This document shows positions 1 to 64,000 of a DNA stretch of 64,000 nucleotides, one piece after another (position 1 is the first letter of the stretch; every line of letters begins with the position of its first letter). The notes under the pieces were generated by a model. The model did not search any database. It was not told where the DNA came from and worked only from the letters and a program-made list of their open reading frames with translations. The stretch is from Paraburkholderia caballeronis (GTDB lineage Bacteria; Pseudomonadota; Gammaproteobacteria; Burkholderiales; Burkholderiaceae): positions 310,001-374,000 of the forward strand of contig NZ_FNSR01000003.1 in the NCBI RefSeq assembly GCF_900104845.1, given 5' to 3'. The position numbers were made by a program, and so were the translations under genes.

Positions 1-1
1 C

Positions 2-1285
2 GCGGCCGGCATCGAGACGGTCTATCAGGACCTGTCGCTGCTGCCGAACATGAGCGTCGCGGAAAACGTCGCGCTGACCGGCGAACTCGCCGCGCACGGC
101 GGCAAGCTCGCGCGCACGTTCGACCGCCGCGCGCTCGCGCGCACCGCGGCGCGCGCGCTCGAAGCGGTCGGCCTGCCCGGCGACCCGGCGTTCCAGGCGA
201 CGCTCGTCGAACAGTTGCCGCTCGCGACGCGCCAACTGGTCGCGATCGCGCGCGCGATCGCGAGCGAAGCGAAGTTCGTCATCATGGACGAGCCGACGAC
301 GTCGCTCACGCAGAAGGAAGTGGACAACCTGATCGCGGTGCTTGCGAACCTGCGCGCACAGGGCGTGACCGTGCTGTTCGTCAGCCACAAGCTCGACGAG
401 TGTTATGCGATCGGCGGCGAGGTGATCGTGCTGCGCGACGGCCAGAAGGTCGCGCAGGGGCCGATCGGCGACTTCACGAAAGCGCAGATCAGCGAGTTGA
501 TGACGGGCCGGCTGCTGTCGAACGAACGGTATCGCGAAGGCGGCGCGGGCCACGACGTCGTGCTGGAGGCGCGCGGCCTCGCGCGCGCAGGGCAGTTCGC
601 GGACGTGTCGTTCACGCTCGCGGCCGGCGAGATACTCGGCATCACCGGCCTGCTCGACTCGGGCCGCAACGAACTGGCGCGCGCGCTCGCCGGCGTCGCG
701 CCCGCGCAGGCCGGCGAGATCCTGCTCGACGGCCAGCCGGTGAAGGTGGCTTCGCCGGCCGACGCGACGCGCCACCGGATCGGCTACGTGCCGGAGGACC
801 GGCTGAACGAAGGGCTCTTTCTCGACAAGCCGATCCGCGACAACGTGATTACCGCGATGATTCCGGCGCTGCGCGGCCGCTTCGGCAGCATCGACCGCGC
901 GCGGGCGGACCGGCTCGCGCGGGAGATCGTCCGCGACCTGCAGATCGCGACGCCCGACGTCGAGCGGCCGGTGCAGTCGCTGTCCGGCGGCAACCAGCAG
1001 CGCGTGCTGATCGGCCGCTGGCTCGCGATCGAGCCGCGCGTGCTGATCCTGCACGGACCGACCGTCGGCGTCGACGTCGGCTCGAAGGACATCATCTACC
1101 GGATCATGCAGCGCCTCGCGCTGGCGGGCATCGCGACGATCATCATCAGCGACGACCTGCCCGAACTGCTGCAGAACTGCGACCGCATCCTGCTGATGAA
1201 GAAGGGGCGCATTGCCGCCGAGTACCGCGCCGACCAGTTGCAGGAAGCGGACCTGTATCACGCCCTCTTGTCGGAGGCCGCCTGA
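2..1285 (+). CDS. Sugar ABC transporter ATP-binding protein, RbsA/MglA type (5' truncated)
   Basis: C-terminal 427 residues of a double-ATPase subunit that energises import of a sugar or polyol across the inner membrane. The reading frame is open from base 2, so the start and the first Walker A lie outside the window. The first visible element is the Q-loop of domain 1 (VYQDLSLLPNM), then a degenerate signature (QLPLATRQ) and Walker B with FVIMDEPT. Domain 2 has the shortened P-loop normal for this family (GLLDSGRNEL) and an intact LSGGNQQR signature, but its Walker B reads LILHGPT where RbsA homologues have LILDEPT, so Asp and Glu are both replaced. The permease gene follows after 2 bases, indicating one operon. 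Family assignment is firm; substrate is unknown. Confidence 0.93.
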   Translation, partial: AAGIETVYQDLSLLPNMSVAENVALTGELAAHGGKLARTFDRRALARTAARALEAVGLPGDPAFQATLVEQLPLATRQLVAIARAIASEAKFVIMDEPTTSLTQKEVDNLIAVLANLRAQGVTVLFVSHKLDECYAIGGEVIVLRDGQKVAQGPIGDFTKAQISELMTGRLLSNERYREGGAGHDVVLEARGLARAGQFADVSFTLAAGEILGITGLLDSGRNELARALAGVAPAQAGEILLDGQPVKVASPADATRHRIGYVPEDRLNEGLFLDKPIRDNVITAMIPALRGRFGSIDRARADRLAREIVRDLQIATPDVERPVQSLSGGNQQRVLIGRWLAIEPRVLILHGPTVGVDVGSKDIIYRIMQRLALAGIATIIISDDLPELLQNCDRILLMKKGRIAAEYRADQLQEADLYHALLSEAA

Positions 1286-1287
1286 CC

Positions 1288-2358
1288 ATGCCTTCCAGTG
1301 TTCCGTCACCGCTCGACCGCCGCGTGCGCGAGGCCGGGCCGTCCGCCGTCAACGAGGTCGTGCCCGACGTGCGCGCGGGCGGCTGGCGCGCGAGGCTCGC
1401 GCGCAATCCCGAATGGTTCACCGTCGCGCTGATCGTCGCGACCTGCGCGATCGTCGGCTCGATCAATCCGCGCTTCTTCCAGTTCGCGACGCTGTTCGAC
1501 CTGCTGCATTCGGGCACCACCGTGTCGCTGTTCGCGCTCGGCACGCTGGTCGTGCTCGCGTCCGGCGGCATCGACGTGTCGTTCACCGCGATCGCCGCGC
1601 TCACGATGTACACGATCACGAAGTTCGTGTTCGCGTGGTGGCCCGACGCGCCGTTCGTGCTGATCCTCGTCGCGGGCGCGGCGGGCGGCGTGCTGCTCGG
1701 TCTCGTGAACGGCCTGCTCGTGCACCGGCTGAAGGCGCCTTCGCTGATCGTCACGATCGGCACGCTGTATCTGTATCGCGGCATCCTGCTGACGTTCGTC
1801 GGCACGACGTTCTTCATGAACATCCCGCACAGCATGGATCACTTCGGGCGCGTGCCGCTGTTCTTCTACCGCACGGCGGACGGGCTGCGCGCGGTGCTGC
1901 CGGTGTCGGTGCTCGCGCTGGTGATCGCGGCGCTGGTGACGTGGTGGCTGCTGAACCGCACGATGATGGGGCGCGGCGTCTACGCGATGGGCGGCAGCCT
2001 CGCGATCGCGGAGCGCCTCGGCTACAACCTGCGCGCGATCCATCTGTTCGTGTTCGGTTATACCGGGATGCTCGCCGGCATCGCGGGCATCCTGCACGTG
2101 TCGAACAACCGGCTCGCGAATCCGTTCGATCTGGTCGGCTCGGAACTCGACGTGATCGCGGCGGTGATCCTCGGCGGCGCGCGCATCACCGGCGGCACCG
2201 GCACCGTGGTCGGCACGCTGCTCGGCGTCGCGCTCGTCACGCTGATCAACAACGTGCTGATCCTGGTCGGCGTGCCCAGCACGTGGCAGAAGGTCATCAT
2301 CGGCGCGTTCATCCTGCTCGCCGGCACGCTGCAAACGTGGCAGCGGCGCAATGCGTGA
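1288..2358 (+). CDS. Sugar ABC transporter permease, RbsC type
   Basis: Inner-membrane channel subunit of 356 residues, the usual length of the BPD_transp_2 (RbsC/XylH/AraH) family. A cytoplasmic N-terminus of about 45 residues is followed by around eight to ten hydrophobic segments starting at FTVALIVATCAIVG. The family motif is visible as LASGGIDVSF (about residues 90-100), with AVILGGARITGGTGTVVGT near residue 300. The ATG lies 2 bases after the ATPase stop, and the ATPase sequence upstream gives GGAGG at 1274-1278 as ribosome site. It works with the preceding ATPase and with a periplasmic binding protein not present in this window. Substrate is not deducible from sequence alone. Confidence 0.93.
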   Translation: MPSSVPSPLDRRVREAGPSAVNEVVPDVRAGGWRARLARNPEWFTVALIVATCAIVGSINPRFFQFATLFDLLHSGTTVSLFALGTLVVLASGGIDVSFTAIAALTMYTITKFVFAWWPDAPFVLILVAGAAGGVLLGLVNGLLVHRLKAPSLIVTIGTLYLYRGILLTFVGTTFFMNIPHSMDHFGRVPLFFYRTADGLRAVLPVSVLALVIAALVTWWLLNRTMMGRGVYAMGGSLAIAERLGYNLRAIHLFVFGYTGMLAGIAGILHVSNNRLANPFDLVGSELDVIAAVILGGARITGGTGTVVGTLLGVALVTLINNVLILVGVPSTWQKVIIGAFILLAGTLQTWQRRNA

Positions 2359-2419
2359 CGATGCTTGACGGCGTGTGAGCGCCGCGAGGCGATGGGGCAG
2401 CGCGGTCGCGTCCCGCGGT

Positions 2420-2445
2420 CGTTGCCGCCGCCGCGCGCGGCAACG
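2420..2445. terminator. Hairpin between convergent permease and DeoR genes
   Basis: An 8-bp perfect stem (CGTTGCCG at 2420-2427, CGGCAACG at 2438-2445) lies in the 90-base gap between two convergent stop codons. It has no T tract, so termination activity is inferred only from position and stem strength. Confidence 0.35.
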
Positions 2446-2448
2446 CAG

Positions 2449-3174
2449 TCAGCGCCGCGCGCGCGGCTGCTGCCCCGCTTCGGTGATGATCGAATCGAAG
2501 TCGTCGACCTGCGAGAAGCGCACCGCGCGCACCGCGCCTTCCTTGCTCGCATCGACGACGAGGTGACGCTCGACTGCGCTCGCCATCGCGGCCTGCTTGA
2601 TCGCGACTTCGTGGAAGTTCCAGCAGGTGACGCCGCGGGTCGGATGCACGCCGCCCGCCGAGATGAACGCCTTGTTGATGCCCATCCGCTTCAGCACCTC
2701 GACGCTCTCGTCGCCCGCGAACGAGTCCGACGACGGCATGTACACGCCGCCGAGCAGGATCATCCGCACGTTCGGCTTGCGCCGCAGGATCTCCGCGATG
2801 TTCAGCGAATAGCAGACGACGGTCACGTGCAGGTCGTCCGGGATCAGCCGCGCGAGCACCGTGAGCGTGGTGCCGCAGTCGATGAACAGCGTCTCGTCGC
2901 CGGCGATCAGTCGGGCGGCGACGGCCGACGCCTGCGCCTTGGCCGGCGCGAAGTGATCCTGTTCCTGTTCGAGCGAGTAGCCGCTGTTGTTCGGCACGTC
3001 GGCCGCGCGCACGATGTAGCCGCCGAGATAGGTGAACTGCTCGGGGCTCGCGGCGATGTCGCGCCGCACCGTCATCTCCGACACGCCGAGCAGCCCGGCG
3101 GCATCGCGCAGCCGTAGCACGTTCTGGCGGGCGAGCGCATCGGCGAGGACGCGCAACCGGTCGGGTTTGAGCAT
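2449..3174 (-). CDS. DeoR/GlpR-family transcriptional regulator
   Basis: A 241-residue repressor of the DeoR/GlpR family, which normally binds a phosphorylated sugar and controls a neighbouring sugar operon. The N-terminal winged helix is seen at residues 5-55 (LLGVSEMTVRRDIA is the recognition helix). The C-terminal sugar-phosphate isomerase-like effector domain shows the family signature LFIDCGTTL near residue 95 and ILLGGVY near residue 140. The gene is convergent with the sugar ABC transporter, so it is a plausible regulator of that transporter; this is inference from proximity. Length is normal for the family. Confidence 0.9.
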   Translation of the reverse strand: MLKPDRLRVLADALARQNVLRLRDAAGLLGVSEMTVRRDIAASPEQFTYLGGYIVRAADVPNNSGYSLEQEQDHFAPAKAQASAVAARLIAGDETLFIDCGTTLTVLARLIPDDLHVTVVCYSLNIAEILRRKPNVRMILLGGVYMPSSDSFAGDESVEVLKRMGINKAFISAGGVHPTRGVTCWNFHEVAIKQAAMASAVERHLVVDASKEGAVRAVRFSQVDDFDSIITEAGQQPRARR

Positions 3175-3227
3175 GGGGCGGGGCGCGGGAATGACCGGCG
3201 TTATGTTTCTGTCGAGGAAGTGACACG

Positions 3228-3233
3228 ATTATA
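3228..3233 (-). promoter_or_regulatory. Candidate -10 box for the DeoR gene
   Basis: The minus strand reads TATAAT at 3233-3228, about 54 bases upstream of the DeoR start, a perfect sigma70 -10 in otherwise GC-rich DNA. No good -35 is seen 17 bases upstream. The rest of the 287-base gap 3175-3461 holds nothing I recognise. Confidence 0.35.
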
Positions 3234-3461
3234 ACAAGCGCGGTCGGGCGCGGGTATCGGGGGGAACGGGGGGAACGCGGCGAAGTGGCGAAAAGGCGTT
3301 GCGCCTTGGCGTGTGCGACGGCGTGGACGAGGCATGTATGCAGGGAGGCCGCGCGTGCTTTTCGCAAGCCCGCCCCGCATTGAGATCGCAAACGGAGAAT
3401 CATGCGCGGGCCGGCGACGCGACAGCCCGCGCCGCCGGCCTGCGAACGGAAAGCGCGCGGC

Positions 3462-3878
3462 CTACTTCGCGGTATCCGCGGCCAGCGCCTTCCGATACGG
3501 CGCATCGTGCGCGACGTCGCCCTGATAAAACGCGGGGAACCGGTCGAGCTGGCGCTGCGCGTCGTCGAGCGCGACGCCTTCCTTCAGCACCGCGCTCGAA
3601 AAGCCGGTGCGCTCCATCTGGATCAACTGGTCCGCGAGCACGTCGCCGGTCGCGCGCAGGTCGCCCGCGAAGCGCAGCCGCCGGCGGATCAGATACGCCT
3701 GGCTATATGCGCGGCCGTCGGTGAACTGCGGGAAATGCAGCTCGATGCGCGCGGCGTTCGCAATCGCGTCGTGATGTTCGAGCGGATCGGCGTCGTTCGG
3801 CAGCACGAGCACCGACGCGTTCGCGTCGGCCGCATGTTCGGCGGCCGTCAACAGGCGCAGGGCAGGGGCGCGGTTCAT
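3462..3878 (-). CDS. DUF934 protein, sulfite-reductase partner
   Basis: A 138-residue protein of the DUF934 family, which in beta- and gammaproteobacteria is encoded immediately after the sulfite reductase haemoprotein and is thought to be an accessory of assimilatory sulfite reduction. Recognisable features are the VLVLPNDADPLEH stretch (about residues 23-35), IELHFPQFTDGRAYSQAYLIRRRL in the middle (written here only as a landmark near residues 47-70), and GDVLADQLIQMERTGF. The start codon overlaps the stop of the upstream haemoprotein gene as ATGA, so the two are translationally coupled. The biochemical role is not established; family assignment is confident. Confidence 0.88.
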   Translation of the reverse strand: MNRAPALRLLTAAEHAADANASVLVLPNDADPLEHHDAIANAARIELHFPQFTDGRAYSQAYLIRRRLRFAGDLRATGDVLADQLIQMERTGFSSAVLKEGVALDDAQRQLDRFPAFYQGDVAHDAPYRKALAADTAK

Positions 3879-5677
3879 GCTGGGTGCTCCACGGTCGAGC
3901 GGACCGCGTTCGCGGCCGCCTTGAACGGATCGAGGCCGACGCGCCGCACGGTGTCGATGAACGACTCGCGCTGCGCGCCGTCGCGGTCGCCATGGCTTGC
4001 GCGCAGCGACGCGTAGGTCGTCAGCACCGCGTCGATCACGTCCGGTACTTCGTGCGCGGAGAACGACGGCCCGATCACGCGGCCCGGCTGCGCGTCGCCG
4101 CTGCGCGCGGAGCCGTCGGAGCCGCCGAGCGTCACCTGGTACCACTCCGCGCCGTCCTTGTCGACGCCGAGCACGCCGATATGCCCGCTGTGATGATGGC
4201 CGCACGAGTTGATGCAGCCGCTGATGTGCAGGTCGATCTCGCCGATGTCTTCGAGTTCGTCGAGGTCCTGGTAACGCTCGGTGATCGCCTGCGCGACCGG
4301 CAGCGAGCGCGCGTTCGCGAGCGCGCAGAAGTCGCCGCCGGGACACGCGATCATGTCGGTCAGCAGATGCACGTTCGCGCTCGCGAGCCCCATGTCGCGC
4401 GCGGCTTGCCACAGCGGCAGCAGGTCGTCCGCGTGCACCCACGGCAGCACGATGTTCTGCGTATGCGTGACGCGCGCCTCGGATGCGGAGAAGCGGTCCA
4501 CGAGGTCCGCGACGCGTTCGAGCTGATCGGCCGACGCGTCGCCGGGCGCCTGCAACGGCCGCTTGAACGACAGCGTGACGATCCGCATCGACGGGTCGCG
4601 ATGCGGCGCGACGTTGCGCGCGAGCCAGCGTTGCAGCTGCGGCGTCCGCGCGGCGGCCGCTGCGAGCTTCGACGCGGCCTGCGGGTCCGGCGCGCGGCCC
4701 GCCTTCGCCTGCGCGGGCGTCACGAAATACGCGCTCACGCGGTCGAACTCGGCCTGCGGAATCGTGTGCGGGCCGCCGTCGAATTCGACGATCTGCCGGA
4801 ACTCCTCTTCCACCTCGTCGATGAAACGCTGCCCCTCGGCCTTCACGAGAATCTTGATCCGCGCCTTGTACTTGTTGTCGCGGCGGCCGTACTGGTTGTA
4901 CACGCGCACCACGGCCTCGATGTAGTTCATGATGTGCCGCCACGGCAGGAATTCGCGCAGCACGGCGCCGATCACCGGCGTGCGGCCCATCCCGCCGCCC
5001 GCCGTCACGCGAAAGCCCAGTTCGCCGTTGCCGTCGCGCAGCAGGCGCAGCCCGACGTCGTGCCATTCGGTGGCCGCGCGGTCGTCGCTCGCGCCGGTCA
5101 CCGCGATCTTGAACTTGCGCGGCAGGAACGCGAATTCGGGATGCAGCGTCGTCCACTGCCGCATGATTTCCGCGAACGGGCGCGGGTCCGCGATCTCGTC
5201 CGGCGCGACGCCCGCGCGTTCGTCGCACGAGATGTTGCGGATGCAGTTGCCGCTCGTCTGGATGCCGTGCATGTCGACGGTCGCGAGCAGGTCCATCACG
5301 TCGGCCGCCTTCGACAGCGGAATCCAGTTGAACTGCACGTTGGTGCGCGTCGTGAAGTGCGCGTGATGCGTCGGCAGCCGCACGGTGCCGAGCTTGCGCT
5401 GCGCGTCGAGCGCGCGGCGATACACGTCGGCCTCGGGCTCGTCGTACTCGCGCGCGACGCGCGCCAGCACGCGCAACTGCGCGCTCGACAGTTCGCCGTA
5501 CGGCACCGCGACGCGCAGCATCGGCGCGTGCCGCTGCACGTACCAGCCGTTCTGCAGCCGCAGCGGACGGAACTCGTCCTCGCTCAGCCGGCCGTCCTGC
5601 CAGCGTTCGATCTGGTCGCGGAACTGCGCGGCCCGGTTATGCACGAACGCCTTGTCGAATTCGTTGTATTGATACAT
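3875..5677 (-). CDS. cysI: Sulfite/nitrite reductase haemoprotein (sirohaem, 4Fe-4S)
   Basis: A 600-residue cytoplasmic reductase that carries out the six-electron reduction of sulfite to sulfide (or nitrite to ammonia). It has the two-fold ferredoxin-like half domains of the family, with TTRTNVQFNW near residue 110. The four cluster/sirohaem cysteines are present at about 445, 451, 488 and 492 (CPGGDFC and CINSC). Pairing with DUF934 favours the assimilatory sulfite reductase role. The cysH, cysD and cysN genes that often follow are absent here; downstream is an unrelated DeoR gene. The 241 bases upstream to the next gene show no other coding sequence. Sulfite versus nitrite preference cannot be decided from sequence. 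Confidence 0.9.
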   Translation of the reverse strand: MYQYNEFDKAFVHNRAAQFRDQIERWQDGRLSEDEFRPLRLQNGWYVQRHAPMLRVAVPYGELSSAQLRVLARVAREYDEPEADVYRRALDAQRKLGTVRLPTHHAHFTTRTNVQFNWIPLSKAADVMDLLATVDMHGIQTSGNCIRNISCDERAGVAPDEIADPRPFAEIMRQWTTLHPEFAFLPRKFKIAVTGASDDRAATEWHDVGLRLLRDGNGELGFRVTAGGGMGRTPVIGAVLREFLPWRHIMNYIEAVVRVYNQYGRRDNKYKARIKILVKAEGQRFIDEVEEEFRQIVEFDGGPHTIPQAEFDRVSAYFVTPAQAKAGRAPDPQAASKLAAAAARTPQLQRWLARNVAPHRDPSMRIVTLSFKRPLQAPGDASADQLERVADLVDRFSASEARVTHTQNIVLPWVHADDLLPLWQAARDMGLASANVHLLTDMIACPGGDFCALANARSLPVAQAITERYQDLDELEDIGEIDLHISGCINSCGHHHSGHIGVLGVDKDGAEWYQVTLGGSDGSARSGDAQPGRVIGPSFSAHEVPDVIDAVLTTYASLRASHGDRDGAQRESFIDTVRRVGLDPFKAAANAVRSTVEHPA

Positions 5678-5918
5678 GGATTACCGATGTTGCGCTTCCA
5701 TGACCGGCGCGGCGCGGTCCCGGGGAGCGCGCCGGCGCGCCGGGCGAGCAACGACATTAGTGCGCGCGGGGAAGCGCGGCAAGAAGCAGATCGCGTGGAA
5801 AAAAGCGATGCAGTTCGCGGTGCCGCGAGGCGCGGCGAGGCGCGGCGAGATACGGTGGCGTGCGGCGGCGGTCGCGGCGAAGATCGCGATCGAAGCGGCT
5901 TGAACGATGCAAGCCCGC

Positions 5919-7346
5919 TTACGCGCGCAGCCGTACCGCCGGGTCGGCGAGCAACTGCCCGAGCGTGCGCACCGCGTCGTCCACGCGCGGCGACCACGGA
6001 TAGCCGTAGTTGAGCCGGATGCAGTTCTGGAACGCGTGCGCGGCCGAGAAGATCGGGCCGGGCGCGAGGCTGATGCCCTGCTCGATTGCGAGCCGGTGCA
6101 GCGCCATCGCATCGACCGGCTGCGGGAATTCGAGCCACAGAAAGTAGCCGCCGTCGGGCAGCGTCCAGCGCGTGCCGGCCGGCAGCCAGCGGCGGATCGC
6201 GTCGTCCATCGCGCGCTGCTGCGCCTGCAACGCCGCGCGGATTTTCTTCAGATGCCGGTCGTAGCCGCCGTGCTCCAGGTAATCGGCGATGCCCGCCTGC
6301 ACCGGGATGCTCGCGGACAGCGTCGTCATCAGCTTCAGCCGCCGCACGCGATCCGCGAAGCGGCCCGCGCTCGTCCAGCCGATCCGGTAGCCGGGCGCGA
6401 GCGTCTTCGAGAACGACCCGCAGTGCATCACGAGGCCGTGCCGGTCGTAGGCGAGCGCGGGCAGCGGATAGTCCGCGCGATAGTGCAGTTCGCCGTACAC
6501 GTCGTCCTCGATCAGCGGGACTTCGTGTTTCGCGAGCAGTTCGACCAGCGCCTTCTTTTTCTCGTCGGACAGCGTGACGCCGGTCGGATTCTGATAGTTC
6601 GTCATGAACCAGCACGCGCGGACCGGATGCGTCGCGAGCGCGTCCGCGAGCGCGTCGAGGTCGAGGCCGGTCGCCGTATCGACTGGAATCTCGACCGCGC
6701 GCAGGTCGAGCCGCTCGATCGCCTGCAACGCCGCATAGAAGCCCGGCGACTCGACCGCGACGACGTCGCCCGGCCGCGTGACCGCCATCAGGCACAGGTT
6801 CAGCGCCTCCAGTGCGCCGTCGGTGACGACGATGCCGTCCGGCGGCTGCGGCACGCCGATCCGCATGTAGCGCAGCGCGATCTGCCGCCGCAGGTTCTCG
6901 TTGCCGGGCGGCAGATCGACGACGGTGTTCCATGGGCTCACGATCCGCGCGGCCTGGCCGAGCGACTTCGCGAGCCGCGCGAGCGGGAACAGTTGCGGCG
7001 ACGGAAACGCGGAGCCGAGCGGCACGATGCCGGGCCGCTTCGCGGCGTCGAGCACCGAGAACACGAGGTCGCTGATGTCGACCGTGCTCGACGCGGCGGG
7101 CGCGGCGCGGCGGCCGGCCGGTTTCTCGACGGCGGCGGCGGGCGGCGCGGCGAAGTAGCCGGAGCGTTCCTCGGCGCGCACGAGGCCCCACTGTTCGAGC
7201 AGGTGGTACGCGCGGGTCGCGGTGGACTGGCTCACGCCGTGCTGTGCGATGACCTGGCGCAGCGACGGCATCCGCGAGCCGGCGGCGATGTGGCCCGCGC
7301 GGATCTCGTCGGCCATCCCTCGCGCGAGGCGTTCGTATCGTTTCAT
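5919..7346 (-). CDS. MocR-type regulator (GntR DNA-binding plus aminotransferase-like domain)
   Basis: A 475-residue fusion: an N-terminal GntR winged helix (residues 1-70, with MPSLRQVIAQHGVSQSTATR) linked to a fold-type I aminotransferase domain (about 110-475). The PLP Schiff-base lysine is in SFSKTLAPGYRIGW, and VTDGALEALNL, NPTG and EDDVYGELHY are the expected cofactor and substrate loops. MocR proteins sense PLP, amino acids or GABA derivatives and regulate adjacent genes. Here the nearest genes are cysI downstream on the same strand and an OYE gene upstream, so the target is not clear. Length and motif order are typical; nothing is truncated. Confidence 0.92.
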   Translation of the reverse strand: MKRYERLARGMADEIRAGHIAAGSRMPSLRQVIAQHGVSQSTATRAYHLLEQWGLVRAEERSGYFAAPPAAAVEKPAGRRAAPAASSTVDISDLVFSVLDAAKRPGIVPLGSAFPSPQLFPLARLAKSLGQAARIVSPWNTVVDLPPGNENLRRQIALRYMRIGVPQPPDGIVVTDGALEALNLCLMAVTRPGDVVAVESPGFYAALQAIERLDLRAVEIPVDTATGLDLDALADALATHPVRACWFMTNYQNPTGVTLSDEKKKALVELLAKHEVPLIEDDVYGELHYRADYPLPALAYDRHGLVMHCGSFSKTLAPGYRIGWTSAGRFADRVRRLKLMTTLSASIPVQAGIADYLEHGGYDRHLKKIRAALQAQQRAMDDAIRRWLPAGTRWTLPDGGYFLWLEFPQPVDAMALHRLAIEQGISLAPGPIFSAAHAFQNCIRLNYGYPWSPRVDDAVRTLGQLLADPAVRLRA

Positions 7347-7739
7347 CGGCGTTCGTGGTCTGCCGCAGCGTGGGGCGGCAAGGCGGGCGGAGGCGGGGCC
7401 GCGCTCGGCGGCCCGCAGCGAAGCCGCATTGTCTTACGGCGGTGCGCAAATGAAAAGCGCCGGCGCGGCGCCTTGTTCGATCTGCTGCGCGAAATTTTGC
7501 GGCGTCTGCTTCTGTCGCCGCGCGCGCCGTTGCCGGATCATTGTCGTCAGCGCCGGATGGGCCCCCAGGCTGATTGCCCCATCCGTGCCGGGATTACTGC
7601 GCGAGTGCCCGGGCTATCACCCCTAAACCCGCAGAGCTTGCGGCTCTTTTGCCTGTAGCGTGGCAAGCGTTTCGCCCCGACACGAAAGTGCCGGGGCTTT
7701 TCCTTTTCCGGATCATGCGCGCCGCGCGGTTCGCCGCGC
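7347..7739. other. Intergenic region between MocR and OYE genes
   Basis: A 393-base gap between two minus-strand genes. It should contain the MocR promoter and the OYE transcript end. Apart from the hairpin at 7674-7697 and a small AGAGC/GCTCT stem-loop followed by TTTT near 7634-7651, I see no gene or repeat. Confidence 0.5.
7674..7697. terminator. Hairpin downstream of the OYE gene
   Basis: GCCCCGACAC (7674-7683), a GAAA tetraloop, and GTGCCGGGGC (7688-7697) form a 10-bp stem with one mismatch. A TTTT run follows on the plus side, so it looks best as a plus-strand terminator, but the only nearby transcript end is that of the minus-strand OYE gene, about 45 bases away. Confidence 0.5.
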
Positions 7740-8939
7740 TCAAACCAGCGCCTTCAGCACGTCCGGGTTCCAGCGTTGCAGCCGGTCCATGCGGCCCGCG
7801 CGGACCTTGTTCGCCCAGTCCGGATCGACCAGCATCCCGCGCCCGACCGCGATCACGTCGAAGTCGCCGCGGTCCACGAGTTCGAGCAGACGGTCGAGCG
7901 ACGCGACGTCGCTCTGCTCGCCCATCAGCGTGTCGATGTGCTCGCCGGTCATCCCGATCGAGCCGACCGTGATGACCGGTTTGCCGGACAACTGTTTCGT
8001 CCAGGCGGCGAGGTTCCGGTCGGAGCCGAACTCGTTGTCCCAGAAGCGGCGCGTCGAGCAGTGGAACACGTCCACGCCCGCATCGACCATCAGGCGTGCG
8101 AATTCCTCCAGTTCGGCCGGTGTCGCGAAGTTCTTCGCGGCGAAGTCCTGCACTTTCCATTGCGAGATCCGCAGCGACACTGCGAAGTCCGGCCCGGTCA
8201 TCCGGCGGATTTCGGCGACCGCGTCGGCCGCGAGCCGCGCGCGGTTGCGCAGCGAGCCGCCCCAGCGGTCGTCGCGGCGGTTCGTGCCGGGCCACAGGAA
8301 CTGGTCGAGCAGATAACCGTGCGCGGCATGCAGCTCGACGCCGTCGAAACCGGCCATCTTCGCGTTGATCGCCGCCTTGCCGTAGGCCTCGACGATCGCG
8401 TCGAGGTCGGCGGGCAGCGCCGGCTCGCCGTCGCGCGTGGTCGGCTTGCCGATGCCGCCGGACAGGCCCGACGGACCGACCCGGCGCGGCGGCCGGTAGT
8501 CGGCGCCCTTCGGCGCATAGAGCCCGTCCACCGTGTGCTGCTTCATCTGCCCGACGTGCCACAACTGCGCGAGGATCGGCGTGTGTTCCGCGTGCACCGC
8601 GTCCACGACCTGCCGCCAGCCGTTCAGCGCATCGGGGCCGTACAGGCGCGGCACGTCCGCTTCGTTAGCGGCCGCATCGTGCGGAATCCACGCGCCCTCG
8701 GTGATGATGAGCCCCGCGCCGCCCGCCGCGCGGCGGCGATAATACGCGGCGTTCGCTTCGCCCACTACGCCGCCCGGCGCCATCGTGCGCGTCATCGGCG
8801 ACATCGCGATCCGGTTCTTCAGCGTCAGCGCGCCGATCCGCACCGGCTCGAAGAGCTTCGCGGTGCGCGCGGCGGCGATTGCGTCGGGCGGTGCGTCGGA
8901 TGGTGCGTCGGGCGTCGTCGTTGCCGGGTGCTGCTGCAT
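7740..8939 (-). CDS. NADH:flavin oxidoreductase, Old Yellow Enzyme family
   Basis: A 399-residue FMN-dependent ene-reductase that reduces alpha,beta-unsaturated carbonyls, nitro compounds or related electrophiles using NAD(P)H. An eight-stranded TIM barrel is indicated by LKNRIAMSPMTR (near residue 40), the substrate-binding GVELHAAHGYLLDQFLWPGTN (near residue 195, key residues the two His), RWGGS, and the FMN-phosphate loop VGRGMLVDPDW near the C-terminus. The start chosen (8939) is preceded by AGGGAGG at good spacing; an in-frame extension upstream looks non-coding. The divergent LysR gene at 9297 is the likely regulator, an arrangement common for electrophile-responsive OYE genes. Confidence 0.93.
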   Translation of the reverse strand: MQQHPATTTPDAPSDAPPDAIAAARTAKLFEPVRIGALTLKNRIAMSPMTRTMAPGGVVGEANAAYYRRRAAGGAGLIITEGAWIPHDAAANEADVPRLYGPDALNGWRQVVDAVHAEHTPILAQLWHVGQMKQHTVDGLYAPKGADYRPPRRVGPSGLSGGIGKPTTRDGEPALPADLDAIVEAYGKAAINAKMAGFDGVELHAAHGYLLDQFLWPGTNRRDDRWGGSLRNRARLAADAVAEIRRMTGPDFAVSLRISQWKVQDFAAKNFATPAELEEFARLMVDAGVDVFHCSTRRFWDNEFGSDRNLAAWTKQLSGKPVITVGSIGMTGEHIDTLMGEQSDVASLDRLLELVDRGDFDVIAVGRGMLVDPDWANKVRAGRMDRLQRWNPDVLKALV

Positions 8940-9296
8940 CGTGGGCCTCCCTGGGATAGTTGTGCGTCGTGCCACGTCGCGTCGATGCGCGGGCGGCATG
9001 CGAGCCATGCGGATAGCGGCTCGCGACGTACGCATCGTCGCCGATTGCCGCGCGCGGAAAAAGCCGGCGGCGGGAGACGCTGAGTCGCCTTCGGGGCGTC
9101 AATGGGCCGGCGCGCCGCCGATGCAGAATGGGTCGCTGCGGCCCGCCCCCGCACCACACCGTGAAATTGTGTGGTCTGTCTGAAAACTCAATTCGTCGTC
9201 GCGGCCTTTATCCGGGGTCCGCGCAGCCTGTACAGTTCGCCCATTGCGTTCGAGCCGGCCTGCGGGCCGGCCGGCGGCATTCAACAGGCAGACGCG
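8940..9296. promoter_or_regulatory. Divergent promoter region, OYE / LysR
   Basis: A 357-base region between divergent starts. It holds a perfect hairpin GCCGGCC-TGCG-GGCCGGC at 9254-9271 just before the LysR ATG, the 8-bp palindrome CTGTACAG at 9228-9235 (TACAGT may be the LysR -10), and TTTATCCGG at 9207-9215, a word also seen in two other regulator-associated gaps of this window. No gene is visible. Confidence 0.5.
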
Positions 9297-10274
9297 ATGG
9301 ATTACCTGCAATCACTCAGAATGTTCGTGAAGGTCGCGGAACTTCGCAGCTTTGCAGGCGCGGCGGACCAGTTCGACGTGTCGAGCGCGGCGGTGACGCG
9401 CAACGTGGCGTCGCTCGAAGACCGGTTCGCGGCGCGGCTGCTGCAACGGACCACGCGCAGCGTCACGCTGACCGACGCGGGCCGCCTGCTGTTCGAGCGG
9501 GTGAGGCCGCTCGTCGACGAGATCGACGAAGTCGAAGGGGCGCTGCAGGCGACGAGCCGCGTGCCGGCCGGGCCGCTGCGCATCGCGGTGCAGGGCAGCC
9601 TCGGCGCGGGCTGTGTCGCGAAACTGCTCGGCGACTACCGCGCGCGCTACCCGTCGGTCGCGCCGCAACTGACGTTCACCCATGGACCGGTCGATCTGGT
9701 CGAGCACCGGTTCGACGTCGCGGTGTTCGGCGACGACTATCAGCACTCCGGGTCGGTCGTCGTGCGGCGCGTCGTGCGATGGCCGCAGCACGTGGTCGCG
9801 TCGCCGTCGTATGCCGCGTCGCTGCGGGCCGCGGACGGCAAAGGCCGCGCGGGCCAGCCGGCCGCGCCGACGCTTTTGACCTACGACGACCCGTCGCCGG
9901 GCGCGCTCGACGCGGCCGTGCGCCAGTGGCTCGACGAGCAGTGGCCGGCCGCGTCGCGCATCCGCGTGAACAACAGCGACGTGCTGCGGCAACTCGCGCT
10001 CGAAGGAATGGGCGCGGCGCTGGTGCCGGACTACCTGGTCGCATCGGACCTCGCGAACGGCGCGCTGCTACGCGTGCCGACCGCGTTCGAGCCGCCCGAC
10101 ACCGGCCTGAGCATCGCGTATCTGACCCGCCGCAATCTGGCGGCGACGGTGCGGACCTTCGTCGATTTCGTCGTCGAGGCGTTCGAGCGCGAGCCGGCGG
10201 CGACACGGGCGCCGTTCGGGCGCGCGCGGCTCGCGGCGATCGCTGCGGACGAAGGCGGGCAGGCCGCCGCTTGA
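9297..10274 (+). CDS. LysR-family transcriptional regulator (CrgA/AaeR subgroup)
   Basis: A 325-residue regulator with an N-terminal winged helix (residues 1-60, MDYLQSLRMFVKVAELRSFAG, helix SSAAVTRNVASLE) and a periplasmic-binding-protein-like effector domain from about residue 90. The start MDYLQSL is chosen because it matches the LysR N-terminus; the longer in-frame reading adds 42 residues without family resemblance. It is divergent from the Old Yellow Enzyme gene and probably controls it and itself. The C-terminal 20 residues are Ala/Arg-rich and unlikely to be structured. Confidence 0.9.
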   Translation: MDYLQSLRMFVKVAELRSFAGAADQFDVSSAAVTRNVASLEDRFAARLLQRTTRSVTLTDAGRLLFERVRPLVDEIDEVEGALQATSRVPAGPLRIAVQGSLGAGCVAKLLGDYRARYPSVAPQLTFTHGPVDLVEHRFDVAVFGDDYQHSGSVVVRRVVRWPQHVVASPSYAASLRAADGKGRAGQPAAPTLLTYDDPSPGALDAAVRQWLDEQWPAASRIRVNNSDVLRQLALEGMGAALVPDYLVASDLANGALLRVPTAFEPPDTGLSIAYLTRRNLAATVRTFVDFVVEAFEREPAATRAPFGRARLAAIAADEGGQAAA

Positions 10275-10338
10275 AGCGGCGCTTCGATGCTTCGCGAGGC
10301 AGAGCGGTCGCGCGAGCGCGCGCTCATTCGAAAAATGC

Positions 10339-10381
10339 AAATGCAGCAAGCCCCGCGTTAATCACGGGGCTTGCTGCATTT
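10339..10381. terminator. Bidirectional terminator between convergent LysR and GST genes
   Basis: A perfect 17-bp inverted repeat (10339-10355 and 10365-10381, arms beginning AAATGCAGCAAGCCCCG) with a 9-base loop. The A/T ends of the stem give a T run on either strand, so it can terminate both convergent transcripts. Confidence 0.85.
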
Positions 10382-10413
10382 CAGGCATCAGATCTGGCCG
10401 GCCCGCACATGGC

Positions 10414-11055
10414 TCACGCGGCCAGCAGCGCCTTGTGCCGCGACACGACTTCCGCTTCGTCCTTCAGCGCCTTCTGCACGGACGGCCGCGCTTCGATGCG
10501 CGCGATGTACGCGTGCAGATGCTTCAGATGATCGAGATTCACGCCGGAGCGTTCGTGCCACAGCGTCGCCCACACGTACGCGTCCACGACGGTGAACTGC
10601 TCGCCGGTCAGATACGCGCGGCCGTCCGCGAGCCGCGCGTCGAGCATGCCGTAGGCGGCGAGCAGCTTGTTCGTGTGATACGCGATGCCGTCGGCGGTCA
10701 TCAGCTTGCGCATCAGCGGAATGTGCTTCTGCGCGATCTCGGTCGCGACGAACGTCAGCAACTGGTCCATCCGCACGCGTTCCATCGTGCCGTGCTTCGG
10801 GATCAGGCCGGATTCCGGATGCTGGTCCGCGAGGTACGAAGTGATGATCGTCGTTTCGGTCAGACGGTCGCGGCTCGCGTTGTCGAGTTCGAGGACCGGC
10901 ACGTATTGCAGTGCGTTGACGTCCGCGAACGCGGCGCCGTTCGACGTCGATTTGCCGAACACGTCGAAGTGCACGAGTTCCGGCGCGAGGCCGAGTTCGT
11001 TGGCGATGGCCTGAACCGCGAGCGAGCAGGTGGCCTGGGCGATGTAGAGCTTCAT
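10414..11055 (-). CDS. Glutathione S-transferase family protein
   Basis: A 213-residue soluble GST that conjugates glutathione to electrophiles. The thioredoxin-like N-terminal domain begins MKLYIAQATCSLAVQAIANELGL; the Ser/Cys of TCS lie at the usual beta-class catalytic site, and VPVLELD with the Glu-Thr of LTETTIITSYL form the G-site. The all-helical C-terminal domain starts near residue 90. The start at 11055 has GGAAAGG upstream at good spacing; a longer in-frame reading adds 51 residues without family resemblance. It is divergent from an MFS drug exporter, suggesting a joint detoxification unit. Confidence 0.93.
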   Translation of the reverse strand: MKLYIAQATCSLAVQAIANELGLAPELVHFDVFGKSTSNGAAFADVNALQYVPVLELDNASRDRLTETTIITSYLADQHPESGLIPKHGTMERVRMDQLLTFVATEIAQKHIPLMRKLMTADGIAYHTNKLLAAYGMLDARLADGRAYLTGEQFTVVDAYVWATLWHERSGVNLDHLKHLHAYIARIEARPSVQKALKDEAEVVSRHKALLAA

Positions 11056-11421
11056 GGCGGTGACCTTTCCGAAAAATGAAGTAGCCGGATGAGCCGGTGG
11101 GGTTTCGATGTGCGCCGATGCGCAGCAGCGTTGGAATGAAGTATCGCGGGATCGCGCCGCGCGATAAACGGGCGTTGAGGCGTCAGTCTGTCGAACGGAC
11201 GGCGACAATCGGCGCGCGTCGCGGGCGGGTTAGCGGAATCGCGCGCGGGTTTTAGACGCGTGCCCGATGGCAGGCGATTGTCGCGTTCCAGGCGACGCAG
11301 CGGCCACTCGCGCGGCGTTTATCCGGCGGCGCGGGACCGACAGAATGACTGCCTTGTTTCGTGTGCCGGCGCGCGTCGCGCGCGGTCTGCACTTCACCCA
11401 GTTCAATCCGGAATCCGACGA
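11056..11421. promoter_or_regulatory. Divergent promoter region, GST / MFS exporter
   Basis: A 366-base gap. TTTATCCGG at 11318-11326 is shared with the OYE/LysR gap (9207-9215) and, less one base, with the reverse strand near 26850-26857. A GTC/GAC rich segment near 11188-11205 could be an operator. No open frame here resembles a protein. Confidence 0.4.
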
Positions 11422-13014
11422 ATGAATCGTTCCCTGTCCCAGCCCGCCGACCCGGCGAAGCGGCTGATCCTCGCCGCCGTCTGCCTGTCCGCGCTCGTGC
11501 TGCCGCTGTCGTTCTCCGGCGGCGCGGTCGCGACGCCCGCGATCGGCCGCGACCTCGGCGGCGACGCGGCGTCGCTCACGTGGATCACGAACGCGTTCAT
11601 GCTGAGCTTCGGCAGCCTGTTGATGGCGGCCGGCGCGCTCGCGGACCAGTTCGGCCGCAAGAAGCTGTTCGTGTTCGGCCTCGGCGGCTTCATCGTCACG
11701 TCGCTGGCGATGAGCTTCGCGCCGTCGGTCGTCGGGCTCGACGTGCTGCGCGCGCTGCAGGGCGTCGCAGCGGCCGCGTCGCTGTCGAGCGGGGCCGCGT
11801 CGCTCGCGCAGGAGTTCGACGGCCACGCGCGCACCCGCGCGTTCAGCCTGCTCGGCACGAGCTTCGGCATCGGGCTCGCGTTCGGCCCGCTGATGGCCGG
11901 CGTGCTGATCGGGCAGTTCGGCTGGCGCTCGATCTTCGCGGTGATCGCGGCGATCGGCGCGGTGGCGTTCGCGTTCGGCGTGCCGCGCATGCGCGAGACG
12001 CGCGATCCGGGCGCGACCGGCCTCGATTACCCCGGCACCGTCACGTTCACCGCGACGCTCGCGCTGTTCACGTTCGGCGTGATCGAGGCGCCGGAGCGCG
12101 GCTGGGGCAGCGCGCCGGTCGTCGCGCTGCTCGCGGCGTCGGCGCTGTTCCTCGCCGCGTTCGTCGTGGTCGAGACGCGCGCGAAGCGGCCGATGCTCGA
12201 ACTGGGCCTGTTCCGTTATCCGCGCTTCGTCGGCGTGCAGATCCTGCCGGTCGGCACCTGCTACTGCTACATCGTGCTCGTCGTGATGCTGCCGCTGCGC
12301 TTCATCGGCGCGGAAGGACTGAGCGAGATGGACGCGGGCCTGCTGATGATCGCGCTGTCCGCGCCGATGCTGATCGTGCCGATGGCCGTCGCGTCGCTGA
12401 CGCGCTGGCTGTCGCCGGGCGTGTTGTCGGGCATCGGCTTCCTGATCGCGGCGGCCGGCCTGTTCTGGCTGAGCGGCGTCGATTTCGCGGCGTCGCGCGG
12501 CGCGCTGGTGGCGCCGATGCTGGTGATCGGCGTCGGCGCGGGCATGCCGTGGGGGCTGATGGACGGTCTGTCGGTCAGCGTCGTGCCGAAGGAGCGCGCG
12601 GGGATGGCGTCGGGCATCTTCAGCACGACGCGCGTCGCGGGCGAAGGCATCGCGCTCGCGATCGCCACCGCGATCCTCGCGGCGCTCGCGCACGCAGGCC
12701 TCGCGCGGACCGTGGCGGGCGGGACCATGGCGAGCGACGGTCCCGGCATCGACGCGCGCATCGCGGAGGCCGCGCAGCGCATGACCGCCGGCGACGTCTC
12801 GCACGCGCTGGCGGCACTGCCGGAAGTCGGCCGCGCGGCGCTGCGCGCAAGCTATGCGGAGGCGTTCACGAGCCTGCTGCACGTGCTGATCGTGATTACG
12901 CTGCTGTCCGCGGTCGCGACGTTCGCGTTCCTGAGTCGCGCGCCGGCGCAGGACGACGAACCCGGTTCGCGCGCGGACGGCGAAGCGCGGGCCGACGTGG
13001 CGGTCAATGCATGA
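11422..13014 (+). CDS. MFS multidrug exporter, DHA2 (EmrB/QacA) family
   Basis: A 530-residue inner-membrane drug/proton antiporter. About 14 hydrophobic segments are visible, the number expected for DHA2. Motif A appears as GALADQFGRKKLF (near residue 70) and the drug-exporter motif C region as LGTSFGIGLAFGPLMAG (near residue 150). A hydrophilic loop of roughly 50 residues precedes the last membrane segment, as in many DHA2 proteins. The start MNRSLSQ follows a non-coding leader. Divergent from GST and followed by a LysR gene 247 bases downstream, it is probably an efflux system for toxic aromatics or antibiotics; substrate unknown. Confidence 0.9.
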   Translation: MNRSLSQPADPAKRLILAAVCLSALVLPLSFSGGAVATPAIGRDLGGDAASLTWITNAFMLSFGSLLMAAGALADQFGRKKLFVFGLGGFIVTSLAMSFAPSVVGLDVLRALQGVAAAASLSSGAASLAQEFDGHARTRAFSLLGTSFGIGLAFGPLMAGVLIGQFGWRSIFAVIAAIGAVAFAFGVPRMRETRDPGATGLDYPGTVTFTATLALFTFGVIEAPERGWGSAPVVALLAASALFLAAFVVVETRAKRPMLELGLFRYPRFVGVQILPVGTCYCYIVLVVMLPLRFIGAEGLSEMDAGLLMIALSAPMLIVPMAVASLTRWLSPGVLSGIGFLIAAAGLFWLSGVDFAASRGALVAPMLVIGVGAGMPWGLMDGLSVSVVPKERAGMASGIFSTTRVAGEGIALAIATAILAALAHAGLARTVAGGTMASDGPGIDARIAEAAQRMTAGDVSHALAALPEVGRAALRASYAEAFTSLLHVLIVITLLSAVATFAFLSRAPAQDDEPGSRADGEARADVAVNA

Positions 13015-13261
13015 GTGTGTGCATGAGTGTGTCGCGAATGTCGCCCGCGCAGGCGGGGTGTGACGCCGCGCGCGCGAACGGCGCATCGGCGCGCTGCGTG
13101 AATGCCCATGCCTGTGCGCAGGCATGCGCGTCGTGGCGCGCGCCACGCGCCTCCCCGCAGGAATCTCACCGGCCGGTAGCCGCCCGCCTCGCGGCACAAC
13201 CCGCGCGGCCTGCTACAGTCCGGTTCATCCTTTCTTCAATCTTCGCAAAACGGGCTTCGAC

Positions 13262-14173
13262 ATGAACGAGCGCGTAGATGCACCGATCAACGAGATCGCG
13301 GTTTTCGTCGCGGTGGCCCAGAGCGGCAGCTTCACCCGCGCGGCGGAGGAACTGGGCAGCAGCAAGTCGAACGTCGGCAAGGCCGTGCAGCGGCTCGAAG
13401 CGCGGCTCGGCACGCGGCTGTTCCAGCGCACGACGCGCGCGGTCCGGCTGACCGAGGACGGCGAAACCTATCTGGGCGCCGCGCAGGACGCGCTCGACAC
13501 GCTGCGCGACGCGGAGCAGCAACTCGCGTCGCGGCGCTCGGAACCGGCCGGGCGCGTGAAGATCGACTTGCCGGCCGGTTTCGGCCGGCTGCTGCTGCCG
13601 AGCTTCATCGAACTGCGCGACCGGCATCCGAAGATCACGCTCGAAATCGCGTTGACCGACCGGATGTCCGATCCGATCGGCGAAGGCTGGGACGTGGTCG
13701 TGCGGATCGGCGCGCTGCCCGAGGACAGCGAACTCACGGTGCGCAAGCTGTGCGACCTGCGGCTCGGGCTGTATGCGTCGCCGGAGTATCTGGCGCGACG
13801 GGGCGCGGTCAATGGCGTCGACGACCTCGGCGGCCACGACGCAGTCGTGTTTCGCGGGCCGACCGGGCGGCTGCGGCCGTGGACGCTGCGCGACGGCGCT
13901 TCGGTGCGCGAGTACGCGCCGCATCCGGTGCTGGTGCTTGCGGACGGTCAGGCGCTGATCGAGTCCGCGGTCGCCGGCTTCGGGATCGCGCAGATTCTCG
14001 ACCGCGTCGCGCAGCCCTACGTGAGCGCGGGGCGGCTCGTGCATCTGCTGCCGGACTCGGACGTCGACGGCCCGCCGGTTCACGCGATCATCTCGCTCGG
14101 GCAGAAGATGGCCGCGAAGACGCGCGCGGTCGTCAATCATCTGGCCGACACGCTGCAAAAGACGAACGGCTGA
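13262..14173 (+). CDS. LysR-family transcriptional regulator
   Basis: A 303-residue LysR protein of the CrgA/AaeR-like subgroup, with winged helix at residues 8-67 (SFTRAAEELGSSKSNVGKAVQRLE) and effector domain from about 95 to 300. It lies downstream of, and on the same strand as, the DHA2 exporter but has its own 247-base upstream gap containing TACAGT 45-50 bases before the start, a probable -10. It may regulate the exporter/GST pair; this is inference from position. No anomalies. Confidence 0.9.
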   Translation: MNERVDAPINEIAVFVAVAQSGSFTRAAEELGSSKSNVGKAVQRLEARLGTRLFQRTTRAVRLTEDGETYLGAAQDALDTLRDAEQQLASRRSEPAGRVKIDLPAGFGRLLLPSFIELRDRHPKITLEIALTDRMSDPIGEGWDVVVRIGALPEDSELTVRKLCDLRLGLYASPEYLARRGAVNGVDDLGGHDAVVFRGPTGRLRPWTLRDGASVREYAPHPVLVLADGQALIESAVAGFGIAQILDRVAQPYVSAGRLVHLLPDSDVDGPPVHAIISLGQKMAAKTRAVVNHLADTLQKTNG

Positions 14174-14511
14174 ACGGGCGCGGCAGCGCCGGCCCGATCG
14201 ATGCCAGGCGCAGCGATCGCGCTCCCCCGCATTGCGCGCGAATACGCGCGGACGACACAGAAAAAAAAGAAAGTAATTCGCCCGTAAAAATCGTGCAATC
14301 GCGCAAACGTTTTACGCCCGGATTCGACGCGAAAAATGTCGATCAAATGACAGGCGGGCTCTTTCTTCATTCCCACTCGTATAGTTTTCTTGATTTCGTG
14401 CTAATAAATGGCACAAATCGGTCGTTAAAGAAAACGATGGCCGGATTCCAGAGAGTCGCTTGATGGAACCTGATCGAGCACGATTGGCGACGGGTTCGAC
14501 AGTCGAATCCC
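14174..14511. other. AT-rich intergenic region before the HD-GYP gene
   Basis: A 338-base stretch markedly richer in A+T than its surroundings, with an 8-A run near 14265. It separates the LysR gene from the c-di-GMP genes and probably carries the HD-GYP promoter. I find no convincing coding sequence, repeat or clear promoter consensus. Confidence 0.45.
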
Positions 14512-17487
14512 ATGCACGGACACCATGGACAAGTCCCTATGAGCGGCCCCATGCATTTCCCCCTTCGGCTTCACATATCGGTGCTGTTCGCCGCGATCGT
14601 GTTGCTGGTCGGCGGCCTGATCGGGACGATCAGCTACCAGGCGCTCAAGCGGGTGCTCGAAACCCATTCGTCCGCGCTCGAACGCGAAATCGGCCGCGAA
14701 ACGGCCGCGGAAATCCGCAACATGGTGATGCCGGCCGGCATGGCGGTCAGGGAGATCGGCTACAACCGGATCGTGCATGCGGGTTCGTTGCGGGAGCGCC
14801 TGGCCGATATCGGCGCGCTGCGCGAGGCGCTGTCGGCGCTGCCGGCCATCGAGTCCGTGTACGTGGGTTACGGCAACGGCGACTTCTTCTTCCTGCGCCA
14901 GTTGCAGAACGACGGCCAGCGGCACACGCTCGATGCGCCGCCCGGCACGAAGTTCGTGATCCAGAGCATCGAGCGCGGCAGCGGCGCGCCGACCGGCCTC
15001 TACATCTATGCGGATGCCGACATGCGTCCGCTGAAGCGGGTCGAGCATCCCGACTATCCGGCGCAGTACGATCCGCGCAGCCGCCCGTGGTATCGGCGGG
15101 CCATCGAGACCAACGGCCTCGTGCGCACGCCGCCCTATGCGTTTTTCTCGACGCCCGAGGTCGGCATGACGCTCGCGCGCGTCGCGCCGGGCAGCGATGC
15201 CGTGGTTGCGTGCGACATCAACCTCGACACGCTGCACGACGCGCTCGTCGCGCAGCGCAGTTCGCCGGGCATGATCCTCGCGCTCGCGAATCCGGACGGC
15301 CGGCTGGTCGCATCCGACCTGCCCGCGAGCGTCGTCGCGACCGCGAACGACGGCTCATATCGCCTGCTGCACTCGCGCGAAGCCGGCATTCCGGTGCTCG
15401 CGCGGCTCGGCGACGCGGTGCTGCTGTCGTCGTCTGCATCTGCATCTGCATCTGCGTCCGGGCCGGGCGGCCTGATGGACGTGGACGGCTCGGGCTGGTA
15501 CACGTCGGTGAGCCGGCTGTCGTTCGACGGCACCGAGCCGCTTTATCTGGTCTCCGCCGTGCCCGAAGCCGAGGCGATGAGTTCGGCGCAGCGCATCCGC
15601 GGGCTCGGCATCATCGCGACGCTGACGGTCATCGCGTTGTCGCTCGTCGCCACCTGGATGATGGCCGTGCGCGTGACGAAGCCGCTGGAGCAGCTCGGCG
15701 CGCAGGCCGACGCCGTGCGCCGCTTCGAGTTCGGCGCGACCGAACGGGTGTCGTCGGGCATCAGCGAGGTCTACCGGCTCGGCGCGACGCTGGAGGCGAT
15801 GCGCGACACCATCCGCCGCCTGCTCGACACCGTGCAGACCGTTGCGGCCGAACCGGAATTCGGCCGGCTGTTCTCGCTGCTGTTGACCGAGATGCTGGCC
15901 GAGGCTCGCGCGGACGCCGGCGTGCTGTATCTCGCGGACGACGGCCTGCTGAAGCCCGCCTCCGCGCTGACGCGCAACCATGCGATCGGCGCGGAGCGGC
16001 TGTCGCCGCTCGCGATCGCCGGCGCGGCCGCGTTCATTCAGGCCGCGGTGCAGGACGGCCGCGCGCACACCGGCTTGCTGTCCGCCGACGACATCGACCA
16101 GGCCGGGCTGCGCGTGCTGCAGCCGGACAGCAACTGCCATGCGGCGGCGATCCCGTTGCTGAACCGCCGCTGCGAACTGGTCGGCGTGTTTCTGCTGCTG
16201 CGCTCGACGCCGATGGAGCGCGAACGGCTGGCGTTCATCACGACGCTGACCGCGCTGTTCGTCAGCGCGATCGAGGCGCGCGAGCTGATCGCCGCGCAGC
16301 AGAACCTGTTCGATTCGTTCGTGCAGTTGATCGCGGCCGCGATCGACGCGAAGAGCCCGCATACGGGCGGCCATTGCGCGCGCGTGCCCGAACTGGTGAA
16401 GATGCTCGCGAAGGCGGCCTGCGCGGCCACCGCAGGCCCGTATCGCGACTTCAGGCTGGGCGCGTCCGAATGGCAGGAGCTGCACGTGGCCGCGTGGCTG
16501 CACGACTGCGGCAAGATCACGACGCCGGAATACGTCGTTGAAAAGGCGACGAAGCTCGAAACGATCTACGACCGGATTCACGAGATCAGGATGCGCTTCG
16601 AGGTGCTGAAGCGCGACGAGGAAATCCGCTATCTGAAGTCGCTCGCCGCCGGCGCCGATCCGGATGCGGCCGCGACGCGCCGCGACGCCGCGCTGTCGCA
16701 ACTCGACGACGATTTCGCGTTCATCGCCGCGTGGAACCACGGCGACGAGCGGCTGGACCCGGCGAGCGCGGACCGGCTGCGCCGCATCGGCGAGCGCCAG
16801 TGGGTCCGCACGCTCGACGACCGTCTCGGCGTGTCGCGCGACGAGCGGCAGCGGATGGACCGCACGCCGCCGCGTCCGTTGCCGGCCGTGGAGACGCTGC
16901 TCGCGGACAAGCCGGAGCATCGGATCGCGCGCGTCGGGCCGAACCACGTCGCGGCCGGCAACCGGTGGGGATTCAACATGAACGCGCCGGAGCTGCTGTA
17001 CGACCGCGGCGAACTGCACAATCTGCTGGTGCCGACCGGCACGTTGACGGCCGAAGAGCGTTTCAAGATCAACGAGCACATCATCCAGACCATCGTGATG
17101 CTGTCGCAGCTGCCGTTCCCCCGGCACATGCTGCGCGTGCCGGAAATCGCGGGCGGGCATCACGAGAAGATGGACGGGACCGGTTATCCGAAGGGGCTCA
17201 CGCGCGACGAGATGAGCCCGCTCGCGCGGATGGTCGCGATCGCGGACATCTTCGAGGCGCTGACCGCGCCGGACCGGCCGTACAAGCGCGGCAAGACGCT
17301 GTCCGAGTCGCTCGGGATCATGGCGGAGATGAAGCGGGGCGATCATATCGACCCGGAACTGTTCGATCTTTTCCTTCAGTCGGGCGTTTACATGGACTAC
17401 GCGAAGCGGTTCATGAGTCCCGGGCAGATCGACGACGTCGATATCGCGGACTATCTCGGCGCGGAGATGGCGGCCGCCGGACAATAA
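14512..17487 (+). CDS. Membrane HD-GYP phosphodiesterase with Cache, HAMP and GAF domains
   Basis: A 991-residue sensor predicted to hydrolyse c-di-GMP. One membrane segment lies at about residues 20-42, then a periplasmic dCache ligand-binding domain (about 45-350), a second membrane segment (364-384), HAMP (385-440), a GAF-like domain (455-595) and the HD-GYP domain (600-975). Metal-binding motifs are visible as HDCGK (about residue 664) and HHEKMDGTGYPKG (about 883), with the GYP signature intact. About 219 residues separate them, far more than in compact HD-GYP enzymes such as RpfG, so the domain carries a large insertion. A Ser-Ala repeat (SASASASA, near 310) is encoded by a tctgca hexamer repeat. 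Start is uncertain; ATGs at 14539 and 14551 are alternatives. Confidence 0.9.
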   Translation: MHGHHGQVPMSGPMHFPLRLHISVLFAAIVLLVGGLIGTISYQALKRVLETHSSALEREIGRETAAEIRNMVMPAGMAVREIGYNRIVHAGSLRERLADIGALREALSALPAIESVYVGYGNGDFFFLRQLQNDGQRHTLDAPPGTKFVIQSIERGSGAPTGLYIYADADMRPLKRVEHPDYPAQYDPRSRPWYRRAIETNGLVRTPPYAFFSTPEVGMTLARVAPGSDAVVACDINLDTLHDALVAQRSSPGMILALANPDGRLVASDLPASVVATANDGSYRLLHSREAGIPVLARLGDAVLLSSSASASASASGPGGLMDVDGSGWYTSVSRLSFDGTEPLYLVSAVPEAEAMSSAQRIRGLGIIATLTVIALSLVATWMMAVRVTKPLEQLGAQADAVRRFEFGATERVSSGISEVYRLGATLEAMRDTIRRLLDTVQTVAAEPEFGRLFSLLLTEMLAEARADAGVLYLADDGLLKPASALTRNHAIGAERLSPLAIAGAAAFIQAAVQDGRAHTGLLSADDIDQAGLRVLQPDSNCHAAAIPLLNRRCELVGVFLLLRSTPMERERLAFITTLTALFVSAIEARELIAAQQNLFDSFVQLIAAAIDAKSPHTGGHCARVPELVKMLAKAACAATAGPYRDFRLGASEWQELHVAAWLHDCGKITTPEYVVEKATKLETIYDRIHEIRMRFEVLKRDEEIRYLKSLAAGADPDAAATRRDAALSQLDDDFAFIAAWNHGDERLDPASADRLRRIGERQWVRTLDDRLGVSRDERQRMDRTPPRPLPAVETLLADKPEHRIARVGPNHVAAGNRWGFNMNAPELLYDRGELHNLLVPTGTLTAEERFKINEHIIQTIVMLSQLPFPRHMLRVPEIAGGHHEKMDGTGYPKGLTRDEMSPLARMVAIADIFEALTAPDRPYKRGKTLSESLGIMAEMKRGDHIDPELFDLFLQSGVYMDYAKRFMSPGQIDDVDIADYLGAEMAAAGQ

Positions 17488-17782
17488 TCGCGGAGTTTAT
17501 TCCGGTAAATAAAAAGCGAAATCGCCGGCATTCTATCCGGGCGTAATTCGATTAAAAATACCGATTGCGCCGATAAAACAATTCTTGTCCGGATTCATAT
17601 CGATAGCTCTAAAGTTGCCGATATTCTGGACGTTATTGCGTCGAAATACTGCGCGCCTTATTACTCGAATTCGCATGGGCGCGCCGTGCGGGTTTTTCCA
17701 TAGGCCATTTGCCGGGTTGCCCTGTGCCAGCGGCGGGGCGAAGCCGCGGCTCCTTTCATCTCATTCACCGGCCTGCCAGACA
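17488..17782. other. AT-rich spacer between HD-GYP and GGDEF genes
   Basis: A 295-base AT-rich gap. GCCGATAA at 17569-17576 matches a sigma28 -10 exactly, but no TAAA element stands at the right distance (nearest 16 bases instead of 19 upstream), so I do not call a promoter. No gene seen. Confidence 0.35.
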
Positions 17783-19255
17783 ATGCACGCAACGACCCGA
17801 AACCGGCTGGGACAGACAGGGCTGCTCTGCGTCGTCCTGGCATTGGCGTACAGCCTGCTCGGCCGGATGGCGTTTGCGGTGTCGCGGCAGTATGGCGACG
17901 GCACCTGCATGATCTTCATGCCGGAAGGCATCGCGCTTGCGTTTCGCATCCTGTTCGGCGCGCGGATCTGGCCGGGCATCCTGGTCGGCCAGACGTTCCT
18001 GTCCGTCTGGTCGGGTTCGTCGCCGTTGACCGGCCTGCTGATCGGCGTGTTCAACTGCGTCGAAAACGCGATCGGCGGCCGGCTGTTCGAACGCTGGAAA
18101 ATCTCGCGCCGTTTCGACCGGCCGCGCGACGTCGCGCTGTTCGTCGTGCTGGTCTTTTTCGTGCTTCAGCCGATCAGCAGCACGGGCGGCATCTTCGCCC
18201 TTTACCTGCAGGGAGCCGTGTTCTCGGGCATCCGGCAGGCGGGATGGGCCGCGCCGTGGATCGACGGTCAACGGCTCTTCTACGAATTCGCGACGGCGCC
18301 GCCCGCGTGGCTGCGCTGGTGGATCGGCAACGCGCTCGGCCAGTTGACCGTCACGCCGCTGATCCTGTCGTGGTGCACGCCGGGGACCAAGGCGTCGGCT
18401 TCGTCGCGGACGATCGACCTGTGCCTGCTGAGCGGCGCGCTGTCGTTGATCGCGCTGATCGCGTTCACCGGTTTTCCGCCGCATCCGCTGCTGCTGCTCG
18501 GCATGATCTGCCTGCTGCTGATCTGGATCGGGCAGGGCGCCGGGCTGCGCGGCATCACGCTGGCCAACGTGCTGATCGCGGTGGCGATGACGTGGTCCGG
18601 CATCGCCGGAATGGAACTGGGCGAGCAGGCGCCGCTTCAGGAGCGGCTCTTCAACGTTGGCTTTGTCGTCGCGCCGGTGGCCGTGCTGTCGCTGATGCTG
18701 TTCGCGATGCTCGAAGAGCGGCGCTTCCTGATCCAGCAACTGACCGAGTGGGCGTCGACCGATCCGCTCGTCAAGCTCAGCAACCGGCGGCATTTCATCG
18801 AGGTGGCGGAGCGCGAGATCGCGCGGGCGCGGCCCGGCGAGCGCGGCATGGTGTTCATGATGCTCGACGCGGACAACTTCAAGCAGATCAACGATCGCTA
18901 CGGGCATGCGGCCGGCGACGAGGCGCTGAAGGCGATCGCCGGCGCGTGCGCGCAGATCGCCGGCAACACCGATGCGGCGGCCCGGCTCGGCGGCGAGGAG
19001 TTCGCGCTGCTGCTGCCCGGCGCGACGCTCGAAGCGGGCCGTCTCGCCGCGGAGCGCCTGCGCGAGCGGATCGCGTCGATTCCGGTGCGGATCGCCGATC
19101 GCCTGTCGTTCAGCCTGACGGTCAGCATCGGGCTCGCGCAACTGAACGAGAACGGCAATCTCGATGCGTTGATGAGCGCGGCGGACAGCGCGCTTTACGA
19201 AGCGAAGCGCAGCGGCCGCAATCGCGTGGTGGTGAGCGAGCGGGTGCCGACGTGA
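17783..19255 (+). CDS. MASE1-domain diguanylate cyclase
   Basis: A 490-residue membrane diguanylate cyclase making c-di-GMP. The N-terminal MASE1 sensor (residues 10-310) has about eight hydrophobic segments, including IFMPEGIALAFRILFG and GNALGQLTVTPLIL. The C-terminal GGDEF domain (about 325-485) carries the active-site GGEEF at 403-407 with DADNFKQINDRYGHAAGDE upstream. The inhibitory I-site Arg is not present (GNTD where RxxD is expected), so product inhibition is probably absent. The start MHATTRN is chosen because the 66 residues before it look non-coding. It follows the HD-GYP gene on the same strand, placing synthesis and breakdown enzymes side by side. Confidence 0.92.
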   Translation: MHATTRNRLGQTGLLCVVLALAYSLLGRMAFAVSRQYGDGTCMIFMPEGIALAFRILFGARIWPGILVGQTFLSVWSGSSPLTGLLIGVFNCVENAIGGRLFERWKISRRFDRPRDVALFVVLVFFVLQPISSTGGIFALYLQGAVFSGIRQAGWAAPWIDGQRLFYEFATAPPAWLRWWIGNALGQLTVTPLILSWCTPGTKASASSRTIDLCLLSGALSLIALIAFTGFPPHPLLLLGMICLLLIWIGQGAGLRGITLANVLIAVAMTWSGIAGMELGEQAPLQERLFNVGFVVAPVAVLSLMLFAMLEERRFLIQQLTEWASTDPLVKLSNRRHFIEVAEREIARARPGERGMVFMMLDADNFKQINDRYGHAAGDEALKAIAGACAQIAGNTDAAARLGGEEFALLLPGATLEAGRLAAERLRERIASIPVRIADRLSFSLTVSIGLAQLNENGNLDALMSAADSALYEAKRSGRNRVVVSERVPT

Positions 19256-19315
19256 GCGCGCCGCTCGTGGCGACGCTCCCGTATCCGCTCACCGTCCGTC
19301 GCGCCTGACACGGCA

Positions 19316-19347
19316 GCGGGCTCGTTCGACGGATCGAACGGGCCCGC
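19316..19347. terminator. Strong hairpin between convergent GGDEF and efflux genes
   Basis: A 14-bp stem with a single G-U pair (19316-19329 and 19334-19347, inner arms CGTTCGA/TCGAACG, loop CGGA) sits in the 115-base gap between two stop codons. It lacks a T tract, so factor-independent termination is uncertain, but position and stability support a bidirectional terminator. Confidence 0.6.
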
Positions 19348-19370
19348 GTGCGGTTGCGTCGGCGCAGCGG

Positions 19371-20924
19371 CTACCGCTGCGCGAGCGCGCGAACGTCGCC
19401 GGACTTCGCGCCGCTCCCCGCGACCGGCGGTTCGCCGGAAGGCGGCGCGGCGTCGCCCCAGCCGCCGCCGAGCGCGCGGATCAGGTTCACGGTCGCCGCG
19501 GCCTGCACGCCCTGCAACTGCACGGCGGTCCGCCGCGCCTGCAACACGGTGCGCTCCGCGTCGATCACGTCCAGATAGTTCACCGCGCCTTCCGTGTACT
19601 GCACGCGCGACAGGTCGGCCGCGCGCTGCGACGCCTGCACCGCGTCGTTCTGCGTGTTCGTCTGGTCGTCGAGAATCCGCAGGTCCGCGAGATTGTCCTC
19701 GACCTCGCGGAACGCGACGAGCACCTGTTGCCGGTAGTTCGCGACATCCTCCTCGTAGACCGCGCGCGCGTTCGCGAGATTGCCCTTGCGGCGGCCGCCG
19801 TCGAAGAGCGGCACCGTGAGCGCGGTGCCGGCCAGCGGCCCGAGCAGGAACGCGCGGCTCGACCACTTGAACAGGTCGCCGATCGTCGCCGACTCGAACC
19901 CGCCGGTGCCGGTGAGGCTCAGCGACGGAAAGAACGCCGCTTTCGCGACGCCGATCCGCGCGTTGGCCGCCGCCATCGCGCGCTCGGCGGCCGCGATGTC
20001 CGGGCGGCGTTCGAGCAGCGACGACGGCAGCCCCGGCGGGACTCGCAGCCTCACCGGCGTCAGCGGCGCGGCCGCCATCGAGAATTCGGCCGGCGCCTTG
20101 CCGAGCAGCACCGCAAGGCCATGCTCGGACGACGCGCGCAGCCGCGCGACGGTCATCGCGTCGGACTTCGCGCTCGCGAGTTCGGCGCGGGCGCGCGACA
20201 CGTCCAGTTCGGTCACGTCGCCTTCCGCGTGGCGGCGCTCGACCAGCTTCAGCGCCTGCGCGCGCAGATCGACCGCCTGCGCGAACACGGCTGCTTCCGC
20301 GTCGAGTTCGCGCAGCGCGAAGTAGTTCTGCGCGACGTCCGCCTGCAACGCGAGCTGCACCGAGCGGAACAGCGCGTCGCTGCGCTGCGCGTCGGCCTTC
20401 GCCGCATCGACGGTGGACGCGACGCGGCCGAACAGATCGACCTCGTAGGACGCGCTCGCCTGCGCGCGCCAGAACGTCTGCTGCGGCACGTTCGCGCCGT
20501 CCGGCTCGAACAGCGACGCGGCGGACACGCGCTCGCGCGTCGGGCCGAAGCCGGCGTCGAGCGTCGGGAACAGGCCGGCCCGCGCGGCCTGGTTCAGCGC
20601 GCGCGCCTCCTTCACGCGCGCGGCGGCCGCCTTCAGGTTCTGGTTCGCGTCGAGCGCCTGGCGTTCGAGGTCGTCGAGCGCCGGGTCGCCGAACACCTTC
20701 CACCACTCGCCGCGCGCGGCGTCCTCGGCCGGCTGCGCGGTTTTCCACGCACCCAGGCCGTCGCGTTCCGCCTGCGACGGCGGCGGCGCTTCCTTGAACG
20801 TCGCGAGCGCGGGCGTCGTGGGCACCTGGTAGTTCGGCGCGAGCGAGCAGCCCGCGAGCACCAGCAGCGCGCCGAGCAGCAGCGAGCCGGCAAAACCGTT
20901 TTTCATCGACAGGATCCGTTTCAT
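19371..20924 (-). CDS. RND efflux outer-membrane channel lipoprotein, OprM/NodT family
   Basis: A 517-residue outer-membrane factor that forms the TolC-like exit duct of the pump encoded upstream. A lipoprotein signal ends at LLVLAGC with acylated Cys26, followed by the mature start SLAPNYQVPTTP typical of NodT-family lipoproteins. Two repeats of the coiled-coil/beta-barrel fold are indicated by the internal similarity of the two halves (DLERQALDANQNLKAAAARV, near residue 85, and the matching segment near 295). The start at 20924 has GAGGAGA upstream. It is the last gene of the adaptor-pump-channel operon, 10 bases after the pump stop. Confidence 0.95.
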   Translation of the reverse strand: MKRILSMKNGFAGSLLLGALLVLAGCSLAPNYQVPTTPALATFKEAPPPSQAERDGLGAWKTAQPAEDAARGEWWKVFGDPALDDLERQALDANQNLKAAAARVKEARALNQAARAGLFPTLDAGFGPTRERVSAASLFEPDGANVPQQTFWRAQASASYEVDLFGRVASTVDAAKADAQRSDALFRSVQLALQADVAQNYFALRELDAEAAVFAQAVDLRAQALKLVERRHAEGDVTELDVSRARAELASAKSDAMTVARLRASSEHGLAVLLGKAPAEFSMAAAPLTPVRLRVPPGLPSSLLERRPDIAAAERAMAAANARIGVAKAAFFPSLSLTGTGGFESATIGDLFKWSSRAFLLGPLAGTALTVPLFDGGRRKGNLANARAVYEEDVANYRQQVLVAFREVEDNLADLRILDDQTNTQNDAVQASQRAADLSRVQYTEGAVNYLDVIDAERTVLQARRTAVQLQGVQAAATVNLIRALGGGWGDAAPPSGEPPVAGSGAKSGDVRALAQR

Positions 20925-20934
20925 CACGCTCTCC

Positions 20935-23900
20935 TCATTCCTGGAAGGCCGGCTCGGACACCTTCGCGTCGCGCGCCCGGCCATCGCCGTTGCCATTGCC
21001 ATTACCGTTGTCGTCGCCGTCGTCGTCGTGCTCGTCCGCGCCATGAATCTGCGGATGGCGGCCGTGCCGGTCCTTCAGCGGCTTGCCGCCCGCCAGCTTG
21101 CGCAGGATCACGTAGAACACCGGCGTCAGCAGCAGGCCGAAGAACGTCACGCCGAGCATCCCGAAGAACACCGCGATCCCCATCGCGCGCCGCATTTCCG
21201 AGCCCGCGCCGGTCGACATGACGAGCGGCACGACGCCCATGATGAAAGCGATCGACGTCATCAGGATCGGCCGCAGCCGCAGCCGGCACGCCTCGATCGC
21301 GGCCTGCACGATCGAGCGGCCCTGGATTTCCAGCTCGCGCGCGAACTCGACGATCAGGATCGCGTTTTTCGCGGACAACCCGACCAGCACCATCAGCCCG
21401 ATCTGCGTGAAGATGTTGTTGTCGCCGCGCGTGAGCCACACGCCGAACAGCGCGGACAGGATGCTCATCGGCACGATCAGCAGGATCGCGAGCGGCAGCG
21501 TCAGGCTCTCGTACATCGCGGCGAGCACGAGGAACACGAGCAGCACGCTGACCGGAAACACCCAGAACGCCGCGTTGCCCGCGAGGATCTGCTGGTACGT
21601 GAGGTCGGTCCATTCGAACCTGATCCCGCGCGGCAGCGTCTGCGCGGCGATCCGCTCGACGGCCGCCATCGCCTGGCCCGACGAGTAGCCGGGCGCGGGG
21701 CCGCCGTTGATGTCGGCCGCGAGAAAGCCGTTGTAGCGGACCACCATCTCCGGGCCGTAGGTCGGCGTCACCTTCACGAGCGACGACAGCGGCACCATCT
21801 CGCCCCGGTCGTTGCGGGTCTTCAGTTCCAGGATGCTGTCGGCGGACGCGCGGAACGGCGCGTCGGCCTGCGCGCGGACCTGATAGACGCGGCCGAACTG
21901 GTTGAAGTCGTTCACGTACAGCGAGCCGAGATAGATCTGCATCGTGTCGAACACGTCGGTGACCGACACGCCCAGCTGCTTCGCCTTCTCGCGGTCCAGC
22001 TCGACGTTCAGCTGCGGCACGTTGATCTGGTAGCTCGAAAACGACGGGCCGAGTTCCGGCGCCTTCGCGGCGGCCGCGAGGAACGCCTGGGTCGCGCGGT
22101 TCAACGCCTCGTAGCCGAGCGCGCCGCGGTCCTCGATCTGCAGCTTGAAGCCGCCGATCGTGCCGAGGCCCTGCACCGGCGGCGGCGGGAACGTCGCGAT
22201 CGCCGCGTCCTTGATGCCCGCGTATTCGCGGTTCAGGTTGCCGACGACGTCGTTGGCCGTCTCGCCGTGGCCGCGCTGCTTCGACGGGCTCATCACCGAG
22301 AACACGAGGCCGCTGCTCGACGAGTTCATCAGGCCGGTCACCGACAGGCCCGGGAACTCGGTCGTATGCACGACGCCCGGCTGGCTGCGCGCGATGTCGC
22401 CCATTTCGTCGACGACCTTCTCCGTGCGGTCGAGCGACGCGCCGGCCGGCAGTTGCAGGATGCTGACCAGATAGTCCTTGTCCTGCGCGGGCACGAAGCC
22501 GCCGGGGACGATCCTGTCGAGCAGCACCGTGCCGCCGAGCAGCACGCCGTACACGACCATCATCGCGAGCTTGCGGTTCACGATGCCGCCGACGCCCTTT
22601 CCGTATGCTTCCGAGCCGCGGTGGAACACCTTGTTGAACAGACCGAAGAACGGTCCGAACACGCGGTCCATGATGCGCGTGAGGCGGTCCTTCGGCGCAT
22701 GGTGGCCCTTCAGCAGCAGCGCGGACAGCGCGGGCGACAGCGTCAGCGAGTTGAACGCGGAGATCACCGTCGAGATCGCGATCGTCATCGCGAACTGCTT
22801 GTAGAACTGGCCGGTCAGGCCCGACATGAACGCGAGCGGCACGAACACGGCGACCAGCGTCAGCGCGATCGCGATGATCGGCCCGCTGACCTCGCGCATC
22901 GCCTCGTATGACGCTTCGAGCGGACTCAGCCCCGCCGCGATGTTGCGCTCGACGTTCTCGACCACGACGATCGCATCGTCGACGACGATCCCGATCGCGA
23001 GCACCATCCCGAACAGCGACAGCGCGTTGATCGTGAAGCCGAACGCGAGCATCAGCGAGAACGTGCCGACGATCGATACCGGCACCGCGAGCAGCGGGAT
23101 CAGCGACGCGCGCCACGTCTGCAGGAACACGATCACGACGATCACCACCAGCACGATCGCCTCGAACAGCGTATGCACGACCGCGTCGATGCTCTCGCGC
23201 ACGAACTGCGTCGGGTCGTACACGATCTCCGCCTTCACGCCTTCCGGCATGTCCTGCTGCAACTCGGCCGTGATCCGGCGGATGTCGTCGGAGATCTGCA
23301 GCGAGTTCGCGTTCGGCTGCTGGAAGATGATGATCTGCACCGCCTTCTTGCCGTCGATGCCCGCGCGCAGCGCGTATTCGGACGCGCCCATCTCGACGCG
23401 CGCGACGTCGCCGAGATGGGTGACCGCGCCGTCCGGCGACGTCTTCAGGATGATGTTGCGGAACTCGCCTTCGGTTTTCAGGCGGCCCTGCGCGTTCACG
23501 CTCAGTTGCAGCGGCACGTTGGTCGTCATCGGCGCGCCGCCGACGATGCCGGCCGCGACCTGCACGTTCTGCTCGCGGATCGCCTTCACGACGTCGGTCG
23601 CGGTCAGGTTCTGGCGCGCGACCTTGGTCGGGTCGAGCCACACGCGCATCGAGTAGTCGCCCGAGCCCCACAGCGCGACCTCGCCGACGCCCGGCACCTG
23701 CGCGAAACGGTCCTTGATGTTGATGAGCGCGTAGTTGCGCAGATATGTGAGGTCGTAGCGGCCGTTCGGCGACACCAGGTTCACGCCCATCGTCAGCGTC
23801 GGCGACGACTTGATGGTAGTGACGCCGAGCCGCTGGACGTCCTCCGGCAGCCGCGGCAGCGCCTGCGACACGCGGTTCTGCACGAGCTGGGTGGCCTTGT

Positions 23901-24207
23901 CCGGATCGGTGCCGAGCCGGAACGTGACGGTCGTCGTCATGTTGCCGTCGCTGTTCGCCTGCGACTGCATGTACAGCATGTTTTCGACGCCGTTGATCTG
24001 CTCCTCGATCGGCGACGCGACCGTCTCGGCGATCACCTTCGGATTCGCGCCCGGATACTGCGCGCGCACCACCACCGACGGCGGCACGACTTCCGGATAT
24101 TCGGCCGTGGGCAGCTTCGTCAGCGCAATGATCCCGGCGAGCAGGATCACGACCGACAGCACGCCGGCGAAGATCGGCCGGTCGATGAAGAACTTCGAGA
24201 TGTTCAT
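20935..24207 (-). CDS. RND multidrug efflux pump, HAE1 family (MexF/OqxB/CeoB-like)
   Basis: A 1090-residue inner-membrane proton-driven pump. The N-terminus MNISKFFIDRPIFAGVLS and the GVENMLYMQSQ and DVQRLGVTT segments place it with the MexF/OqxB/CeoB branch of HAE1 rather than AcrB. Twelve membrane helices in two halves are indicated; the TM4 proton-relay aspartates are in IGIVVDDAIVVVEN. The last 45 residues form an unusual hydrophilic tail with an acidic stretch (DEHDDDGDD) and NGNGNGNG, encoded by simple-sequence DNA at about 20988-21025. In Burkholderia this branch exports chloramphenicol, trimethoprim and fluoroquinolones; that spectrum is inferred here by family. Confidence 0.96.
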   Translation of the reverse strand: MNISKFFIDRPIFAGVLSVVILLAGIIALTKLPTAEYPEVVPPSVVVRAQYPGANPKVIAETVASPIEEQINGVENMLYMQSQANSDGNMTTTVTFRLGTDPDKATQLVQNRVSQALPRLPEDVQRLGVTTIKSSPTLTMGVNLVSPNGRYDLTYLRNYALINIKDRFAQVPGVGEVALWGSGDYSMRVWLDPTKVARQNLTATDVVKAIREQNVQVAAGIVGGAPMTTNVPLQLSVNAQGRLKTEGEFRNIILKTSPDGAVTHLGDVARVEMGASEYALRAGIDGKKAVQIIIFQQPNANSLQISDDIRRITAELQQDMPEGVKAEIVYDPTQFVRESIDAVVHTLFEAIVLVVIVVIVFLQTWRASLIPLLAVPVSIVGTFSLMLAFGFTINALSLFGMVLAIGIVVDDAIVVVENVERNIAAGLSPLEASYEAMREVSGPIIAIALTLVAVFVPLAFMSGLTGQFYKQFAMTIAISTVISAFNSLTLSPALSALLLKGHHAPKDRLTRIMDRVFGPFFGLFNKVFHRGSEAYGKGVGGIVNRKLAMMVVYGVLLGGTVLLDRIVPGGFVPAQDKDYLVSILQLPAGASLDRTEKVVDEMGDIARSQPGVVHTTEFPGLSVTGLMNSSSSGLVFSVMSPSKQRGHGETANDVVGNLNREYAGIKDAAIATFPPPPVQGLGTIGGFKLQIEDRGALGYEALNRATQAFLAAAAKAPELGPSFSSYQINVPQLNVELDREKAKQLGVSVTDVFDTMQIYLGSLYVNDFNQFGRVYQVRAQADAPFRASADSILELKTRNDRGEMVPLSSLVKVTPTYGPEMVVRYNGFLAADINGGPAPGYSSGQAMAAVERIAAQTLPRGIRFEWTDLTYQQILAGNAAFWVFPVSVLLVFLVLAAMYESLTLPLAILLIVPMSILSALFGVWLTRGDNNIFTQIGLMVLVGLSAKNAILIVEFARELEIQGRSIVQAAIEACRLRLRPILMTSIAFIMGVVPLVMSTGAGSEMRRAMGIAVFFGMLGVTFFGLLLTPVFYVILRKLAGGKPLKDRHGRHPQIHGADEHDDDGDDNGNGNGNGDGRARDAKVSEPAFQE

Positions 24208-24225
24208 GTCGATGCTCCTGTCTCG

Positions 24226-25398
24226 TCAGGCCGCCGGCTTCGCGGCGGCCATGTCGACGGCGTGCGGGGCGACGCTGTCGCCGGGCCGCGCGCGCTGGAT
24301 GCCGTTCACGACGATGCGCTCGCCGGCCGCGAGGCCGGACGTGATCTCGCGCAGGCCGTCGTGCAGCGGGCCGGGTTGCACTTCGCGGTACTGCACCTTG
24401 TTCGCGGCGTCCACCACGAGCACGTATTTCTTTGCCTGGTCGGTGCCGAGCGCCGCGTCGTCGATCAGGATCGCCGGATGCGCGGTGCCGCCGCCGACCT
24501 TCACGCGTGCGTAGAGGCCCGGCACGAGCGCGCCGTCGCCGTTGTCGATCGTCGCGCGCACGCGGATCGTGCCGGACGACGTGTCGAGCCGGTTGTCCAC
24601 CGACGTGATCGCGCCGCGCCGCGAATAACCGCTTTCGTTCGCGAGGCCGAGCGCGACCGGCACCTTCGTGTTGCGGTCGCGGCCGAGGTATTGCAGATAG
24701 GTCTGTTCGTCGACGTCGAACGACGCGTAGATCGGCGACACCGACACCAGCGTCGTCAGCAGCGGCGCATTCGCGCCGGCGGACACGACGTTGCCGAGCG
24801 TCAGCTCCGCGCGCGACACGCGGCCCGCGACCGGCGCGACGACGTTCGTGTAGCCGAGGTTCACCTGCGCGGCTTCGAGCGCGGCCTGGGCCGCCTTCAC
24901 GCCGGCGGCGGCCTCGCGCGACGCGTTCTGCTTTTCGTCGTAGTCGCGCCTGGCGATCGCGTTGTCCGCGAGCAGGCGGTCCGCGCGCGCGGCGTCGGTC
25001 GATGCGTACAGCGCGCGCGCGTTCGCGGCGGCCAGTTGCGCGGCCGCGCGATCGACTTCGGCGCGGTACGGGCGCGGATCGATCGTGAACAGCGGGTCGC
25101 CCTTCTTCACGATCGCGCCGTCCGCGAAATGCACCGCGACGATCGTGCCGGACACCAGCGGCCGGACGTCGACGCGATCGACCGCTTCGAGGCGGCCGGA
25201 ATAACTCTGCCAGTCGGTGACGCTGCGGTTGAGCACGGTCGCGACGTCGACTTCGGCGGCGGGCGGCGGCGCGTCGGCGGCGTGCGCGGCGCTCAGTGCG
25301 CCGGCTTCGTGTCCGCGCAGCACACCGACGCCGGTTGCCGCGCCGACGAACAGCAGTGCGCCGACTGCGAGGGAAAGATGCTTGCGTTGGGTACGCAT
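24226..25398 (-). CDS. RND efflux periplasmic adaptor (membrane fusion protein)
   Basis: A 390-residue adaptor bridging the inner-membrane pump and the outer-membrane channel. An N-terminal signal or anchor segment (residues 8-28, LSLAVGALLFVGAATGVGVL) is followed by a lipoyl/barrel-sandwich domain (VDVRPLVSGTIVAVHF near 80), an alpha-helical hairpin (about 115-170), the second lipoyl half (APVAGRVSRAELTLGNVVSAG) and beta-barrel/membrane-proximal domains. AAGGAG stands upstream of the start. First gene of the three-gene efflux operon, 18 bases before the pump. Matches MexE/CeoA-type adaptors. Confidence 0.95.
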   Translation of the reverse strand: MRTQRKHLSLAVGALLFVGAATGVGVLRGHEAGALSAAHAADAPPPAAEVDVATVLNRSVTDWQSYSGRLEAVDRVDVRPLVSGTIVAVHFADGAIVKKGDPLFTIDPRPYRAEVDRAAAQLAAANARALYASTDAARADRLLADNAIARRDYDEKQNASREAAAGVKAAQAALEAAQVNLGYTNVVAPVAGRVSRAELTLGNVVSAGANAPLLTTLVSVSPIYASFDVDEQTYLQYLGRDRNTKVPVALGLANESGYSRRGAITSVDNRLDTSSGTIRVRATIDNGDGALVPGLYARVKVGGGTAHPAILIDDAALGTDQAKKYVLVVDAANKVQYREVQPGPLHDGLREITSGLAAGERIVVNGIQRARPGDSVAPHAVDMAAAKPAA

Positions 25399-25682
25399 CT
25401 GATACTCCTTAGATATCCAAAGTGATATGCAGTGATTCGTCAGGTTGAAGCGCGGGGTGCGCGTTCGTGCTGTGCGGCGAACCGGTAAAGGTCAGTCGTC
25501 GGATCGCAGTATGGTCGTCGCCGCGTGGGTGATAAAGACGAGAAAGGTGGTTTCTTTGTATCCGCAGAAGCGACAGTTCGGCCGAGTGATTCTCATGGGC
25601 GCGGCGCGGATCGCCCGGACCGCGCCGGCGGCCCACCTTCACCGGTTTTGAACCGCCGGGACGCGTGCGGCGCGCTTCGTCG
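25399..25682 (-). promoter_or_regulatory. Efflux operon promoter region
   Basis: This 284-base gap between the LysR stop and the adaptor start should carry the efflux promoter. It is relatively AT-rich around 25405-25440, where the repeated word TGATATGCAGTGATTC could hold a -10 or operator. I cannot fix a promoter with confidence. Confidence 0.35.
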
Positions 25683-26705
25683 TCAGGCGCTCGCGGCGAC
25701 GAGCCCCGCGCCGGTCGTGGCGCGCGGTGACGCGTGACCGATCCGCATCGCGCGCCGCGTCCCGACGCCGGCCGGCTGGCCGGCGCGCGCGGCGAGGTCC
25801 GGATGCAGCAGCGGGCATTGCGCGACGATTTCCGCGATCCAGTCGACGAACGCGCGAACCTGCGGCGACAGATGCCGGTTCTGCGGATAGACCGCCGAGA
25901 TCGCGAACGGCGCGGGCCGCCACTGCGGGAACACCTCGACCAGCTCGCCGCTGCGCAGATGCGGCTGCGCGACGAAGTACGGAATCTGGATCAGGCCGAG
26001 GCCGCGCAGCCCGCATTGCAGGTACGCGTCGCCGTCGTTCGCGGTCAGCCGCGAACGCAGCCGCACGTCCACCGGCCTGCCGTCGACGACGAAGTCCAGG
26101 TCGAGCACGCGGCCGTTGCGGCTGGAGTAGTAGTTCACCGCGACGTGGCGCTCCAGCGCGTCGAGCGTGTCGGGCATGCCGTGCCGCGCGAGATAGTCGG
26201 GGCTGGCCGCGGTGACGAACTCCGACGCGCCGATGCGGCGCGCGACGAGCGTCGAGTCCTGCAACGCGCCCATGCGGATCGCGCAATCGACGCCGTCGCG
26301 CACCAGATCGACGTTCCGGTCGCCGACGCCGAGCATCAGATCGACGTCCGGATAACGCGCATGGAAGTCCGCGAGCGACGGCACGACGACGAGCCGCCCG
26401 AGCGTGCCCGGCATGTCCACCTTCAGCTTGCCGCGCGGCACCCGCGTGGCCGCGGAGAACGCGCTTTCGGAGTCGTCCACGTCCGCGAGAATCCGCGTGC
26501 AGCGTTCGTAATACGCGGCGCCGTCCGGCGTCAGGCTGATGCGGCGCGTCGTGCGGTTCAGCAGCCGGACCTTCAGGTACGCCTCCAGGTTCTGGATGAT
26601 CGTGGTGACCGACGAGCGCGTCATGCGCAGCGTCGCCGCCGCCTTCGAGAAACTGTTCGTGTCCACCACGCGGGTGAACACCTGCATCGCCTGAAGTCTG
26701 TCCAT
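25683..26705 (-). CDS. LysR-family transcriptional regulator, likely efflux regulator
   Basis: A 340-residue LysR protein with winged helix at 1-60 (MDRLQAMQVFTRVVDTNSFSKAA, helix TRSSVTTIIQNLE) and effector domain 90-300. The start at 26705 is chosen because MDRLQAM is the normal N-terminus of this subgroup; the 64 residues further upstream in frame are Arg/Pro-rich shadow. It lies upstream of and in the same orientation as the RND operon, which it probably controls, as LysR proteins such as BpeT, CeoR and MexT do for MexEF-type pumps. The C-terminal 35 residues are Ala/Gly/Arg-rich. Confidence 0.9.
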   Translation of the reverse strand: MDRLQAMQVFTRVVDTNSFSKAAATLRMTRSSVTTIIQNLEAYLKVRLLNRTTRRISLTPDGAAYYERCTRILADVDDSESAFSAATRVPRGKLKVDMPGTLGRLVVVPSLADFHARYPDVDLMLGVGDRNVDLVRDGVDCAIRMGALQDSTLVARRIGASEFVTAASPDYLARHGMPDTLDALERHVAVNYYSSRNGRVLDLDFVVDGRPVDVRLRSRLTANDGDAYLQCGLRGLGLIQIPYFVAQPHLRSGELVEVFPQWRPAPFAISAVYPQNRHLSPQVRAFVDWIAEIVAQCPLLHPDLAARAGQPAGVGTRRAMRIGHASPRATTGAGLVAASA

Positions 26706-27072
26706 GATGGTCGCCGCCTCGCGGGGTGCCGCCTCCGTTGTCCGGGCAAGTGGTTTAGGGTTGGGCGGGGCGGTCTCGAACGGGCAGCGCACACGCTTGT
26801 TTCGCGGCAACCTTCGATGCCGGGCGACAGTATGCCGACCGGCTTTGCGCGGATAAACCCGCGTTGCGGAGACACTTTGGAGAACTTGCGGAGACAATGA
26901 GGGAGCGCGCCGCCGTTGCGCTGCGCGGCGGCGGTTGCCGAAGTCGTTGCGACGGGAGGGCGCGACGCGGCCCGATCAGCGCGCGTGCAAAAGGAAACGG
27001 GGAGCTTCGAGGAGGAGCGTCCCGCCGCGCGTCGGCATGGCGATGCGCGGCGGGAAGCGGTCGATCAGAGGC
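26706..27072. other. Intergenic region upstream of the efflux LysR gene
   Basis: A 367-base gap between two minus-strand genes. It contains the exact 11-base direct repeat described at 26864-26896 and, on the minus strand, TTTATCCG at 26857-26850. No protein-coding signal is visible. Confidence 0.45.
26864..26896. repeat. 11-bp direct repeat, 22 bp apart
   Basis: TTGCGGAGACA occurs exactly at 26864-26874 and 26886-26896. The 22-base period equals two helical turns, so both copies face the same side of the DNA, as for paired activator sites. It lies 160-190 bases upstream of the LysR start. Confidence 0.5.
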
Positions 27073-27858
27073 TTATTTCTTCGGCAGCCATTCGCGTATC
27101 CAGCCGAGGCCGGCCGACGTGTCGCCGTTCGGCACGTATTCGCAGCCGACCCAGCCGCGATAACCGAGCGAGTCGAGCAGGTTCAGCAGATACGGATAGT
27201 TGACCTCGCCGTCATCGGGTTCGTGCCGTCCCGGCACGCCCGCGATCTGGACGTGCCCGACGCCCGCGATCAGCGTGTTCAGCTTCACCGCGAGATCGCC
27301 TTCGACGATCTGGCAGTGGTACAGGTCGAACAGCACCTTCAGGTTCGGCGCGCCGACTTCGCGGCAGATCGCGTGCGCGTCGTGCTGGCGGTTCAGGAAA
27401 TAGCCGGGCATGTCGCGCGGATTGATCGGCTCGATCACGATCGTCTTGCCGTGCGCGGCGGCCTGCGACGCCGCGTAGGCGAGGTTCGACAGATAAACGT
27501 CGCGATGTTGCGGGCGGTCGTCGTCCGCGCCGATCAGGCCGGCCATCACGTGGATCGTGTCGTTGCCGAGCGTCTGCGCGTAACCCAGCGCCGTGTCGAT
27601 GCCGCGCCGGAACTCGTCTTCGCGGCCGGGCAGCGACGCGAGCCCGCGCTCGCCTTTCGCCCAGTCGCCGGGCGGGCCGTTGAACAGCGCCTGCACGAGT
27701 CCGTGGTCCGCGAGGCGCGCGGCGAGCGCGCCCGCGTCGTAGTCGTACGGGAACAGGTACTCGACGCCGTGAAAGCCGTCGTCGGCCGCGGCCTTGAAGC
27801 GGTCGAGGAAGTCGTGCTCCCGGTACATCATCGTCAGATTGGCGGCGAAGCGTGGCAT
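27073..27858 (-). CDS. hyi: Hydroxypyruvate isomerase-like enzyme (Hyi/OtnI family)
   Basis: A 261-residue TIM-barrel isomerase interconverting hydroxypyruvate and tartronate semialdehyde, or in the OtnI branch 2-oxo-tetronates. The N-terminus [21 protein letters not shown] and the metal-binding acidic residues in [17 protein letters not shown] (about residue 145) and in [13 protein letters not shown] [14 protein letters not shown] (about 175), [13 protein letters not shown] and VGCEYVPNG are all present. Length is typical. No glyoxylate carboligase or tartronate semialdehyde reductase neighbours it; an OxlT-type carrier lies upstream. Which of the two substrate classes it uses cannot be decided here. 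Confidence 0.88.
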
Positions 27859-28046
27859 GGTCGTGTCGGTGCGTGAAGGACAGGCAGGCGGGGAAGGCGA
27901 AACGGCGGCGGCGTGTTCGCGCGCCGCGCAGGCGATGCGCGGCCATCATACCGCCAAAGGGAACGGCCGCGAACCGAAGGAGGAAGGAGCGGCGAACGCG
28001 CGCGCCGACCGCTGCGGCGCGCGCGTGAGGGAGCGGGACAGAACGC

Positions 28047-29336
28047 CTACGCGCGCAGCGCCGCGACGAAACGCGCGCGCGCCGGCTTCAGCACGGCGAT
28101 CGCGAGCGCGGCGCTAATGAGATCGAGCGCGATCGCGCAGCCGAACACCGGCACCCAGCTGCCGGTGTGCTGATGCAGCAGCGCGGCGAGCGGGCCGCCG
28201 AAGATCGAGCCGATCCCGAACGACAGATACAGCCAGCCGTAGTTCGCGGTGGCGTGGCGGGTGCCGAACGTGTCGGTCAGCGTCGCGGGGAACAGCGAGA
28301 AGATTTCGCCCCAGCCGAAGAACACGACGCCGGACAGCAGCACGAACAGCACCGCGTTGTCGCGCAGCAGCAGCCACGCGGTCATCGCGACCGCTTCGAG
28401 CGCGAACGCGAAAAACATCGTGTTTTCGCGGCCCATGCGGTCCGAGATCCAGCCGAACAGCGGCCGCGTGAGGCCGTTCGTGAAGCGGTCGATCGTCAGC
28501 GCGAGCGGCAGCGCGGCGAGGCCGAACACGAGCAGTTTGCTCACGCCGAAGTCCGCCGCGAAACTCGCCATCTGCGACGTGACCATCAGGCCGGACGTGG
28601 ACATCATCGTCATCATCGCGAACATCAGCCAGAAGAGCGGCTGGCGCATCATGTCGGACGGGCGATAGTCGCGGGACGCGTCGCGCGCGGCGGTCGCCGT
28701 CGCGGCGCGCTGCTGCGCGGCCGGCGGCGGCATCCGCAGCCCCTGGGCGGCGACGAAGCCGATCGCCGCGAACACGAGGCCGAACAGCAGCAGCGTGCCT
28801 TCGATGCCGCGCGCGGCGATCGACGACGAAACCGGGAACGTCGTCAGGATCGCGCCCATCCCGTAGCCGGCCGCGACCGCGCCGGCCGCGAGGCCGCGCC
28901 GGTCCGGGAACCAGCGGACCATCAGGCCGACCACGCCGACATACACGATGCCGGTGCCGATGCCGCCGACGCCGCCATAGGTCAGGTACAGCATCGTCGT
29001 GCTGGTCGCGTGCGAGGCGAGCACCCAGCTGAAGCCGGCGAGCAGCGTGCCGATCGAGATCAGCGTGCGCGCGCCGAAGCGGTCGATCAGCGCGCCCTGG
29101 AACGGCGCGCAGAACGCCTGCAGGAACACGAGGATCGAGAACGTCACCTGCACTTCGGGCAGCGCGATGCCGAGCTTCGCCATCAGCGGTTTCGTCATCA
29201 GCGTCCATACGTACTGGGGGCTCGATATCGTCATCATGCAGACGACGCCGAGGCCGAGCTGGATCCAGCGCAGACGGGCCGACGTCCGGGCCGTTTCGCC
29301 GGCCGCGCCGGTGAACGGGGTGGTGCGTAAGGTCAT
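28047..29336 (-). CDS. MFS transporter, oxalate/formate antiporter (OxlT) type
   Basis: A 429-residue carrier with 12 hydrophobic segments. The N-terminal WIQLGLGVVCMMTISSPQYVWTLM and the GGVGGIGTGIVYVGVVG segment near residue 115 are characteristic of OxlT-like MFS proteins that exchange small carboxylates. GWISDRMGRENTMF gives the motif-A equivalent in the second half (near 280), and TANYGWLYLSFGIGSIFGGPLAA is close to the family C-terminal signature. The start at 29336 has GGAGAA nearby. Upstream of the hydroxypyruvate isomerase gene on the same strand (188-base gap), it may import a related small acid; this is inference. Confidence 0.9.
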   Translation of the reverse strand: MTLRTTPFTGAAGETARTSARLRWIQLGLGVVCMMTISSPQYVWTLMTKPLMAKLGIALPEVQVTFSILVFLQAFCAPFQGALIDRFGARTLISIGTLLAGFSWVLASHATSTTMLYLTYGGVGGIGTGIVYVGVVGLMVRWFPDRRGLAAGAVAAGYGMGAILTTFPVSSSIAARGIEGTLLLFGLVFAAIGFVAAQGLRMPPPAAQQRAATATAARDASRDYRPSDMMRQPLFWLMFAMMTMMSTSGLMVTSQMASFAADFGVSKLLVFGLAALPLALTIDRFTNGLTRPLFGWISDRMGRENTMFFAFALEAVAMTAWLLLRDNAVLFVLLSGVVFFGWGEIFSLFPATLTDTFGTRHATANYGWLYLSFGIGSIFGGPLAALLHQHTGSWVPVFGCAIALDLISAALAIAVLKPARARFVAALRA

Positions 29337-29683
29337 CGAAATTCTCCGTGAGGGCGGTGCGGACAACACGCCCGCGTGCGTCGTGCGCGGGAGCGCAGTT
29401 CGTGAAAACAGCGAGATCCGTGCCAGAGCGGCGCGGATGAGAGGTACGCCCAGCGTCAGGCGTTGGCCCGCCTGATTGATGTGGAGAACGGATGAACTGA
29501 TCGAATGCCGGAATGAACGGGAGTGGCGCGCGGGCGCTGAGGTGGTGCGGGCGGTGGGCGGCGCTGGTGCGCTGCTGTCTGTCGGTTGGCGATCGGCCGG
29601 ATCGTTCGCGTGCTTCTGTTCAACGAAACCAGCGAGCCGATCCGGCCATTTGCATCGAACGCGATGCGTCGCGTCGCGTGACG
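29337..29683. other. Intergenic region upstream of the OxlT-type carrier
   Basis: A 347-base gap on the minus-strand path. It contains a 10-bp inverted repeat, GGCCGGATCG at 29595-29604 and CGATCCGGCC at 29638-29647 (33-base spacer), just downstream of the RidA stop; it may end that transcript. No gene is seen. Confidence 0.4.
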
Positions 29684-30037
29684 TTACGCGAGCGCGATCA
29701 CCGCGATCTCGACGAGCAGATGCGGCGCCGCGAGCCGGGCTTCCACGGTCGCCCGCGTGGGCGCGCAGCCTTCGGGCGCCCATGCGTCCCAGACCTCGTT
29801 CATGCCCGCGAAGTCGCGCGCGATGTCGGCGACCCAGACCTGCGCGGACACGAGCCGCGTGCGGTCGATGCCGGCCTTCGCAAGAAAGCCGTCGATCTTT
29901 TCCAGCACGCTCGCGGTCTGGATCCTGATGTCGGGAGTCGGGTCGGCCGAGGTCTGGCCGCCGATGAACACGAGCCCGGCCGCCTTGACGACGCGGCTCA
30001 TGCGTTGACTGGTTTCGATTCGAACGATGTCGGACAT
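29684..30037 (-). CDS. RidA-family (YjgF/UK114) reactive imine deaminase
   Basis: A 117-residue trimeric protein of the RidA superfamily, which hydrolyses enamine/imine intermediates released by amino acid oxidases or dehydratases. Family motifs VVKAAGLVFIGGQTS (near residue 17) and the C-terminal VEARLAAPHLLVEIAVIALA are visible; in place of the IPxRxxxxV pattern the substrate Arg of the enamine-deaminating RidA branch appears as TRATVEARL. Start at 30037 follows AAAGGAG by 11 bases. It is the last gene after the FAD/iron-sulfur oxidoreductase genes, and would clear the imines those enzymes make. This link is inference but fits known contexts. Confidence 0.9.
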   Translation of the reverse strand: MSDIVRIETSQRMSRVVKAAGLVFIGGQTSADPTPDIRIQTASVLEKIDGFLAKAGIDRTRLVSAQVWVADIARDFAGMNEVWDAWAPEGCAPTRATVEARLAAPHLLVEIAVIALA

Positions 30038-30152
30038 ACGAACGGAAGCTCCTTTGCCGTTGCGGCAATGAGGGGTCATGCAGGGATTAGCCGCGCCGGC
30101 CGGCGCGCGGCGGGAAGTTCGCGCACCGCATTGCGGCGCGCGCGTATTTTAT

Positions 30153-31343
30153 TCAATGGGCGAGCGCGGCGGGCGTCGCCACTGTCGATGGCGTGCGGTC
30201 GAAGCGGTCGAAGCGGTCGATCGCGAATGCGTCGAGCGCAAGCGACGGCGCGCCGTCGAGCATCAGTTCGGACACGAGCCGCCCGCATCCCGGCCCGAGC
30301 TGAAAGCCGCTGCCGCAATAGCCGAACGAGTAGTACAGGTTCGACGCGGTGCGGCTCGCGGAAATGACCGGCAGCGAATCGTCGGTGAACGCCTCGACGC
30401 CGGCCCATGCGCGATTGATGCCGAGGTGCCGCAGATGCGGGAACAGATCGACGACCGTCCGCGCGCTCTTCACGAGGCGCATGAAATCGACTTCGCCGTG
30501 CCGGCCCGGCAGATCGGCGATCCCGATCAGCTTGCCGCCGATCACGACCGTGCCGTTGTCGAACTGCTTGAACGAAAGCGGTCGCCCTGTCGCGCCGAGC
30601 GTCGCCTTGCAGAACGGCGCGACGCGCTGCGTGACCATCAGCATCAGGCCTTCCGGATGCACCGGCACCGGCTCGCCGGCCTGGCGGGCCAGTTCGCCCG
30701 ACCATGCGCCGGCCGCGACCAGCAGCTTCTCCGCCGCGAACATGCCGCGCGGCGTGTGTGCATACCAGCGCGTTCCGCGCTGCTCGATGCGCGCGACCGG
30801 CGTGCCTTCGTGAAAACGCGCGCCGTGCCGCTGCGCGGCGAGCCGGAACGCGGTGGTCGTGCGAAACGGCAACGCGTAACCGTCGCGCTCGACCCAGATG
30901 CCGCCCGTGACATGACGCGCGAGCGCCGGTTCGAGTTCGCGCACCGTATCGCGGTCGATCAGCTTCTCGTGCGTGAAGCCATGCGCTTCGAGCAGCGCGA
31001 CGTGCGCGCGGCATTCGTCCAGTTCGGCGTCGGTTTCCGCGATCTTCAGTTGTCCCGACGCGACGAACCCGCCGTCGTCGCCGATGGTCTCGGGCAGCGC
31101 ATGCCAGATTTCGCGCGACATCAGCGCCAGCGGAATCTCGGGCAGCGGCCGGCCGAGCGTGCGCACGCCGCCCGCGTTGACGCCGGACGAGTGGCGCGCG
31201 ACGTAATCGGCTTCGAGCACGATCACGCTCGCGCCGCGCCGCGCGAGATGAAACGCGCTGCTCGAACCGTGCAGGCCGCCGCCGATCACGAGCACGTCCG
31301 CTTCCTGCACCGCGTCCGCGTGGGAGGGTCGGGTGTCAGTCAC
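30153..31343 (-). CDS. DadA-like FAD-dependent amine/amino acid oxidoreductase (first copy)
   Basis: A 396-residue flavoprotein of the DAO family (DadA, HcnC, opine oxidase beta subunit). The FAD-binding dinucleotide fold is at residues 15-45 (VLVIGGGLHGSSSAFHLARRG, ending at LEAD), with the FAD-contact VNAGGVRTLG and the C-terminal GYCGSGFQLGPGCGRLVSELM. I choose the GTG at 31343 because GGAGA stands 8 bases upstream; a TTG at 31349 is possible. It overlaps the stop of the upstream [2Fe-2S] flavoprotein gene by 8 bases, so the two are coupled and probably form one heteromeric dehydrogenase. Substrate unknown. Confidence 0.88.
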   Translation of the reverse strand: MTDTRPSHADAVQEADVLVIGGGLHGSSSAFHLARRGASVIVLEADYVARHSSGVNAGGVRTLGRPLPEIPLALMSREIWHALPETIGDDGGFVASGQLKIAETDAELDECRAHVALLEAHGFTHEKLIDRDTVRELEPALARHVTGGIWVERDGYALPFRTTTAFRLAAQRHGARFHEGTPVARIEQRGTRWYAHTPRGMFAAEKLLVAAGAWSGELARQAGEPVPVHPEGLMLMVTQRVAPFCKATLGATGRPLSFKQFDNGTVVIGGKLIGIADLPGRHGEVDFMRLVKSARTVVDLFPHLRHLGINRAWAGVEAFTDDSLPVISASRTASNLYYSFGYCGSGFQLGPGCGRLVSELMLDGAPSLALDAFAIDRFDRFDRTPSTVATPAALAH

Positions 31344-32742
31344 CGGCAAGCTCTCCGAGCGTGAGCGGCTTGATCGGCGGACGGATCCGGTAATAGCCGA
31401 CGTCGGCCGGCGACACGCGGCGCGCGTCCGCGATCACCTCGGTGACGGTCAGCCCGCACATCCGTCCCTGGCACGGCCCCATGCCGCAGCGTCCGAACGA
31501 CTTCGCCTGATTCGGCCCGTGGCAGCCTAGCGCGACGAAGCCGCGCAATTCGCCGGCCGTGACTTCCTCGCAGCGGCACACGATGGTCGCGTCGGCCGGA
31601 ATGCGGTTCGCGTCGCGCGGGCGATAGAGGCTGTCGAGGAACGGCCGGATGCGCAGCACGCGATCGAGCGCCGCGCGATGCGCGGCGGCCTCGCGGTCGC
31701 GCGTGGCGGCGTCGAGCGCGCCCAGTTGCGACGCAGCGGCCAGCGCCGCGAGCGATCCCTGTTCGGCGGCCGCCTGCGCACCGCCGATGCGCGCGCCGTC
31801 GCCGGCGACGAAGATGCCCGGCACGTCCAGTTCGCCCCATGCGTCCACCTGCGGCGCGAAGCACAGTTGCTGGTCGTCCCAGTGGTGCGTCGCGCGTAGG
31901 GCCTGGGTGAACTGCGTGTTCGGCACGACGCCCTGATGCAGCAGGATCGTGTCGCTCTCGATCCGGTGCGCGCGGCCCTGGGTCGTGAAGGCGAGCGCGG
32001 CGGCGCGCTGCACGCCGTCGCTGTCCTGGCGGCCCTCGATGCTCAGGCCGTCGGCGGCCTCGAAGATCGGCACGCCGGCTTCGCGCAGCGTGCGGATCAG
32101 ATGCAGCCCCTTGCTGAGGAACGGCCACGCGCGCAGCGCGGACAGCAGGTGGCGCTTCGCGCGCCAGCGGTCCTCGTGGCGCGTGGTGTCAACGAGCGCG
32201 CGGATCGGCACGCCCGCGCGCACGTACTGCCAGCCGAGCAGGTACAGCAGCGGCCCGCAGCCCGCGAGCACCGGCGGCGACGACGGCACTTCGCCCGCGC
32301 TTTTCAGCAGGATCTGCGCGGCGCCCGCGGTCAGCACGCCGGGCAGCGTCCAGCCGGGAATCGGGAACGGCCGTTCGAGCGCGCCGCTCGCGAGGATCAC
32401 GCGCTGCGCGTCGAAACGGCCGACGTGGCCGTCCTTCAGGTAGTGCACCGAACGTTCGCGGGTGACCTGCCACACCGATGCGCCCGCAACGTGGCGGGCG
32501 CCCGAGCGCGCGAACGCGTCGGCGATCGCCGCGCCCGCCGCGTAGTCGGGGCCGAGAATCTCCTTGCGGCGCGCATCTGCGCGGCCGATCGCGCGATAGA
32601 TCTGGCCGCCGACGGCGTCCTGTTCGTCGAGCAGCGCCACCGACAGGCCCGCCTGCGCGGCGCGCGTGGCCGCGCTCATCCCGGCGGGGCCGGCGCCGAC
32701 CACGACCACGTCGATGGCTTCGGCAGCGAAATCAGCGGTCAT
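31336..32742 (-). CDS. FAD/NAD(P)-binding subunit with C-terminal BFD-like [2Fe-2S] domain (HcnB/OoxA-like)
   Basis: A 468-residue alpha subunit as found in opine oxidase, hydrogen cyanide synthase and proline/sarcosine-type dehydrogenases. N-terminal FAD site VVVVGAGPAGMSAATRAAQAG (residues 10-30), an NAD-type fold in the middle (VILASGALERPFPIPG near 115), GIFVAGDGARIGGAQAA near 315, and a C-terminal cysteine cluster CRCEEVT with CGMGPCQGRMC near 385-435 for a [2Fe-2S] centre. The ATG at 32742 is preferred over 32748 since GGAGA is 6 bases upstream of the former. It overlaps the small [2Fe-2S] gene upstream. Electron path would run from the DadA-like subunit through this protein. Confidence 0.9.
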   Translation of the reverse strand: MTADFAAEAIDVVVVGAGPAGMSAATRAAQAGLSVALLDEQDAVGGQIYRAIGRADARRKEILGPDYAAGAAIADAFARSGARHVAGASVWQVTRERSVHYLKDGHVGRFDAQRVILASGALERPFPIPGWTLPGVLTAGAAQILLKSAGEVPSSPPVLAGCGPLLYLLGWQYVRAGVPIRALVDTTRHEDRWRAKRHLLSALRAWPFLSKGLHLIRTLREAGVPIFEAADGLSIEGRQDSDGVQRAAALAFTTQGRAHRIESDTILLHQGVVPNTQFTQALRATHHWDDQQLCFAPQVDAWGELDVPGIFVAGDGARIGGAQAAAEQGSLAALAAASQLGALDAATRDREAAAHRAALDRVLRIRPFLDSLYRPRDANRIPADATIVCRCEEVTAGELRGFVALGCHGPNQAKSFGRCGMGPCQGRMCGLTVTEVIADARRVSPADVGYYRIRPPIKPLTLGELAGD

Positions 32743-33094
32743 GGGCATTCTCCAGCGCGGTGGGACTGTCGGGAGGCAGGTCGCGCGCGCCTTCCTGCGA
32801 GCGGATGCGCATGCCGTCGCGCACCTGCACCATGCAGCTTTGGCGGCCCGGCACGCCGTCGATCTCGACGAGGCATTCGAAGCACGCGCCCATCATGCAG
32901 TACGGCGCGCGCGGCGCGCCGGACACCGGCGTCGAGCGAAACCGCGCGACACCCGCGGCGAGCAGCGCGGCGGCGACCGAGCGGCCGCCCGGCACCGACA
33001 GCGGATGGTCGTTGAACCAGATGTCGACGAACGCGTCGGCGCTGGGCAGCGTCCTGAACAGCGAAGGAGGCGAAGAGGGCGATTGAACAGTCAT
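32732..33094 (-). CDS. Small (2Fe-2S)-binding subunit (HcnA-like)
   Basis: A 120-residue ferredoxin-like gamma subunit. The plant-type [2Fe-2S] cysteines appear as YCMMGACFECLVEIDG (about residues 65-80) and QSCM (about 86), lacking a long N-terminal extension. Such proteins combine with the HcnB-like and DadA-like flavoproteins next to it into a three-subunit amine dehydrogenase. Its stop overlaps the next gene by 11 bases and the DadA-like gene upstream ends 7 bases before its start, consistent with one transcript. Confidence 0.9.
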   Translation of the reverse strand: MTVQSPSSPPSLFRTLPSADAFVDIWFNDHPLSVPGGRSVAAALLAAGVARFRSTPVSGAPRAPYCMMGACFECLVEIDGVPGRQSCMVQVRDGMRIRSQEGARDLPPDSPTALENAHDR

Positions 33095-33101
33095 GGCGGA
33101 A

Positions 33102-34250
33102 TCAGTGAGCGGGAATCGGTTCGGCCGCGGGCGCGGAGTGAGACACGAAGCGGCGCGCGGAAAAGGCCGGCAGTTCGTCGGGCATCGGCGCGCCCGCGAT
33201 CCACGGCGCGAGCCGCAGCGCGTGCGCGGCCGCGAGCGTCACGCCGCTGTGGCAGGTGACGACGAACGCGCCCGGATGCGCTTCCGACTGGTCGTAGATC
33301 GGAAAGCCGTCGGCGCTGTACACGCGCAGCGCCGCCCACATCCGCACGAGCCGCACGTGCTGGAGCAGCGGGAACGCGCGCACGCCGCGCCGCGCGATGT
33401 CGCGCAGCACCGGCGTCGTCGTCAGGTCGTCGAAGCCGGCGTTCTCCATCGAGTCGCCGAACTGCACGGTGCCTTCGTCGGTCTGCCGCACGTTGATGGT
33501 CGGGTAATGCAGAAACGGCGCGACGCGCTCGCTCACCAGCACCTGGCCGCGATTCGGCGCGACCGGCGCGTGGAGACCGACGAGCGGCGCGAGCGCGCGG
33601 TTGCCGAGGCCCGCGGCGAGCACGACGCGCGCGGCGCGATACGCGCCGCGGCGGCCCTGTACGGCGAAACCCCCGCGCTCCGCGGCGATGCGTTCGGCCC
33701 GCTCGCCGGACACGAGCTGCACGCCGCGCGACTGCATCGCGGTGTGCAGCGCGCGCAGCAGCTTCAGCGGATTGACGTGGCCGTCCATCGGCGAATAACT
33801 CGCGCCGGCCACCGCCGGCCCGATGCCCGGCAGGCGCTCGCGCAGTTCGCGGTGATCGAGCAGTTCGAACGGGTAGTCGCCGATCTCCGCCTGCAGCGCG
33901 GACAGGCGTTTTTGCCGCTCGGCCATCTCGTCGTCCGAGAAGCAGATGTGAAAACCGCCGGGCTGGCGCAGCGCGACGTCGATGCCCGCGTCGTCGAGCA
34001 GGCCGGCGGCGAGCGCGGGCCAGCGCACGGCCGAACTGCGCGACCAGCGCGCATACGGCGTGAGGCCGTAACCCTTGCCCTGGATCCACACCAGGCCGAA
34101 ATTGCCGCGCGACGCGCGCAGGCCGCCGTCGCCCTCGTCGAGCACGGTCACGCGCGCGCCTTCGCGGGCGAGGCCGTATGCGAGCGCGGAGCCGACCAGC
34201 CCGCCGCCGATCACGAGCACGTCGGGGCTCGCGGAAGGGTTGGATGTCAT
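33102..34250 (-). CDS. DadA-like FAD-dependent oxidoreductase (second copy)
   Basis: A 382-residue DAO-family flavoprotein. FAD site VLVIGGGLVGSALAYGLAREG at residues 10-30, SRGNFGLVWIQGKG near 47, and a C-terminal SGVTLAAAHALRLAPWI. It is only loosely similar to the first DadA-like protein of this locus, so they look like paralogues with different substrates or steps and not a recent duplication. The ATG overlaps the TGA of the upstream ABC permease gene (ATGA), so transporter and oxidase are translationally coupled. Substrate probably a secondary or N-substituted amino acid; unproven. Confidence 0.88.
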   Translation of the reverse strand: MTSNPSASPDVLVIGGGLVGSALAYGLAREGARVTVLDEGDGGLRASRGNFGLVWIQGKGYGLTPYARWSRSSAVRWPALAAGLLDDAGIDVALRQPGGFHICFSDDEMAERQKRLSALQAEIGDYPFELLDHRELRERLPGIGPAVAGASYSPMDGHVNPLKLLRALHTAMQSRGVQLVSGERAERIAAERGGFAVQGRRGAYRAARVVLAAGLGNRALAPLVGLHAPVAPNRGQVLVSERVAPFLHYPTINVRQTDEGTVQFGDSMENAGFDDLTTTPVLRDIARRGVRAFPLLQHVRLVRMWAALRVYSADGFPIYDQSEAHPGAFVVTCHSGVTLAAAHALRLAPWIAGAPMPDELPAFSARRFVSHSAPAAEPIPAH

Positions 34251-35044
34251 CGAGCTTCTCCAATCAGAATGCGGTCCAGTCCGACCATGCGGTCGAGCAG
34301 CACCATCAGCGCGACCGTGCCGACGATCAGCACCGCCGACACCGACGTGACGAGCGGATCGATCGTCTGCGCGATCTGGTTGTACATCGCGACCGGCAGC
34401 GTCGTGGTGCCGGGCGTCGCGACGAACACGGTCATCGTCAGTTCGTCGAAGCTCTGGATGAACGACAGCATCCAGCCGCCGGCGACGCCGGTGCGGATCA
34501 TCGGCAGCACGACGCGGCGGAACGCGGTGAAACGGCTCGCGCCGCACGACAGCGCCGCGCGTTCGGCGTCGCGGTCCAGCCCGACCGCCGACGACAGCGC
34601 GAGGCGCAGCGCATACGGCAGCACGATGACGACGTGCGCGGCGACGAGCGCCCAGAACGAGCCGCCCAGGTGCGCGAGCGACAGGAAGCGCAGGAACGCG
34701 ATGCCGAGCACGACGGCGGGGATCATCATCGGCGACAGGAAGAAGCCGGTCAGCGCGCCGCGGCCCGGAAAACGGTAGCGCGCGATCGCCAGCGCGGCCG
34801 GCACCGCGAGCGCGACGCCGATCGTCGCCGCCGCGAACGCGAGCCGCACCGACAGCCAGAACGCCGACACGATGTCGTCGTTGTCGAGGATCGCGCGAAA
34901 CCAGCGCAGCGACGCGCCGTCGAACGGCATCGAGAGGTAGCCCTTGTCGGTGAACGCGACCAGCATCACGACGACGAGCGGCGCGAGGATGAACGTGAGA
35001 AAGAGCGCGTTGTACAGCACGCCGAGGAATCCGTTGTGTCTCAT
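34247..35044 (-). CDS. ABC transporter permease 2, PotC/YdcV type
   Basis: A 265-residue inner-membrane permease with six hydrophobic segments (FLTFILAPLVVVMLVAF first, VSAVLIVGTVALMVLL last). The cytoplasmic EAA loop reads ERAALSCGASRFTAFRRVVLPMIRTG, near residues 165-190. The family imports polyamines, opines, thiamine or related cations. It follows permease 1 by 14 bases. Start at MRHNGFLG is favoured because residues before it are out-of-frame shadow of permease 1. Confidence 0.92.
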   Translation of the reverse strand: MRHNGFLGVLYNALFLTFILAPLVVVMLVAFTDKGYLSMPFDGASLRWFRAILDNDDIVSAFWLSVRLAFAAATIGVALAVPAALAIARYRFPGRGALTGFFLSPMMIPAVVLGIAFLRFLSLAHLGGSFWALVAAHVVIVLPYALRLALSSAVGLDRDAERAALSCGASRFTAFRRVVLPMIRTGVAGGWMLSFIQSFDELTMTVFVATPGTTTLPVAMYNQIAQTIDPLVTSVSAVLIVGTVALMVLLDRMVGLDRILIGEAR

Positions 35045-35058
35045 GGTCGGCTCCGCCG

Positions 35059-35931
35059 TCAGTCGAAGATGTGCTGGAAGCGGCGTTCGGCGAGGCGGCT
35101 GCAACCCATCACGATCGCCACGTTGGCGATCAGCAGCAGCACCGCGATGCTCGCGCCGAGCGGCCAGTTCAGCGTGCCGAGAAACTCGTCGTAGGCGGCC
35201 GTCGCGACGACCTTCAGCCGCCGGCCGCCGATCAGCGCGGGCGTCGCGAACGCCGACGCGGACAGCGCGAACACGATGATCGAGCCGGACAGCACGCCCG
35301 GCATGATCTGCGGCAGCACCACGCGGCGGAACACGCGCAGCGGCGACGCGCCGAGCGACAGCCCGGCCCATTCCACCTGCGGATCGAGCTTCTGCAGCGT
35401 CGCCCACACCGACATCACCATGAACGGCACCAGCACGTGCGTGAGCGCGATGATCATCCCGGTCATCGTGAACACGAGGCGGACCGGCTCGTCGGTGAGG
35501 TGCAGCGCCTGCAACGCGTTGTTCAGCACGCCGTTGTTGCCGAGCAGGATCTGCCAGCCGAGCGTGCGCACGACGACCGAGATCAGCAGCGGACCGAGCA
35601 CGATCAGCAGGCACACGGACTGCCACGGCTTGCGCATCCGCGCGAGCACGATCGTCTCCGGCACGCCGAGCACGACGGACAGCAGCGTCACCGCGAATGC
35701 GAGGCCCGCGGTGCGCAGGAAGATCAGCCCGTAATACGGATCGCTGACGACCTCCAGATAGTTCGCGAGCGTGTACGTGCGCTGCACGCCGGCCACGTCG
35801 CTGAACGCGTGAAACGACAGGATCACCGTCAGCAGCAGCGGCACCAGCAGCAGCGCGACAAACAGCAGCAGCGCGGGCGCCGACAGCAGCCACGGCGCGG
35901 CGGTGCGCGGCGAGTCGTCAAGCGTGGCCAT
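35059..35931 (-). CDS. ABC transporter permease 1, PotB/YdcU type
   Basis: A 290-residue permease with six membrane segments (LLSAPALLLFVALLLVPLLLTVIL first). The EAA loop is EWAGLSLGASPLRVFRRVVLPQIMPG near residue 190-215. AGGAGG stands 7 bases before the ATG at 35931, and the 5' end overlaps the ATPase gene by 14 bases. Forms the heterodimeric channel with permease 2. Assignment to the polyamine/opine/quaternary amine class is by family resemblance. Confidence 0.93.
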   Translation of the reverse strand: MATLDDSPRTAAPWLLSAPALLLFVALLLVPLLLTVILSFHAFSDVAGVQRTYTLANYLEVVSDPYYGLIFLRTAGLAFAVTLLSVVLGVPETIVLARMRKPWQSVCLLIVLGPLLISVVVRTLGWQILLGNNGVLNNALQALHLTDEPVRLVFTMTGMIIALTHVLVPFMVMSVWATLQKLDPQVEWAGLSLGASPLRVFRRVVLPQIMPGVLSGSIIVFALSASAFATPALIGGRRLKVVATAAYDEFLGTLNWPLGASIAVLLLIANVAIVMGCSRLAERRFQHIFD

Positions 35932-36988
35932 GGGCGCCCTCCTGGGTGAGCACGCGCAGGTCGTCGTCGGTCCACGTGAGGCCCACTTCGCTGCCTTCGT
36001 CCGGCGGCGGCGCGCCGTAGTTAGGCTGCGCGACGTGCAGCCGGCCGAGCACGGTGTCGACGACCAGCAGCCACTGGTTGCCGACGAACACGCGCGTCGC
36101 GACCCGGCCGTGCACGCGCGCGTCGCCGTTCGCGAGCCGGACCTTCTCCGGGCGGATGTAGACGTTCACCGGACCCGCCACGTGCCGGCCTTCGTGCGGC
36201 ACGTACAGCGTCGTGTCGGCGACCGCCACTTCCGCGCAGCGCGGATTGCGGCGCAGCACCTCGCCGGCGAGCGCGTTGGTGCGGCCGAGGAACGTCGACG
36301 CGAACGGCGTCGCGGGGCGTTCGTAGGCGTCGAATGGCGTGCTCAACTGCGCGATCGCGCCGCGATGCATCACCGCGATGCGGTCGCTCATCGTCATCGC
36401 CTCGACCTGGTCGTGCGTGACGAGGATCGTCGTGATGCCGAGGCGCTTCTGGATCGCGCGCAGTTCGATGTGCATCTCTTCGCGCAGCTTCGCGTCGAGG
36501 TTCGACATCGGTTCGTCGAGCAGCAGCAGTTCGGGGCGCATCGCCAGTGCGCGGGCGATCGCGACGCGCTGCCGCTGGCCGCCGGACAGTTCCTTCGGAT
36601 ACCGTCCGTCGAGGCCGCGCAGACGCACGAGTTCGAGCGCCTCCGCGATGCGTTCCGCGCGCTGTTCGCGCTTCATCTTGCGCATCTCCAGCCCGAACCC
36701 GACGTTGCCGGCGACGGTCATGTGCGGAAACAGCGCATAACTCTGGAACACCACGCCGATGCCGCGTTTCTCGGGCCGCTCGCGCGTGATGTCGCGGCCG
36801 TCGAGTTCGATGCGGCCCGACGTCGGCGTGACGAACCCGGCGATCATCTGCAACGTGGTGGTTTTGCCGCAGCCGGACGGACCGAGCAGCGACAGGAACT
36901 CGCCGCGTTCGACCGCGAGGTCGATCTGTTCGATCGCCGTGAAGTCGCCATAGCGTTTCGAAATGCCGTGCAGCGTCAGGAAGCTCAT
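35918..36988 (-). CDS. ABC transporter ATP-binding protein, PotA type
   Basis: A 356-residue ATPase. Walker A LLGPSGCGKTTT (about residues 35-46), Q-loop VVFQSYALFPHM, signature LSGGQRQRVAIARAL and Walker B LLLLDEPMSNLDA are all intact, with the switch His in ILVTHDQVEAM. The C-terminal 110 residues (from about 240) form the TOBE regulatory domain typical of PotA/FbpC-like ATPases. It is encoded between the binding protein (55 bases upstream) and permease 1 (14-base overlap). Confidence 0.95.
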   Translation of the reverse strand: MSFLTLHGISKRYGDFTAIEQIDLAVERGEFLSLLGPSGCGKTTTLQMIAGFVTPTSGRIELDGRDITRERPEKRGIGVVFQSYALFPHMTVAGNVGFGLEMRKMKREQRAERIAEALELVRLRGLDGRYPKELSGGQRQRVAIARALAMRPELLLLDEPMSNLDAKLREEMHIELRAIQKRLGITTILVTHDQVEAMTMSDRIAVMHRGAIAQLSTPFDAYERPATPFASTFLGRTNALAGEVLRRNPRCAEVAVADTTLYVPHEGRHVAGPVNVYIRPEKVRLANGDARVHGRVATRVFVGNQWLLVVDTVLGRLHVAQPNYGAPPPDEGSEVGLTWTDDDLRVLTQEGAHGHA

Positions 36989-37043
36989 CAGCGTCCATCC
37001 TCACAAAAGGCGCGCGGTGCGCGCAACGGGTGCCGGATGCGGG

Positions 37044-38102
37044 TCAGCGTTCGACCGAACGGTTCCAGCGTTCCGTCCATTCGGTGCGATGCTGGTTGAT
37101 CGTCGTCCAGTCCATCGCGGTCAGCTTCGCGATCTGGTCCGGGCCGTACGGCACGCGCGCCGCGACGTCGGGCGCGAGCTTGACCGTCCGGTTGACCGGG
37201 CCGAGGCCGATCGCCTGCGCCTGCATTACCTGCACGTCCGGGCTCAGCAGATACTGGACGAACTGTTGCGACAGTTGCGGTTGCGCGTTCTCGGCCAGCG
37301 AGCAGGCGGCCACCTGGAGCGCGACGCCGCCTTCCTTCGGGTAGATGAACTTCAGCGGGAAGCCGGTGTTCTGCAACGCGACCGCGCGGCCGCTGCCGTA
37401 CGGCGCGAGGATCACGTCGCCCGCCTGCATCAGCCCGTCCATTTCGCCGGGCGTCGGCGCCCACGACAGCACGTTCGGACCGACCTGCTTCGTCATCGCG
37501 GTGAAGCCGGGGTCGATGTTCTTCTCGCCGCCGCCGTTCAGGCGCGCGAGCATCACGAGCGTATGCAGGCCGTAAGTGTTGGTGATCGGCGGCACGCCGA
37601 GCTTGCCTTTCAGGCGCGCGTCGGACAGCGCCTTCCACGAATCGGGCGCGGGCAGGCCGAGCTTCTTGAACGCGTCCTCGTTATAGCCGATGCCGGTCGC
37701 GACCATGCCGACGCCGACCGCCGTCGGGCCGAGGCGCGCGAGCGGGTACAGGTCCTTCATGACCGGCGCGTCGTCGACCTTCGCGCACAGCCCGAGCTGC
37801 ATCGCCTGGTACATCGGACCGTCGTCCATCACCGCGACGTTGATCTGCTGATGACCCTTCTGCGCCTGAAGCTTCGCGAGCGTGTCGCTCGAATTGCCCG
37901 CGACGTAGACCACTTTCACGTCGTGCGCCTTCTCGAACGGCGGGATGATTTTCTGGCGGTACAGCTGCTCGTTGGAGCCGCCGACGTTGGCGACGTACAG
38001 CGTGGTTTCGGCGTGGGCGAACGTGCTGGCGGCGGCGAGCGCGAGCACGCCGAGCGCAGCGGAGGGTTTGACGCGTGAACGGCGACACAACGCTTGCATC
38101 AT
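37044..38102 (-). CDS. Periplasmic substrate-binding protein, PotD-like
   Basis: A 352-residue solute-binding protein for the polyamine/opine-type ABC transporter. Signal peptide MMQALCRRSRVKPSAALGVLALAAASTFAHA with cleavage after AHA (about residue 31); mature start ETTLYVANVGGSNEQLYRQ. Conserved regions include SWKALSDARLKGKLGVPP near residue 175 and ILAPYGSGRAVALQN near 245, typical of the SBP_bac_8/PotD group. ATG at 38102 has TTGGAGA nine bases upstream; the long in-frame extension is non-coding. First gene of the minus-strand locus, divergent from LysR. Confidence 0.92.
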   Translation of the reverse strand: MMQALCRRSRVKPSAALGVLALAAASTFAHAETTLYVANVGGSNEQLYRQKIIPPFEKAHDVKVVYVAGNSSDTLAKLQAQKGHQQINVAVMDDGPMYQAMQLGLCAKVDDAPVMKDLYPLARLGPTAVGVGMVATGIGYNEDAFKKLGLPAPDSWKALSDARLKGKLGVPPITNTYGLHTLVMLARLNGGGEKNIDPGFTAMTKQVGPNVLSWAPTPGEMDGLMQAGDVILAPYGSGRAVALQNTGFPLKFIYPKEGGVALQVAACSLAENAQPQLSQQFVQYLLSPDVQVMQAQAIGLGPVNRTVKLAPDVAARVPYGPDQIAKLTAMDWTTINQHRTEWTERWNRSVER

Positions 38103-38180
38103 GACGGCGATCTCCAATCGATTGGGGGTGTCGGCAAGGGGGGAGGCTTGCCGATGCATCGCAGTCTCGCGCTCGCCGTT

Positions 38181-38228
38181 CATATCGTCCAATACGAATA
38201 AAATACCGATCCATGCATGGATGATATG
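38181..38228. promoter_or_regulatory. Nested inverted repeats in the divergent SBP/LysR promoter
   Basis: A perfect 14-bp palindrome (ATCCATGCATGGAT, 38209-38222) lies inside a wider inverted repeat, CATATCGTCC at 38181-38190 against GGATGATATG at 38219-38228 (one mismatch). The position, 35 bases before the LysR ATG and about 107 before the SBP gene, is where a LysR regulator would bind to control both. Confidence 0.55.
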
Positions 38229-38256
38229 GGTTAGGGTTAGACCCAGGAGGACCCGA

Positions 38257-39198
38257 ATGAACCTCAAGCATGTCGAAGCGTTTCGCGCGGTGATGGTGGC
38301 GGGGTCGATGACGGCCGCCGCCCGCGCGCTGTTCACGTCGCAGCCGAACGTCAGCCGCCTGATCGCCCAGCTCGAACGCGAGACCGGGCTCAAGCTGTTC
38401 CAGCGCCTCGGCGTGCGGCTGGTGCCGACGAGCGACGGCACCGCGTTCTTCCGCGAGGTCGAGCGCGCGTACGTCGGTCTTCAGGGACTGGCGAACGCCG
38501 CCGCGCAGATCCGCAATCTCGGCAGCGGGCGGCTGCGCATCGCGGCGATGCCGTCGGCGGGGCTCACGCTCGTGCCGCACGCGATCAACCGCTTTCAGCG
38601 TCTTTATCCGGGCGTGACCGTGTCGCTGCACGTCAACACGTCGGGCACCGTGAACCACTGGACGGCGTCGCAGTTCTGCGACCTCGGCGTGGCCGTGTAC
38701 ATCAGCGAGGCATCGGACTGCGAAGTGGAACTGCTGTCGAAGGTGGCGGCGGTCTGCGTGCTGCCGGCCGCGCACCGGCTGGCGAAGAAGGCCGTCATCA
38801 AGCCGGCGGATCTTGCGGGCGAGTCGTTCATCTCGTTATGCCACGGCGACGGCACGCGCGTGCAGATGGACGAGGTGTTCCAGCGCGCGGGCGTCGAGCG
38901 GGTGCTGGCGATCGAGGCGCAATACACGGCGATCTGTTGCGAGATGGTCCGGTGCGGGATGGGCGTGACGCTCGCGCATCCGATCGTCGCGCGCGATTTC
39001 GCCGGGCCGGACATCGCGATCCGGCCGTTCTCGCCGGCGGTGCTGTTTCCGACCTATCTGCTGTTTCCGCCGCATCGGCCGCGCGAGCGGCTGGCGTCCG
39101 CGTTCGTCGAGGTGCTGCGCGAACAGCACGACGAAACGATTGCCGAGATGAAAGCGGCAGGGCGGCGGACGCGGAAGCCGACGGCGGATGTGGCTTGA
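38257..39198 (+). CDS. LysR-family regulator of the amine uptake/oxidation locus
   Basis: A 313-residue LysR protein with winged helix at 1-60 (MNLKHVEAFRAVMVAGSMTAAARALFTSQPNVSRL shown only up to the first motif here: helix TSQPNVSRLIAQLE) and effector domain 90-295. AGGAGG is 6-7 bases upstream of the ATG at 38257; a longer in-frame reading includes divergent promoter DNA. It resembles regulators found beside opine and octopine/nopaline catabolism genes (OccR/NocR-like subgroup), which fits its divergent position, but specificity is inferred. A palindrome in the shared promoter is its probable site. Confidence 0.9.
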   Translation: MNLKHVEAFRAVMVAGSMTAAARALFTSQPNVSRLIAQLERETGLKLFQRLGVRLVPTSDGTAFFREVERAYVGLQGLANAAAQIRNLGSGRLRIAAMPSAGLTLVPHAINRFQRLYPGVTVSLHVNTSGTVNHWTASQFCDLGVAVYISEASDCEVELLSKVAAVCVLPAAHRLAKKAVIKPADLAGESFISLCHGDGTRVQMDEVFQRAGVERVLAIEAQYTAICCEMVRCGMGVTLAHPIVARDFAGPDIAIRPFSPAVLFPTYLLFPPHRPRERLASAFVEVLREQHDETIAEMKAAGRRTRKPTADVA

Positions 39199-39303
39199 GC
39201 GCCGTGGTGACGCGTTGTGACGCGCTCGTCTTGCGCGGGCTCAGGACAACGACGCGTCGCTGCGGCCGCGTTACGCGCCGCTTACTGGCGGATTACGCGT
39301 CTG

Positions 39304-40236
39304 CTATTCGTTGAGCAGCCATTGCGACTCGCCCTTCCATTCGCGCGCTTTCAGCAGCCCGTGAAGCGTTTTCACGACGATGTCCTTCAGCGCCTGCACG
39401 TGCCGCGCGGTCCGGTGCTCGCTGCGGGTCACGATCGACACGGTCGAGCGGATCTGCGGCCGCCGGATCGGATGCGCGGACAGCCGCTGGTTCTTCAGGT
39501 CGTCGTGGATGGCCGAATACGCGAGGATCGTATAACCGGCCCCCTGGCGCACGAGTTCCTTCGTGATCGGCACGCTGTCGACTTCCAGCACCACGTTCGG
39601 CGACACGCCGGCCTGCGCGGCGGCCACGTCGACGAGCCGGCGGTTGCTGTGCGGCAGCGCCGGCATGATGAGCGGCAGCCACGCGAGGTCCTTGATCGTG
39701 AACGGCGACTGCTCGCCGTGCGGCCCGGCGATCACCATCGATTCGCTGAACACCGGCTGCACGTGCACGCCTTCGAGCGGCATCTGGTTGTGGACCAGCA
39801 CCAGATCGACGCGGCGGTCGAGCAGCCATTCCTGCAATGAACTGCTGACGCCCTCGCGCATGGAAATCTCCGCGCCCGGAAATGCCTGCCGGTAGCGCGC
39901 GAGCACGTCCGGGGCGATCAGCAGCCCGAGCGTCGGCGGCACGCCGATCGCGAGCCGCGTCACCGCCTCGTGCGTGTTGGCCCGGATCTGCGCTTCGGTC
40001 TGCTCGACGTAGTGCGTGATGACTTCGGCCCGTTCGAGCAGCGTCGCGCCGGCCGCCGTCAACCGCACGCCGCGTCCGTGCCGGATCAGCAGCGGCGTGC
40101 CGAGGTCCTCTTCCAGCTTCCTGATCTGCCGGCTGAGCGCGGGCTGCGCGATGAACAGTTCGGCGGCGGCCCGGCTGAAACTGCCGACCCGGGCCACGTG
40201 AATGAACGAGCGAAGCTCGCGGAGTTCGACTGACAT
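39304..40236 (-). CDS. LysR-family regulator (NAC/CatM-like) of the alcohol/aldehyde cluster
   Basis: A 310-residue LysR protein: MSVELRELRSFIHVARVGSFSRAA, recognition helix AQPALSRQIRKLE (about residues 30-42), effector domain 90-300. The N-terminus and the LAIGVPPTLG start of the effector domain resemble the NAC/Cbl-CatM branch. It is divergent from the aldehyde dehydrogenase gene at 40471, with a perfect inverted repeat 14 bases upstream of its own start, so self-repression and control of the catabolic cluster are likely. It is convergent with the preceding LysR gene. Confidence 0.9.
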   Translation of the reverse strand: MSVELRELRSFIHVARVGSFSRAAAELFIAQPALSRQIRKLEEDLGTPLLIRHGRGVRLTAAGATLLERAEVITHYVEQTEAQIRANTHEAVTRLAIGVPPTLGLLIAPDVLARYRQAFPGAEISMREGVSSSLQEWLLDRRVDLVLVHNQMPLEGVHVQPVFSESMVIAGPHGEQSPFTIKDLAWLPLIMPALPHSNRRLVDVAAAQAGVSPNVVLEVDSVPITKELVRQGAGYTILAYSAIHDDLKNQRLSAHPIRRPQIRSTVSIVTRSEHRTARHVQALKDIVVKTLHGLLKAREWKGESQWLLNE

Positions 40237-40249
40237 GGGCGATTATCGA

Positions 40250-40270
40250 GGTATGCTGAACCGGCATACC
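40250..40270. promoter_or_regulatory. Candidate LysR operator upstream of the catabolic cluster
   Basis: A perfect 7-bp inverted repeat, GGTATGC at 40250-40256 and GCATACC at 40264-40270, spaced by 7 bases. It lies 14 bases upstream of the LysR start and 200 bases upstream of the aldehyde dehydrogenase start, the standard place for a LysR recognition site in a divergent promoter. The other 200 bases of the gap show no gene. Confidence 0.6.
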
Positions 40271-40470
40271 TTCCCATAGCTAAATGGTTTTTGTCAAACC
40301 AGACGAAACTCAATAAGCTTGACGCACTCGACGATGCCGCATGGCATTGGCTGGCGCGTACTGCGGACGGCTCATTGCCGTACCCGGACGCGTCCTCAGG
40401 CGGGCATGCCGGCGCTACGCGGCGGCTTCCGCATCTACCCGGTCAGGGACATTTGGAGGGACGATTGAAG

Positions 40471-41934
40471 ATGTACCATCAAACAGCGCTGTATATCGAC
40501 GGGGAGTGGTGCCAGGGTAGCGAAGGCGTCGCGAGCGACGTGTTCAATCCGGCGACCGGCGACGTGATCGGCCAGGTGCCTCACGCGTCCAAAGCGGATC
40601 TTCAGCGCGCGGTGGATGCGTCCGTGCGCGCATTCGGGCAATGGCGCCACGTGCCCGCGAACGATCGCGTGAAGGTGCTGCGCAAGGCGGGCGACCTGCT
40701 GCGCGAGCGCGCGGACAGCATCGCGAAGCTGATGACGCTGGAGCAGGGCAAGCCGCTCGCGGAGGCCCGCGCCGAACTGCTGTTCGCGCCCGAGCACATC
40801 GACTGGTGCGCGGACGAAAGCCGCCGGCTGTACGGCCGCATCGTGCCGGGGCGCGCGCCGAACGTGCGTCAGCTGGTGGTGCGCGAGCCGGTCGGCCCGG
40901 TCGCCGCGTTCTCGCCGTGGAATTTTCCGGTCAGCCAGATGATCCGCAAGATCGCCGGCGCGCTCGCGACGGGCTGCACGATCACCATCAAGGCGCCGGA
41001 AGAAACGCCCGCGTCGTGCATGGAGGCCGTGCGCTGCTTCGAGGACGCGGGCGTGCCGCGCGGTGCGCTGAATCTCGTGTTCGGCGTGCCGGCCGACATC
41101 TCCAGCTTCCTGATCCCCGCGCCCGGCATCCGCAAGGTGTCGTTCACCGGCTCGGTGCCGGTCGGCAAGAAGCTCGCCGCGCTGGCGGCCGAGCACATGA
41201 AACGCTGCACGATGGAACTGGGCGGCCACGCGCCGCTGATCGCGTTCGGCGACGTCGATCCGGTGTGGGTGGCCGACGTGTCGGCGGCCGTGAAGTTCCG
41301 CAATGCCGGCCAGGTCTGCATTTCGCCGACCCGCTTCTACATTCACGAAAGCATTCACGACGCGTTCGTCGAGCGGTTCGCCGCCATTGCGTCGTCGCTG
41401 CGCGTCGGCGACGGCCTGTCGCCGGATACGCAGATGGGACCGCTCGCGAACGCGCGCCGCGTGCAGGCGATGGAGCGTCTCGTCGCCGACGCGGTGTCGC
41501 GCGGCGCGCGTGTCGTCGCGGGCGGCAAGCGTCCGCCGGGCAACGGTTATTTCTACGAGCCGACGGTGCTGGTCGACGTGCCCGAGGACGCGGCGATCAT
41601 GAACGAAGAGCCGTTCGGCCCGGTGGTGCCGGTGGCCCGCTTCAAGACCTTCGACGAAGTGGTCGCGCGTTCGAACCGGCTGCCGTTCGGCCTCGCGTCG
41701 TATGCGTTCACGCGCTCGCTCGAAACGACCGCGGCGCTGTCCGAGCGCATCGAGGCGGGCATGCTGTCGGTGAACGGCGCGCTGCTCACGTCGCCGGAAA
41801 CGCCGTTCGGCGGCATCAAGGACAGCGGCTTCGGCAGCGAAGGCGGCATCGAAGGGATGGAGTCGTATCTCACCACGAAGCTCATCAGCGAGATTCGCAT
41901 CGGCGGGCGCCAGTCCGAACTGGGAGGGGCGTAA
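40471..41934 (+). CDS. NAD(P)-dependent aldehyde dehydrogenase
   Basis: A 487-residue aldehyde dehydrogenase, similar to succinate-semialdehyde and long-chain aldehyde dehydrogenases. Catalytic Cys283 in GQVCISPTRFY, general base Glu249 in MELGGHAPL, cofactor loop FTGSVPVGKKLA near 225-236, and NFPVSQMIRKIAGAL near 150. The cofactor motif reads IKAPEETP in place of the common KPAE/KPSE. Start taken as ATG 40471; a TTG at 40465 also follows GGAGGG. First gene of the plus-strand cluster; probably oxidises the aldehyde made by the GMC enzyme that follows. Confidence 0.93.
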   Translation: MYHQTALYIDGEWCQGSEGVASDVFNPATGDVIGQVPHASKADLQRAVDASVRAFGQWRHVPANDRVKVLRKAGDLLRERADSIAKLMTLEQGKPLAEARAELLFAPEHIDWCADESRRLYGRIVPGRAPNVRQLVVREPVGPVAAFSPWNFPVSQMIRKIAGALATGCTITIKAPEETPASCMEAVRCFEDAGVPRGALNLVFGVPADISSFLIPAPGIRKVSFTGSVPVGKKLAALAAEHMKRCTMELGGHAPLIAFGDVDPVWVADVSAAVKFRNAGQVCISPTRFYIHESIHDAFVERFAAIASSLRVGDGLSPDTQMGPLANARRVQAMERLVADAVSRGARVVAGGKRPPGNGYFYEPTVLVDVPEDAAIMNEEPFGPVVPVARFKTFDEVVARSNRLPFGLASYAFTRSLETTAALSERIEAGMLSVNGALLTSPETPFGGIKDSGFGSEGGIEGMESYLTTKLISEIRIGGRQSELGGA

Positions 41935-41945
41935 GCCAGCCGTCG

Positions 41946-43541
41946 ATGGAGGAGACATACGATTACATCGTCGTCGGCGCGGGCTCGGCGGGGTGCGTGC
42001 TCGCCGATCGCCTGAGCGAGGACGGCGCGGCGAGCGTGCTCGTGCTCGAAGCGGGCGGGCGCGACTCCAATCCGTGGATCCACGTGCCGATCGGCTACGC
42101 AAAGACGCTGTTCGACGCGCGCGTGAACTGGTGCTTCGACATGGAGCCGTCGCCCGAACTCGGCCAGCGGCGGCTCTACATGCCGTGCGGCCGCGTGCTC
42201 GGCGGATCGAGTTCGATCAACGGCCTGCTTTACGTGCGCGGCCAGCAGCAGGACTACGACGACTGGGCGCGGCTCGGCAACCGCGGCTGGAGCTGGAGCG
42301 ACGTGCTGCCGTTCTATCGCCGCTCGGAAGACCAGCAGCACGGCGGCGACGCGTTTCACGGCAGCGGCGGACCGCTCCCGGTGTCCGACCAGGTCGAGCG
42401 GCATGCGTTGTGCGAGGCGTTCGTCGAAAGCGGCCGCGTCGCCGGTTATCGGGCGACGGACGACTTCAATCGCGGCGACCAGGAGGGGCTTGGCTACTAC
42501 CAGGTCACCGCCCGCGACGGCCGCCGGATGAGCACGGCTGTCGCGTTCCTGCGGCGGGCCGAGCGCCGTCCGAACGTGTCGCTCGTGACCGGCGCGATGG
42601 TCGAGACGATCGACCTGGATGGACTGGTCGCGCGGGGCGTCACGTGGCGCGTCGGCGGCGTGCGGCGCAAGGCCGTCGCGCGGCGCTGCGTGGTGCTGGC
42701 GGCCGGCGCGATCAACACACCGTCGCTGTTGCAGCGTTCCGGCATCGGCCGGCCCGACTGGCTTCAGGCCGCGGGCATCGACGTGAAGCACGCGTTGCCC
42801 GGCGTCGGCGCGAACCTGCAGGACCATCTGCAGGCGAAACTGGTCTATCGCTGCGCCCATCCGGTGACGCTGAACGATCGCGCGCGGCATCTGACCGGCA
42901 AGGTCGCGATGGGGCTCGCGTACCTGCTGCGGCGTCGCGGTCCGCTGACGATCGCGGCCGGCCAGGCGGGCGGATTCGTGCGGACTGCGTTGTCGTCCGG
43001 GCGGCCCGACGTGCAGTTCCACGTGATGACGTTCAGCAGCGCGGATCTGCGCAAGGGGCTCGACGAGTTTTCCGGCATGACCATCTCGGCGTGCCAGCTT
43101 CGTCCCGAGAGCCGCGGCACCGTGCGCGTGACCGCGCCCGACGCGGCGGTCGCGCCCGCGATCGCGCCGGAGTTCCTCGCGTCGGAGACCGACCGGCGCA
43201 CGCTGGTCGAAGGGCTGCGGATCGGCCGGCGCATCGCCGGGGCGGGTCCGCTCAGCGCGGAACTGGAGCGGGAGGAGCGGCCCGGCGTCAACGTGGACAG
43301 CGACGAGGACCTGCTCGCCTACGTGCGGGCGACCGCCGGTTCGGTGTTCCACCCGGCAGGAACGTGCCGGATGGGCAGCGACGCGGACGCGGTGGTGGAC
43401 GAACGGCTGCGTGTCCGCGGAGTCGGCCGGCTGATGATCGCGGATGCGTCGATCATGCCGACGATCGTGTCGGGCAATACGAACGCCGCGTGCATCATGA
43501 TCGGCGAACGGGCGGCGGCTTTTCTGAAGGAGGCCGCATGA
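41946..43541 (+). CDS. GMC-family FAD-dependent alcohol oxidoreductase
   Basis: A 531-residue glucose-methanol-choline family flavoenzyme, here most like proteobacterial alcohol or polyol dehydrogenases. FAD site DYIVVGAGSAGCVLADRL (about residues 5-22) with Glu of LVLEAG near 37; GMC signature GRVLGGSSSINGLLYVRG near 80-97 and GAINTPSLLQRSGIG near 255-270; the catalytic His is in VFHPAGTCRMG and the partner Asn in SGNTNAACIMIGE near the C-terminus. Begins 11 bases after the aldehyde dehydrogenase stop. Oxidation of an unknown primary alcohol to aldehyde is the expected reaction. Confidence 0.92.
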   Translation: MEETYDYIVVGAGSAGCVLADRLSEDGAASVLVLEAGGRDSNPWIHVPIGYAKTLFDARVNWCFDMEPSPELGQRRLYMPCGRVLGGSSSINGLLYVRGQQQDYDDWARLGNRGWSWSDVLPFYRRSEDQQHGGDAFHGSGGPLPVSDQVERHALCEAFVESGRVAGYRATDDFNRGDQEGLGYYQVTARDGRRMSTAVAFLRRAERRPNVSLVTGAMVETIDLDGLVARGVTWRVGGVRRKAVARRCVVLAAGAINTPSLLQRSGIGRPDWLQAAGIDVKHALPGVGANLQDHLQAKLVYRCAHPVTLNDRARHLTGKVAMGLAYLLRRRGPLTIAAGQAGGFVRTALSSGRPDVQFHVMTFSSADLRKGLDEFSGMTISACQLRPESRGTVRVTAPDAAVAPAIAPEFLASETDRRTLVEGLRIGRRIAGAGPLSAELEREERPGVNVDSDEDLLAYVRATAGSVFHPAGTCRMGSDADAVVDERLRVRGVGRLMIADASIMPTIVSGNTNAACIMIGERAAAFLKEAA

Positions 43542-43621
43542 ACGCGCAATCGATGAATGCGACGCCGCGCGTTCCCGCGCGCGGCGCGCCGCTGAACGGA
43601 GACGCCTATGCCATGGTGTAA
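43538..43621 (+). CDS. Possible 27-residue coupling peptide
   Basis: An open frame of 27 codons starts at an ATG overlapping the GMC stop (ATGA) and has GAAGGAGG ahead of it, so translation is likely. It ends 14 bases inside the next gene, at 43621. Its product (MNAQSMNATPRVPARG, then APLNGDAYAMV) resembles nothing I know. It may be a real small protein or only serve to bring ribosomes to the next start at 43608. Confidence 0.35.
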   Translation: MNAQSMNATPRVPARGAPLNGDAYAMV

Positions 43622-44411
43622 CGCTTCGGGCGTGAGCATCCGCTACGAGGTGGCGGGGTCGGGCGACCGTCCGCTGCTGCTGGCGCACGAACTCGGCGGC
43701 AGCCTGCGAAGCTGGGATGCCGTCGTCGCGGAACTGGGCGACGACTTCACGATCGTGCGCTGGGACCAACGCGGCAGCGGACTATCGGAAAAGACGGTGG
43801 CCCCGTACGACATGCGCGCGCACGTCGACGACCTGGAGGCCGTGCGCGCGGCGGCGGGCATCAGCGGCCCGTGTTTCGTCGGCGGCGTGGCGGCCGGCGC
43901 GGCGATCGCGGTGATCTATGCGGCGAGCCGGCCCGCCGACTGCGAAGGGCTGATCCTCTGCGCGCCGGCGCTCGGCGTCGATCCGGCGCGGCGCGGCTAT
44001 CTGCTCGAACGCGCGAACGACGCCGCGCGCGCCGGCATGCGCGCGGTGGTCGAGCGGTCGCTGGAGCGCTCGTATCCGCCGCTGGCCGTGCGGTCGCCGG
44101 CGGCCTATCACGAGTATCGCGCCCGCTTCCTGAGCAACGATCCGGTCAGTTACGGACTGGCGAACGCGGCGCTGGCGTCGTCGCCGGCGCTGGATCTGCT
44201 GGCGTCGGTCGACTGTCCGGCCGTCGTCGCGGCAGGCCGGCTCGACATGCTGCGGCCGCCGGAACAGGTGAAGAGTGTCGCGGCGGCGGTGGCCGGGGGC
44301 CGGCTGGAGGTGCTCGATTGCGGGCACATCATGCAGGTTCAGGCGCCGCTGGAGGTCGCGACGCTGATCCGGACCTTCGCGGGTCAGGTGCAACGCAAGC
44401 TGGAGGCGTGA
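43608..44411 (+). CDS. Alpha/beta-hydrolase-fold protein lacking the nucleophile Ser
   Basis: A 267-residue alpha/beta-hydrolase of the 3-oxoadipate enol-lactonase (PcaD)-like type. The oxyanion region AHELGGSLRSWD and IVRWDQRGSG are present, as are the acid (Asp213 in GRLDML) and His240 (DCGHIMQ). However, the nucleophile elbow, normally GxSxG, reads GGVAAG, with Ala95 (codon GCG at 43890-43892) where Ser belongs. It is therefore not an ordinary serine hydrolase. It could be a non-catalytic partner or use a mechanism not needing Ser. A second, intact hydrolase follows at 46494 in the same cluster. No frameshift or stop disturbs the gene, so it is kept by selection. Confidence 0.88.
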   Translation: MPWCNASGVSIRYEVAGSGDRPLLLAHELGGSLRSWDAVVAELGDDFTIVRWDQRGSGLSEKTVAPYDMRAHVDDLEAVRAAAGISGPCFVGGVAAGAAIAVIYAASRPADCEGLILCAPALGVDPARRGYLLERANDAARAGMRAVVERSLERSYPPLAVRSPAAYHEYRARFLSNDPVSYGLANAALASSPALDLLASVDCPAVVAAGRLDMLRPPEQVKSVAAAVAGGRLEVLDCGHIMQVQAPLEVATLIRTFAGQVQRKLEA

Positions 44412-44519
44412 GGTCATGACGACGCTGTCGACGGCGGCCCGCGCGGTGCGGCCGATTCGCGGATAGGGCATTCCAGTCCGAATCCGTGCAGGAACACAGA
44501 TAAAACTAAGGAGACTTAA

Positions 44520-45830
44520 GTGAAAAAAACCTCGATGTTTTCGTGGTACCGGACCGGTACCGCACAGGAGAGAAGGACTTTCTGGGCGTGTTTTGCCGGC
44601 TGGACGCTGGACACGTTCGACGCCCAGGTGTTCAGCTTCCTCGTGCCGGCGCTGATGGCGGTGTGGCACATCGACAAGGGGCAGGCGGGGATGCTGGGGA
44701 CGGCGGCGCTGCTGGCGTCGGCGATCGGCGGCTGGATTGCCGGCGTGTTGAGCGACCGGCTCGGCCGGGTGCGGGTGCTGATCTTCACGGTCGCGTGGTT
44801 CACGCTGTTCAGTATCGTCGCGGGTTTCACGCATCAGTTCGGGCAACTGCTGGTCGTGCGCATCTTCCAGGGGCTCGGTTTCGGCGGCGAGTGGGCGGTC
44901 GGCGCGACCCTGATGGCCGAAGTGATCCGGCCGGAGCATCGTGGGCGCGCGGTCGGCCTCGTGCAGAGCGGGTTCTCGATCGGCTGGGGACTGGCGTCGG
45001 TGGTCACGACGGCGATCCTCGCGTGGTTTCCGCAGGCGCTGAGCTGGCGGGTCGCGCTGTGGTTCACGGTGCTGCCGGCCGTTATCGCGCTGCTGGTGAG
45101 CCGCAAGCTGGAGGAACCCGAGATATTCCGGCGCCGCGTCAAGACGGCGTCGTCGGCGGAGAAAGCGACCTTCATGTCGATCTTCCGCAAGGACGTGCTG
45201 CGCCGCACGGTGCTCGCGAGCCTGCTGGTGGTCGGCTTCCAGTCGAGCAGCTACGCCATCATCAACTGGCTGCCGACGCTGCTGGTGCAGGTCCGGCATC
45301 TGGCGCCGCAGCAGATCGTCGTGACGATGCTCATCATGACCGGCGGCGCGTTCGTCGGTTTTCTCGGCCACGCATGGCTGTGCGACCGCATCGGGCGTCG
45401 CCCGACGCTGCTGCTATCCAGCGTCGCCGCATGGATCCTGACCGTCTGCTACACGCTCGTGCCGCTGAACCCGACGCTGCTCGCGCTGATGGGATTCCCG
45501 GTCGGCTTCTTCGTCAACGGCATGTTCGCGGCGGTCGGCCCCTATCTGACCGAACTCTTTCCGACCGAGATCCGCACGACCTGCATGGCGTTCTCGTACA
45601 ACATGGGCAAGTCGGTGGGCGCGCTGGCGGTGACGGCGGTCGGCGTGGTGTCGGCGTATTTCACGCTGAGCCAGTCGATCGGATTCTTCTGCCTCGTGGG
45701 TTATGCGCTCTCCGTTTTCGCGCTGATGCTGCTGCCCGAAACGCGCGGCGCGCGGCTGGATGCGGTGGAGGGCAATGGCGCGTCGGGCGCGGCGGCCGAC
45801 CCGGCCGCGCTCGCGGAGAGTTCGCGATGA
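44520..45830 (+). CDS. MFS transporter, MHS/AAHS (organic acid) type
   Basis: A 436-residue proton symporter with 12 membrane segments. WTLDTFDAQVFSFLVPAL at residue 28 and VLSDRLGRVRVLIF (about 75) carry the family's TM1 Asp and motif A; RIFQGLGFGGEWAVGATLMAE near 115 is characteristic of the sugar/aromatic acid/shikimate group. It starts with GTG at 44520, preceded by AAGGAGA at 6 bases, after a 108-base gap that could hold an internal promoter. It likely takes up the substrate of the cluster or its acid product. Confidence 0.92.
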   Translation: MKKTSMFSWYRTGTAQERRTFWACFAGWTLDTFDAQVFSFLVPALMAVWHIDKGQAGMLGTAALLASAIGGWIAGVLSDRLGRVRVLIFTVAWFTLFSIVAGFTHQFGQLLVVRIFQGLGFGGEWAVGATLMAEVIRPEHRGRAVGLVQSGFSIGWGLASVVTTAILAWFPQALSWRVALWFTVLPAVIALLVSRKLEEPEIFRRRVKTASSAEKATFMSIFRKDVLRRTVLASLLVVGFQSSSYAIINWLPTLLVQVRHLAPQQIVVTMLIMTGGAFVGFLGHAWLCDRIGRRPTLLLSSVAAWILTVCYTLVPLNPTLLALMGFPVGFFVNGMFAAVGPYLTELFPTEIRTTCMAFSYNMGKSVGALAVTAVGVVSAYFTLSQSIGFFCLVGYALSVFALMLLPETRGARLDAVEGNGASGAAADPAALAESSR

Positions 45831-46504
45831 GCGCTCACGGCCCCGATGCGCCGATGGCCGGTTTGGCCGACGCTTCACCCGGCCTGCTGATGGTGATGAT
45901 GGAGCCGCCGGCGGCGCTGGAGGACGAGTTCAACGACTGGTACGACACCGAGCATTTCCCGCAGCGCGCGGCGCTGCCCGGCTTCGTCTCGGCGAGCCGC
46001 TGGGTGTGCGTGGACGGCTGGCCGAAATGGCTCGCGCTGTACGAGCTGACGTCGCCGGCCGCGCTGCGCAGTCCGGCGTATCTGGCCGTGTCGGGACGCA
46101 ACGGGACGCCGTGGAGCAAACGCGTGTTGCCGAAGACCACGGGCCGCAGGCGCATCGTCGCGAGCGCGATCGGGCCTCACGATGCGCCTCGGGCGGGCTC
46201 CGACGCGCTGTCGTTCCTGACGCTCGTCGGCTGGTCGGCGGACGACGATGCCGCCGCCCGTCGCGTGGCATCGGTGCTGCGGGACTCGCTGGCGGAATCG
46301 GCGGCCGCCGAATCCTTTCGCGCCTTCGTTGCGCCGTCGCGCGGCGCGCTGCATGCGTGGGCGTTGATCGGCGCGGCATCGCCCGCGAAAGACGAGCGGG
46401 CGCGTGCCACTGCCACGCGCGTGCTGGAAGCGGAGCGGGTGCATTTGATGAACCGTTATGTCCCGTACGTGCGGGCCGGGAGCGAATACAGCGATGGCGC
46501 ATGA
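45827..46504 (+). CDS. EthD-like dimeric alpha/beta-barrel protein
   Basis: A 225-residue protein with two ferredoxin-like (dimeric alpha/beta barrel) halves: the first is clear from GLLMVMMEPPAALEDEF, then DWYDTEHFPQRAALPGF near residues 36-52, the EthD-type DWYxxEHxP pattern. The second half (110-220) is more divergent. EthD-like proteins occur in ether, polyether and aromatic degradation clusters with unproven roles. Its ATG overlaps the MFS stop (ATGA). I cannot assign a reaction. Confidence 0.8.
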   Translation: MSAHGPDAPMAGLADASPGLLMVMMEPPAALEDEFNDWYDTEHFPQRAALPGFVSASRWVCVDGWPKWLALYELTSPAALRSPAYLAVSGRNGTPWSKRVLPKTTGRRRIVASAIGPHDAPRAGSDALSFLTLVGWSADDDAAARRVASVLRDSLAESAAAESFRAFVAPSRGALHAWALIGAASPAKDERARATATRVLEAERVHLMNRYVPYVRAGSEYSDGA

Positions 46505-47357
46505 GATGCAAAGACAGCGGACGGACTGGCGGCGCGGTGCGCCGTTCGACGTGCGGTGCGGCGACGGCGCGACGATCCGCTGCCGGATCGACGGCGTGCC
46601 GGGCGCGCCCTGGGTGCTGTTCAGCAATTCGCACGCGACGAATCTGTCGATGTGGGACGAACAGGTGCGCGCGCTGGAGGACCGCTTTTCGATCCTGCGC
46701 TACGACCAGCGCGGGCACGGCGGCAGCGCGGTCACGCCGGACGTGACGTTCGACCGTCTCGCGGAAGACGTGGTGGATATCTGCGATGCCGTTTCGATCG
46801 ATCGGGCGACGCTCGTCGGCGTGTCGATGGGGGCGGTGACGGTGCTGCGGGTCGCGGCCCGCTTTCCGCAGCGCGTAGTCCGTGTCGTTGCGTGCGACGG
46901 TCAATGGAAGGCGCCGGCCGGCGCGCGCGAAGCGTGGGAGACCCGCATCGCCGCCGCGCGCACGGCCGGCATGACGCCGCTCGCGGCCGCGACGGTCGCG
47001 CGCTGGTTTCCCGCGCAGTCATTGCGCGATGCTGCGAGCCGGATCGCCGCCGTGGAGGCGATGATCCGGGCCACGTCCGTGGACGGCTACGCGTATTGCG
47101 CGATGGCGATGCAGGCTTACGACTTCAGCGGCGACTGTCCGCGCTTCGCGTTGCCGGTGCATTTCGTCGTCGGGGCCTGCGACGGCGCGCTGCCCGCGAC
47201 GATGCTCGACATGCACGCCGCGACGCCGGGTTCGACCTACGACGTCATTCCGGAGGCCGGCCACCTGCCGCCGGTCGACCGGCCGGAAACCATCAATGCG
47301 CTGCTCGCCCGCTATCTCGGATCGGGCGAAGCGGCAGACGGAGACACAGAACGATGA
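46494..47357 (+). CDS. Alpha/beta hydrolase, 3-oxoadipate enol-lactonase-like (intact)
   Basis: A 287-residue alpha/beta-hydrolase with a full catalytic set: nucleophile in LVGVSMGAVTVLR, acid in VVGACDGALP, His in EAGHLPPVDRP. SNSHATNLSMWDEQ and LRYDQRGHGGS are the family oxyanion and strand signatures. Start at 46494 overlaps the EthD-like gene by 11 bases; ATG 46506 is an alternative. The C-terminal partner gene encodes a carboxymuconolactone decarboxylase-like protein, the same pairing as PcaD and PcaC in the protocatechuate branch, but similarity is only at family level and no other pca gene is present. Confidence 0.9.
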   Translation: MAHEMQRQRTDWRRGAPFDVRCGDGATIRCRIDGVPGAPWVLFSNSHATNLSMWDEQVRALEDRFSILRYDQRGHGGSAVTPDVTFDRLAEDVVDICDAVSIDRATLVGVSMGAVTVLRVAARFPQRVVRVVACDGQWKAPAGAREAWETRIAAARTAGMTPLAAATVARWFPAQSLRDAASRIAAVEAMIRATSVDGYAYCAMAMQAYDFSGDCPRFALPVHFVVGACDGALPATMLDMHAATPGSTYDVIPEAGHLPPVDRPETINALLARYLGSGEAADGDTER

Positions 47358-47887
47358 GCAGAATCGATCCGGTGACGCCGGAACGGATGTCCGACGAGCA
47401 ACGCAGGCTCTACGACTCGATCAGCAGCGGCCCGCGAGGCGGCGTGCGCGGCCCGCTCGCGATCTGGCTGCATCGGCCGGGCCTGGCGGCTCCAGCCCAG
47501 GAACTCGGCGCGTATTGCCGGTACGGTTCGTCGCTGGACGCGCGGCTGTCCGAACTGGCGATCATCACGCTCGGCAGCCTGTGGGACGCCGGCTACGAAT
47601 GGTCCGCGCACAAGCCGCTCGCGCTCGCGGCCGGCGTCGCGCCGGAAGTCGTCGATGCGATCGGGCGCAAGGAAACGCCGCGCTTCGAGCGCGAGGACGA
47701 GCAACTGGTCTATGACTTCGTGACCGCGCTGTCGGTCGGGCGCGACGTAACCGAACCGCTGTTCCGCCGCGTGCTGGAAGGACTGGGCCGCGACGGCCTG
47801 ATCGACCTGACCGGCATCGTCGGTTATTACACGTTCATATCGATGACGATCAAGGTCTTCGACATTCAACCGGGGCCACGCCCTTAA
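47354..47887 (+). CDS. Carboxymuconolactone decarboxylase-family protein
   Basis: A 177-residue all-helical protein of the CMD/AhpD-like superfamily. The active region LSELAIITLGSLWDAGYEWSAHKPLA (near residues 65-90) has Glu, Tyr-Glu-Trp and His of the CMD subgroup but no CxxC pair, so it is not an AhpD-like peroxidase. ATGA overlap with the upstream hydrolase means the two are coupled. Probable role in lactone or ring-cleavage product processing; reaction unproven. Confidence 0.88.
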   Translation: MSRIDPVTPERMSDEQRRLYDSISSGPRGGVRGPLAIWLHRPGLAAPAQELGAYCRYGSSLDARLSELAIITLGSLWDAGYEWSAHKPLALAAGVAPEVVDAIGRKETPRFEREDEQLVYDFVTALSVGRDVTEPLFRRVLEGLGRDGLIDLTGIVGYYTFISMTIKVFDIQPGPRP

Positions 47888-47892
47888 CTTTC

Positions 47893-47913
47893 GCGTCTGT
47901 TCAGTACAGACGC
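47893..47913 (+). terminator. Hairpin between the catabolic genes and the porin
   Basis: A perfect 8-bp stem GCGTCTGT/ACAGACGC with a 5-base loop begins 5 bases after the CMD-like stop. It has no T tract. It may attenuate read-through to the porin or protect the upstream mRNA 3' end. A second small stem (GCCCGT/ACGGGC at 47984-47998) lies before the porin ribosome site. Confidence 0.5.
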
Positions 47914-48025
47914 TTCAGCAGGTATCCCCTTTCGTTGTTTGCGCTCGTCGCCCGATGCGACGGCGGGATCCTGCTCGTCCGTAGCCCGTATGACGGGCAG
48001 TAAAAAAATAAAGGAGATGGAAAAG

Positions 48026-49225
48026 ATGAACAAAAAGACGATCTGCACGCTGCTGGTTTTTCCCGTGTCGCTTTGCGCGCATGCGCAGAGTTCGGTGACG
48101 CTCTATGGTCTGCTGGACAACGGCCTTGCATACGTGTCCAACGCGCATGGCGCGCGCCAGTATTCGGTCAGCACGAGCAACCTGCAGGGAGACCGTTGGG
48201 GTTTGCGCGGTTACGAGGACCTGGGCGACGGCTTCGGCGCGGTCTTTCAACTGGAAAACGGCTTCAACGTCGATACCGGCGCATTGGGACAAGGGGGCGC
48301 CGAGTTCGGGCGCAGGGCGTTCGTCGGCGTGACGAGCCCGTACGGCACGGTGACGATCGGCCGGCTGAATGACCCGGTTGGCGATTTCGTCGGCGGCTTC
48401 GAGTCGGCGAATACGGAGTCTCACGTGAAGGCCGGCGAGTGGGGCAGCATTCCGGGCGCGCACCCTGGCGACCTCGACAATCTCGACAACACGTTCCACA
48501 TCAACAACTCGGTCAAGTACACCAGCAATTCCCTCAACGGCCTCGTCGTCGGCGGCATGTACACGTTCGGCGGCATCGCGGGCAATTTCAGGCAGAACCA
48601 GTTGTACGGCATCGGCGCGCGATACGATCGCGGGCCGCTGAGCGCGGGCGTCGCGTTCGAGCGCGCGCAGAATCCGAACTATGCGGTGTGGGGCGTGAAT
48701 CCGAACGCCAGTTCGCCGGCGTCGGCCAACGCGTCGAACATGACGAGCCCGGTCTACAGCGGTTATGCGTCGGCCGGAACGTGGCAGGTGCTGGCGGCGG
48801 GCGGCGCGTATCAGATCGGCGACGTGACGCTGGGCGCGGTCTACAGCAACGTCAAGTTTCTCGATCTCGGCGCGACGGCCGGCGCGGGGCTCAACCCGCG
48901 AGGGCTGAGCGGCCATGCGACGTTCAACGTCGCGGAACTGAGCGCGGCGTGGCTCGTGAGGCCGGAATGGCAGGTCGGCGTCGCGTGGACCTATACGCAT
49001 GGCGCGTCGAGCGATTCGACTTCGGCCGCGTCGTACAACCAGGTGAACGTCGGCAGCAACTATTTCCTGTCGAAGACGACGGACCTGTATCTCGTGGGGC
49101 TGTTCCAGCGCGCGTCGGGCATCGATTCGACCGGGGCGGACGCGGTGGCGGCGATCAATGCGCTGACGCCGTCCAGTTCGCGCGTGCAGACGGCGGCCAT
49201 CGTCGGGATTCGCCACAAGTTCTGA
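48026..49225 (+). CDS. Outer-membrane porin, Gram-negative beta-barrel type (OmpC/Bordetella class)
   Basis: A 399-residue trimeric general porin common in Burkholderiales. Signal peptide MNKKTICTLLVFPVSLCAHA, then mature QSSVTLYGLLDNGLAYVSN, the porin N-terminal strand. Alternating aromatic/hydrophobic strands continue to the terminal Phe (GIRHKF) needed for barrel assembly. FGRRAFVGVTSPYGTVTIGRLNDP is the conserved third-loop region. AAGGAGATGG lies 8 bases upstream of the ATG. As last gene of the cluster it may admit its substrate; the 138-base gap with hairpins before it suggests its own promoter too. Confidence 0.93.
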   Translation: MNKKTICTLLVFPVSLCAHAQSSVTLYGLLDNGLAYVSNAHGARQYSVSTSNLQGDRWGLRGYEDLGDGFGAVFQLENGFNVDTGALGQGGAEFGRRAFVGVTSPYGTVTIGRLNDPVGDFVGGFESANTESHVKAGEWGSIPGAHPGDLDNLDNTFHINNSVKYTSNSLNGLVVGGMYTFGGIAGNFRQNQLYGIGARYDRGPLSAGVAFERAQNPNYAVWGVNPNASSPASANASNMTSPVYSGYASAGTWQVLAAGGAYQIGDVTLGAVYSNVKFLDLGATAGAGLNPRGLSGHATFNVAELSAAWLVRPEWQVGVAWTYTHGASSDSTSAASYNQVNVGSNYFLSKTTDLYLVGLFQRASGIDSTGADAVAAINALTPSSSRVQTAAIVGIRHKF

Positions 49226-49294
49226 GTGCAGGACGCGGCGCGGAGCGGAAACGCGAGGCCCGCTTCCCGGCGGCGGGCTCGCGGCGCGCAACGC

Positions 49295-49486
49295 CTATGC
49301 GGGCTGCGCGACTCCCGTTGCCGGCAGCTTGCGCGGCGCGCGATCCTCACCCGTCGCGACGAACGTCAGCGTCGCTTCCGTGACCTTCACGATCACCTCG
49401 TTGAGCCCCATCCGCTGCGCGAATACCTCGACGTTCACGGTGACGGACGTGGTGCCTTCGCGGACGATCCGGGCGTAGAAGTGTTC
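49295..49486 (-). pseudogene. C-terminal remnant of an acyl-CoA thioesterase (YciA-type hotdog)
   Basis: The reading EHFYARIVREGTTSVTVN, followed by VEVFAQRMGLNEVIVKVTEA and TLTFVATGEDRAPRKLP, matches the last two strands of YciA/ACOT hotdog thioesterases. The N-terminal part, about 75 residues with the catalytic Asp and HotDog helix, is missing: upstream DNA (49487-49600) is unrelated and repetitive. I treat it as a truncated pseudogene, not a functional 78-residue gene. Confidence 0.65.
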
Positions 49487-49580
49487 GCAACTAACGGTCA
49501 ACCCCGCACGACACACCCGACAACGCTCCATCGCGCAAAAACAACCATGCCCGGCAGAACGCGGGGCATACCACGTCTAC

Positions 49581-49620
49581 GATGAGAAGCGGGGAGAAGC
49601 GATGAGAAGCGGGGCGAAGC
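49581..49620 (+). repeat. Two tandem copies of a 20-mer
   Basis: GATGAGAAGCGGGGAGAAGC at 49581-49600 is repeated at 49601-49620 with one change (A to C). It sits between the thioesterase remnant and acuI and looks like a slippage duplication near a deletion scar. Confidence 0.85.
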
Positions 49621-49644
49621 GCAGCAACCGCCCCGCGCCCATCA

Positions 49645-50628
49645 TCAACGATTCACATCGACGACAAGCCGCCCACGCACCTGCCCTTGCAGCAGTTCAC
49701 TCGCCGCGTCGATCGCCTCGCCGAGTCCGATTTCGCGCGTCATCGCATCGAGCCGCTGATGATCGAGTTCCTGCGCGAGCCGCTGCCACGCGACGTTGCG
49801 CTCCGCGATCGGCCGCGTCACGCTGTTGACGCCGAGCAGGCTCACGCCGCGCAGGATGAACGGCGCAACGGTTGCCGGCAAATCCATCCCTTGCGCGAGG
49901 CCGCACGCGGCAACTGCGCCGTCCGCGCGAATGCCTGCACACACATTCGCGAGCGTATGGCTGCCGACCGAGTCGATCGCGGCGGCCCAGCGTTCCTTCT
50001 GCAATGGCTTGCCGGGCTCGGACAGCGTATGCCGATCTACGATTTCAGCAGCGCCGAGGCCGGTCAGGTAGGCGGACTCCTGCGGCCGCCCGGTCGATGC
50101 GACCACGCGATAACCGCGCTTCGCGAGCAGCGCGATCGCGAAGCTGCCGACGCCGCCGTTCGCGCCGGTCACCAGCACGTCGCCGCTCGCGGGCTTCAGC
50201 CCGTGGCGTTCGAGCGCGAGGATGCACAGCATCGCGGTATAACCGGCGGTCCCGACTGCCATCGTCTGTTTCGGCGTGAGGCCGTCCGGCAGCGGGATCA
50301 GCCAGTCGCCGCTGACGCGCGCCTTCTGCGCGAGGCCGCCCCAATGCGCTTCGCCGACGCCCCAGCCGTTCAGCACCACGCGGTCGCCGGCCGCGTAACC
50401 CGGATGCGAACTCGCGGCGACGGTGCCCGCGAAGTCGATGCCCGGCACCATCGGAAAACGGCGAACCACCGGACCCTTGCCGGTGATCGCGAGGCCGTCC
50501 TTGTAGTTGAGCGTGCTGTATTCGACGTTCACGAGCACGTCGCCTTCCGGCAATTGCGACTCGTCGAGCGACGCGAGCCGCGCGCGAGACACTTCGTTAT
50601 CCTTCTCGATCAGAATGGCATTGAACAT
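49645..50628 (-). CDS. acuI: Acrylyl-CoA reductase-like quinone oxidoreductase (YhdH/AcuI family)
   Basis: A 327-residue NADPH-dependent medium-chain reductase without zinc ligands. AcuI reduces acryloyl-CoA to propionyl-CoA, detoxifying acrylate. [15 protein letters not shown] (near residue 40), [27 protein letters not shown] and the NADPH site [28 protein letters not shown] (about 148-175) are all AcuI/YhdH signatures. GGAG lies 7 bases before the ATG. A TetR gene of the AcuR kind stands 54 bases upstream on the same strand, forming a regulator-reductase pair as in other acrylate-detoxifying bacteria. Confidence 0.92.
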
Positions 50629-50682
50629 GGTCGACTCCGTTGCGACAGATGCGAATGAACGCGGGGCGGCCGGCCGCGCCGG

Positions 50683-51315
50683 TCAGCGCGGCAGCCCCGC
50701 AAGAAAGCCTTCGAAGAAGATATCGAGCGGCGCCGCGCTCGCGGTCAGCCGCGCGCGCAGCACCGCGCCTTCCCAGCCGATCCAGAAGAATGCGGCGAGC
50801 GTGCCGCAGTCCGCGCGCTTCGACAGTTCGCCGTGATGCTGCGCGGCGCGCAGGCAGTCGGCGACGCGATCCTGCCAGCCTTGCAGCACGCGCGCGAGCC
50901 GCTCGCGATAGTCGGCGGGCAGCGCGCCCAGTTCCTGACCGAGATTGCCGACGAGGCAGCCGCGCGTGTATGCGTGGCGCGCCATCCCGGCCTTCGCGTC
51001 GTCGACGAAATCGCGCAGACGCGTCAGCGGCGCGCGGCTGTCGTCGTGCAGCCAGCGGTCGAGTTTCGCGCAGAAGTACGCGTCGTAGGCGTCGATCACC
51101 TCGCGGCCGAACGTCTCCTTGTTCGCGAAGTAGTGATAGAACGAGCCCTTCGGCACGTTCACGCGTTTGAGCATCGTGTCGAGACCGGTGGCCGTGAAGC
51201 CCTGTTCGGTCAGCAGTTCCATGCCGGAGCGGAGCAGCGTGTCGCGGGCGTCCGTATAGTCGCGGGACGGTCCGGGCGGGCGGCCGCGGCGAGGTTTGAC
51301 GATCGGCGTTTCCAT
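50683..51315 (-). CDS. TetR-family repressor (AcuR-like)
   Basis: A 210-residue TetR-family protein. An Arg-rich N-terminal arm (KPRRGRPPGPSRDY) precedes the helix-turn-helix (residues 25-70, with LDTMLKRVNVPKGSFYHYFANKE containing the recognition helix). The ligand domain has Cys residues in TRGCLVGNLGQE and DCLRA that could sense electrophiles, as in AcuR/NemR-like proteins. It is upstream of acuI in one probable operon, with a palindrome 12 bases before its start, so autorepression relieved by acrylate or other electrophiles is likely. Confidence 0.9.
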   Translation of the reverse strand: METPIVKPRRGRPPGPSRDYTDARDTLLRSGMELLTEQGFTATGLDTMLKRVNVPKGSFYHYFANKETFGREVIDAYDAYFCAKLDRWLHDDSRAPLTRLRDFVDDAKAGMARHAYTRGCLVGNLGQELGALPADYRERLARVLQGWQDRVADCLRAAQHHGELSKRADCGTLAAFFWIGWEGAVLRARLTASAAPLDIFFEGFLAGLPR

Positions 51316-51326
51316 GCGGCGGATTT

Positions 51327-51341
51327 TAGACCGATCGTCTA
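51327..51341. promoter_or_regulatory. Candidate TetR operator before acuR-like/acuI
   Basis: TAGAC-CGATC-GTCTA, an inverted repeat with perfect 5-base arms, 12 bases upstream of the TetR ATG. It resembles the TAGACC-N-GGTCTA sites described for NemR-type TetR repressors. Probably blocks RNA polymerase at this promoter. Confidence 0.6.
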
Positions 51342-51562
51342 TGAAATTCAACGAAGATTTGTCGGCGGGGCGATGGAGGGGCTGCGCGCACCGCGACTCC
51401 CGGCGCGAGTATGCCGCCGTATGGAGACGAACGGCTCGTGTCTGGAGAAGGACAGAAACAGGACCGGCAGCACGGCGCATGCATGCTGTCGCGGCCGAAG
51501 CGATCGCGAACGCGCGCGGCGCGCCGGCGAAAAACCGGCTACACCGCACCCGACCCCACGAC

Positions 51563-53056
51563 TCAACGCACAGCCGTCGCCGCCGAACTGTCGCCGTGCT
51601 CGTTGCGGCGGCGCTTCGCTTCGTACATCGCCGCGTCTGCTTCGCGCAGCATCTCTTCGATGCGGCTGCCTTCGCGGCAGGTCGCATAACCGAGCGAGAA
51701 GCTGAGCGTGGGACCGGAGTAGAACTGGTTGTTCAGTTCGGTCAGCTTCGCGATGCTGTCGATCACGATCTCCGCGTCGCGCTCGTCGGAGCCGGGCATC
51801 AGCACCACGAACTCGTCGCCGCCGATGCGCGCGGTCTGGTGCGGCTTCTGCGTCGCCTTCGCGAGGACTTCGCCCGCGCGTCGCAGCAGCGCGTCGCCAG
51901 CCGCATGGCCGAGCTGGTCGTTCACCTGCTTCAACTGGTCGAGGTCCGCGATGATCGCGCTGACCGGAAACGGCCCCTTGCGCGCGAGGCGGTTCAACTC
52001 GTCGACGTAGAACGAGCGGTTCTTCAGCTTCGTCAGCACGTCGTGCTTGCCGAGATATTCGAGGTACGCCTCGGCCTTCTTGCGCGCGGTGATGTCGGTG
52101 AGCGCGAGCAGCACGAGGTCCCACTTCTCCTCATGGCCGGGGAACACCGAGAACTGCATATGCACGTTCAGTTCGTTGCCGTCGAGCGCGTAGTTGACGA
52201 CCTCGCGCTGCTGGAACAGCCGGCCGTCCCACAGGTCGAGCAACTGTTCGCGGAAATGCCCGCGCATGTTGTCGCGGAACACGTCGGGCAGGCGGCCGAG
52301 CAGCGTGGGTTTGTCCGGCGCGCGGAACATGTCGAGCGTGTAGTGGTTCACGTCCAGCACGTCGATCTCGCTCATGCAGCGTTCGACGAATTCCGGATGC
52401 ACGTCGGTGAACGTGCGGAAATCGACGATGCCCTGCATCCGCAGTTCTTCGAGCAGTTCCTTGATGGTCGAGAAGTTCTCGATCCACAGCGACACCGGCG
52501 CATGCTCGAACAGCCCGCGCGCATATTGCTCGCTCGCGTGCGCACGGCGGCGCGCGTCCTCCAGCGGCGTGATGTCGTCGATCGCGACCAGCACGCGGTC
52601 CCACTGCGCCTCGTGGCCCGGCAGGATCACGCCCTTCAGCAGGATGTCCATGCGCCGGCCGTCGAGCGTGTAGTTCACGCTCTTGCTGCGAAACGACGTC
52701 TGCCCGGACCACATCTGTTCCAGTTCCTCGACGTGCGCATCGAACATGTCGTCGCGCAGCACGTCGCCGAGATGCGCGGACAGTTCGTCGAAGCTCTTCG
52801 CGCCGTACAGCGCGAGCGTCTGCTGGTTCACGCGCAGCACGCGGATGCACGCGGAACACTCGGCGACGCGGCGCGGGTCGTCGAGCAGGAAGCGGCGCAG
52901 GTCGGCGACGCCTTCGGCGCGCCAGCGGTCGAACAGCGCGCGCAACTGGCTATAGTCTTCGAGCCAGAGCGCGGTGGGGGTCACGTCGAAGAAATCGAAC
53001 AGCGCCACGCCCATGTTCGCGAAGCTTGCCGGGGTGGCCGGAATGCCTTGTTGCAT
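51563..53056 (-). CDS. PAS-PAS-GGDEF diguanylate cyclase
   Basis: A 497-residue soluble c-di-GMP synthase. Two PAS-like sensor modules in tandem (about residues 15-170 and 185-325) are visibly related to each other: each has a LW(I/L)E(D/N)(Y/F)S segment and ends D(D/T)ITxxxxA. The GGDEF domain (330-485) carries RIGGDEF, with DLDQLKQVNDQLGHAAGD preceding. No RxxD I-site is present. No membrane segment is seen. Start at MQQGIPA; upstream in-frame sequence is shadow of unrelated DNA. Monocistronic as far as visible. Confidence 0.92.
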   Translation of the reverse strand: MQQGIPATPASFANMGVALFDFFDVTPTALWLEDYSQLRALFDRWRAEGVADLRRFLLDDPRRVAECSACIRVLRVNQQTLALYGAKSFDELSAHLGDVLRDDMFDAHVEELEQMWSGQTSFRSKSVNYTLDGRRMDILLKGVILPGHEAQWDRVLVAIDDITPLEDARRRAHASEQYARGLFEHAPVSLWIENFSTIKELLEELRMQGIVDFRTFTDVHPEFVERCMSEIDVLDVNHYTLDMFRAPDKPTLLGRLPDVFRDNMRGHFREQLLDLWDGRLFQQREVVNYALDGNELNVHMQFSVFPGHEEKWDLVLLALTDITARKKAEAYLEYLGKHDVLTKLKNRSFYVDELNRLARKGPFPVSAIIADLDQLKQVNDQLGHAAGDALLRRAGEVLAKATQKPHQTARIGGDEFVVLMPGSDERDAEIVIDSIAKLTELNNQFYSGPTLSFSLGYATCREGSRIEEMLREADAAMYEAKRRRNEHGDSSAATAVR

Positions 53057-53265
53057 CGTATGGTGACTGTAAGAGGGTTGCAGCGGTCCTGCGCCAACGG
53101 CGCTTACCGGGATACTAACGTACCCGTGCGCGCCGCGGTGCGGATTGCGGCGGTGTTGGGCGGTCGCGTCGCGGGGTTTCGCGGCGTTTCGTGGGCGGTG
53201 GCGGACGGCGGCGGACGGCGGCGGGCGGTCGAGGACGGCGAGCAGCGCGGCTTTCCGCGCGGGCG

Positions 53266-54192
53266 TCAGCGTCCGATGCGCGTGCGCGCGACGACCGCGA
53301 ACGACAGCGGGACCGAGCCACGCGCCGCCGCCCGCTGCGGTTCGCGCGCGGCGGGTAGCGACGCGGCGCGGCCGGACAGTTCCGGCCGGCGCGCGGCGAG
53401 CCGCTGCCGTCCTGCGCTGGCGGCGACGCGGGACGGTTCGACGTCGGCCGCGAGGAGCCCCTGCATGTCGTCGCGCTCGATGCCGATCGGCTGGCCGGAC
53501 GGATCGACGATCGTTGCGGCGTTCGCGATGCGCGACGGGTTTTCGCTGTCCGCTGAATCGCAGAACGCGACGTAGAAACCGTTTTCGAGCGCGCGCGCGG
53601 CGAGCACGCGTGGCAGCCAGCCGTCGTCGCGCGGATGCGGTGACGGCGTCAGATGCGGCGCGATCAGCAGATGCGCGTCCATCAACGCCAGGGTCCGCGC
53701 GTTCTCGGCCAGGTCGTTGTCGCGGCCGATCAGCACGCCGATCCTCGTGCCCCAATGCGTGTCGAACGCCGCGATCTCGCCGCCGTGGCGGGCGTGCCGG
53801 CCGTCGCGCGAAAGCGCTTGCCGCTGCCAATGACGCTGGCCGTCCGGCAGGCAGATCGCGTAGCTGTTGAACAGCCGCCCATCGGCTGCGCGTTCGATCA
53901 ACCCGACGCCGGCTGCGACGCCGGTTTGCGCGACGGCATCCCTAACCGTTCGAAACGCGGGACTGTCGGACGTTTCCACCACGGTATCCGGCGCGCCACG
54001 ACGGGCGGTGCGCGCATTCGCGAGGTCGCCGCCGGTCAGGCATCGCTCCGGAAAAATCGCGAGCGCCACGCCGGCGCGCGCGGCCCGTTCGAGCGACGAC
54101 GCGACGAGCATCGCGTTGTGCATCGGATCGCCGTGTCGCGGCGCGAGCGGAATCGAAGCGACCCGCAGTGGAGTTGGGGACGAAGAGCGCAT
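53266..54192 (-). CDS. Nitrilase-fold (carbon-nitrogen hydrolase) protein without catalytic Cys and Lys
   Basis: A 308-residue protein of the nitrilase superfamily. The first catalytic residue Glu is in FPERCLTGG (about residue 48). The Lys expected in YRKxxL is replaced (WQRQALS), and the nucleophile Cys expected in LICYDND is Gly (VLIGRDNDLAENAR; codon at 53725-53727). So two of three catalytic residues are missing although the fold and length are preserved and the frame is open. The N-terminus after MRSSSPTPLRVASIPLAPRHG is normal. The last 50 residues are Ala/Arg-rich. Divergent from a LysR gene. Possible non-enzymatic sensor or binding protein, or a recently inactivated enzyme. Confidence 0.8.
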   Translation of the reverse strand: MRSSSPTPLRVASIPLAPRHGDPMHNAMLVASSLERAARAGVALAIFPERCLTGGDLANARTARRGAPDTVVETSDSPAFRTVRDAVAQTGVAAGVGLIERAADGRLFNSYAICLPDGQRHWQRQALSRDGRHARHGGEIAAFDTHWGTRIGVLIGRDNDLAENARTLALMDAHLLIAPHLTPSPHPRDDGWLPRVLAARALENGFYVAFCDSADSENPSRIANAATIVDPSGQPIGIERDDMQGLLAADVEPSRVAASAGRQRLAARRPELSGRAASLPAAREPQRAAARGSVPLSFAVVARTRIGR

Positions 54193-54226
54193 GATGGATG
54201 ACGGGCAAAAGACGAGGAACACCGCT

Positions 54227-54248
54227 ATTGAATGCGCGATCGTTCAAT
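54227..54248. promoter_or_regulatory. Candidate LysR operator between nitrilase-like and LysR genes
   Basis: ATTGAA at 54227-54232 and TTCAAT at 54243-54248 form a perfect inverted repeat with a 10-base spacer in the 97-base divergent promoter. A site for the adjacent LysR protein is the natural reading. Confidence 0.45.
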
Positions 54249-54289
54249 CAGTAAAATGAATCTTCTTCCCGATTCGATCACTCTCTGGA

Positions 54290-55189
54290 ATGGAACTTAG
54301 ACTGCTTCGCGCGTTTCTCGCGATCGCCGAGCTGCGGCACTACGGGCGCGCGAGCGACGCGCTGCATCTGAGCCAGCCGGCGCTGAGCAAGCAGATCGCC
54401 GTGCTCGAAGCGCAGCTCGGCGCGAAGCTGTTCGAACGCGGCCGGCACGGCGCGGAACTGACGACGTTCGGCGCGGCCTTCGTGGCGGATGCGCGCGCGC
54501 TGGTCCGCGACGCCGACGAGGTGCTGGCCCGCGCGCGCGCCGCGAGCAGCGGCCGGCGCGGCCATCTGCGCGTCGGGCTCGGACTGTCCACGTTGACGTT
54601 CGCGCCGCGCCTGATCGCCGGGTTTCGCGAGCAGCATCCGGACGTGAACGTGACGCTGCACGACCTGTCGTCGGCGGGGCAGACCGAGCGGCTGCTCGCG
54701 GACAAGCTCGACGTCGGTTTCGTGCGGCTGCCGGCGGCCGACGGGTTGTCCGCGTTCGCGGTGCTCGACGAGTCGCTGGCGCTCGCGCTGCCGCAGCACG
54801 TGCGGTGGCGGCGCGTGCCGGCGGACGCCGCGCGGCTCAACGAACCGGGTTTCGTCGCGCTGACCCGCAGCCGCGGCCCCGGCCTTGCCGCGCAGGTGGA
54901 TCGCTGGTGCGCGGCGCATGGTTTCGCGCCGCGCGTGATCCAGCATGCGGACGACATCCAGACCGTGCTCGCGTCGGTGGCCGCGGGCGTCGGCGCGGCG
55001 TTCCTGCCGTCGCGCGCGCAATACCTGCTGCGCGACGCGCGCGTGTTGCCGCTGCGCGATGCGGCTGCGCAGTGGCGCGTCGGACTCGCATGGCGCGCCG
55101 ACCGCGACGATGCGGTCGTCGAACGTTTTGTCGCGTTCGTCAAGGCGGCGGTGCGGCGCGGGGATGTGCCGCGCGGCGCGGTGGACTGA
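54290..55189 (+). CDS. LysR-family regulator (BenM/CatM-like)
   Basis: A 299-residue LysR protein: MELRLLRAFLAIAELRHYGRAS, recognition helix SQPALSKQIAVLE (about 30-42), effector domain 90-285 beginning HLRVGLGLSTLTFAPRLI. RHYGRASDALHLSQPALS is close to the BenM/CatM/OxyR-like N-terminus. Divergent from the nitrilase-fold gene, which it probably controls. Downstream lies only a decayed cytochrome gene. Confidence 0.9.
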   Translation: MELRLLRAFLAIAELRHYGRASDALHLSQPALSKQIAVLEAQLGAKLFERGRHGAELTTFGAAFVADARALVRDADEVLARARAASSGRRGHLRVGLGLSTLTFAPRLIAGFREQHPDVNVTLHDLSSAGQTERLLADKLDVGFVRLPAADGLSAFAVLDESLALALPQHVRWRRVPADAARLNEPGFVALTRSRGPGLAAQVDRWCAAHGFAPRVIQHADDIQTVLASVAAGVGAAFLPSRAQYLLRDARVLPLRDAAAQWRVGLAWRADRDDAVVERFVAFVKAAVRRGDVPRGAVD

Positions 55190-55438
55190 ATTCGAAAAAG
55201 CGGAAAAAATCCGGCAATACGCGATTCCTTGATCCGGTCATTAGGCGGAATTACCCCGCTGCGTTATTCAACGGCAGTGCGGCCATTTGGACTTTAGCGT
55301 TAGATAGTGCGATGCCGATTAATCGAACATCGGCGCAAAACGCTTATGCAGCAAGCACTTCATCGATTTCGCCGCGCGTTTTACGCGTCGATGCATTGCA
55401 TTTTGATTTTCGAGATTGGAGGTCATTCTTTCGAAAAT

Positions 55439-55707
55439 TTGTGTGCGCCTCAGGGCGGATCATCAACAACACCCATGGCGCGACCTGTCACGCGTCGGTC
55501 GGGCAGAACGACGAAACGCGGCTCGGCGGCGGACGCGAACTGGCCTCCGCATCCGGAACGTTCCGGATGCCGAATATTTCGCCGGATCGCCGGGCAAGAT
55601 GAAAGAGGTGATCGACAACACGTCGAGGCTGCCCGGCCGACGTCGAGAAGTATCGCGGGACGGCGCCCGCGACGGACGTGTTCGTTGCGCCGCGCGGCGC
55701 GGCATGA
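55439..55707 (+). pseudogene. Decayed c-type cytochrome gene
   Basis: Fragments of a dihaem or monohaem cytochrome c appear in shifting frames: GATCHASVGQNDETRLGGG then RELASASGTFRMPNISPD in one frame, GSPGKMKEVIDNTSRLPG in the next, and ADVEKYRGTAPATDVFVAPRG to a stop at 55707 in a third. The haem motif CxxCH has lost its first Cys (GATCH). Frameshifts plus loss of the haem ligand mean it is a pseudogene. The preceding AT-rich stretch 55190-55438 shows nothing I can assign. Confidence 0.65.
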
Positions 55708-55740
55708 GCGGTCGCGGCGAAGCGTTTGACGCGACGGCGT

Positions 55741-56247
55741 TCAGTCGCCCGCGCGGGGTTCGCCGCCGAACCGTTTTTCGAGCAGCGACACGAACTGCGC
55801 GACGCGCCGAACCGCCGACTGCACGATGCGGCCGTCGCGCGTCGCGTCGAAGTCCACCGCGTCGATCGCGTTGCGCACGATGAGCCCGAGTTCGGTGTCG
55901 CCCTGCATCGTCAGGCGGCGCGCGAAAAACAGCGTATCCGCGTCGATCTCGCGGGCGGCGAGCCGCAGGAAGTCGCGGCTGCCCGCGGCGATGCACAGGT
56001 CGGCTTCGCCGCCAGTCGGCGACGCCGCGAAACGGCCGGCCGTCAATGTGAGCCCGATGGCGATGCCGACATCGGTCACGTCGATCACATAACGGCGGCG
56101 TTCGAGCCTCTCGCGCGTCTCGGCGTCGAGCAGCGGCAGCAAATGCAGGTTCAGCAGCGCGGCGAGCGCGATGGCGGGCGGCCTGGCCGGCAGCCCGCCG
56201 AACACCGCGCGCAGCGACGGCAGGCGAAGCGGATGAATGATCGCCAT
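55741..56247 (-). CDS. ubiT: Ubiquinone biosynthesis accessory factor UbiT (SCP2 domain)
   Basis: A 168-residue protein with a sterol carrier protein 2 lipid-binding domain, needed in oxygen-independent ubiquinone synthesis to hold hydrophobic intermediates. ALLNLHLLPLLDAETRERLERRRYVIDVTDVGIAIGLTL and later REIDADTLFFARRLTMQGDTELGL are the UbiT (YhbT) signatures (given as landmarks, residues 30-70 and 100-125). Its ATG shares one base with the stop of ubiV (TAATG), so it is translationally coupled. It closes the ubiU-ubiV-ubiT operon. Confidence 0.9.
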   Translation of the reverse strand: MAIIHPLRLPSLRAVFGGLPARPPAIALAALLNLHLLPLLDAETRERLERRRYVIDVTDVGIAIGLTLTAGRFAASPTGGEADLCIAAGSRDFLRLAAREIDADTLFFARRLTMQGDTELGLIVRNAIDAVDFDATRDGRIVQSAVRRVAQFVSLLEKRFGGEPRAGD

Positions 56248-57194
56248 TACGCGTGTCCTCCGTTTGTTGCGCGGGTCCATTCGATGCCGCCGCGTCCGCC
56301 GGCCGCCGATGTGATGCCGGGCCGCCCGAACCAGAAGCCGTCGCACGGCGGCGCGTGCTGGAGGCCGCGCGACCGGTCGTACGCATCCTGCGGATCGAGT
56401 TCGCCGCGCGCGGCGGCCGCGACGATGTCGACGATCTCCGGCGTGTGCTGCGATTGCGGACTCACGCGCAGCACCGATACGCCGGCGTCGCGCAGCGCAT
56501 CGACGTGACGCGTCAGGTTCACGATCTGCGCGGTCTGAACCTGCACGCCGTTCAGCGCGACGAACGGCGTGCCGTCCTGCGCGGCCACCGCGATGCCGTC
56601 GGCGTCGTCCTCGCAGCGGCGTTCGCAGCAGTCCTTCTGCAGATTGTGATGCCGCGCGGTGAAGCAGCGCGCGGAAAACGCGAGCGGCGCGCGTCCGTAC
56701 ACGAGGTATTCGGTTTCGCACGGCGCACGGCGCTCTGCATGCACGGCGCGCAACACGTCCGCGTCGCAGTCGATCGGCGCGGCCCAGCGGCGCGCGCCGA
56801 GTTCCGCGAGCCAGTCGAGCATCGGCGCGCTGTAGCAGTTCACGTGCGGCCCGATCACGAACGGCGTGCCGCGCGCGAGCAGGCCGACCGCCGACATGTC
56901 GTTCGCCTCGACCGCGAATTCGCCGTTGTCCGCGATCCGGCGCAGCCGCCGCAGGTCCGCTTCGGTTTCGGTCAACGCGAGCGTCGACAGCACCACTTCC
57001 TTGCCGTGCGACGCGAGATCGCGCGCGAGGCCGAGCCAGTCGTCACCGCGCAACTCATGCCGGCGCGAGCAGACGACTTCGCGGAGATACACGACGTCGA
57101 CGCGCGACCGCGCGATCGCATCGTAGAACCGCATCACGTCGCGACGCGGCCAGTAGTAAAGGATCGGGCCGAGCGAGGTTTTCATCGGGTTCAT
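56247..57194 (-). CDS. ubiV: UbiV, oxygen-independent ubiquinone hydroxylation (U32 peptidase family)
   Basis: A 315-residue iron-sulfur protein that, with UbiU, hydroxylates ubiquinone precursors without oxygen (prephenate is the known hydroxyl donor). The four cluster cysteines are visible: one in EVVCSRRHE (about residue 42) and three in DCCERRC with ARCFTARHHN ahead of it (about 180-200). Start at MNPMKTSLG, ATGA overlap with ubiU. Despite the U32 peptidase name no protease role is known. Length and motif spacing match E. coli UbiV. Confidence 0.92.
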   Translation of the reverse strand: MNPMKTSLGPILYYWPRRDVMRFYDAIARSRVDVVYLREVVCSRRHELRGDDWLGLARDLASHGKEVVLSTLALTETEADLRRLRRIADNGEFAVEANDMSAVGLLARGTPFVIGPHVNCYSAPMLDWLAELGARRWAAPIDCDADVLRAVHAERRAPCETEYLVYGRAPLAFSARCFTARHHNLQKDCCERRCEDDADGIAVAAQDGTPFVALNGVQVQTAQIVNLTRHVDALRDAGVSVLRVSPQSQHTPEIVDIVAAAARGELDPQDAYDRSRGLQHAPPCDGFWFGRPGITSAAGGRGGIEWTRATNGGHA

Positions 57195-58216
57195 TTCCAC
57201 GGACGGGAATAGGCGCCGAGCGTGTCCTGTTGTCCTTCGGACAAGCCGGCCAACGTCGCGAGCCACGCGGCCTGCGGCTGCATCGCATCGCCGCGCTGCG
57301 CGAGCGCGTCGAGCGCCGCGCGCCACACGCGCGTGACCGCGGCCGTGTACGCGGGGCCGCGTTGCCGTCCTTCGACCTTCACCGCCGCGACGCCGATGCG
57401 CGCGAGCGTCGGCAGCAGTTCGAGCGCGTTCAGGCTCGCGGGCTCTTCCATCGTGTAATAACGTTTGCCGCCCGCGTCGAAACGGCCCTTGCAGATGGTC
57501 GGATAACTTGCGCGTTCGTCCGGATCGTAGCTGTCGACGAGCACCGGTCCGAGCTTGGCATCGAGCCGCCGGCGGCCCGCGTCGATCCGCTCGATCCACT
57601 GCACGTGACGCGCGGGCGAGCAGACGCCGCTCAGGTTCGGTGCCTCGCCGCTCGCATGCGCGGACAGCGCGCAGCGGCCCTCGACCATCACGCACAGGCT
57701 GCCGAAGCCGAACACCTCGATCTCGACCGCCGTATGCGCGATCGTGTTCTCGATCTGCTCGACGGACAGCACGCGCGGCAGCACCGCGCGGCGGATGCCG
57801 AACTCGCGCGCGAGGAAGTTGATGCCTTCGTAGCTGGTGACCGATGCCTGGACCGACAGATGCAGCCGCAGCGACGGATGGACCCTTGCCGCATACGCCA
57901 TCAATACGACATCGGCGACGATGATCGCATCGACGCCGACCCGCGCGGCGATGTCGATCGCGTTGGTCCATCGCGATAGATCGCCGCCGTGCGCATAGGT
58001 GTTGATCGCGAGCAGGACCTTCGCGCCGGCGCGATGCGCGTACTGCACGCCGTCGCCCAGCGCGCGCTCGTCGAAATTGAGGCCGGGAAACGCGCGCGCA
58101 TTCGTATCGTTCTTGAGGCCGACATAGATGCAATCGGCGCCGCCATCGACGGCGGCGCGCAGCGCCGGCGGGCTTCCCGCGGGACACACCAACTCCGGGA
58201 TCTTGAGATCGGACAT
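57191..58216 (-). CDS. ubiU: UbiU, oxygen-independent ubiquinone hydroxylation (U32 peptidase family)
   Basis: A 341-residue partner of UbiV. ELVCPAGSPPALRAAVDGGADCIYVGLKNDTNARAF at the N-terminus (landmark, residues 8-43) and the cysteines of GSLCVMVEGRCALS, GVCSPARH and YPTICKGRF (about 170-235) bind a 4Fe-4S cluster. ATG at 58216 is preferred over the GTG at 58222 because GGAG is 10 bases upstream of the ATG. First gene of the operon; the 196-base gap 58217-58412 should hold its promoter, where an FNR-type site would be expected, but I cannot identify one confidently. Confidence 0.92.
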   Translation of the reverse strand: MSDLKIPELVCPAGSPPALRAAVDGGADCIYVGLKNDTNARAFPGLNFDERALGDGVQYAHRAGAKVLLAINTYAHGGDLSRWTNAIDIAARVGVDAIIVADVVLMAYAARVHPSLRLHLSVQASVTSYEGINFLAREFGIRRAVLPRVLSVEQIENTIAHTAVEIEVFGFGSLCVMVEGRCALSAHASGEAPNLSGVCSPARHVQWIERIDAGRRRLDAKLGPVLVDSYDPDERASYPTICKGRFDAGGKRYYTMEEPASLNALELLPTLARIGVAAVKVEGRQRGPAYTAAVTRVWRAALDALAQRGDAMQPQAAWLATLAGLSEGQQDTLGAYSRPWK

Positions 58217-58412
58217 CGACACTGGACTCCATCGCCGCGGCGTGCGCCGGACGCTGTGGCGCCGTTCGCGTGCACGGCGACTCGTTTTCAGAACGATAGC
58301 GAGGGTAGCGCAAAGCGCCTCTGTTCCGGGCGGAATCTTCCGCGGCGGACTGTCGCCTTTGTCGCGATGTGAGCGGTGTCTGGATCGTTCGAATAGTCTG
58401 GATGGCGGACCA

Positions 58413-58967
58413 TCATGCGCCGACGCGCGTGCCCTTCGACGCGGTGACGATTCCCATCGAGATCAGGTCGAGCCCGAGGAACAGCGACAGCATCCACGTT
58501 GGCGTGCCGGGAAAAGTCGCGGCGAGGAAGACCGCGAGGAACAGCGACAGCCCTGCGCTGACGAGCGACAGGTTGTCGATTCGCGCGGGATCCGATTCGA
58601 TCGACGACACCATCTTGAAGAAGCCGTCGAGCACGAAGAAGATCATCAGCAGCACCGCGAGGCTGCGCGCGTGCGGCCCTTCGTTCACGAGCACGAGTAT
58701 GCCGATCAGCACCGGCACGACGACGGGCGGAATGCGCCGCACGATGTTGCGCGCGCCGCGCGTCGCGAAGAGCCGCAGCAGATGCGCGAAGCCGCAGAAG
58801 ATCAGTATCCGGCCGATGAAGAGCGGCCCGGCGATCGGCGACACGAACGGGATCAGGATGCAGAAGATCCCCGCGACGACGAGTATCGCGGACGTCGACA
58901 GCGGCCAGACGGAGCGCTTCGTCGAGCCGCTGTTCATCGGTGGCGGGTTGCGTCCTGGCTCGATCAT
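58413..58967 (-). CDS. HdeD-family membrane protein (DUF308)
   Basis: A 184-residue inner-membrane protein with five or six hydrophobic segments (STSAILVVAGIFCILIPFVSPIAG first). DUF308/HdeD proteins are linked to acid resistance in enterics, though in Burkholderiales their function is unproven. GGFxxLxxxFxxRG-like IFCGFAHLLRLFATRG is visible near residue 57. Single gene as seen, upstream region shows GGGGTA before the ATG; ATG at residue 11 is an alternative start. Confidence 0.85.
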   Translation of the reverse strand: MIEPGRNPPPMNSGSTKRSVWPLSTSAILVVAGIFCILIPFVSPIAGPLFIGRILIFCGFAHLLRLFATRGARNIVRRIPPVVVPVLIGILVLVNEGPHARSLAVLLMIFFVLDGFFKMVSSIESDPARIDNLSLVSAGLSLFLAVFLAATFPGTPTWMLSLFLGLDLISMGIVTASKGTRVGA

Positions 58968-59166
58968 GTTGCGTACCCCTTCGGCCGGAACAACCGGCGT
59001 CGGCGAATGCGGCGGGATGATGTGCCGGGCGGACGGTCACGCGGCACGGTACACGGCACGGCGCACGAGTGGATCGGCCCGAAAGACGGGGTGGCGTCGG
59101 CCAGGCCTTTTTCGTCCGGCGTCGCGCGACCGCGCAGCAACGCGTCGCCGTCGCGCGCGGACCGTG

Positions 59167-59481
59167 TTACGGATGCCCGGACACGATGTCCGAGATCGTC
59201 CAGTTGCGGTTTGCGACCAGCACGTAGTCGCCGTTCACGCCGAGCCACTGATAACCGCGCGGCGGCGCACGCAGGCCGTGGCTGCGCCAGTCGCTGATCA
59301 TGAAGTTGTGGTGGCGGTATTCGGTCGGCACACGTTGCCCCTTGTGCCAGTCGTGATACGGCATCGATGGTCTCACCTGATGCCGGCCGGGGCCGGCGTC
59401 GGGCGGTCCGGCGGCGATGGCGGCAAACGATGCGCCGGCGAGCATGATGGCAAGGAGTCGCGCTAAGGTCCGGTTCTTCAT
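59167..59481 (-). CDS. RcnB-like periplasmic protein
   Basis: A 104-residue exported protein. A signal peptide covers residues 1-23 (LLAIMLAGASFAAIAAG). The mature part has DWHKGQRVPTEYRHHNFMISDWRSHGL then RAPPRGYQWLGVNGDYVLVA, the conserved core of the RcnB/DUF2880 family associated with nickel/cobalt homeostasis in E. coli and often found with envelope stress genes. AAAGGA precedes the ATG. Metal role is family inference only. Confidence 0.85.
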   Translation of the reverse strand: MKNRTLARLLAIMLAGASFAAIAAGPPDAGPGRHQVRPSMPYHDWHKGQRVPTEYRHHNFMISDWRSHGLRAPPRGYQWLGVNGDYVLVANRNWTISDIVSGHP

Positions 59482-59902
59482 GGTCGATCCTTTTTACGAT
59501 GAAAGGACGGTTGGGTCACGGAGTTGAGGCCTCTTCGGTGCCACACTGTCAAGCAGTCTCCACGCGTCTTTCGGATACGGAAATTGCAGCCGTATGTCGT
59601 TGCGGATGCATACACAAGCAGGATAGTCTGTCCGCCGGAATTCGCGCTGGCGGCGCACACGATGGGCGCGCCTGTCGATTCGTTCGCCTGCTTCGCTCGC
59701 CGATGCGGATAGATACGTAATGCGAAACGAGCGGCGCGATGGTGCAGATGAACGAAATGGCGATCGGGGTTCGCTGTGGTCCCCATTATAGTGAAGCCGT
59801 TTTCGACTTCAAGCCGCGCTGCGCATAGCTTTTCAGGGATGAGCGCCGATAGCGAAGGCGTTGTCGTTCACGTTTGTGAACGTGGGGGGACGGCGCGGGA
59901 CG
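59482..59902. other. Intergenic region between RcnB-like and AI-2E-family genes
   Basis: A 421-base gap between two minus-strand genes, somewhat richer in A+T. It has a perfect hairpin, CGTTCAC-GTTT-GTGAACG at 59865-59882, about 20 bases downstream of the AI-2E-family stop, which could end that transcript. No gene-like frame. Confidence 0.45.
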
Positions 59903-60943
59903 TTAGCCGTCGTTGGTCAGCAGCATCGCGAAACGCCGCGTCGAATCGAACGCGGAAAACGCAATGATCAGCCCGACCGTGATCGGCACCGCAAGGAATG
60001 CACCCGCGATGCCCCACACCGACGACCATGCCGCGAGGCTGATCAGGATCACCGTGGGGCTCAGGTTCAGCGAGCCGCCCATCAGCCACGGATCGAGGAT
60101 GTGGCCGACCACGAAATTGATTACCGTGAGCGCAACGAAGATCGCAAACGCCTCGCTCAGCTGGCCGAACTGCAACGCGGCGAGCAGCGTCGGCAGTGCG
60201 ACCGAGACCAGCGAGCCGGCATACGGAATGAAGTTCAGGAGGCCGATCAGCACCGCCCACAGCTCCGCGAATTCCAGACCGATGAAGTACATGCATACCC
60301 AGCTCGCGATGCCGAGAATCACGCCGAGCAGCGCCTTCAGCGCGAGATAGGTGCCGATCTTCGCGTTGACCTCGTCGATCACCGACACGATCTGCGTGGT
60401 GCCGCCCGCGAAGGTCACGAGCTTGCGGCGGAACTTCGCGTGCTCGACGAGAAAAAACGCCGCATACAGCGTCACGACGACGATCGTCGCGATCAGCGAC
60501 GACACCGACGACAGCGTCGCGGTGATGATCGCCTGCACGTCGACGGTCGCGAGCAGGTCGCGGCGGATCGCGGTCCAGCTCGCCTCGGTCTCGATGTGCA
60601 GGAACGCGGCGAATTTCGTCAGCAGCGCCAGCAGCGTCGCCTCGTACTTCGGCGCGAGCGCCATCAGCCGGTCCTTATCGGACAGCAGCAGATCGACGGA
60701 CAGATAGACGATGAAGACCATCAGCGTGGCCGCGATCGTGTAGCGCAAGCCGGCCTTCAGCCGTTCGCCGGCATACGGAATGCGCCGCAGCAGGCCCGCG
60801 AGCCCGAAGATCACATAGGTCGCGATGATGCCGAACGCGATCGGCACCAGCACCGAGCGCCCGACGTGGAGAATCCATCCGATCAGGGTGGCGAGAACGA
60901 TGGCGCACGTACATTTCAGCAGGCCCTGGTTCATGCTTTTCAT
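59903..60943 (-). CDS. AI-2E family (PF01594) membrane transporter
   Basis: A 346-residue inner-membrane protein with about seven to eight hydrophobic segments: VLATLIGWILHVGRSVLVPIAFGIIATYVIFGLAGLL at the N-terminus, then a soluble loop (95-140) and the conserved YIGxxFxxLWAVLxxLLNFIPYxGS pattern seen here as ELWAVLIGLLNFIPYAGS near residue 225, and PxLMGxxLNLSP as DPWLMGGSLNLSPTVIL near 275. Some members export AI-2 or sodium ions; function here unknown. It starts 25 bases after the DedA stop, so they form an operon. Confidence 0.9.
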   Translation of the reverse strand: MKSMNQGLLKCTCAIVLATLIGWILHVGRSVLVPIAFGIIATYVIFGLAGLLRRIPYAGERLKAGLRYTIAATLMVFIVYLSVDLLLSDKDRLMALAPKYEATLLALLTKFAAFLHIETEASWTAIRRDLLATVDVQAIITATLSSVSSLIATIVVVTLYAAFFLVEHAKFRRKLVTFAGGTTQIVSVIDEVNAKIGTYLALKALLGVILGIASWVCMYFIGLEFAELWAVLIGLLNFIPYAGSLVSVALPTLLAALQFGQLSEAFAIFVALTVINFVVGHILDPWLMGGSLNLSPTVILISLAAWSSVWGIAGAFLAVPITVGLIIAFSAFDSTRRFAMLLTNDG

Positions 60944-60968
60944 TCGCTCGAAGAAAACGCATGCCGCG

Positions 60969-61646
60969 TCAGTCGCAGCGGGACTCGTGCTCGCGCAGCG
61001 GCGGGTCGCCGCCCGCGCGGCCGCCCCGTCTGCTCCACAGCGCGCGGACGGCGACCACGACGACGCCCGCGCCGATCACGATCGCCATCGCGGTCGGCAG
61101 GTGGGTTCGCACCCACGGCACGTTGCCGAAGAAAAAACCCGGCAGCGCCAGCGAGAAAATCCAGATCACCGCGCCGCCCGATACGAAGCGCAGGAACCGG
61201 CGGAACGGCATCGCGGTCGCGCCGGCGATCGCGGGCGCGCCGGTCCGCACGATCGCGATGAACGGCGAGAACAGCAATAGCGCGGCGCCGTGGCGTGCGT
61301 ACAGCGCGCGCGTGCGCGACGCGGCGGCGTCGAACCATCGGACCCTGGACGGCTTCCAGACGGACGCGACCGCGCGCGACAGCGCGTAGTTGAACACGTT
61401 TCCGGCGATCGCGGCGGCGACGAGCAGCGGCGCGAGCCATGCGGGCCGCAGCACGCCGATCGCGGACAGCGCGCCGGCGAGGAACAGCAGCATGTCGGCC
61501 GGCAGGAAGAAGAGCGGCAGCACGCCGACGCTGCAGAAGATGATCGCGGCGAGGATCGCGTACGCGAGCGGCCCCTGATGCACGAGCAGTGCTTCGAGGT
61601 CCTGGTCCAGCCGCGCGAAGAACTGCAGGAACGAGGCCATGCCCAC
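60969..61646 (-). CDS. DedA-family membrane protein
   Basis: A 225-residue DedA-family protein (PF09335), which in other bacteria is implicated in recycling of undecaprenyl phosphate and membrane potential. The family-core segment is FSPFIAIVRTGAPAIAGATAMPFRRFLRFVSGGAVIW near residues 130-165 (given as a landmark), with the conserved FxPxxRxxAPxxAG pattern. About five hydrophobic segments. I choose GTG 61646 since AGGAGGG is 8 bases upstream; ATG 61640 is an alternative. Operonic with the AI-2E-family gene. Confidence 0.85.
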   Translation of the reverse strand: MGMASFLQFFARLDQDLEALLVHQGPLAYAILAAIIFCSVGVLPLFFLPADMLLFLAGALSAIGVLRPAWLAPLLVAAAIAGNVFNYALSRAVASVWKPSRVRWFDAAASRTRALYARHGAALLLFSPFIAIVRTGAPAIAGATAMPFRRFLRFVSGGAVIWIFSLALPGFFFGNVPWVRTHLPTAMAIVIGAGVVVVAVRALWSRRGGRAGGDPPLREHESRCD

Positions 61647-62324
61647 GGGATGCGCCCTCCTGGAGTCGGGCGTCCAGTATAGCGACAACGCGAAGTTGGC
61701 TAACGCTGTGCGTCCGCGGGGTGTTCAGGCCGGGCGGCGGCGGATATTTTCCGGGGCATCCGCATGAACGGCTTTATCTTTATCGCTATCGATCGAGATT
61801 TTCCCGATATCGAAAACGTTTGCCGTTGGAATCAGGACATAAAACCTGAAAAAATATAAGGAAATCAGGCTTGACGTTATTTGACGATTCTTTCGCCCGT
61901 CATTCACTAGCCTTGATCGAGATATTCTGCGATTCTGATTGCATCAACGAATTCGCGCAAGAGGCACTTATCCCGACTCAATAAGCGCTAGCATGGGACG
62001 TTAATTCGGGTATCCGATGCGGGAACGCCAACGGGCCTGTCTCAGTCACGCACATCCTGCATTCGAGCCGGCGCGCAGTTCGTCGCCGCGAACAGGAGGG
62101 GCCGTCGCATCGCCGGGCAATCCGGAATGCGACGCCGCGCGTTTTTGCCGTGAACACAGGGGCAAAACAATGCGCGAGGCCGCCGATACGTGATGCCGTG
62201 ACAGGTCGATGCGCTCGCGCGCGCGCCGTGTCGGAACGACAACAAGCTGTGAACAGGCCGTAAACAGGCAGGTGGGCTCGTCGTTGTCGGAGCCAGGGCA
62301 ATACACGTGTACGGGGGCATCTCG
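61647..62324. other. Long intergenic region upstream of two small genes
   Basis: A 678-base region between divergent genes, with an AT-rich core at about 61780-61990 that contrasts with the surrounding GC-rich DNA. I see no gene with family resemblance on either strand (a 250-codon minus-strand frame from 62798 is antisense to the small genes). It probably carries promoters for both directions; no precise element assigned. Confidence 0.4.
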
Positions 62325-62624
62325 ATGAATAACGAAAAGCAGGGAACGCTGGGCGAACTCGACAAGGAATGTCTCGCGCTGTTCGACCGTTTGTGCGAGC
62401 GTCGAAGCGTATTGCCGCTCGCGCATCTGATGCACGGCTGGCCGCTCGTCGACCAGTCCGGCGAAGCGCGGCAGCGCCTCTTCTACGTGCTGAGCGAGTT
62501 GCGGCGCTGGCATCGCGACAACCTCAAATCCGACGAATTGCTGATCATCGATGAAATCCTGCTGATTCTCGCCGACGGCTACGGGATCACGGATTCGAGC
62601 CTGCCGGAAGTGTCCGGCCGGTAA
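62325..62624 (+). CDS. Small hypothetical protein, 99 residues
   Basis: An acidic, soluble protein beginning MNNEKQGTLGELDKECLALFDRLCERRSVL (first part only) with LMHGWPLVDQSGEARQRLF and ADGYGITDSSLPEV toward the end. No signal, membrane segment or known motif. GGGG ahead of ATG 62325 is the best ribosome site; a GTG at 62307 would add six residues. It precedes another small gene by 58 bases. Helix-rich appearance; function unknown. Confidence 0.6.
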   Translation: MNNEKQGTLGELDKECLALFDRLCERRSVLPLAHLMHGWPLVDQSGEARQRLFYVLSELRRWHRDNLKSDELLIIDEILLILADGYGITDSSLPEVSGR

Positions 62625-62682
62625 CGTTGACGGCGCGGGCCGCACACGCCGGCTCGCGACGCGATCGAATGAGGCAGCGCCT

Positions 62683-63117
62683 ATGAGCAGGAAAACGCGC
62701 GAGCGCCGGCCGGGTCCGGCGCGGCCGCCGCGAACGCAGGGCAAATCGCTGCTGCTGCCGATGGCGCAGTCGCTGGCGATGCAGGTGTCGATCGACAATC
62801 ACCTGACGCTGGAAGTCTTGCGCCGCGGCGCGGCCGAATCGTTTCATCTCGCGAGCCTGAGACAGGCGACGTATTTCGCGATGCTGCTCAACGCGGCGGG
62901 TTACGGCGACGCGCGGCCGGGGCTCTTCCGCGAAACGGACGATGCGATCACGCGGTGCCATGCGTCGAGCGAGCAGACCGGCATATGGCGGATCGATGAC
63001 GACGCATTCGATCTGCTGTGCGAGGTCCTGACGCTGCACGACCGGCAACTGGCGACGGTGCCGATGTACGGCCTGATGGACGCGACGCGCAAACTGCAAA
63101 AAGCGGCACAGAAATGA
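62683..63117 (+). CDS. Small hypothetical protein, 144 residues
   Basis: A basic N-terminus (MSRKTRERRPGPARPPRTQG) is followed by a helical body LLLPMAQSLAMQVSIDNHLTL, FHLASLRQATYFAMLLNAAGYG and FDLLCEVLTLHDRQLATVP. The arrangement resembles a Burkholderia family sometimes labelled Fis-type regulator, but I see no clear helix-turn-helix, so leave it unnamed. It lies 58 bases after the previous small gene and 269 bases before the sensor gene at 63387; the gap is AT-rich and should contain a promoter. Confidence 0.65.
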   Translation: MSRKTRERRPGPARPPRTQGKSLLLPMAQSLAMQVSIDNHLTLEVLRRGAAESFHLASLRQATYFAMLLNAAGYGDARPGLFRETDDAITRCHASSEQTGIWRIDDDAFDLLCEVLTLHDRQLATVPMYGLMDATRKLQKAAQK

Positions 63118-63386
63118 CAAGTCCGCCGCCGCGCACCGATATTAACCATTTGAAGCGTTTGCATAACGGCTTTGCACAGAATGAGTGCGTTATGTCCGGT
63201 TTATGTTTTGACGTATTGGCCGTTTTTGTTGTCAAGCGGGAAACGGTATTTACCGCCCGACGAAACGTTCTAGGGAATTCGCGTGCCGTTGACGTAAAAA
63301 GGTATCTTCGTACGGAAATCACGCGGATTCGCAGGCAGTCTGGTAATCCTTCAACGGGTAACCTCGATTACGACATTCGTTGAACC

Positions 63387-64000
63387 ATGACACATCGTCC
63401 TTCGGGCAATCCTGATCGCGAGGCGGCGGATGGCGCGCTGCACCTCTATGGCCCGGCCTGGCGACCGGTGCTCGCAGACCTGGAGGCGGAACTGCGGCGC
63501 TGCGGCGGCGCCGTCGTCGAGCGGTTCTACCGGGGCATCGCGGCGCTGCCGCGTTCGAGCCAGTTCCTCGGCGTGCTGTCGGCGGACGAACTCGCCAACC
63601 TGAAGGCGCAGCAGTTGCAGAACCTGCTGATGCTCGTCGCGCCGGACCTGACGCTGGAGCGCCATCGCGCGGTGTCGCTGCACGTCGGGCGCATTCACGC
63701 GATCGTCGGGCTGCCGGCCGACGAAGTGATTCTCGGCCAGGAGGTCCTGCACGTCGCGGTCCGCGAATCGCTGGACACGACCGTGCACGGCGAGGCGCTC
63801 GCGCTGCTCGGCCGGCGGCTGATCCGTGATCTCGCGTGGCAGATCGAGTCGTATCTGACGCTGAAGGCGTCGCGCTACGAGACGATCCAGCAGATCACGC
63901 AACTTGCGTGGGGGGCGAACAGTTACACCGACCTGATCGTCGAGGTCGCGCAGACGCTCGGCGCGCATGACGAGATCGCCGGCTGCGCGTTTGGGCGTCC
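63387..64000 (+). CDS. Globin-coupled sensor protein, N-terminal part (3' truncated by window)
   Basis: The first 204 residues of a protein whose N-terminal domain (about 30-165) is a protoglobin-type haem sensor: VVERFYRGIAALPRSSQFLG, then the proximal-His region LHVGRIHAIVGLPADEV near residue 100, as in DosC/GReg-type oxygen sensors. Around residue 170 a new domain starts (QLAWGANSYTDLIVEVAQTLG), probably GAF. Proteins of this type in Burkholderiales continue into GGDEF and often EAL, which would make it an oxygen-responsive c-di-GMP enzyme; the output part is outside the window, so this is inference. Confidence 0.8.
   Translation, partial: MTHRPSGNPDREAADGALHLYGPAWRPVLADLEAELRRCGGAVVERFYRGIAALPRSSQFLGVLSADELANLKAQQLQNLLMLVAPDLTLERHRAVSLHVGRIHAIVGLPADEVILGQEVLHVAVRESLDTTVHGEALALLGRRLIRDLAWQIESYLTLKASRYETIQQITQLAWGANSYTDLIVEVAQTLGAHDEIAGCAFGR

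Follow-up and report, generated by a model that had tools for sequence, protein, structure and literature searches.

Results

The cluster described here lies in a window of 64,000 nucleotides of DNA from the soil bacterium Paraburkholderia caballeronis and, judged from the sequence, is built of two layers. A core of LysR, ABH1, DUF4286, ABH2 and CMD recurs in other genomes, the ALDH, GMC and MFS genes are local additions, and porins recur in part. We read it, with a probability of about 0.55, as an inducible two-layer catabolic operon in which a core for a lactone, an enol-lactone or a beta-keto acid is joined to an alcohol-to-acid front end. Within the core, ABH1 is an alpha/beta-hydrolase-fold protein that has lost the catalytic nucleophile.

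Layout of the cluster

Eight genes on the plus strand occupy the positions 40471 to 49225 in the order ALDH, GMC, ABH1, MFS carrier, DUF4286/EthD-like protein, ABH2, CMD and porin. The initial annotation had described this gene set as seven to eight plus-strand genes divergent from a LysR gene with a clear operator, and eight genes and a perfect palindrome were indeed found. It had also counted four overlapping junctions, of which we found three: MFS and DUF4286 overlap by 4 bp (45827/45830), DUF4286 and ABH2 by 11 bp (46494/46504) and ABH2 and CMD by 4 bp (47354/47357). ALDH and GMC are 11 bp apart, and gaps of 66, 108 and 138 bp separate GMC from ABH1, ABH1 from MFS and CMD from the porin, respectively. 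The common strand, the spacing and the overlaps suggest that the eight genes are probably co-transcribed. When the region 39200 to 49600 was scanned, one promoter-like site on the plus strand (40230-40257, overlapping the operator) was obtained against a mean of 0.6 in shuffled sequence, and two terminator-like sites against 5.5; these counts are evidence neither for nor against. No RNA feature reached the gathering score across the window, and the G+C content was 0.65 to 0.71 in the cluster and its flanks alike, without a marked shift. Ring-cleavage, CoA-transfer and thiolase genes were not found in the cluster, so the earlier description of PcaD- and PcaC-like members without a ring-cleavage enzyme holds there.

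The regulator and its putative operator

The operon regulator is of the LysR type (39304-40236, minus strand; PF00126 and PF03466), and its orthologues, with 47-54% identity, adjoin the core in other genomes. The putative operator at 40250-40270 is the perfect inverted repeat GGTATGC-N7-GCATACC, which we take to be of the T-N11-A type of LysR operators. A single exact copy was present in the whole 7.1 Mb genome. When up to two mismatches were allowed, 15 copies were counted compared to 13 for the control; only the perfect copy is therefore informative, and the use of the repeat as a genome-wide mark of a regulon was rejected.

The operator was then compared among LysR orthologues with at least 45% identity and at least 270 aligned LysR residues, leaving out the duplicates L067, L099, L101-L103 and L081. 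The motif ATGC-N7-GCAT occurred upstream in 14 of 18 orthologues, compared to 210 of 9000 random windows from the same loci, and its exact form was missing in the other four. The Pseudomonas loci L013-L016 have one common site sequence; counted once, they bring the ratio to 11 of 15. No such site was found at L120, and in L005 the motif was also located 5' of DctA. The sharing of the motif by 14 of the 18 suggests that clusters with this operator type may respond to the same inducer.

The recurring core

A comparison of synteny did not bear out the eight genes as the single unit for which they had been taken; the recurring unit is LysR-ABH1-DUF4286-ABH2-CMD, and the full eight-gene order was seen, among the stretches examined, only in the window. 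With some members missing in places, the core is also present in Paraburkholderia, Caballeronia, Massilia, Azorhizobium, Rhodoplanes and Pseudomonas. A DUF4286 relative was present in 28 named loci, and 15 of these have, in addition, at least two of LysR, ABH1, ABH2 and CMD, as counted by hand with at least 45% identity for LysR and 40% for CMD. Within the family, 4 of 299 genomes, the source genome included, gave a DUF4286 match of more than 100 bits. ABH1, CMD and LysR adjoin DUF4286 in all of the other three; in one case the contig is that of a named locus. In a genome of another family (G775), the gene order is LysR, a transporter subunit, ABH1, DUF4286, CMD, an SDR and an amidohydrolase. 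Among the 15 core loci, an SDF/DctA carrier was found in 10, an SDR in 10 and an amidohydrolase in 11, and ABH1 was absent from L013-L016 and L026. The orthologous LysR with its ATGC-N7-GCAT site, ABH1 of the alanine clade, DUF4286 and CMD thus form one neighbourhood in the window and also in relatives.

ABH1 has no nucleophile

ABH1 (43608-44411, plus strand) is PcaD-like in sequence and in the predicted structure, for which the fold matches were taken from Foldseek lists and looked at a second time. It scored 131.7 bits with the PcaD model TIGR02427, under the cut-off of 255.85. Alanine (Ala95) replaces the nucleophilic serine in ABH1 and in all 39 relatives with at least 34% identity; L080 from Paracoccus (32%) was left out of the residue alignment. 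An ABH1 of P. caribensis (P0122) has 71% identity. Three further ABH1-type proteins, read after the alignment, also had Ala95, and two of their genes (L121, L122) lie outside the core. The other two triad residues, Asp213 and His240, were present in all 60 alignment rows. The alanine branch is one clade (99/93) found across several families of Pseudomonadota, and it is marked by a His-Glu motif, H27-E28, that is fixed throughout. Since the nucleophile is missing, lactone hydrolysis by the usual mechanism cannot be assigned to ABH1. Of the 19 homologues listed, 12 bear the name 3-oxoadipate enol-lactonase in one source database.

ABH2, CMD and DUF4286

ABH2 (46494-47357, plus strand) is a PcaD-like hydrolase with an intact G-V-S-M-G elbow that scored 205.7 bits with TIGR02427, also under the cut-off; the serine is kept in 8 of 8 members of its group. 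Two other PcaD genes of the genome are above the cut-off (317.2 and 258.3 bits), which makes ABH1 and ABH2 extra paralogues. CMD (47354-47887, plus strand) matched the carboxymuconolactone decarboxylase family PF02627, but with 21.1 bits it is just under the curated cut-off of 23. No PcaC model was among its NCBIfam matches, and its relatives in core loci have 41-60% identity. The DUF4286 protein (45827-46504, plus strand) had been called EthD-like. No Pfam or NCBIfam model matched at E 0.001, whereas the predicted fold is a tandem ferredoxin-like alpha+beta barrel of the ABM type; the name DUF4286 was taken from the source names of homologues.

The local genes and the porin

The ALDH (40471-41934, plus strand; PF00171, 521 bits) is similar to succinate and alpha-ketoglutaric semialdehyde dehydrogenases. 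Its best NCBIfam match was SSADH with 486 bits, under the cut-off of 646, and 9zh8 and 5x5t were its PDB matches. Relatives with 30 and 33% identity occur in 2 of the 15 core loci (L002, L015), kilobases away. The GMC gene (41946-43541, plus strand; PF00732/PF05199) encodes a choline dehydrogenase-like FAD alcohol oxidoreductase. The nearest solved sequence is 8b7s, a chloramphenicol-inactivating oxidoreductase (383 bits), followed by 9lq0 (366 bits). GMC relatives are adjacent to ABH1 in Massilia putida (L030) and near it in Caballeronia (L003, the only one of the 15 core loci with a relative), both with 39% identity, whereas the closer ones (51 and 57%; L109, L110) lie in stretches without the core. 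GMC was therefore rejected as part of the conserved unit.

The MFS carrier (44520-45830, plus strand) had been assigned to the MHS type. The aromatic-acid/H+ symport model TIGR00895 gave a higher score than the metabolite/H+ symport model TIGR00883 (215 and 132 bits, both under cut-off), which makes the carrier AAHS-like. It is 59% identical to a carrier of Pseudomonas luteola and 54-55% to the MFS proteins of the mml cluster of Cupriavidus necator H16. An equally close relative (55.7%) occurs in a Caballeronia NK8 cluster without mml genes, so that the substrate cannot be told from the carrier. The Gram-negative porin (48026-49225, plus strand; PF13609, 148 bits) has relatives (38-47% identical) in L010, L031, L068, L097, L098 and L100, where they lie close to the core or to ABH1.

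Discussion

In the operon that we propose, the porin and the mml-type MFS, recruited here, would bring a compound into the cell, and the GMC flavoenzyme and the ALDH would oxidise its primary alcohol to a carboxylic acid that feeds the core. The core would then act on a lactone, an enol-lactone or a beta-keto acid, probably also the inducer of LysR. ABH2, with Ser-His-Asp, would hydrolyse an enol-lactone in the manner of PcaD and CMD would catalyse a decarboxylation. DUF4286, a probably cofactor-free barrel of the ABM/EthD type, could be responsible for an isomerisation or oxygenation, and ABH1 for an acid-base step by His240 and Asp213, to which Glu28 may contribute. From there the product would pass into 3-oxoadipate or central metabolism. 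The order of the steps, the lactone chemistry and the reaction of each enzyme are inferred. The PcaD-like ABH2, the mml-like carrier and an amidohydrolase of the LigI/4-sulfomuconolactone hydrolase type, encoded in the related cluster L002, make a lactone or enol-lactone stage plausible. Ten other loci among the 15 also have a relative of this amidohydrolase (37-83% identity), that of L016 being closest to another PF04909 member. The type is absent from the window cluster, and a search for a LigI-like lactonase elsewhere in the source genome gave only a 30% relative (E 1.2e-5). Of the original interpretation, a regulated catabolic set with its own porin and carrier stands, and lactone hydrolysis is retained for ABH2; a polyether-like substrate finds nothing in the gene set or its relatives that points to it.

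The matches listed from the open-access literature included no orthologous cluster for which a substrate is assigned. The PcaD and PcaC enzymes of the beta-ketoadipate pathway differ from the window proteins by the scores given above, and of the two hydrolases only ABH2 keeps the nucleophilic serine of G-x-S-x-G. In the PEG (peg) operon, the GMC-type PegA and an ALDH occur with a TonB receptor and an acyl-CoA synthetase. Compared by description, GMC and ALDH are common to both, whereas no other gene of the window cluster has a TonB-receptor or acyl-CoA synthetase Pfam score. PEG, vanillin and terpene readings are unsupported, as judged from the gene set and the relatives.

A pathway for a methyl- or otherwise substituted muconolactone would resemble the mml cluster on the H16 plasmid pHG1 (NC_005241.1), which has LysR control, a similar MFS and a lactone pathway with a small isomerase. 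MmlI has a barrel related to the DUF4286 type. In such a pathway the MFS would import the lactone, DUF4286 would act like MmlI and ABH2 would open the enol-lactone, with the Pca enzymes of the genome finishing the degradation and GMC and ALDH acting on a side-chain alcohol. The identity of the carriers, the predicted barrel fold and an mml-like cluster of P. luteola that holds an ABH1-type protein together with the 59% MFS fit this, as does the mml pathway logic given in the part of PMC6449761 consulted. However, CatC, the MBL-type hydrolase and the CoA-transferase are absent from the window cluster, the two LysR proteins are only 26% identical, DUF4286 gave no sequence match with H16 MmlI, MmlI was not among the listed, non-exclusive Foldseek matches of its predicted fold, and the MFS group is also found in a non-mml cluster. 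We consider this pathway unlikely. An ALDH-GMC alcohol oxidation, a core module and a porin that lie side by side only by chance would agree with the absence of ALDH, GMC and MFS from the conserved core and with the gaps of 66-138 bp. Such an accident is quite unlikely with MFS, DUF4286, ABH2 and CMD overlapping, all eight genes on one strand behind one LysR operator, GMC-family genes by ABH1 in two other genera and porins that several relatives have close to the core.

For ABH1 itself, a catalytically dead paralogue serving as scaffold or sensor, with ABH2 and CMD doing the chemistry, would explain the loss of the nucleophile in the whole clade and the five core loci in which ABH1 is dispensable. 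In a dead protein, the rest of the triad should have been lost as well, but Asp213 and His240 are kept in every row, H27-E28 is fixed and the clade extends across several families; we regard a dead paralogue as doubtful. RutD of the aminoacrylate hydrolase family has His at the nucleophile position, where ABH1 has Ala. In HOD, Asp126 sits after strand 6. As described in the part of PMC10548524 consulted, this Asp126 is the acid of HOD, its His-Asp pair does the work with a dispensable Ser, and AqdC naturally has Ala at the elbow. ABH1 resembles them, by sequence only, in Ala95 with Asp213 and His240, and as a cofactor-free HOD/AqdC-like dioxygenase on an enolic ring it would give the operon a ring-cleaving step. 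Yet ABH1 is PcaD-like in sequence and predicted fold, its acid occupies the position typical of PcaD and not that of HOD (compared by description), its His-Glu motif is clade-specific, and no such bacterial pathway appeared among the literature matches listed. A dioxygenase of this kind is improbable, as is the example substrate 3-hydroxy-4-pyranone formed from a hydroxymethyl precursor by GMC and ALDH. Kojic and comenic acid, considered as substrates because of the alanine elbow, had no support in the literature matches listed.

We rather read ABH1 as a PcaD offshoot that may perform a nucleophile-free step. Tentatively, at somewhat less than even odds, it represents an undescribed enzyme family derived from PcaD, in which the nucleophile was dropped once and a His-Glu pair became fixed in the oxyanion loop. 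The family would catalyse an isomerisation, a decarboxylation, a lyase reaction or an oxygenation without cofactor, as the partner of the cofactor-free DUF4286 barrel in an uncharacterised lactone pathway.

Catabolic clusters that await characterisation are many, and the operon itself is one more; it is the ABH1 branch that gives it weight. In this monophyletic, conserved branch of a textbook hydrolase family, the catalytic serine is gone and the remaining triad is kept, so that the automatic name enol-lactonase is doubtful for it. The branch often occurs together with another type of protein, probably free of cofactors, and with a common operator, which offers a simple reporter for a substrate search. 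In conclusion, it hints at chemistry so far undescribed for the branch and at a new reaction for the fold.

Gene set of the cluster and its surroundings

The host genome of 7.1 Mb consists of three contigs, and the window spans bases 310001-374000 of contig 3. Its DUF4286 protein shares 98% identity with a Paraburkholderia caballeronis protein, which probably places the host in or close to this species. All genes described in the initial annotation were found, eight on the plus strand and the divergently oriented LysR gene. The LysR regulator gene (39304-40236) is on the minus strand, and the plus strand encodes the aldehyde dehydrogenase ALDH (40471-41934), the GMC oxidoreductase (41946-43541), ABH1, a PcaD-related protein with Ala95 in place of the nucleophilic serine (43608-44411), the MFS carrier (44520-45830), the EthD-like DUF4286 protein (45827-46504), the PcaD-like hydrolase ABH2 (46494-47357), the carboxymuconolactone decarboxylase-like CMD (47354-47887) and the porin (48026-49225). 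Four overlapping junctions had been claimed, but we counted three, of 4, 11 and 4 bp. The next gene past the porin is on the opposite strand (49645-50628, minus) and its product scored above the family cut-off for the acrylyl-CoA reductase AcuI.

Elsewhere in the window, an FAD oxidoreductase is encoded on the minus strand (31336-32748); it combines a BFD-like [2Fe-2S] domain with a sarcosine-oxidase A3 domain. ABC transporter genes follow on the same strand (35059-36988), and a second LysR gene lies within the plus-strand ORF at 37945-39198. The region 31336-39198 resembles an amine/opine-type oxidase and uptake set. A Peptidase U32 family protein (202 bits) is encoded at 57191-58222 on the minus strand.

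A core of the cluster recurs in other genomes

Relatives of DUF4286 were searched in one genome per species, which gave 28 loci; loci of the own genome or very near to it were possibly omitted. Counted by hand, 15 of the 28 (L002-L011, L013-L016 and L026) also carried at least two of LysR (at least 45% identity), ABH1, ABH2 and CMD (at least 40%). The hosts include Paraburkholderia, Caballeronia, Massilia, Azorhizobium, Rhodoplanes and Pseudomonas. The usual order was a divergent LysR, ABH1, DUF4286, ABH2 and/or a DctA-type SDF carrier, CMD, an SDR and an Amidohydro_2 protein, with the SDF carrier at 10, the SDR at 10 and the amidohydrolase at 11 of the core loci. The amidohydrolase of L002 matched the 2-pyrone-4,6-dicarboxylate hydrolase LigI with 216 bits and, under the cut-off, 4-sulfomuconolactone hydrolase. 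ABH1 was missing from L013-L016 and L026, and ABH2 from several core loci.

The distribution of the core is patchy. With the own genome counted in each case, DUF4286 was matched above 100 bits in 4 of 299 family genomes, and ABH1 at an E-value of 1e-53 or better in 8 of 144 genus genomes and at 1e-50 in at least 4 of 398 phylum genomes, a lower bound since at most six candidates were scored per phylum genome. In the other three DUF4286-positive family genomes, one of them represented by the contig of L002, ABH1, CMD and LysR genes adjoin the DUF4286 gene.

More distant DUF4286 genes accompanied by an MFS gene were observed on plasmids of Pseudomonas aeruginosa and Pantoea vagans (L034, L035), next to RraA-type and 5-oxoprolinase genes or to amidase and DUF2848 genes. 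From these varied neighbours, it appears that several catabolic clusters make use of the DUF4286 barrel family.

ABH1-type genes were also seen at other loci. On plasmid pUSP2 of Aminobacter sp. MSH1 (L077), an Ala-elbow protein is encoded between tripartite tricarboxylate transporter genes, with a 3-keto-5-aminohexanoate cleavage protein and an EthD protein nearby. One genome of the same genus (G375) has two such genes on separate contigs, each near a porin (L097, L098). In genome G599 of the same phylum, a radical-SAM protein that resembles CofG of F420 biosynthesis is encoded near an ABH1-type gene (L119/L122).

The LysR operator is shared by most of the relatives

The clear operator that had been noticed at the LysR gene was confirmed as the perfect palindrome GGTATGC-N7-GCATACC at 40250-40270, which we regard as the LysR T-N11-A type and which has no second exact copy genome-wide. 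In the relatives, read on the LysR strand, the site starts with xCTATGC and ends with GCAT followed by A or G. When the window's own gene was excluded, ATGC-N7-GCAT was present within 250 bp upstream in 14 of 18 LysR genes with at least 45% identity (11 of 15 if four Pseudomonas loci with identical site sequence are counted once), and in neither of two less similar LysR genes that passed the same length filter. The background was 210 of 9000 random windows from the same loci. Two of the four genes without an upstream site have one elsewhere: at L069 it lies between LysR and ABH1, which are there on the same strand, and at L005 about 130 bp before DctA. L031 has a second site about 230 bp before a porin, and L120, found later and outside the 18, is without the site. 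Since the operator is common to clusters without GMC and ALDH, LysR probably senses an intermediate of the core and not the alcohol.

ALDH, GMC and MFS form a local front end

Neither ALDH nor GMC belongs to the recurring core; they constitute a local front end. A GMC gene with 39% identity is near ABH1 in Caballeronia (L003), and another, also with 39%, is annotated directly beside ABH1 on a plasmid of Massilia putida (L030); closer GMCs, with 51 and 57% identity, are situated in stretches that lack the core. The nearest solved sequence to GMC is a chloramphenicol-inactivating oxidoreductase. For ALDH, the closest enzymes are SSADH and the alpha-ketoglutaric semialdehyde dehydrogenases, with scores below the cut-off.

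The MFS carrier shares 59% identity with a carrier of a cluster on a Pseudomonas luteola plasmid that resembles the 4-methylmuconolactone (mml) cluster, and 54-55% with its counterparts in the C. necator H16 and C. basilensis mml clusters, the mml pathway being taken as described in PMC6449761. Because it is equally near (55.7%) to the carrier of a different, non-mml cluster, the methylmuconolactone connection is to be taken as a lead. The plasmid cluster (L078, NZ_CP044084.1) encodes CatC, a CoA-transferase, a thiolase, an MBL hydrolase, an acyl-CoA dehydrogenase and a CoA ester lyase, together with an ABH1-type protein that has the Ala elbow and two carriers related to the MFS type of the window.

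Proposed pathway and possible roles of ABH1

From the protein families, we infer that the porin and the MFS carrier would import a compound, that GMC and ALDH would convert an alcohol to an acid and that a lactone or beta-keto acid would be processed by the core. There, ABH2 would act as an ordinary serine enol-lactonase, CMD would decarboxylate, and DUF4286 and ABH1 would carry out cofactor-free steps.

For the usual acyl-enzyme route, ABH1 offers no nucleophilic residue. RutD has a histidine instead of the nucleophile. The absent nucleophile and the retained His-Asp pair are shared by ABH1 and the AqdC-type cofactor-free dioxygenases, as these are described in PMC10548524. ABH1 may thus work by general acid-base catalysis or as a cofactor-free oxygenase, or may have no catalytic role. 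An obvious new candidate for a functional residue is Glu28, which is fixed and adjoins the oxyanion region. Among the open-access (PMC) papers listed in our searches, we found none that assigns a substrate to the core or describes the Ala clade of ABH1. As a catabolic cluster the set is ordinary; its weight comes from the conserved ABH1 branch that has lost the nucleophile.
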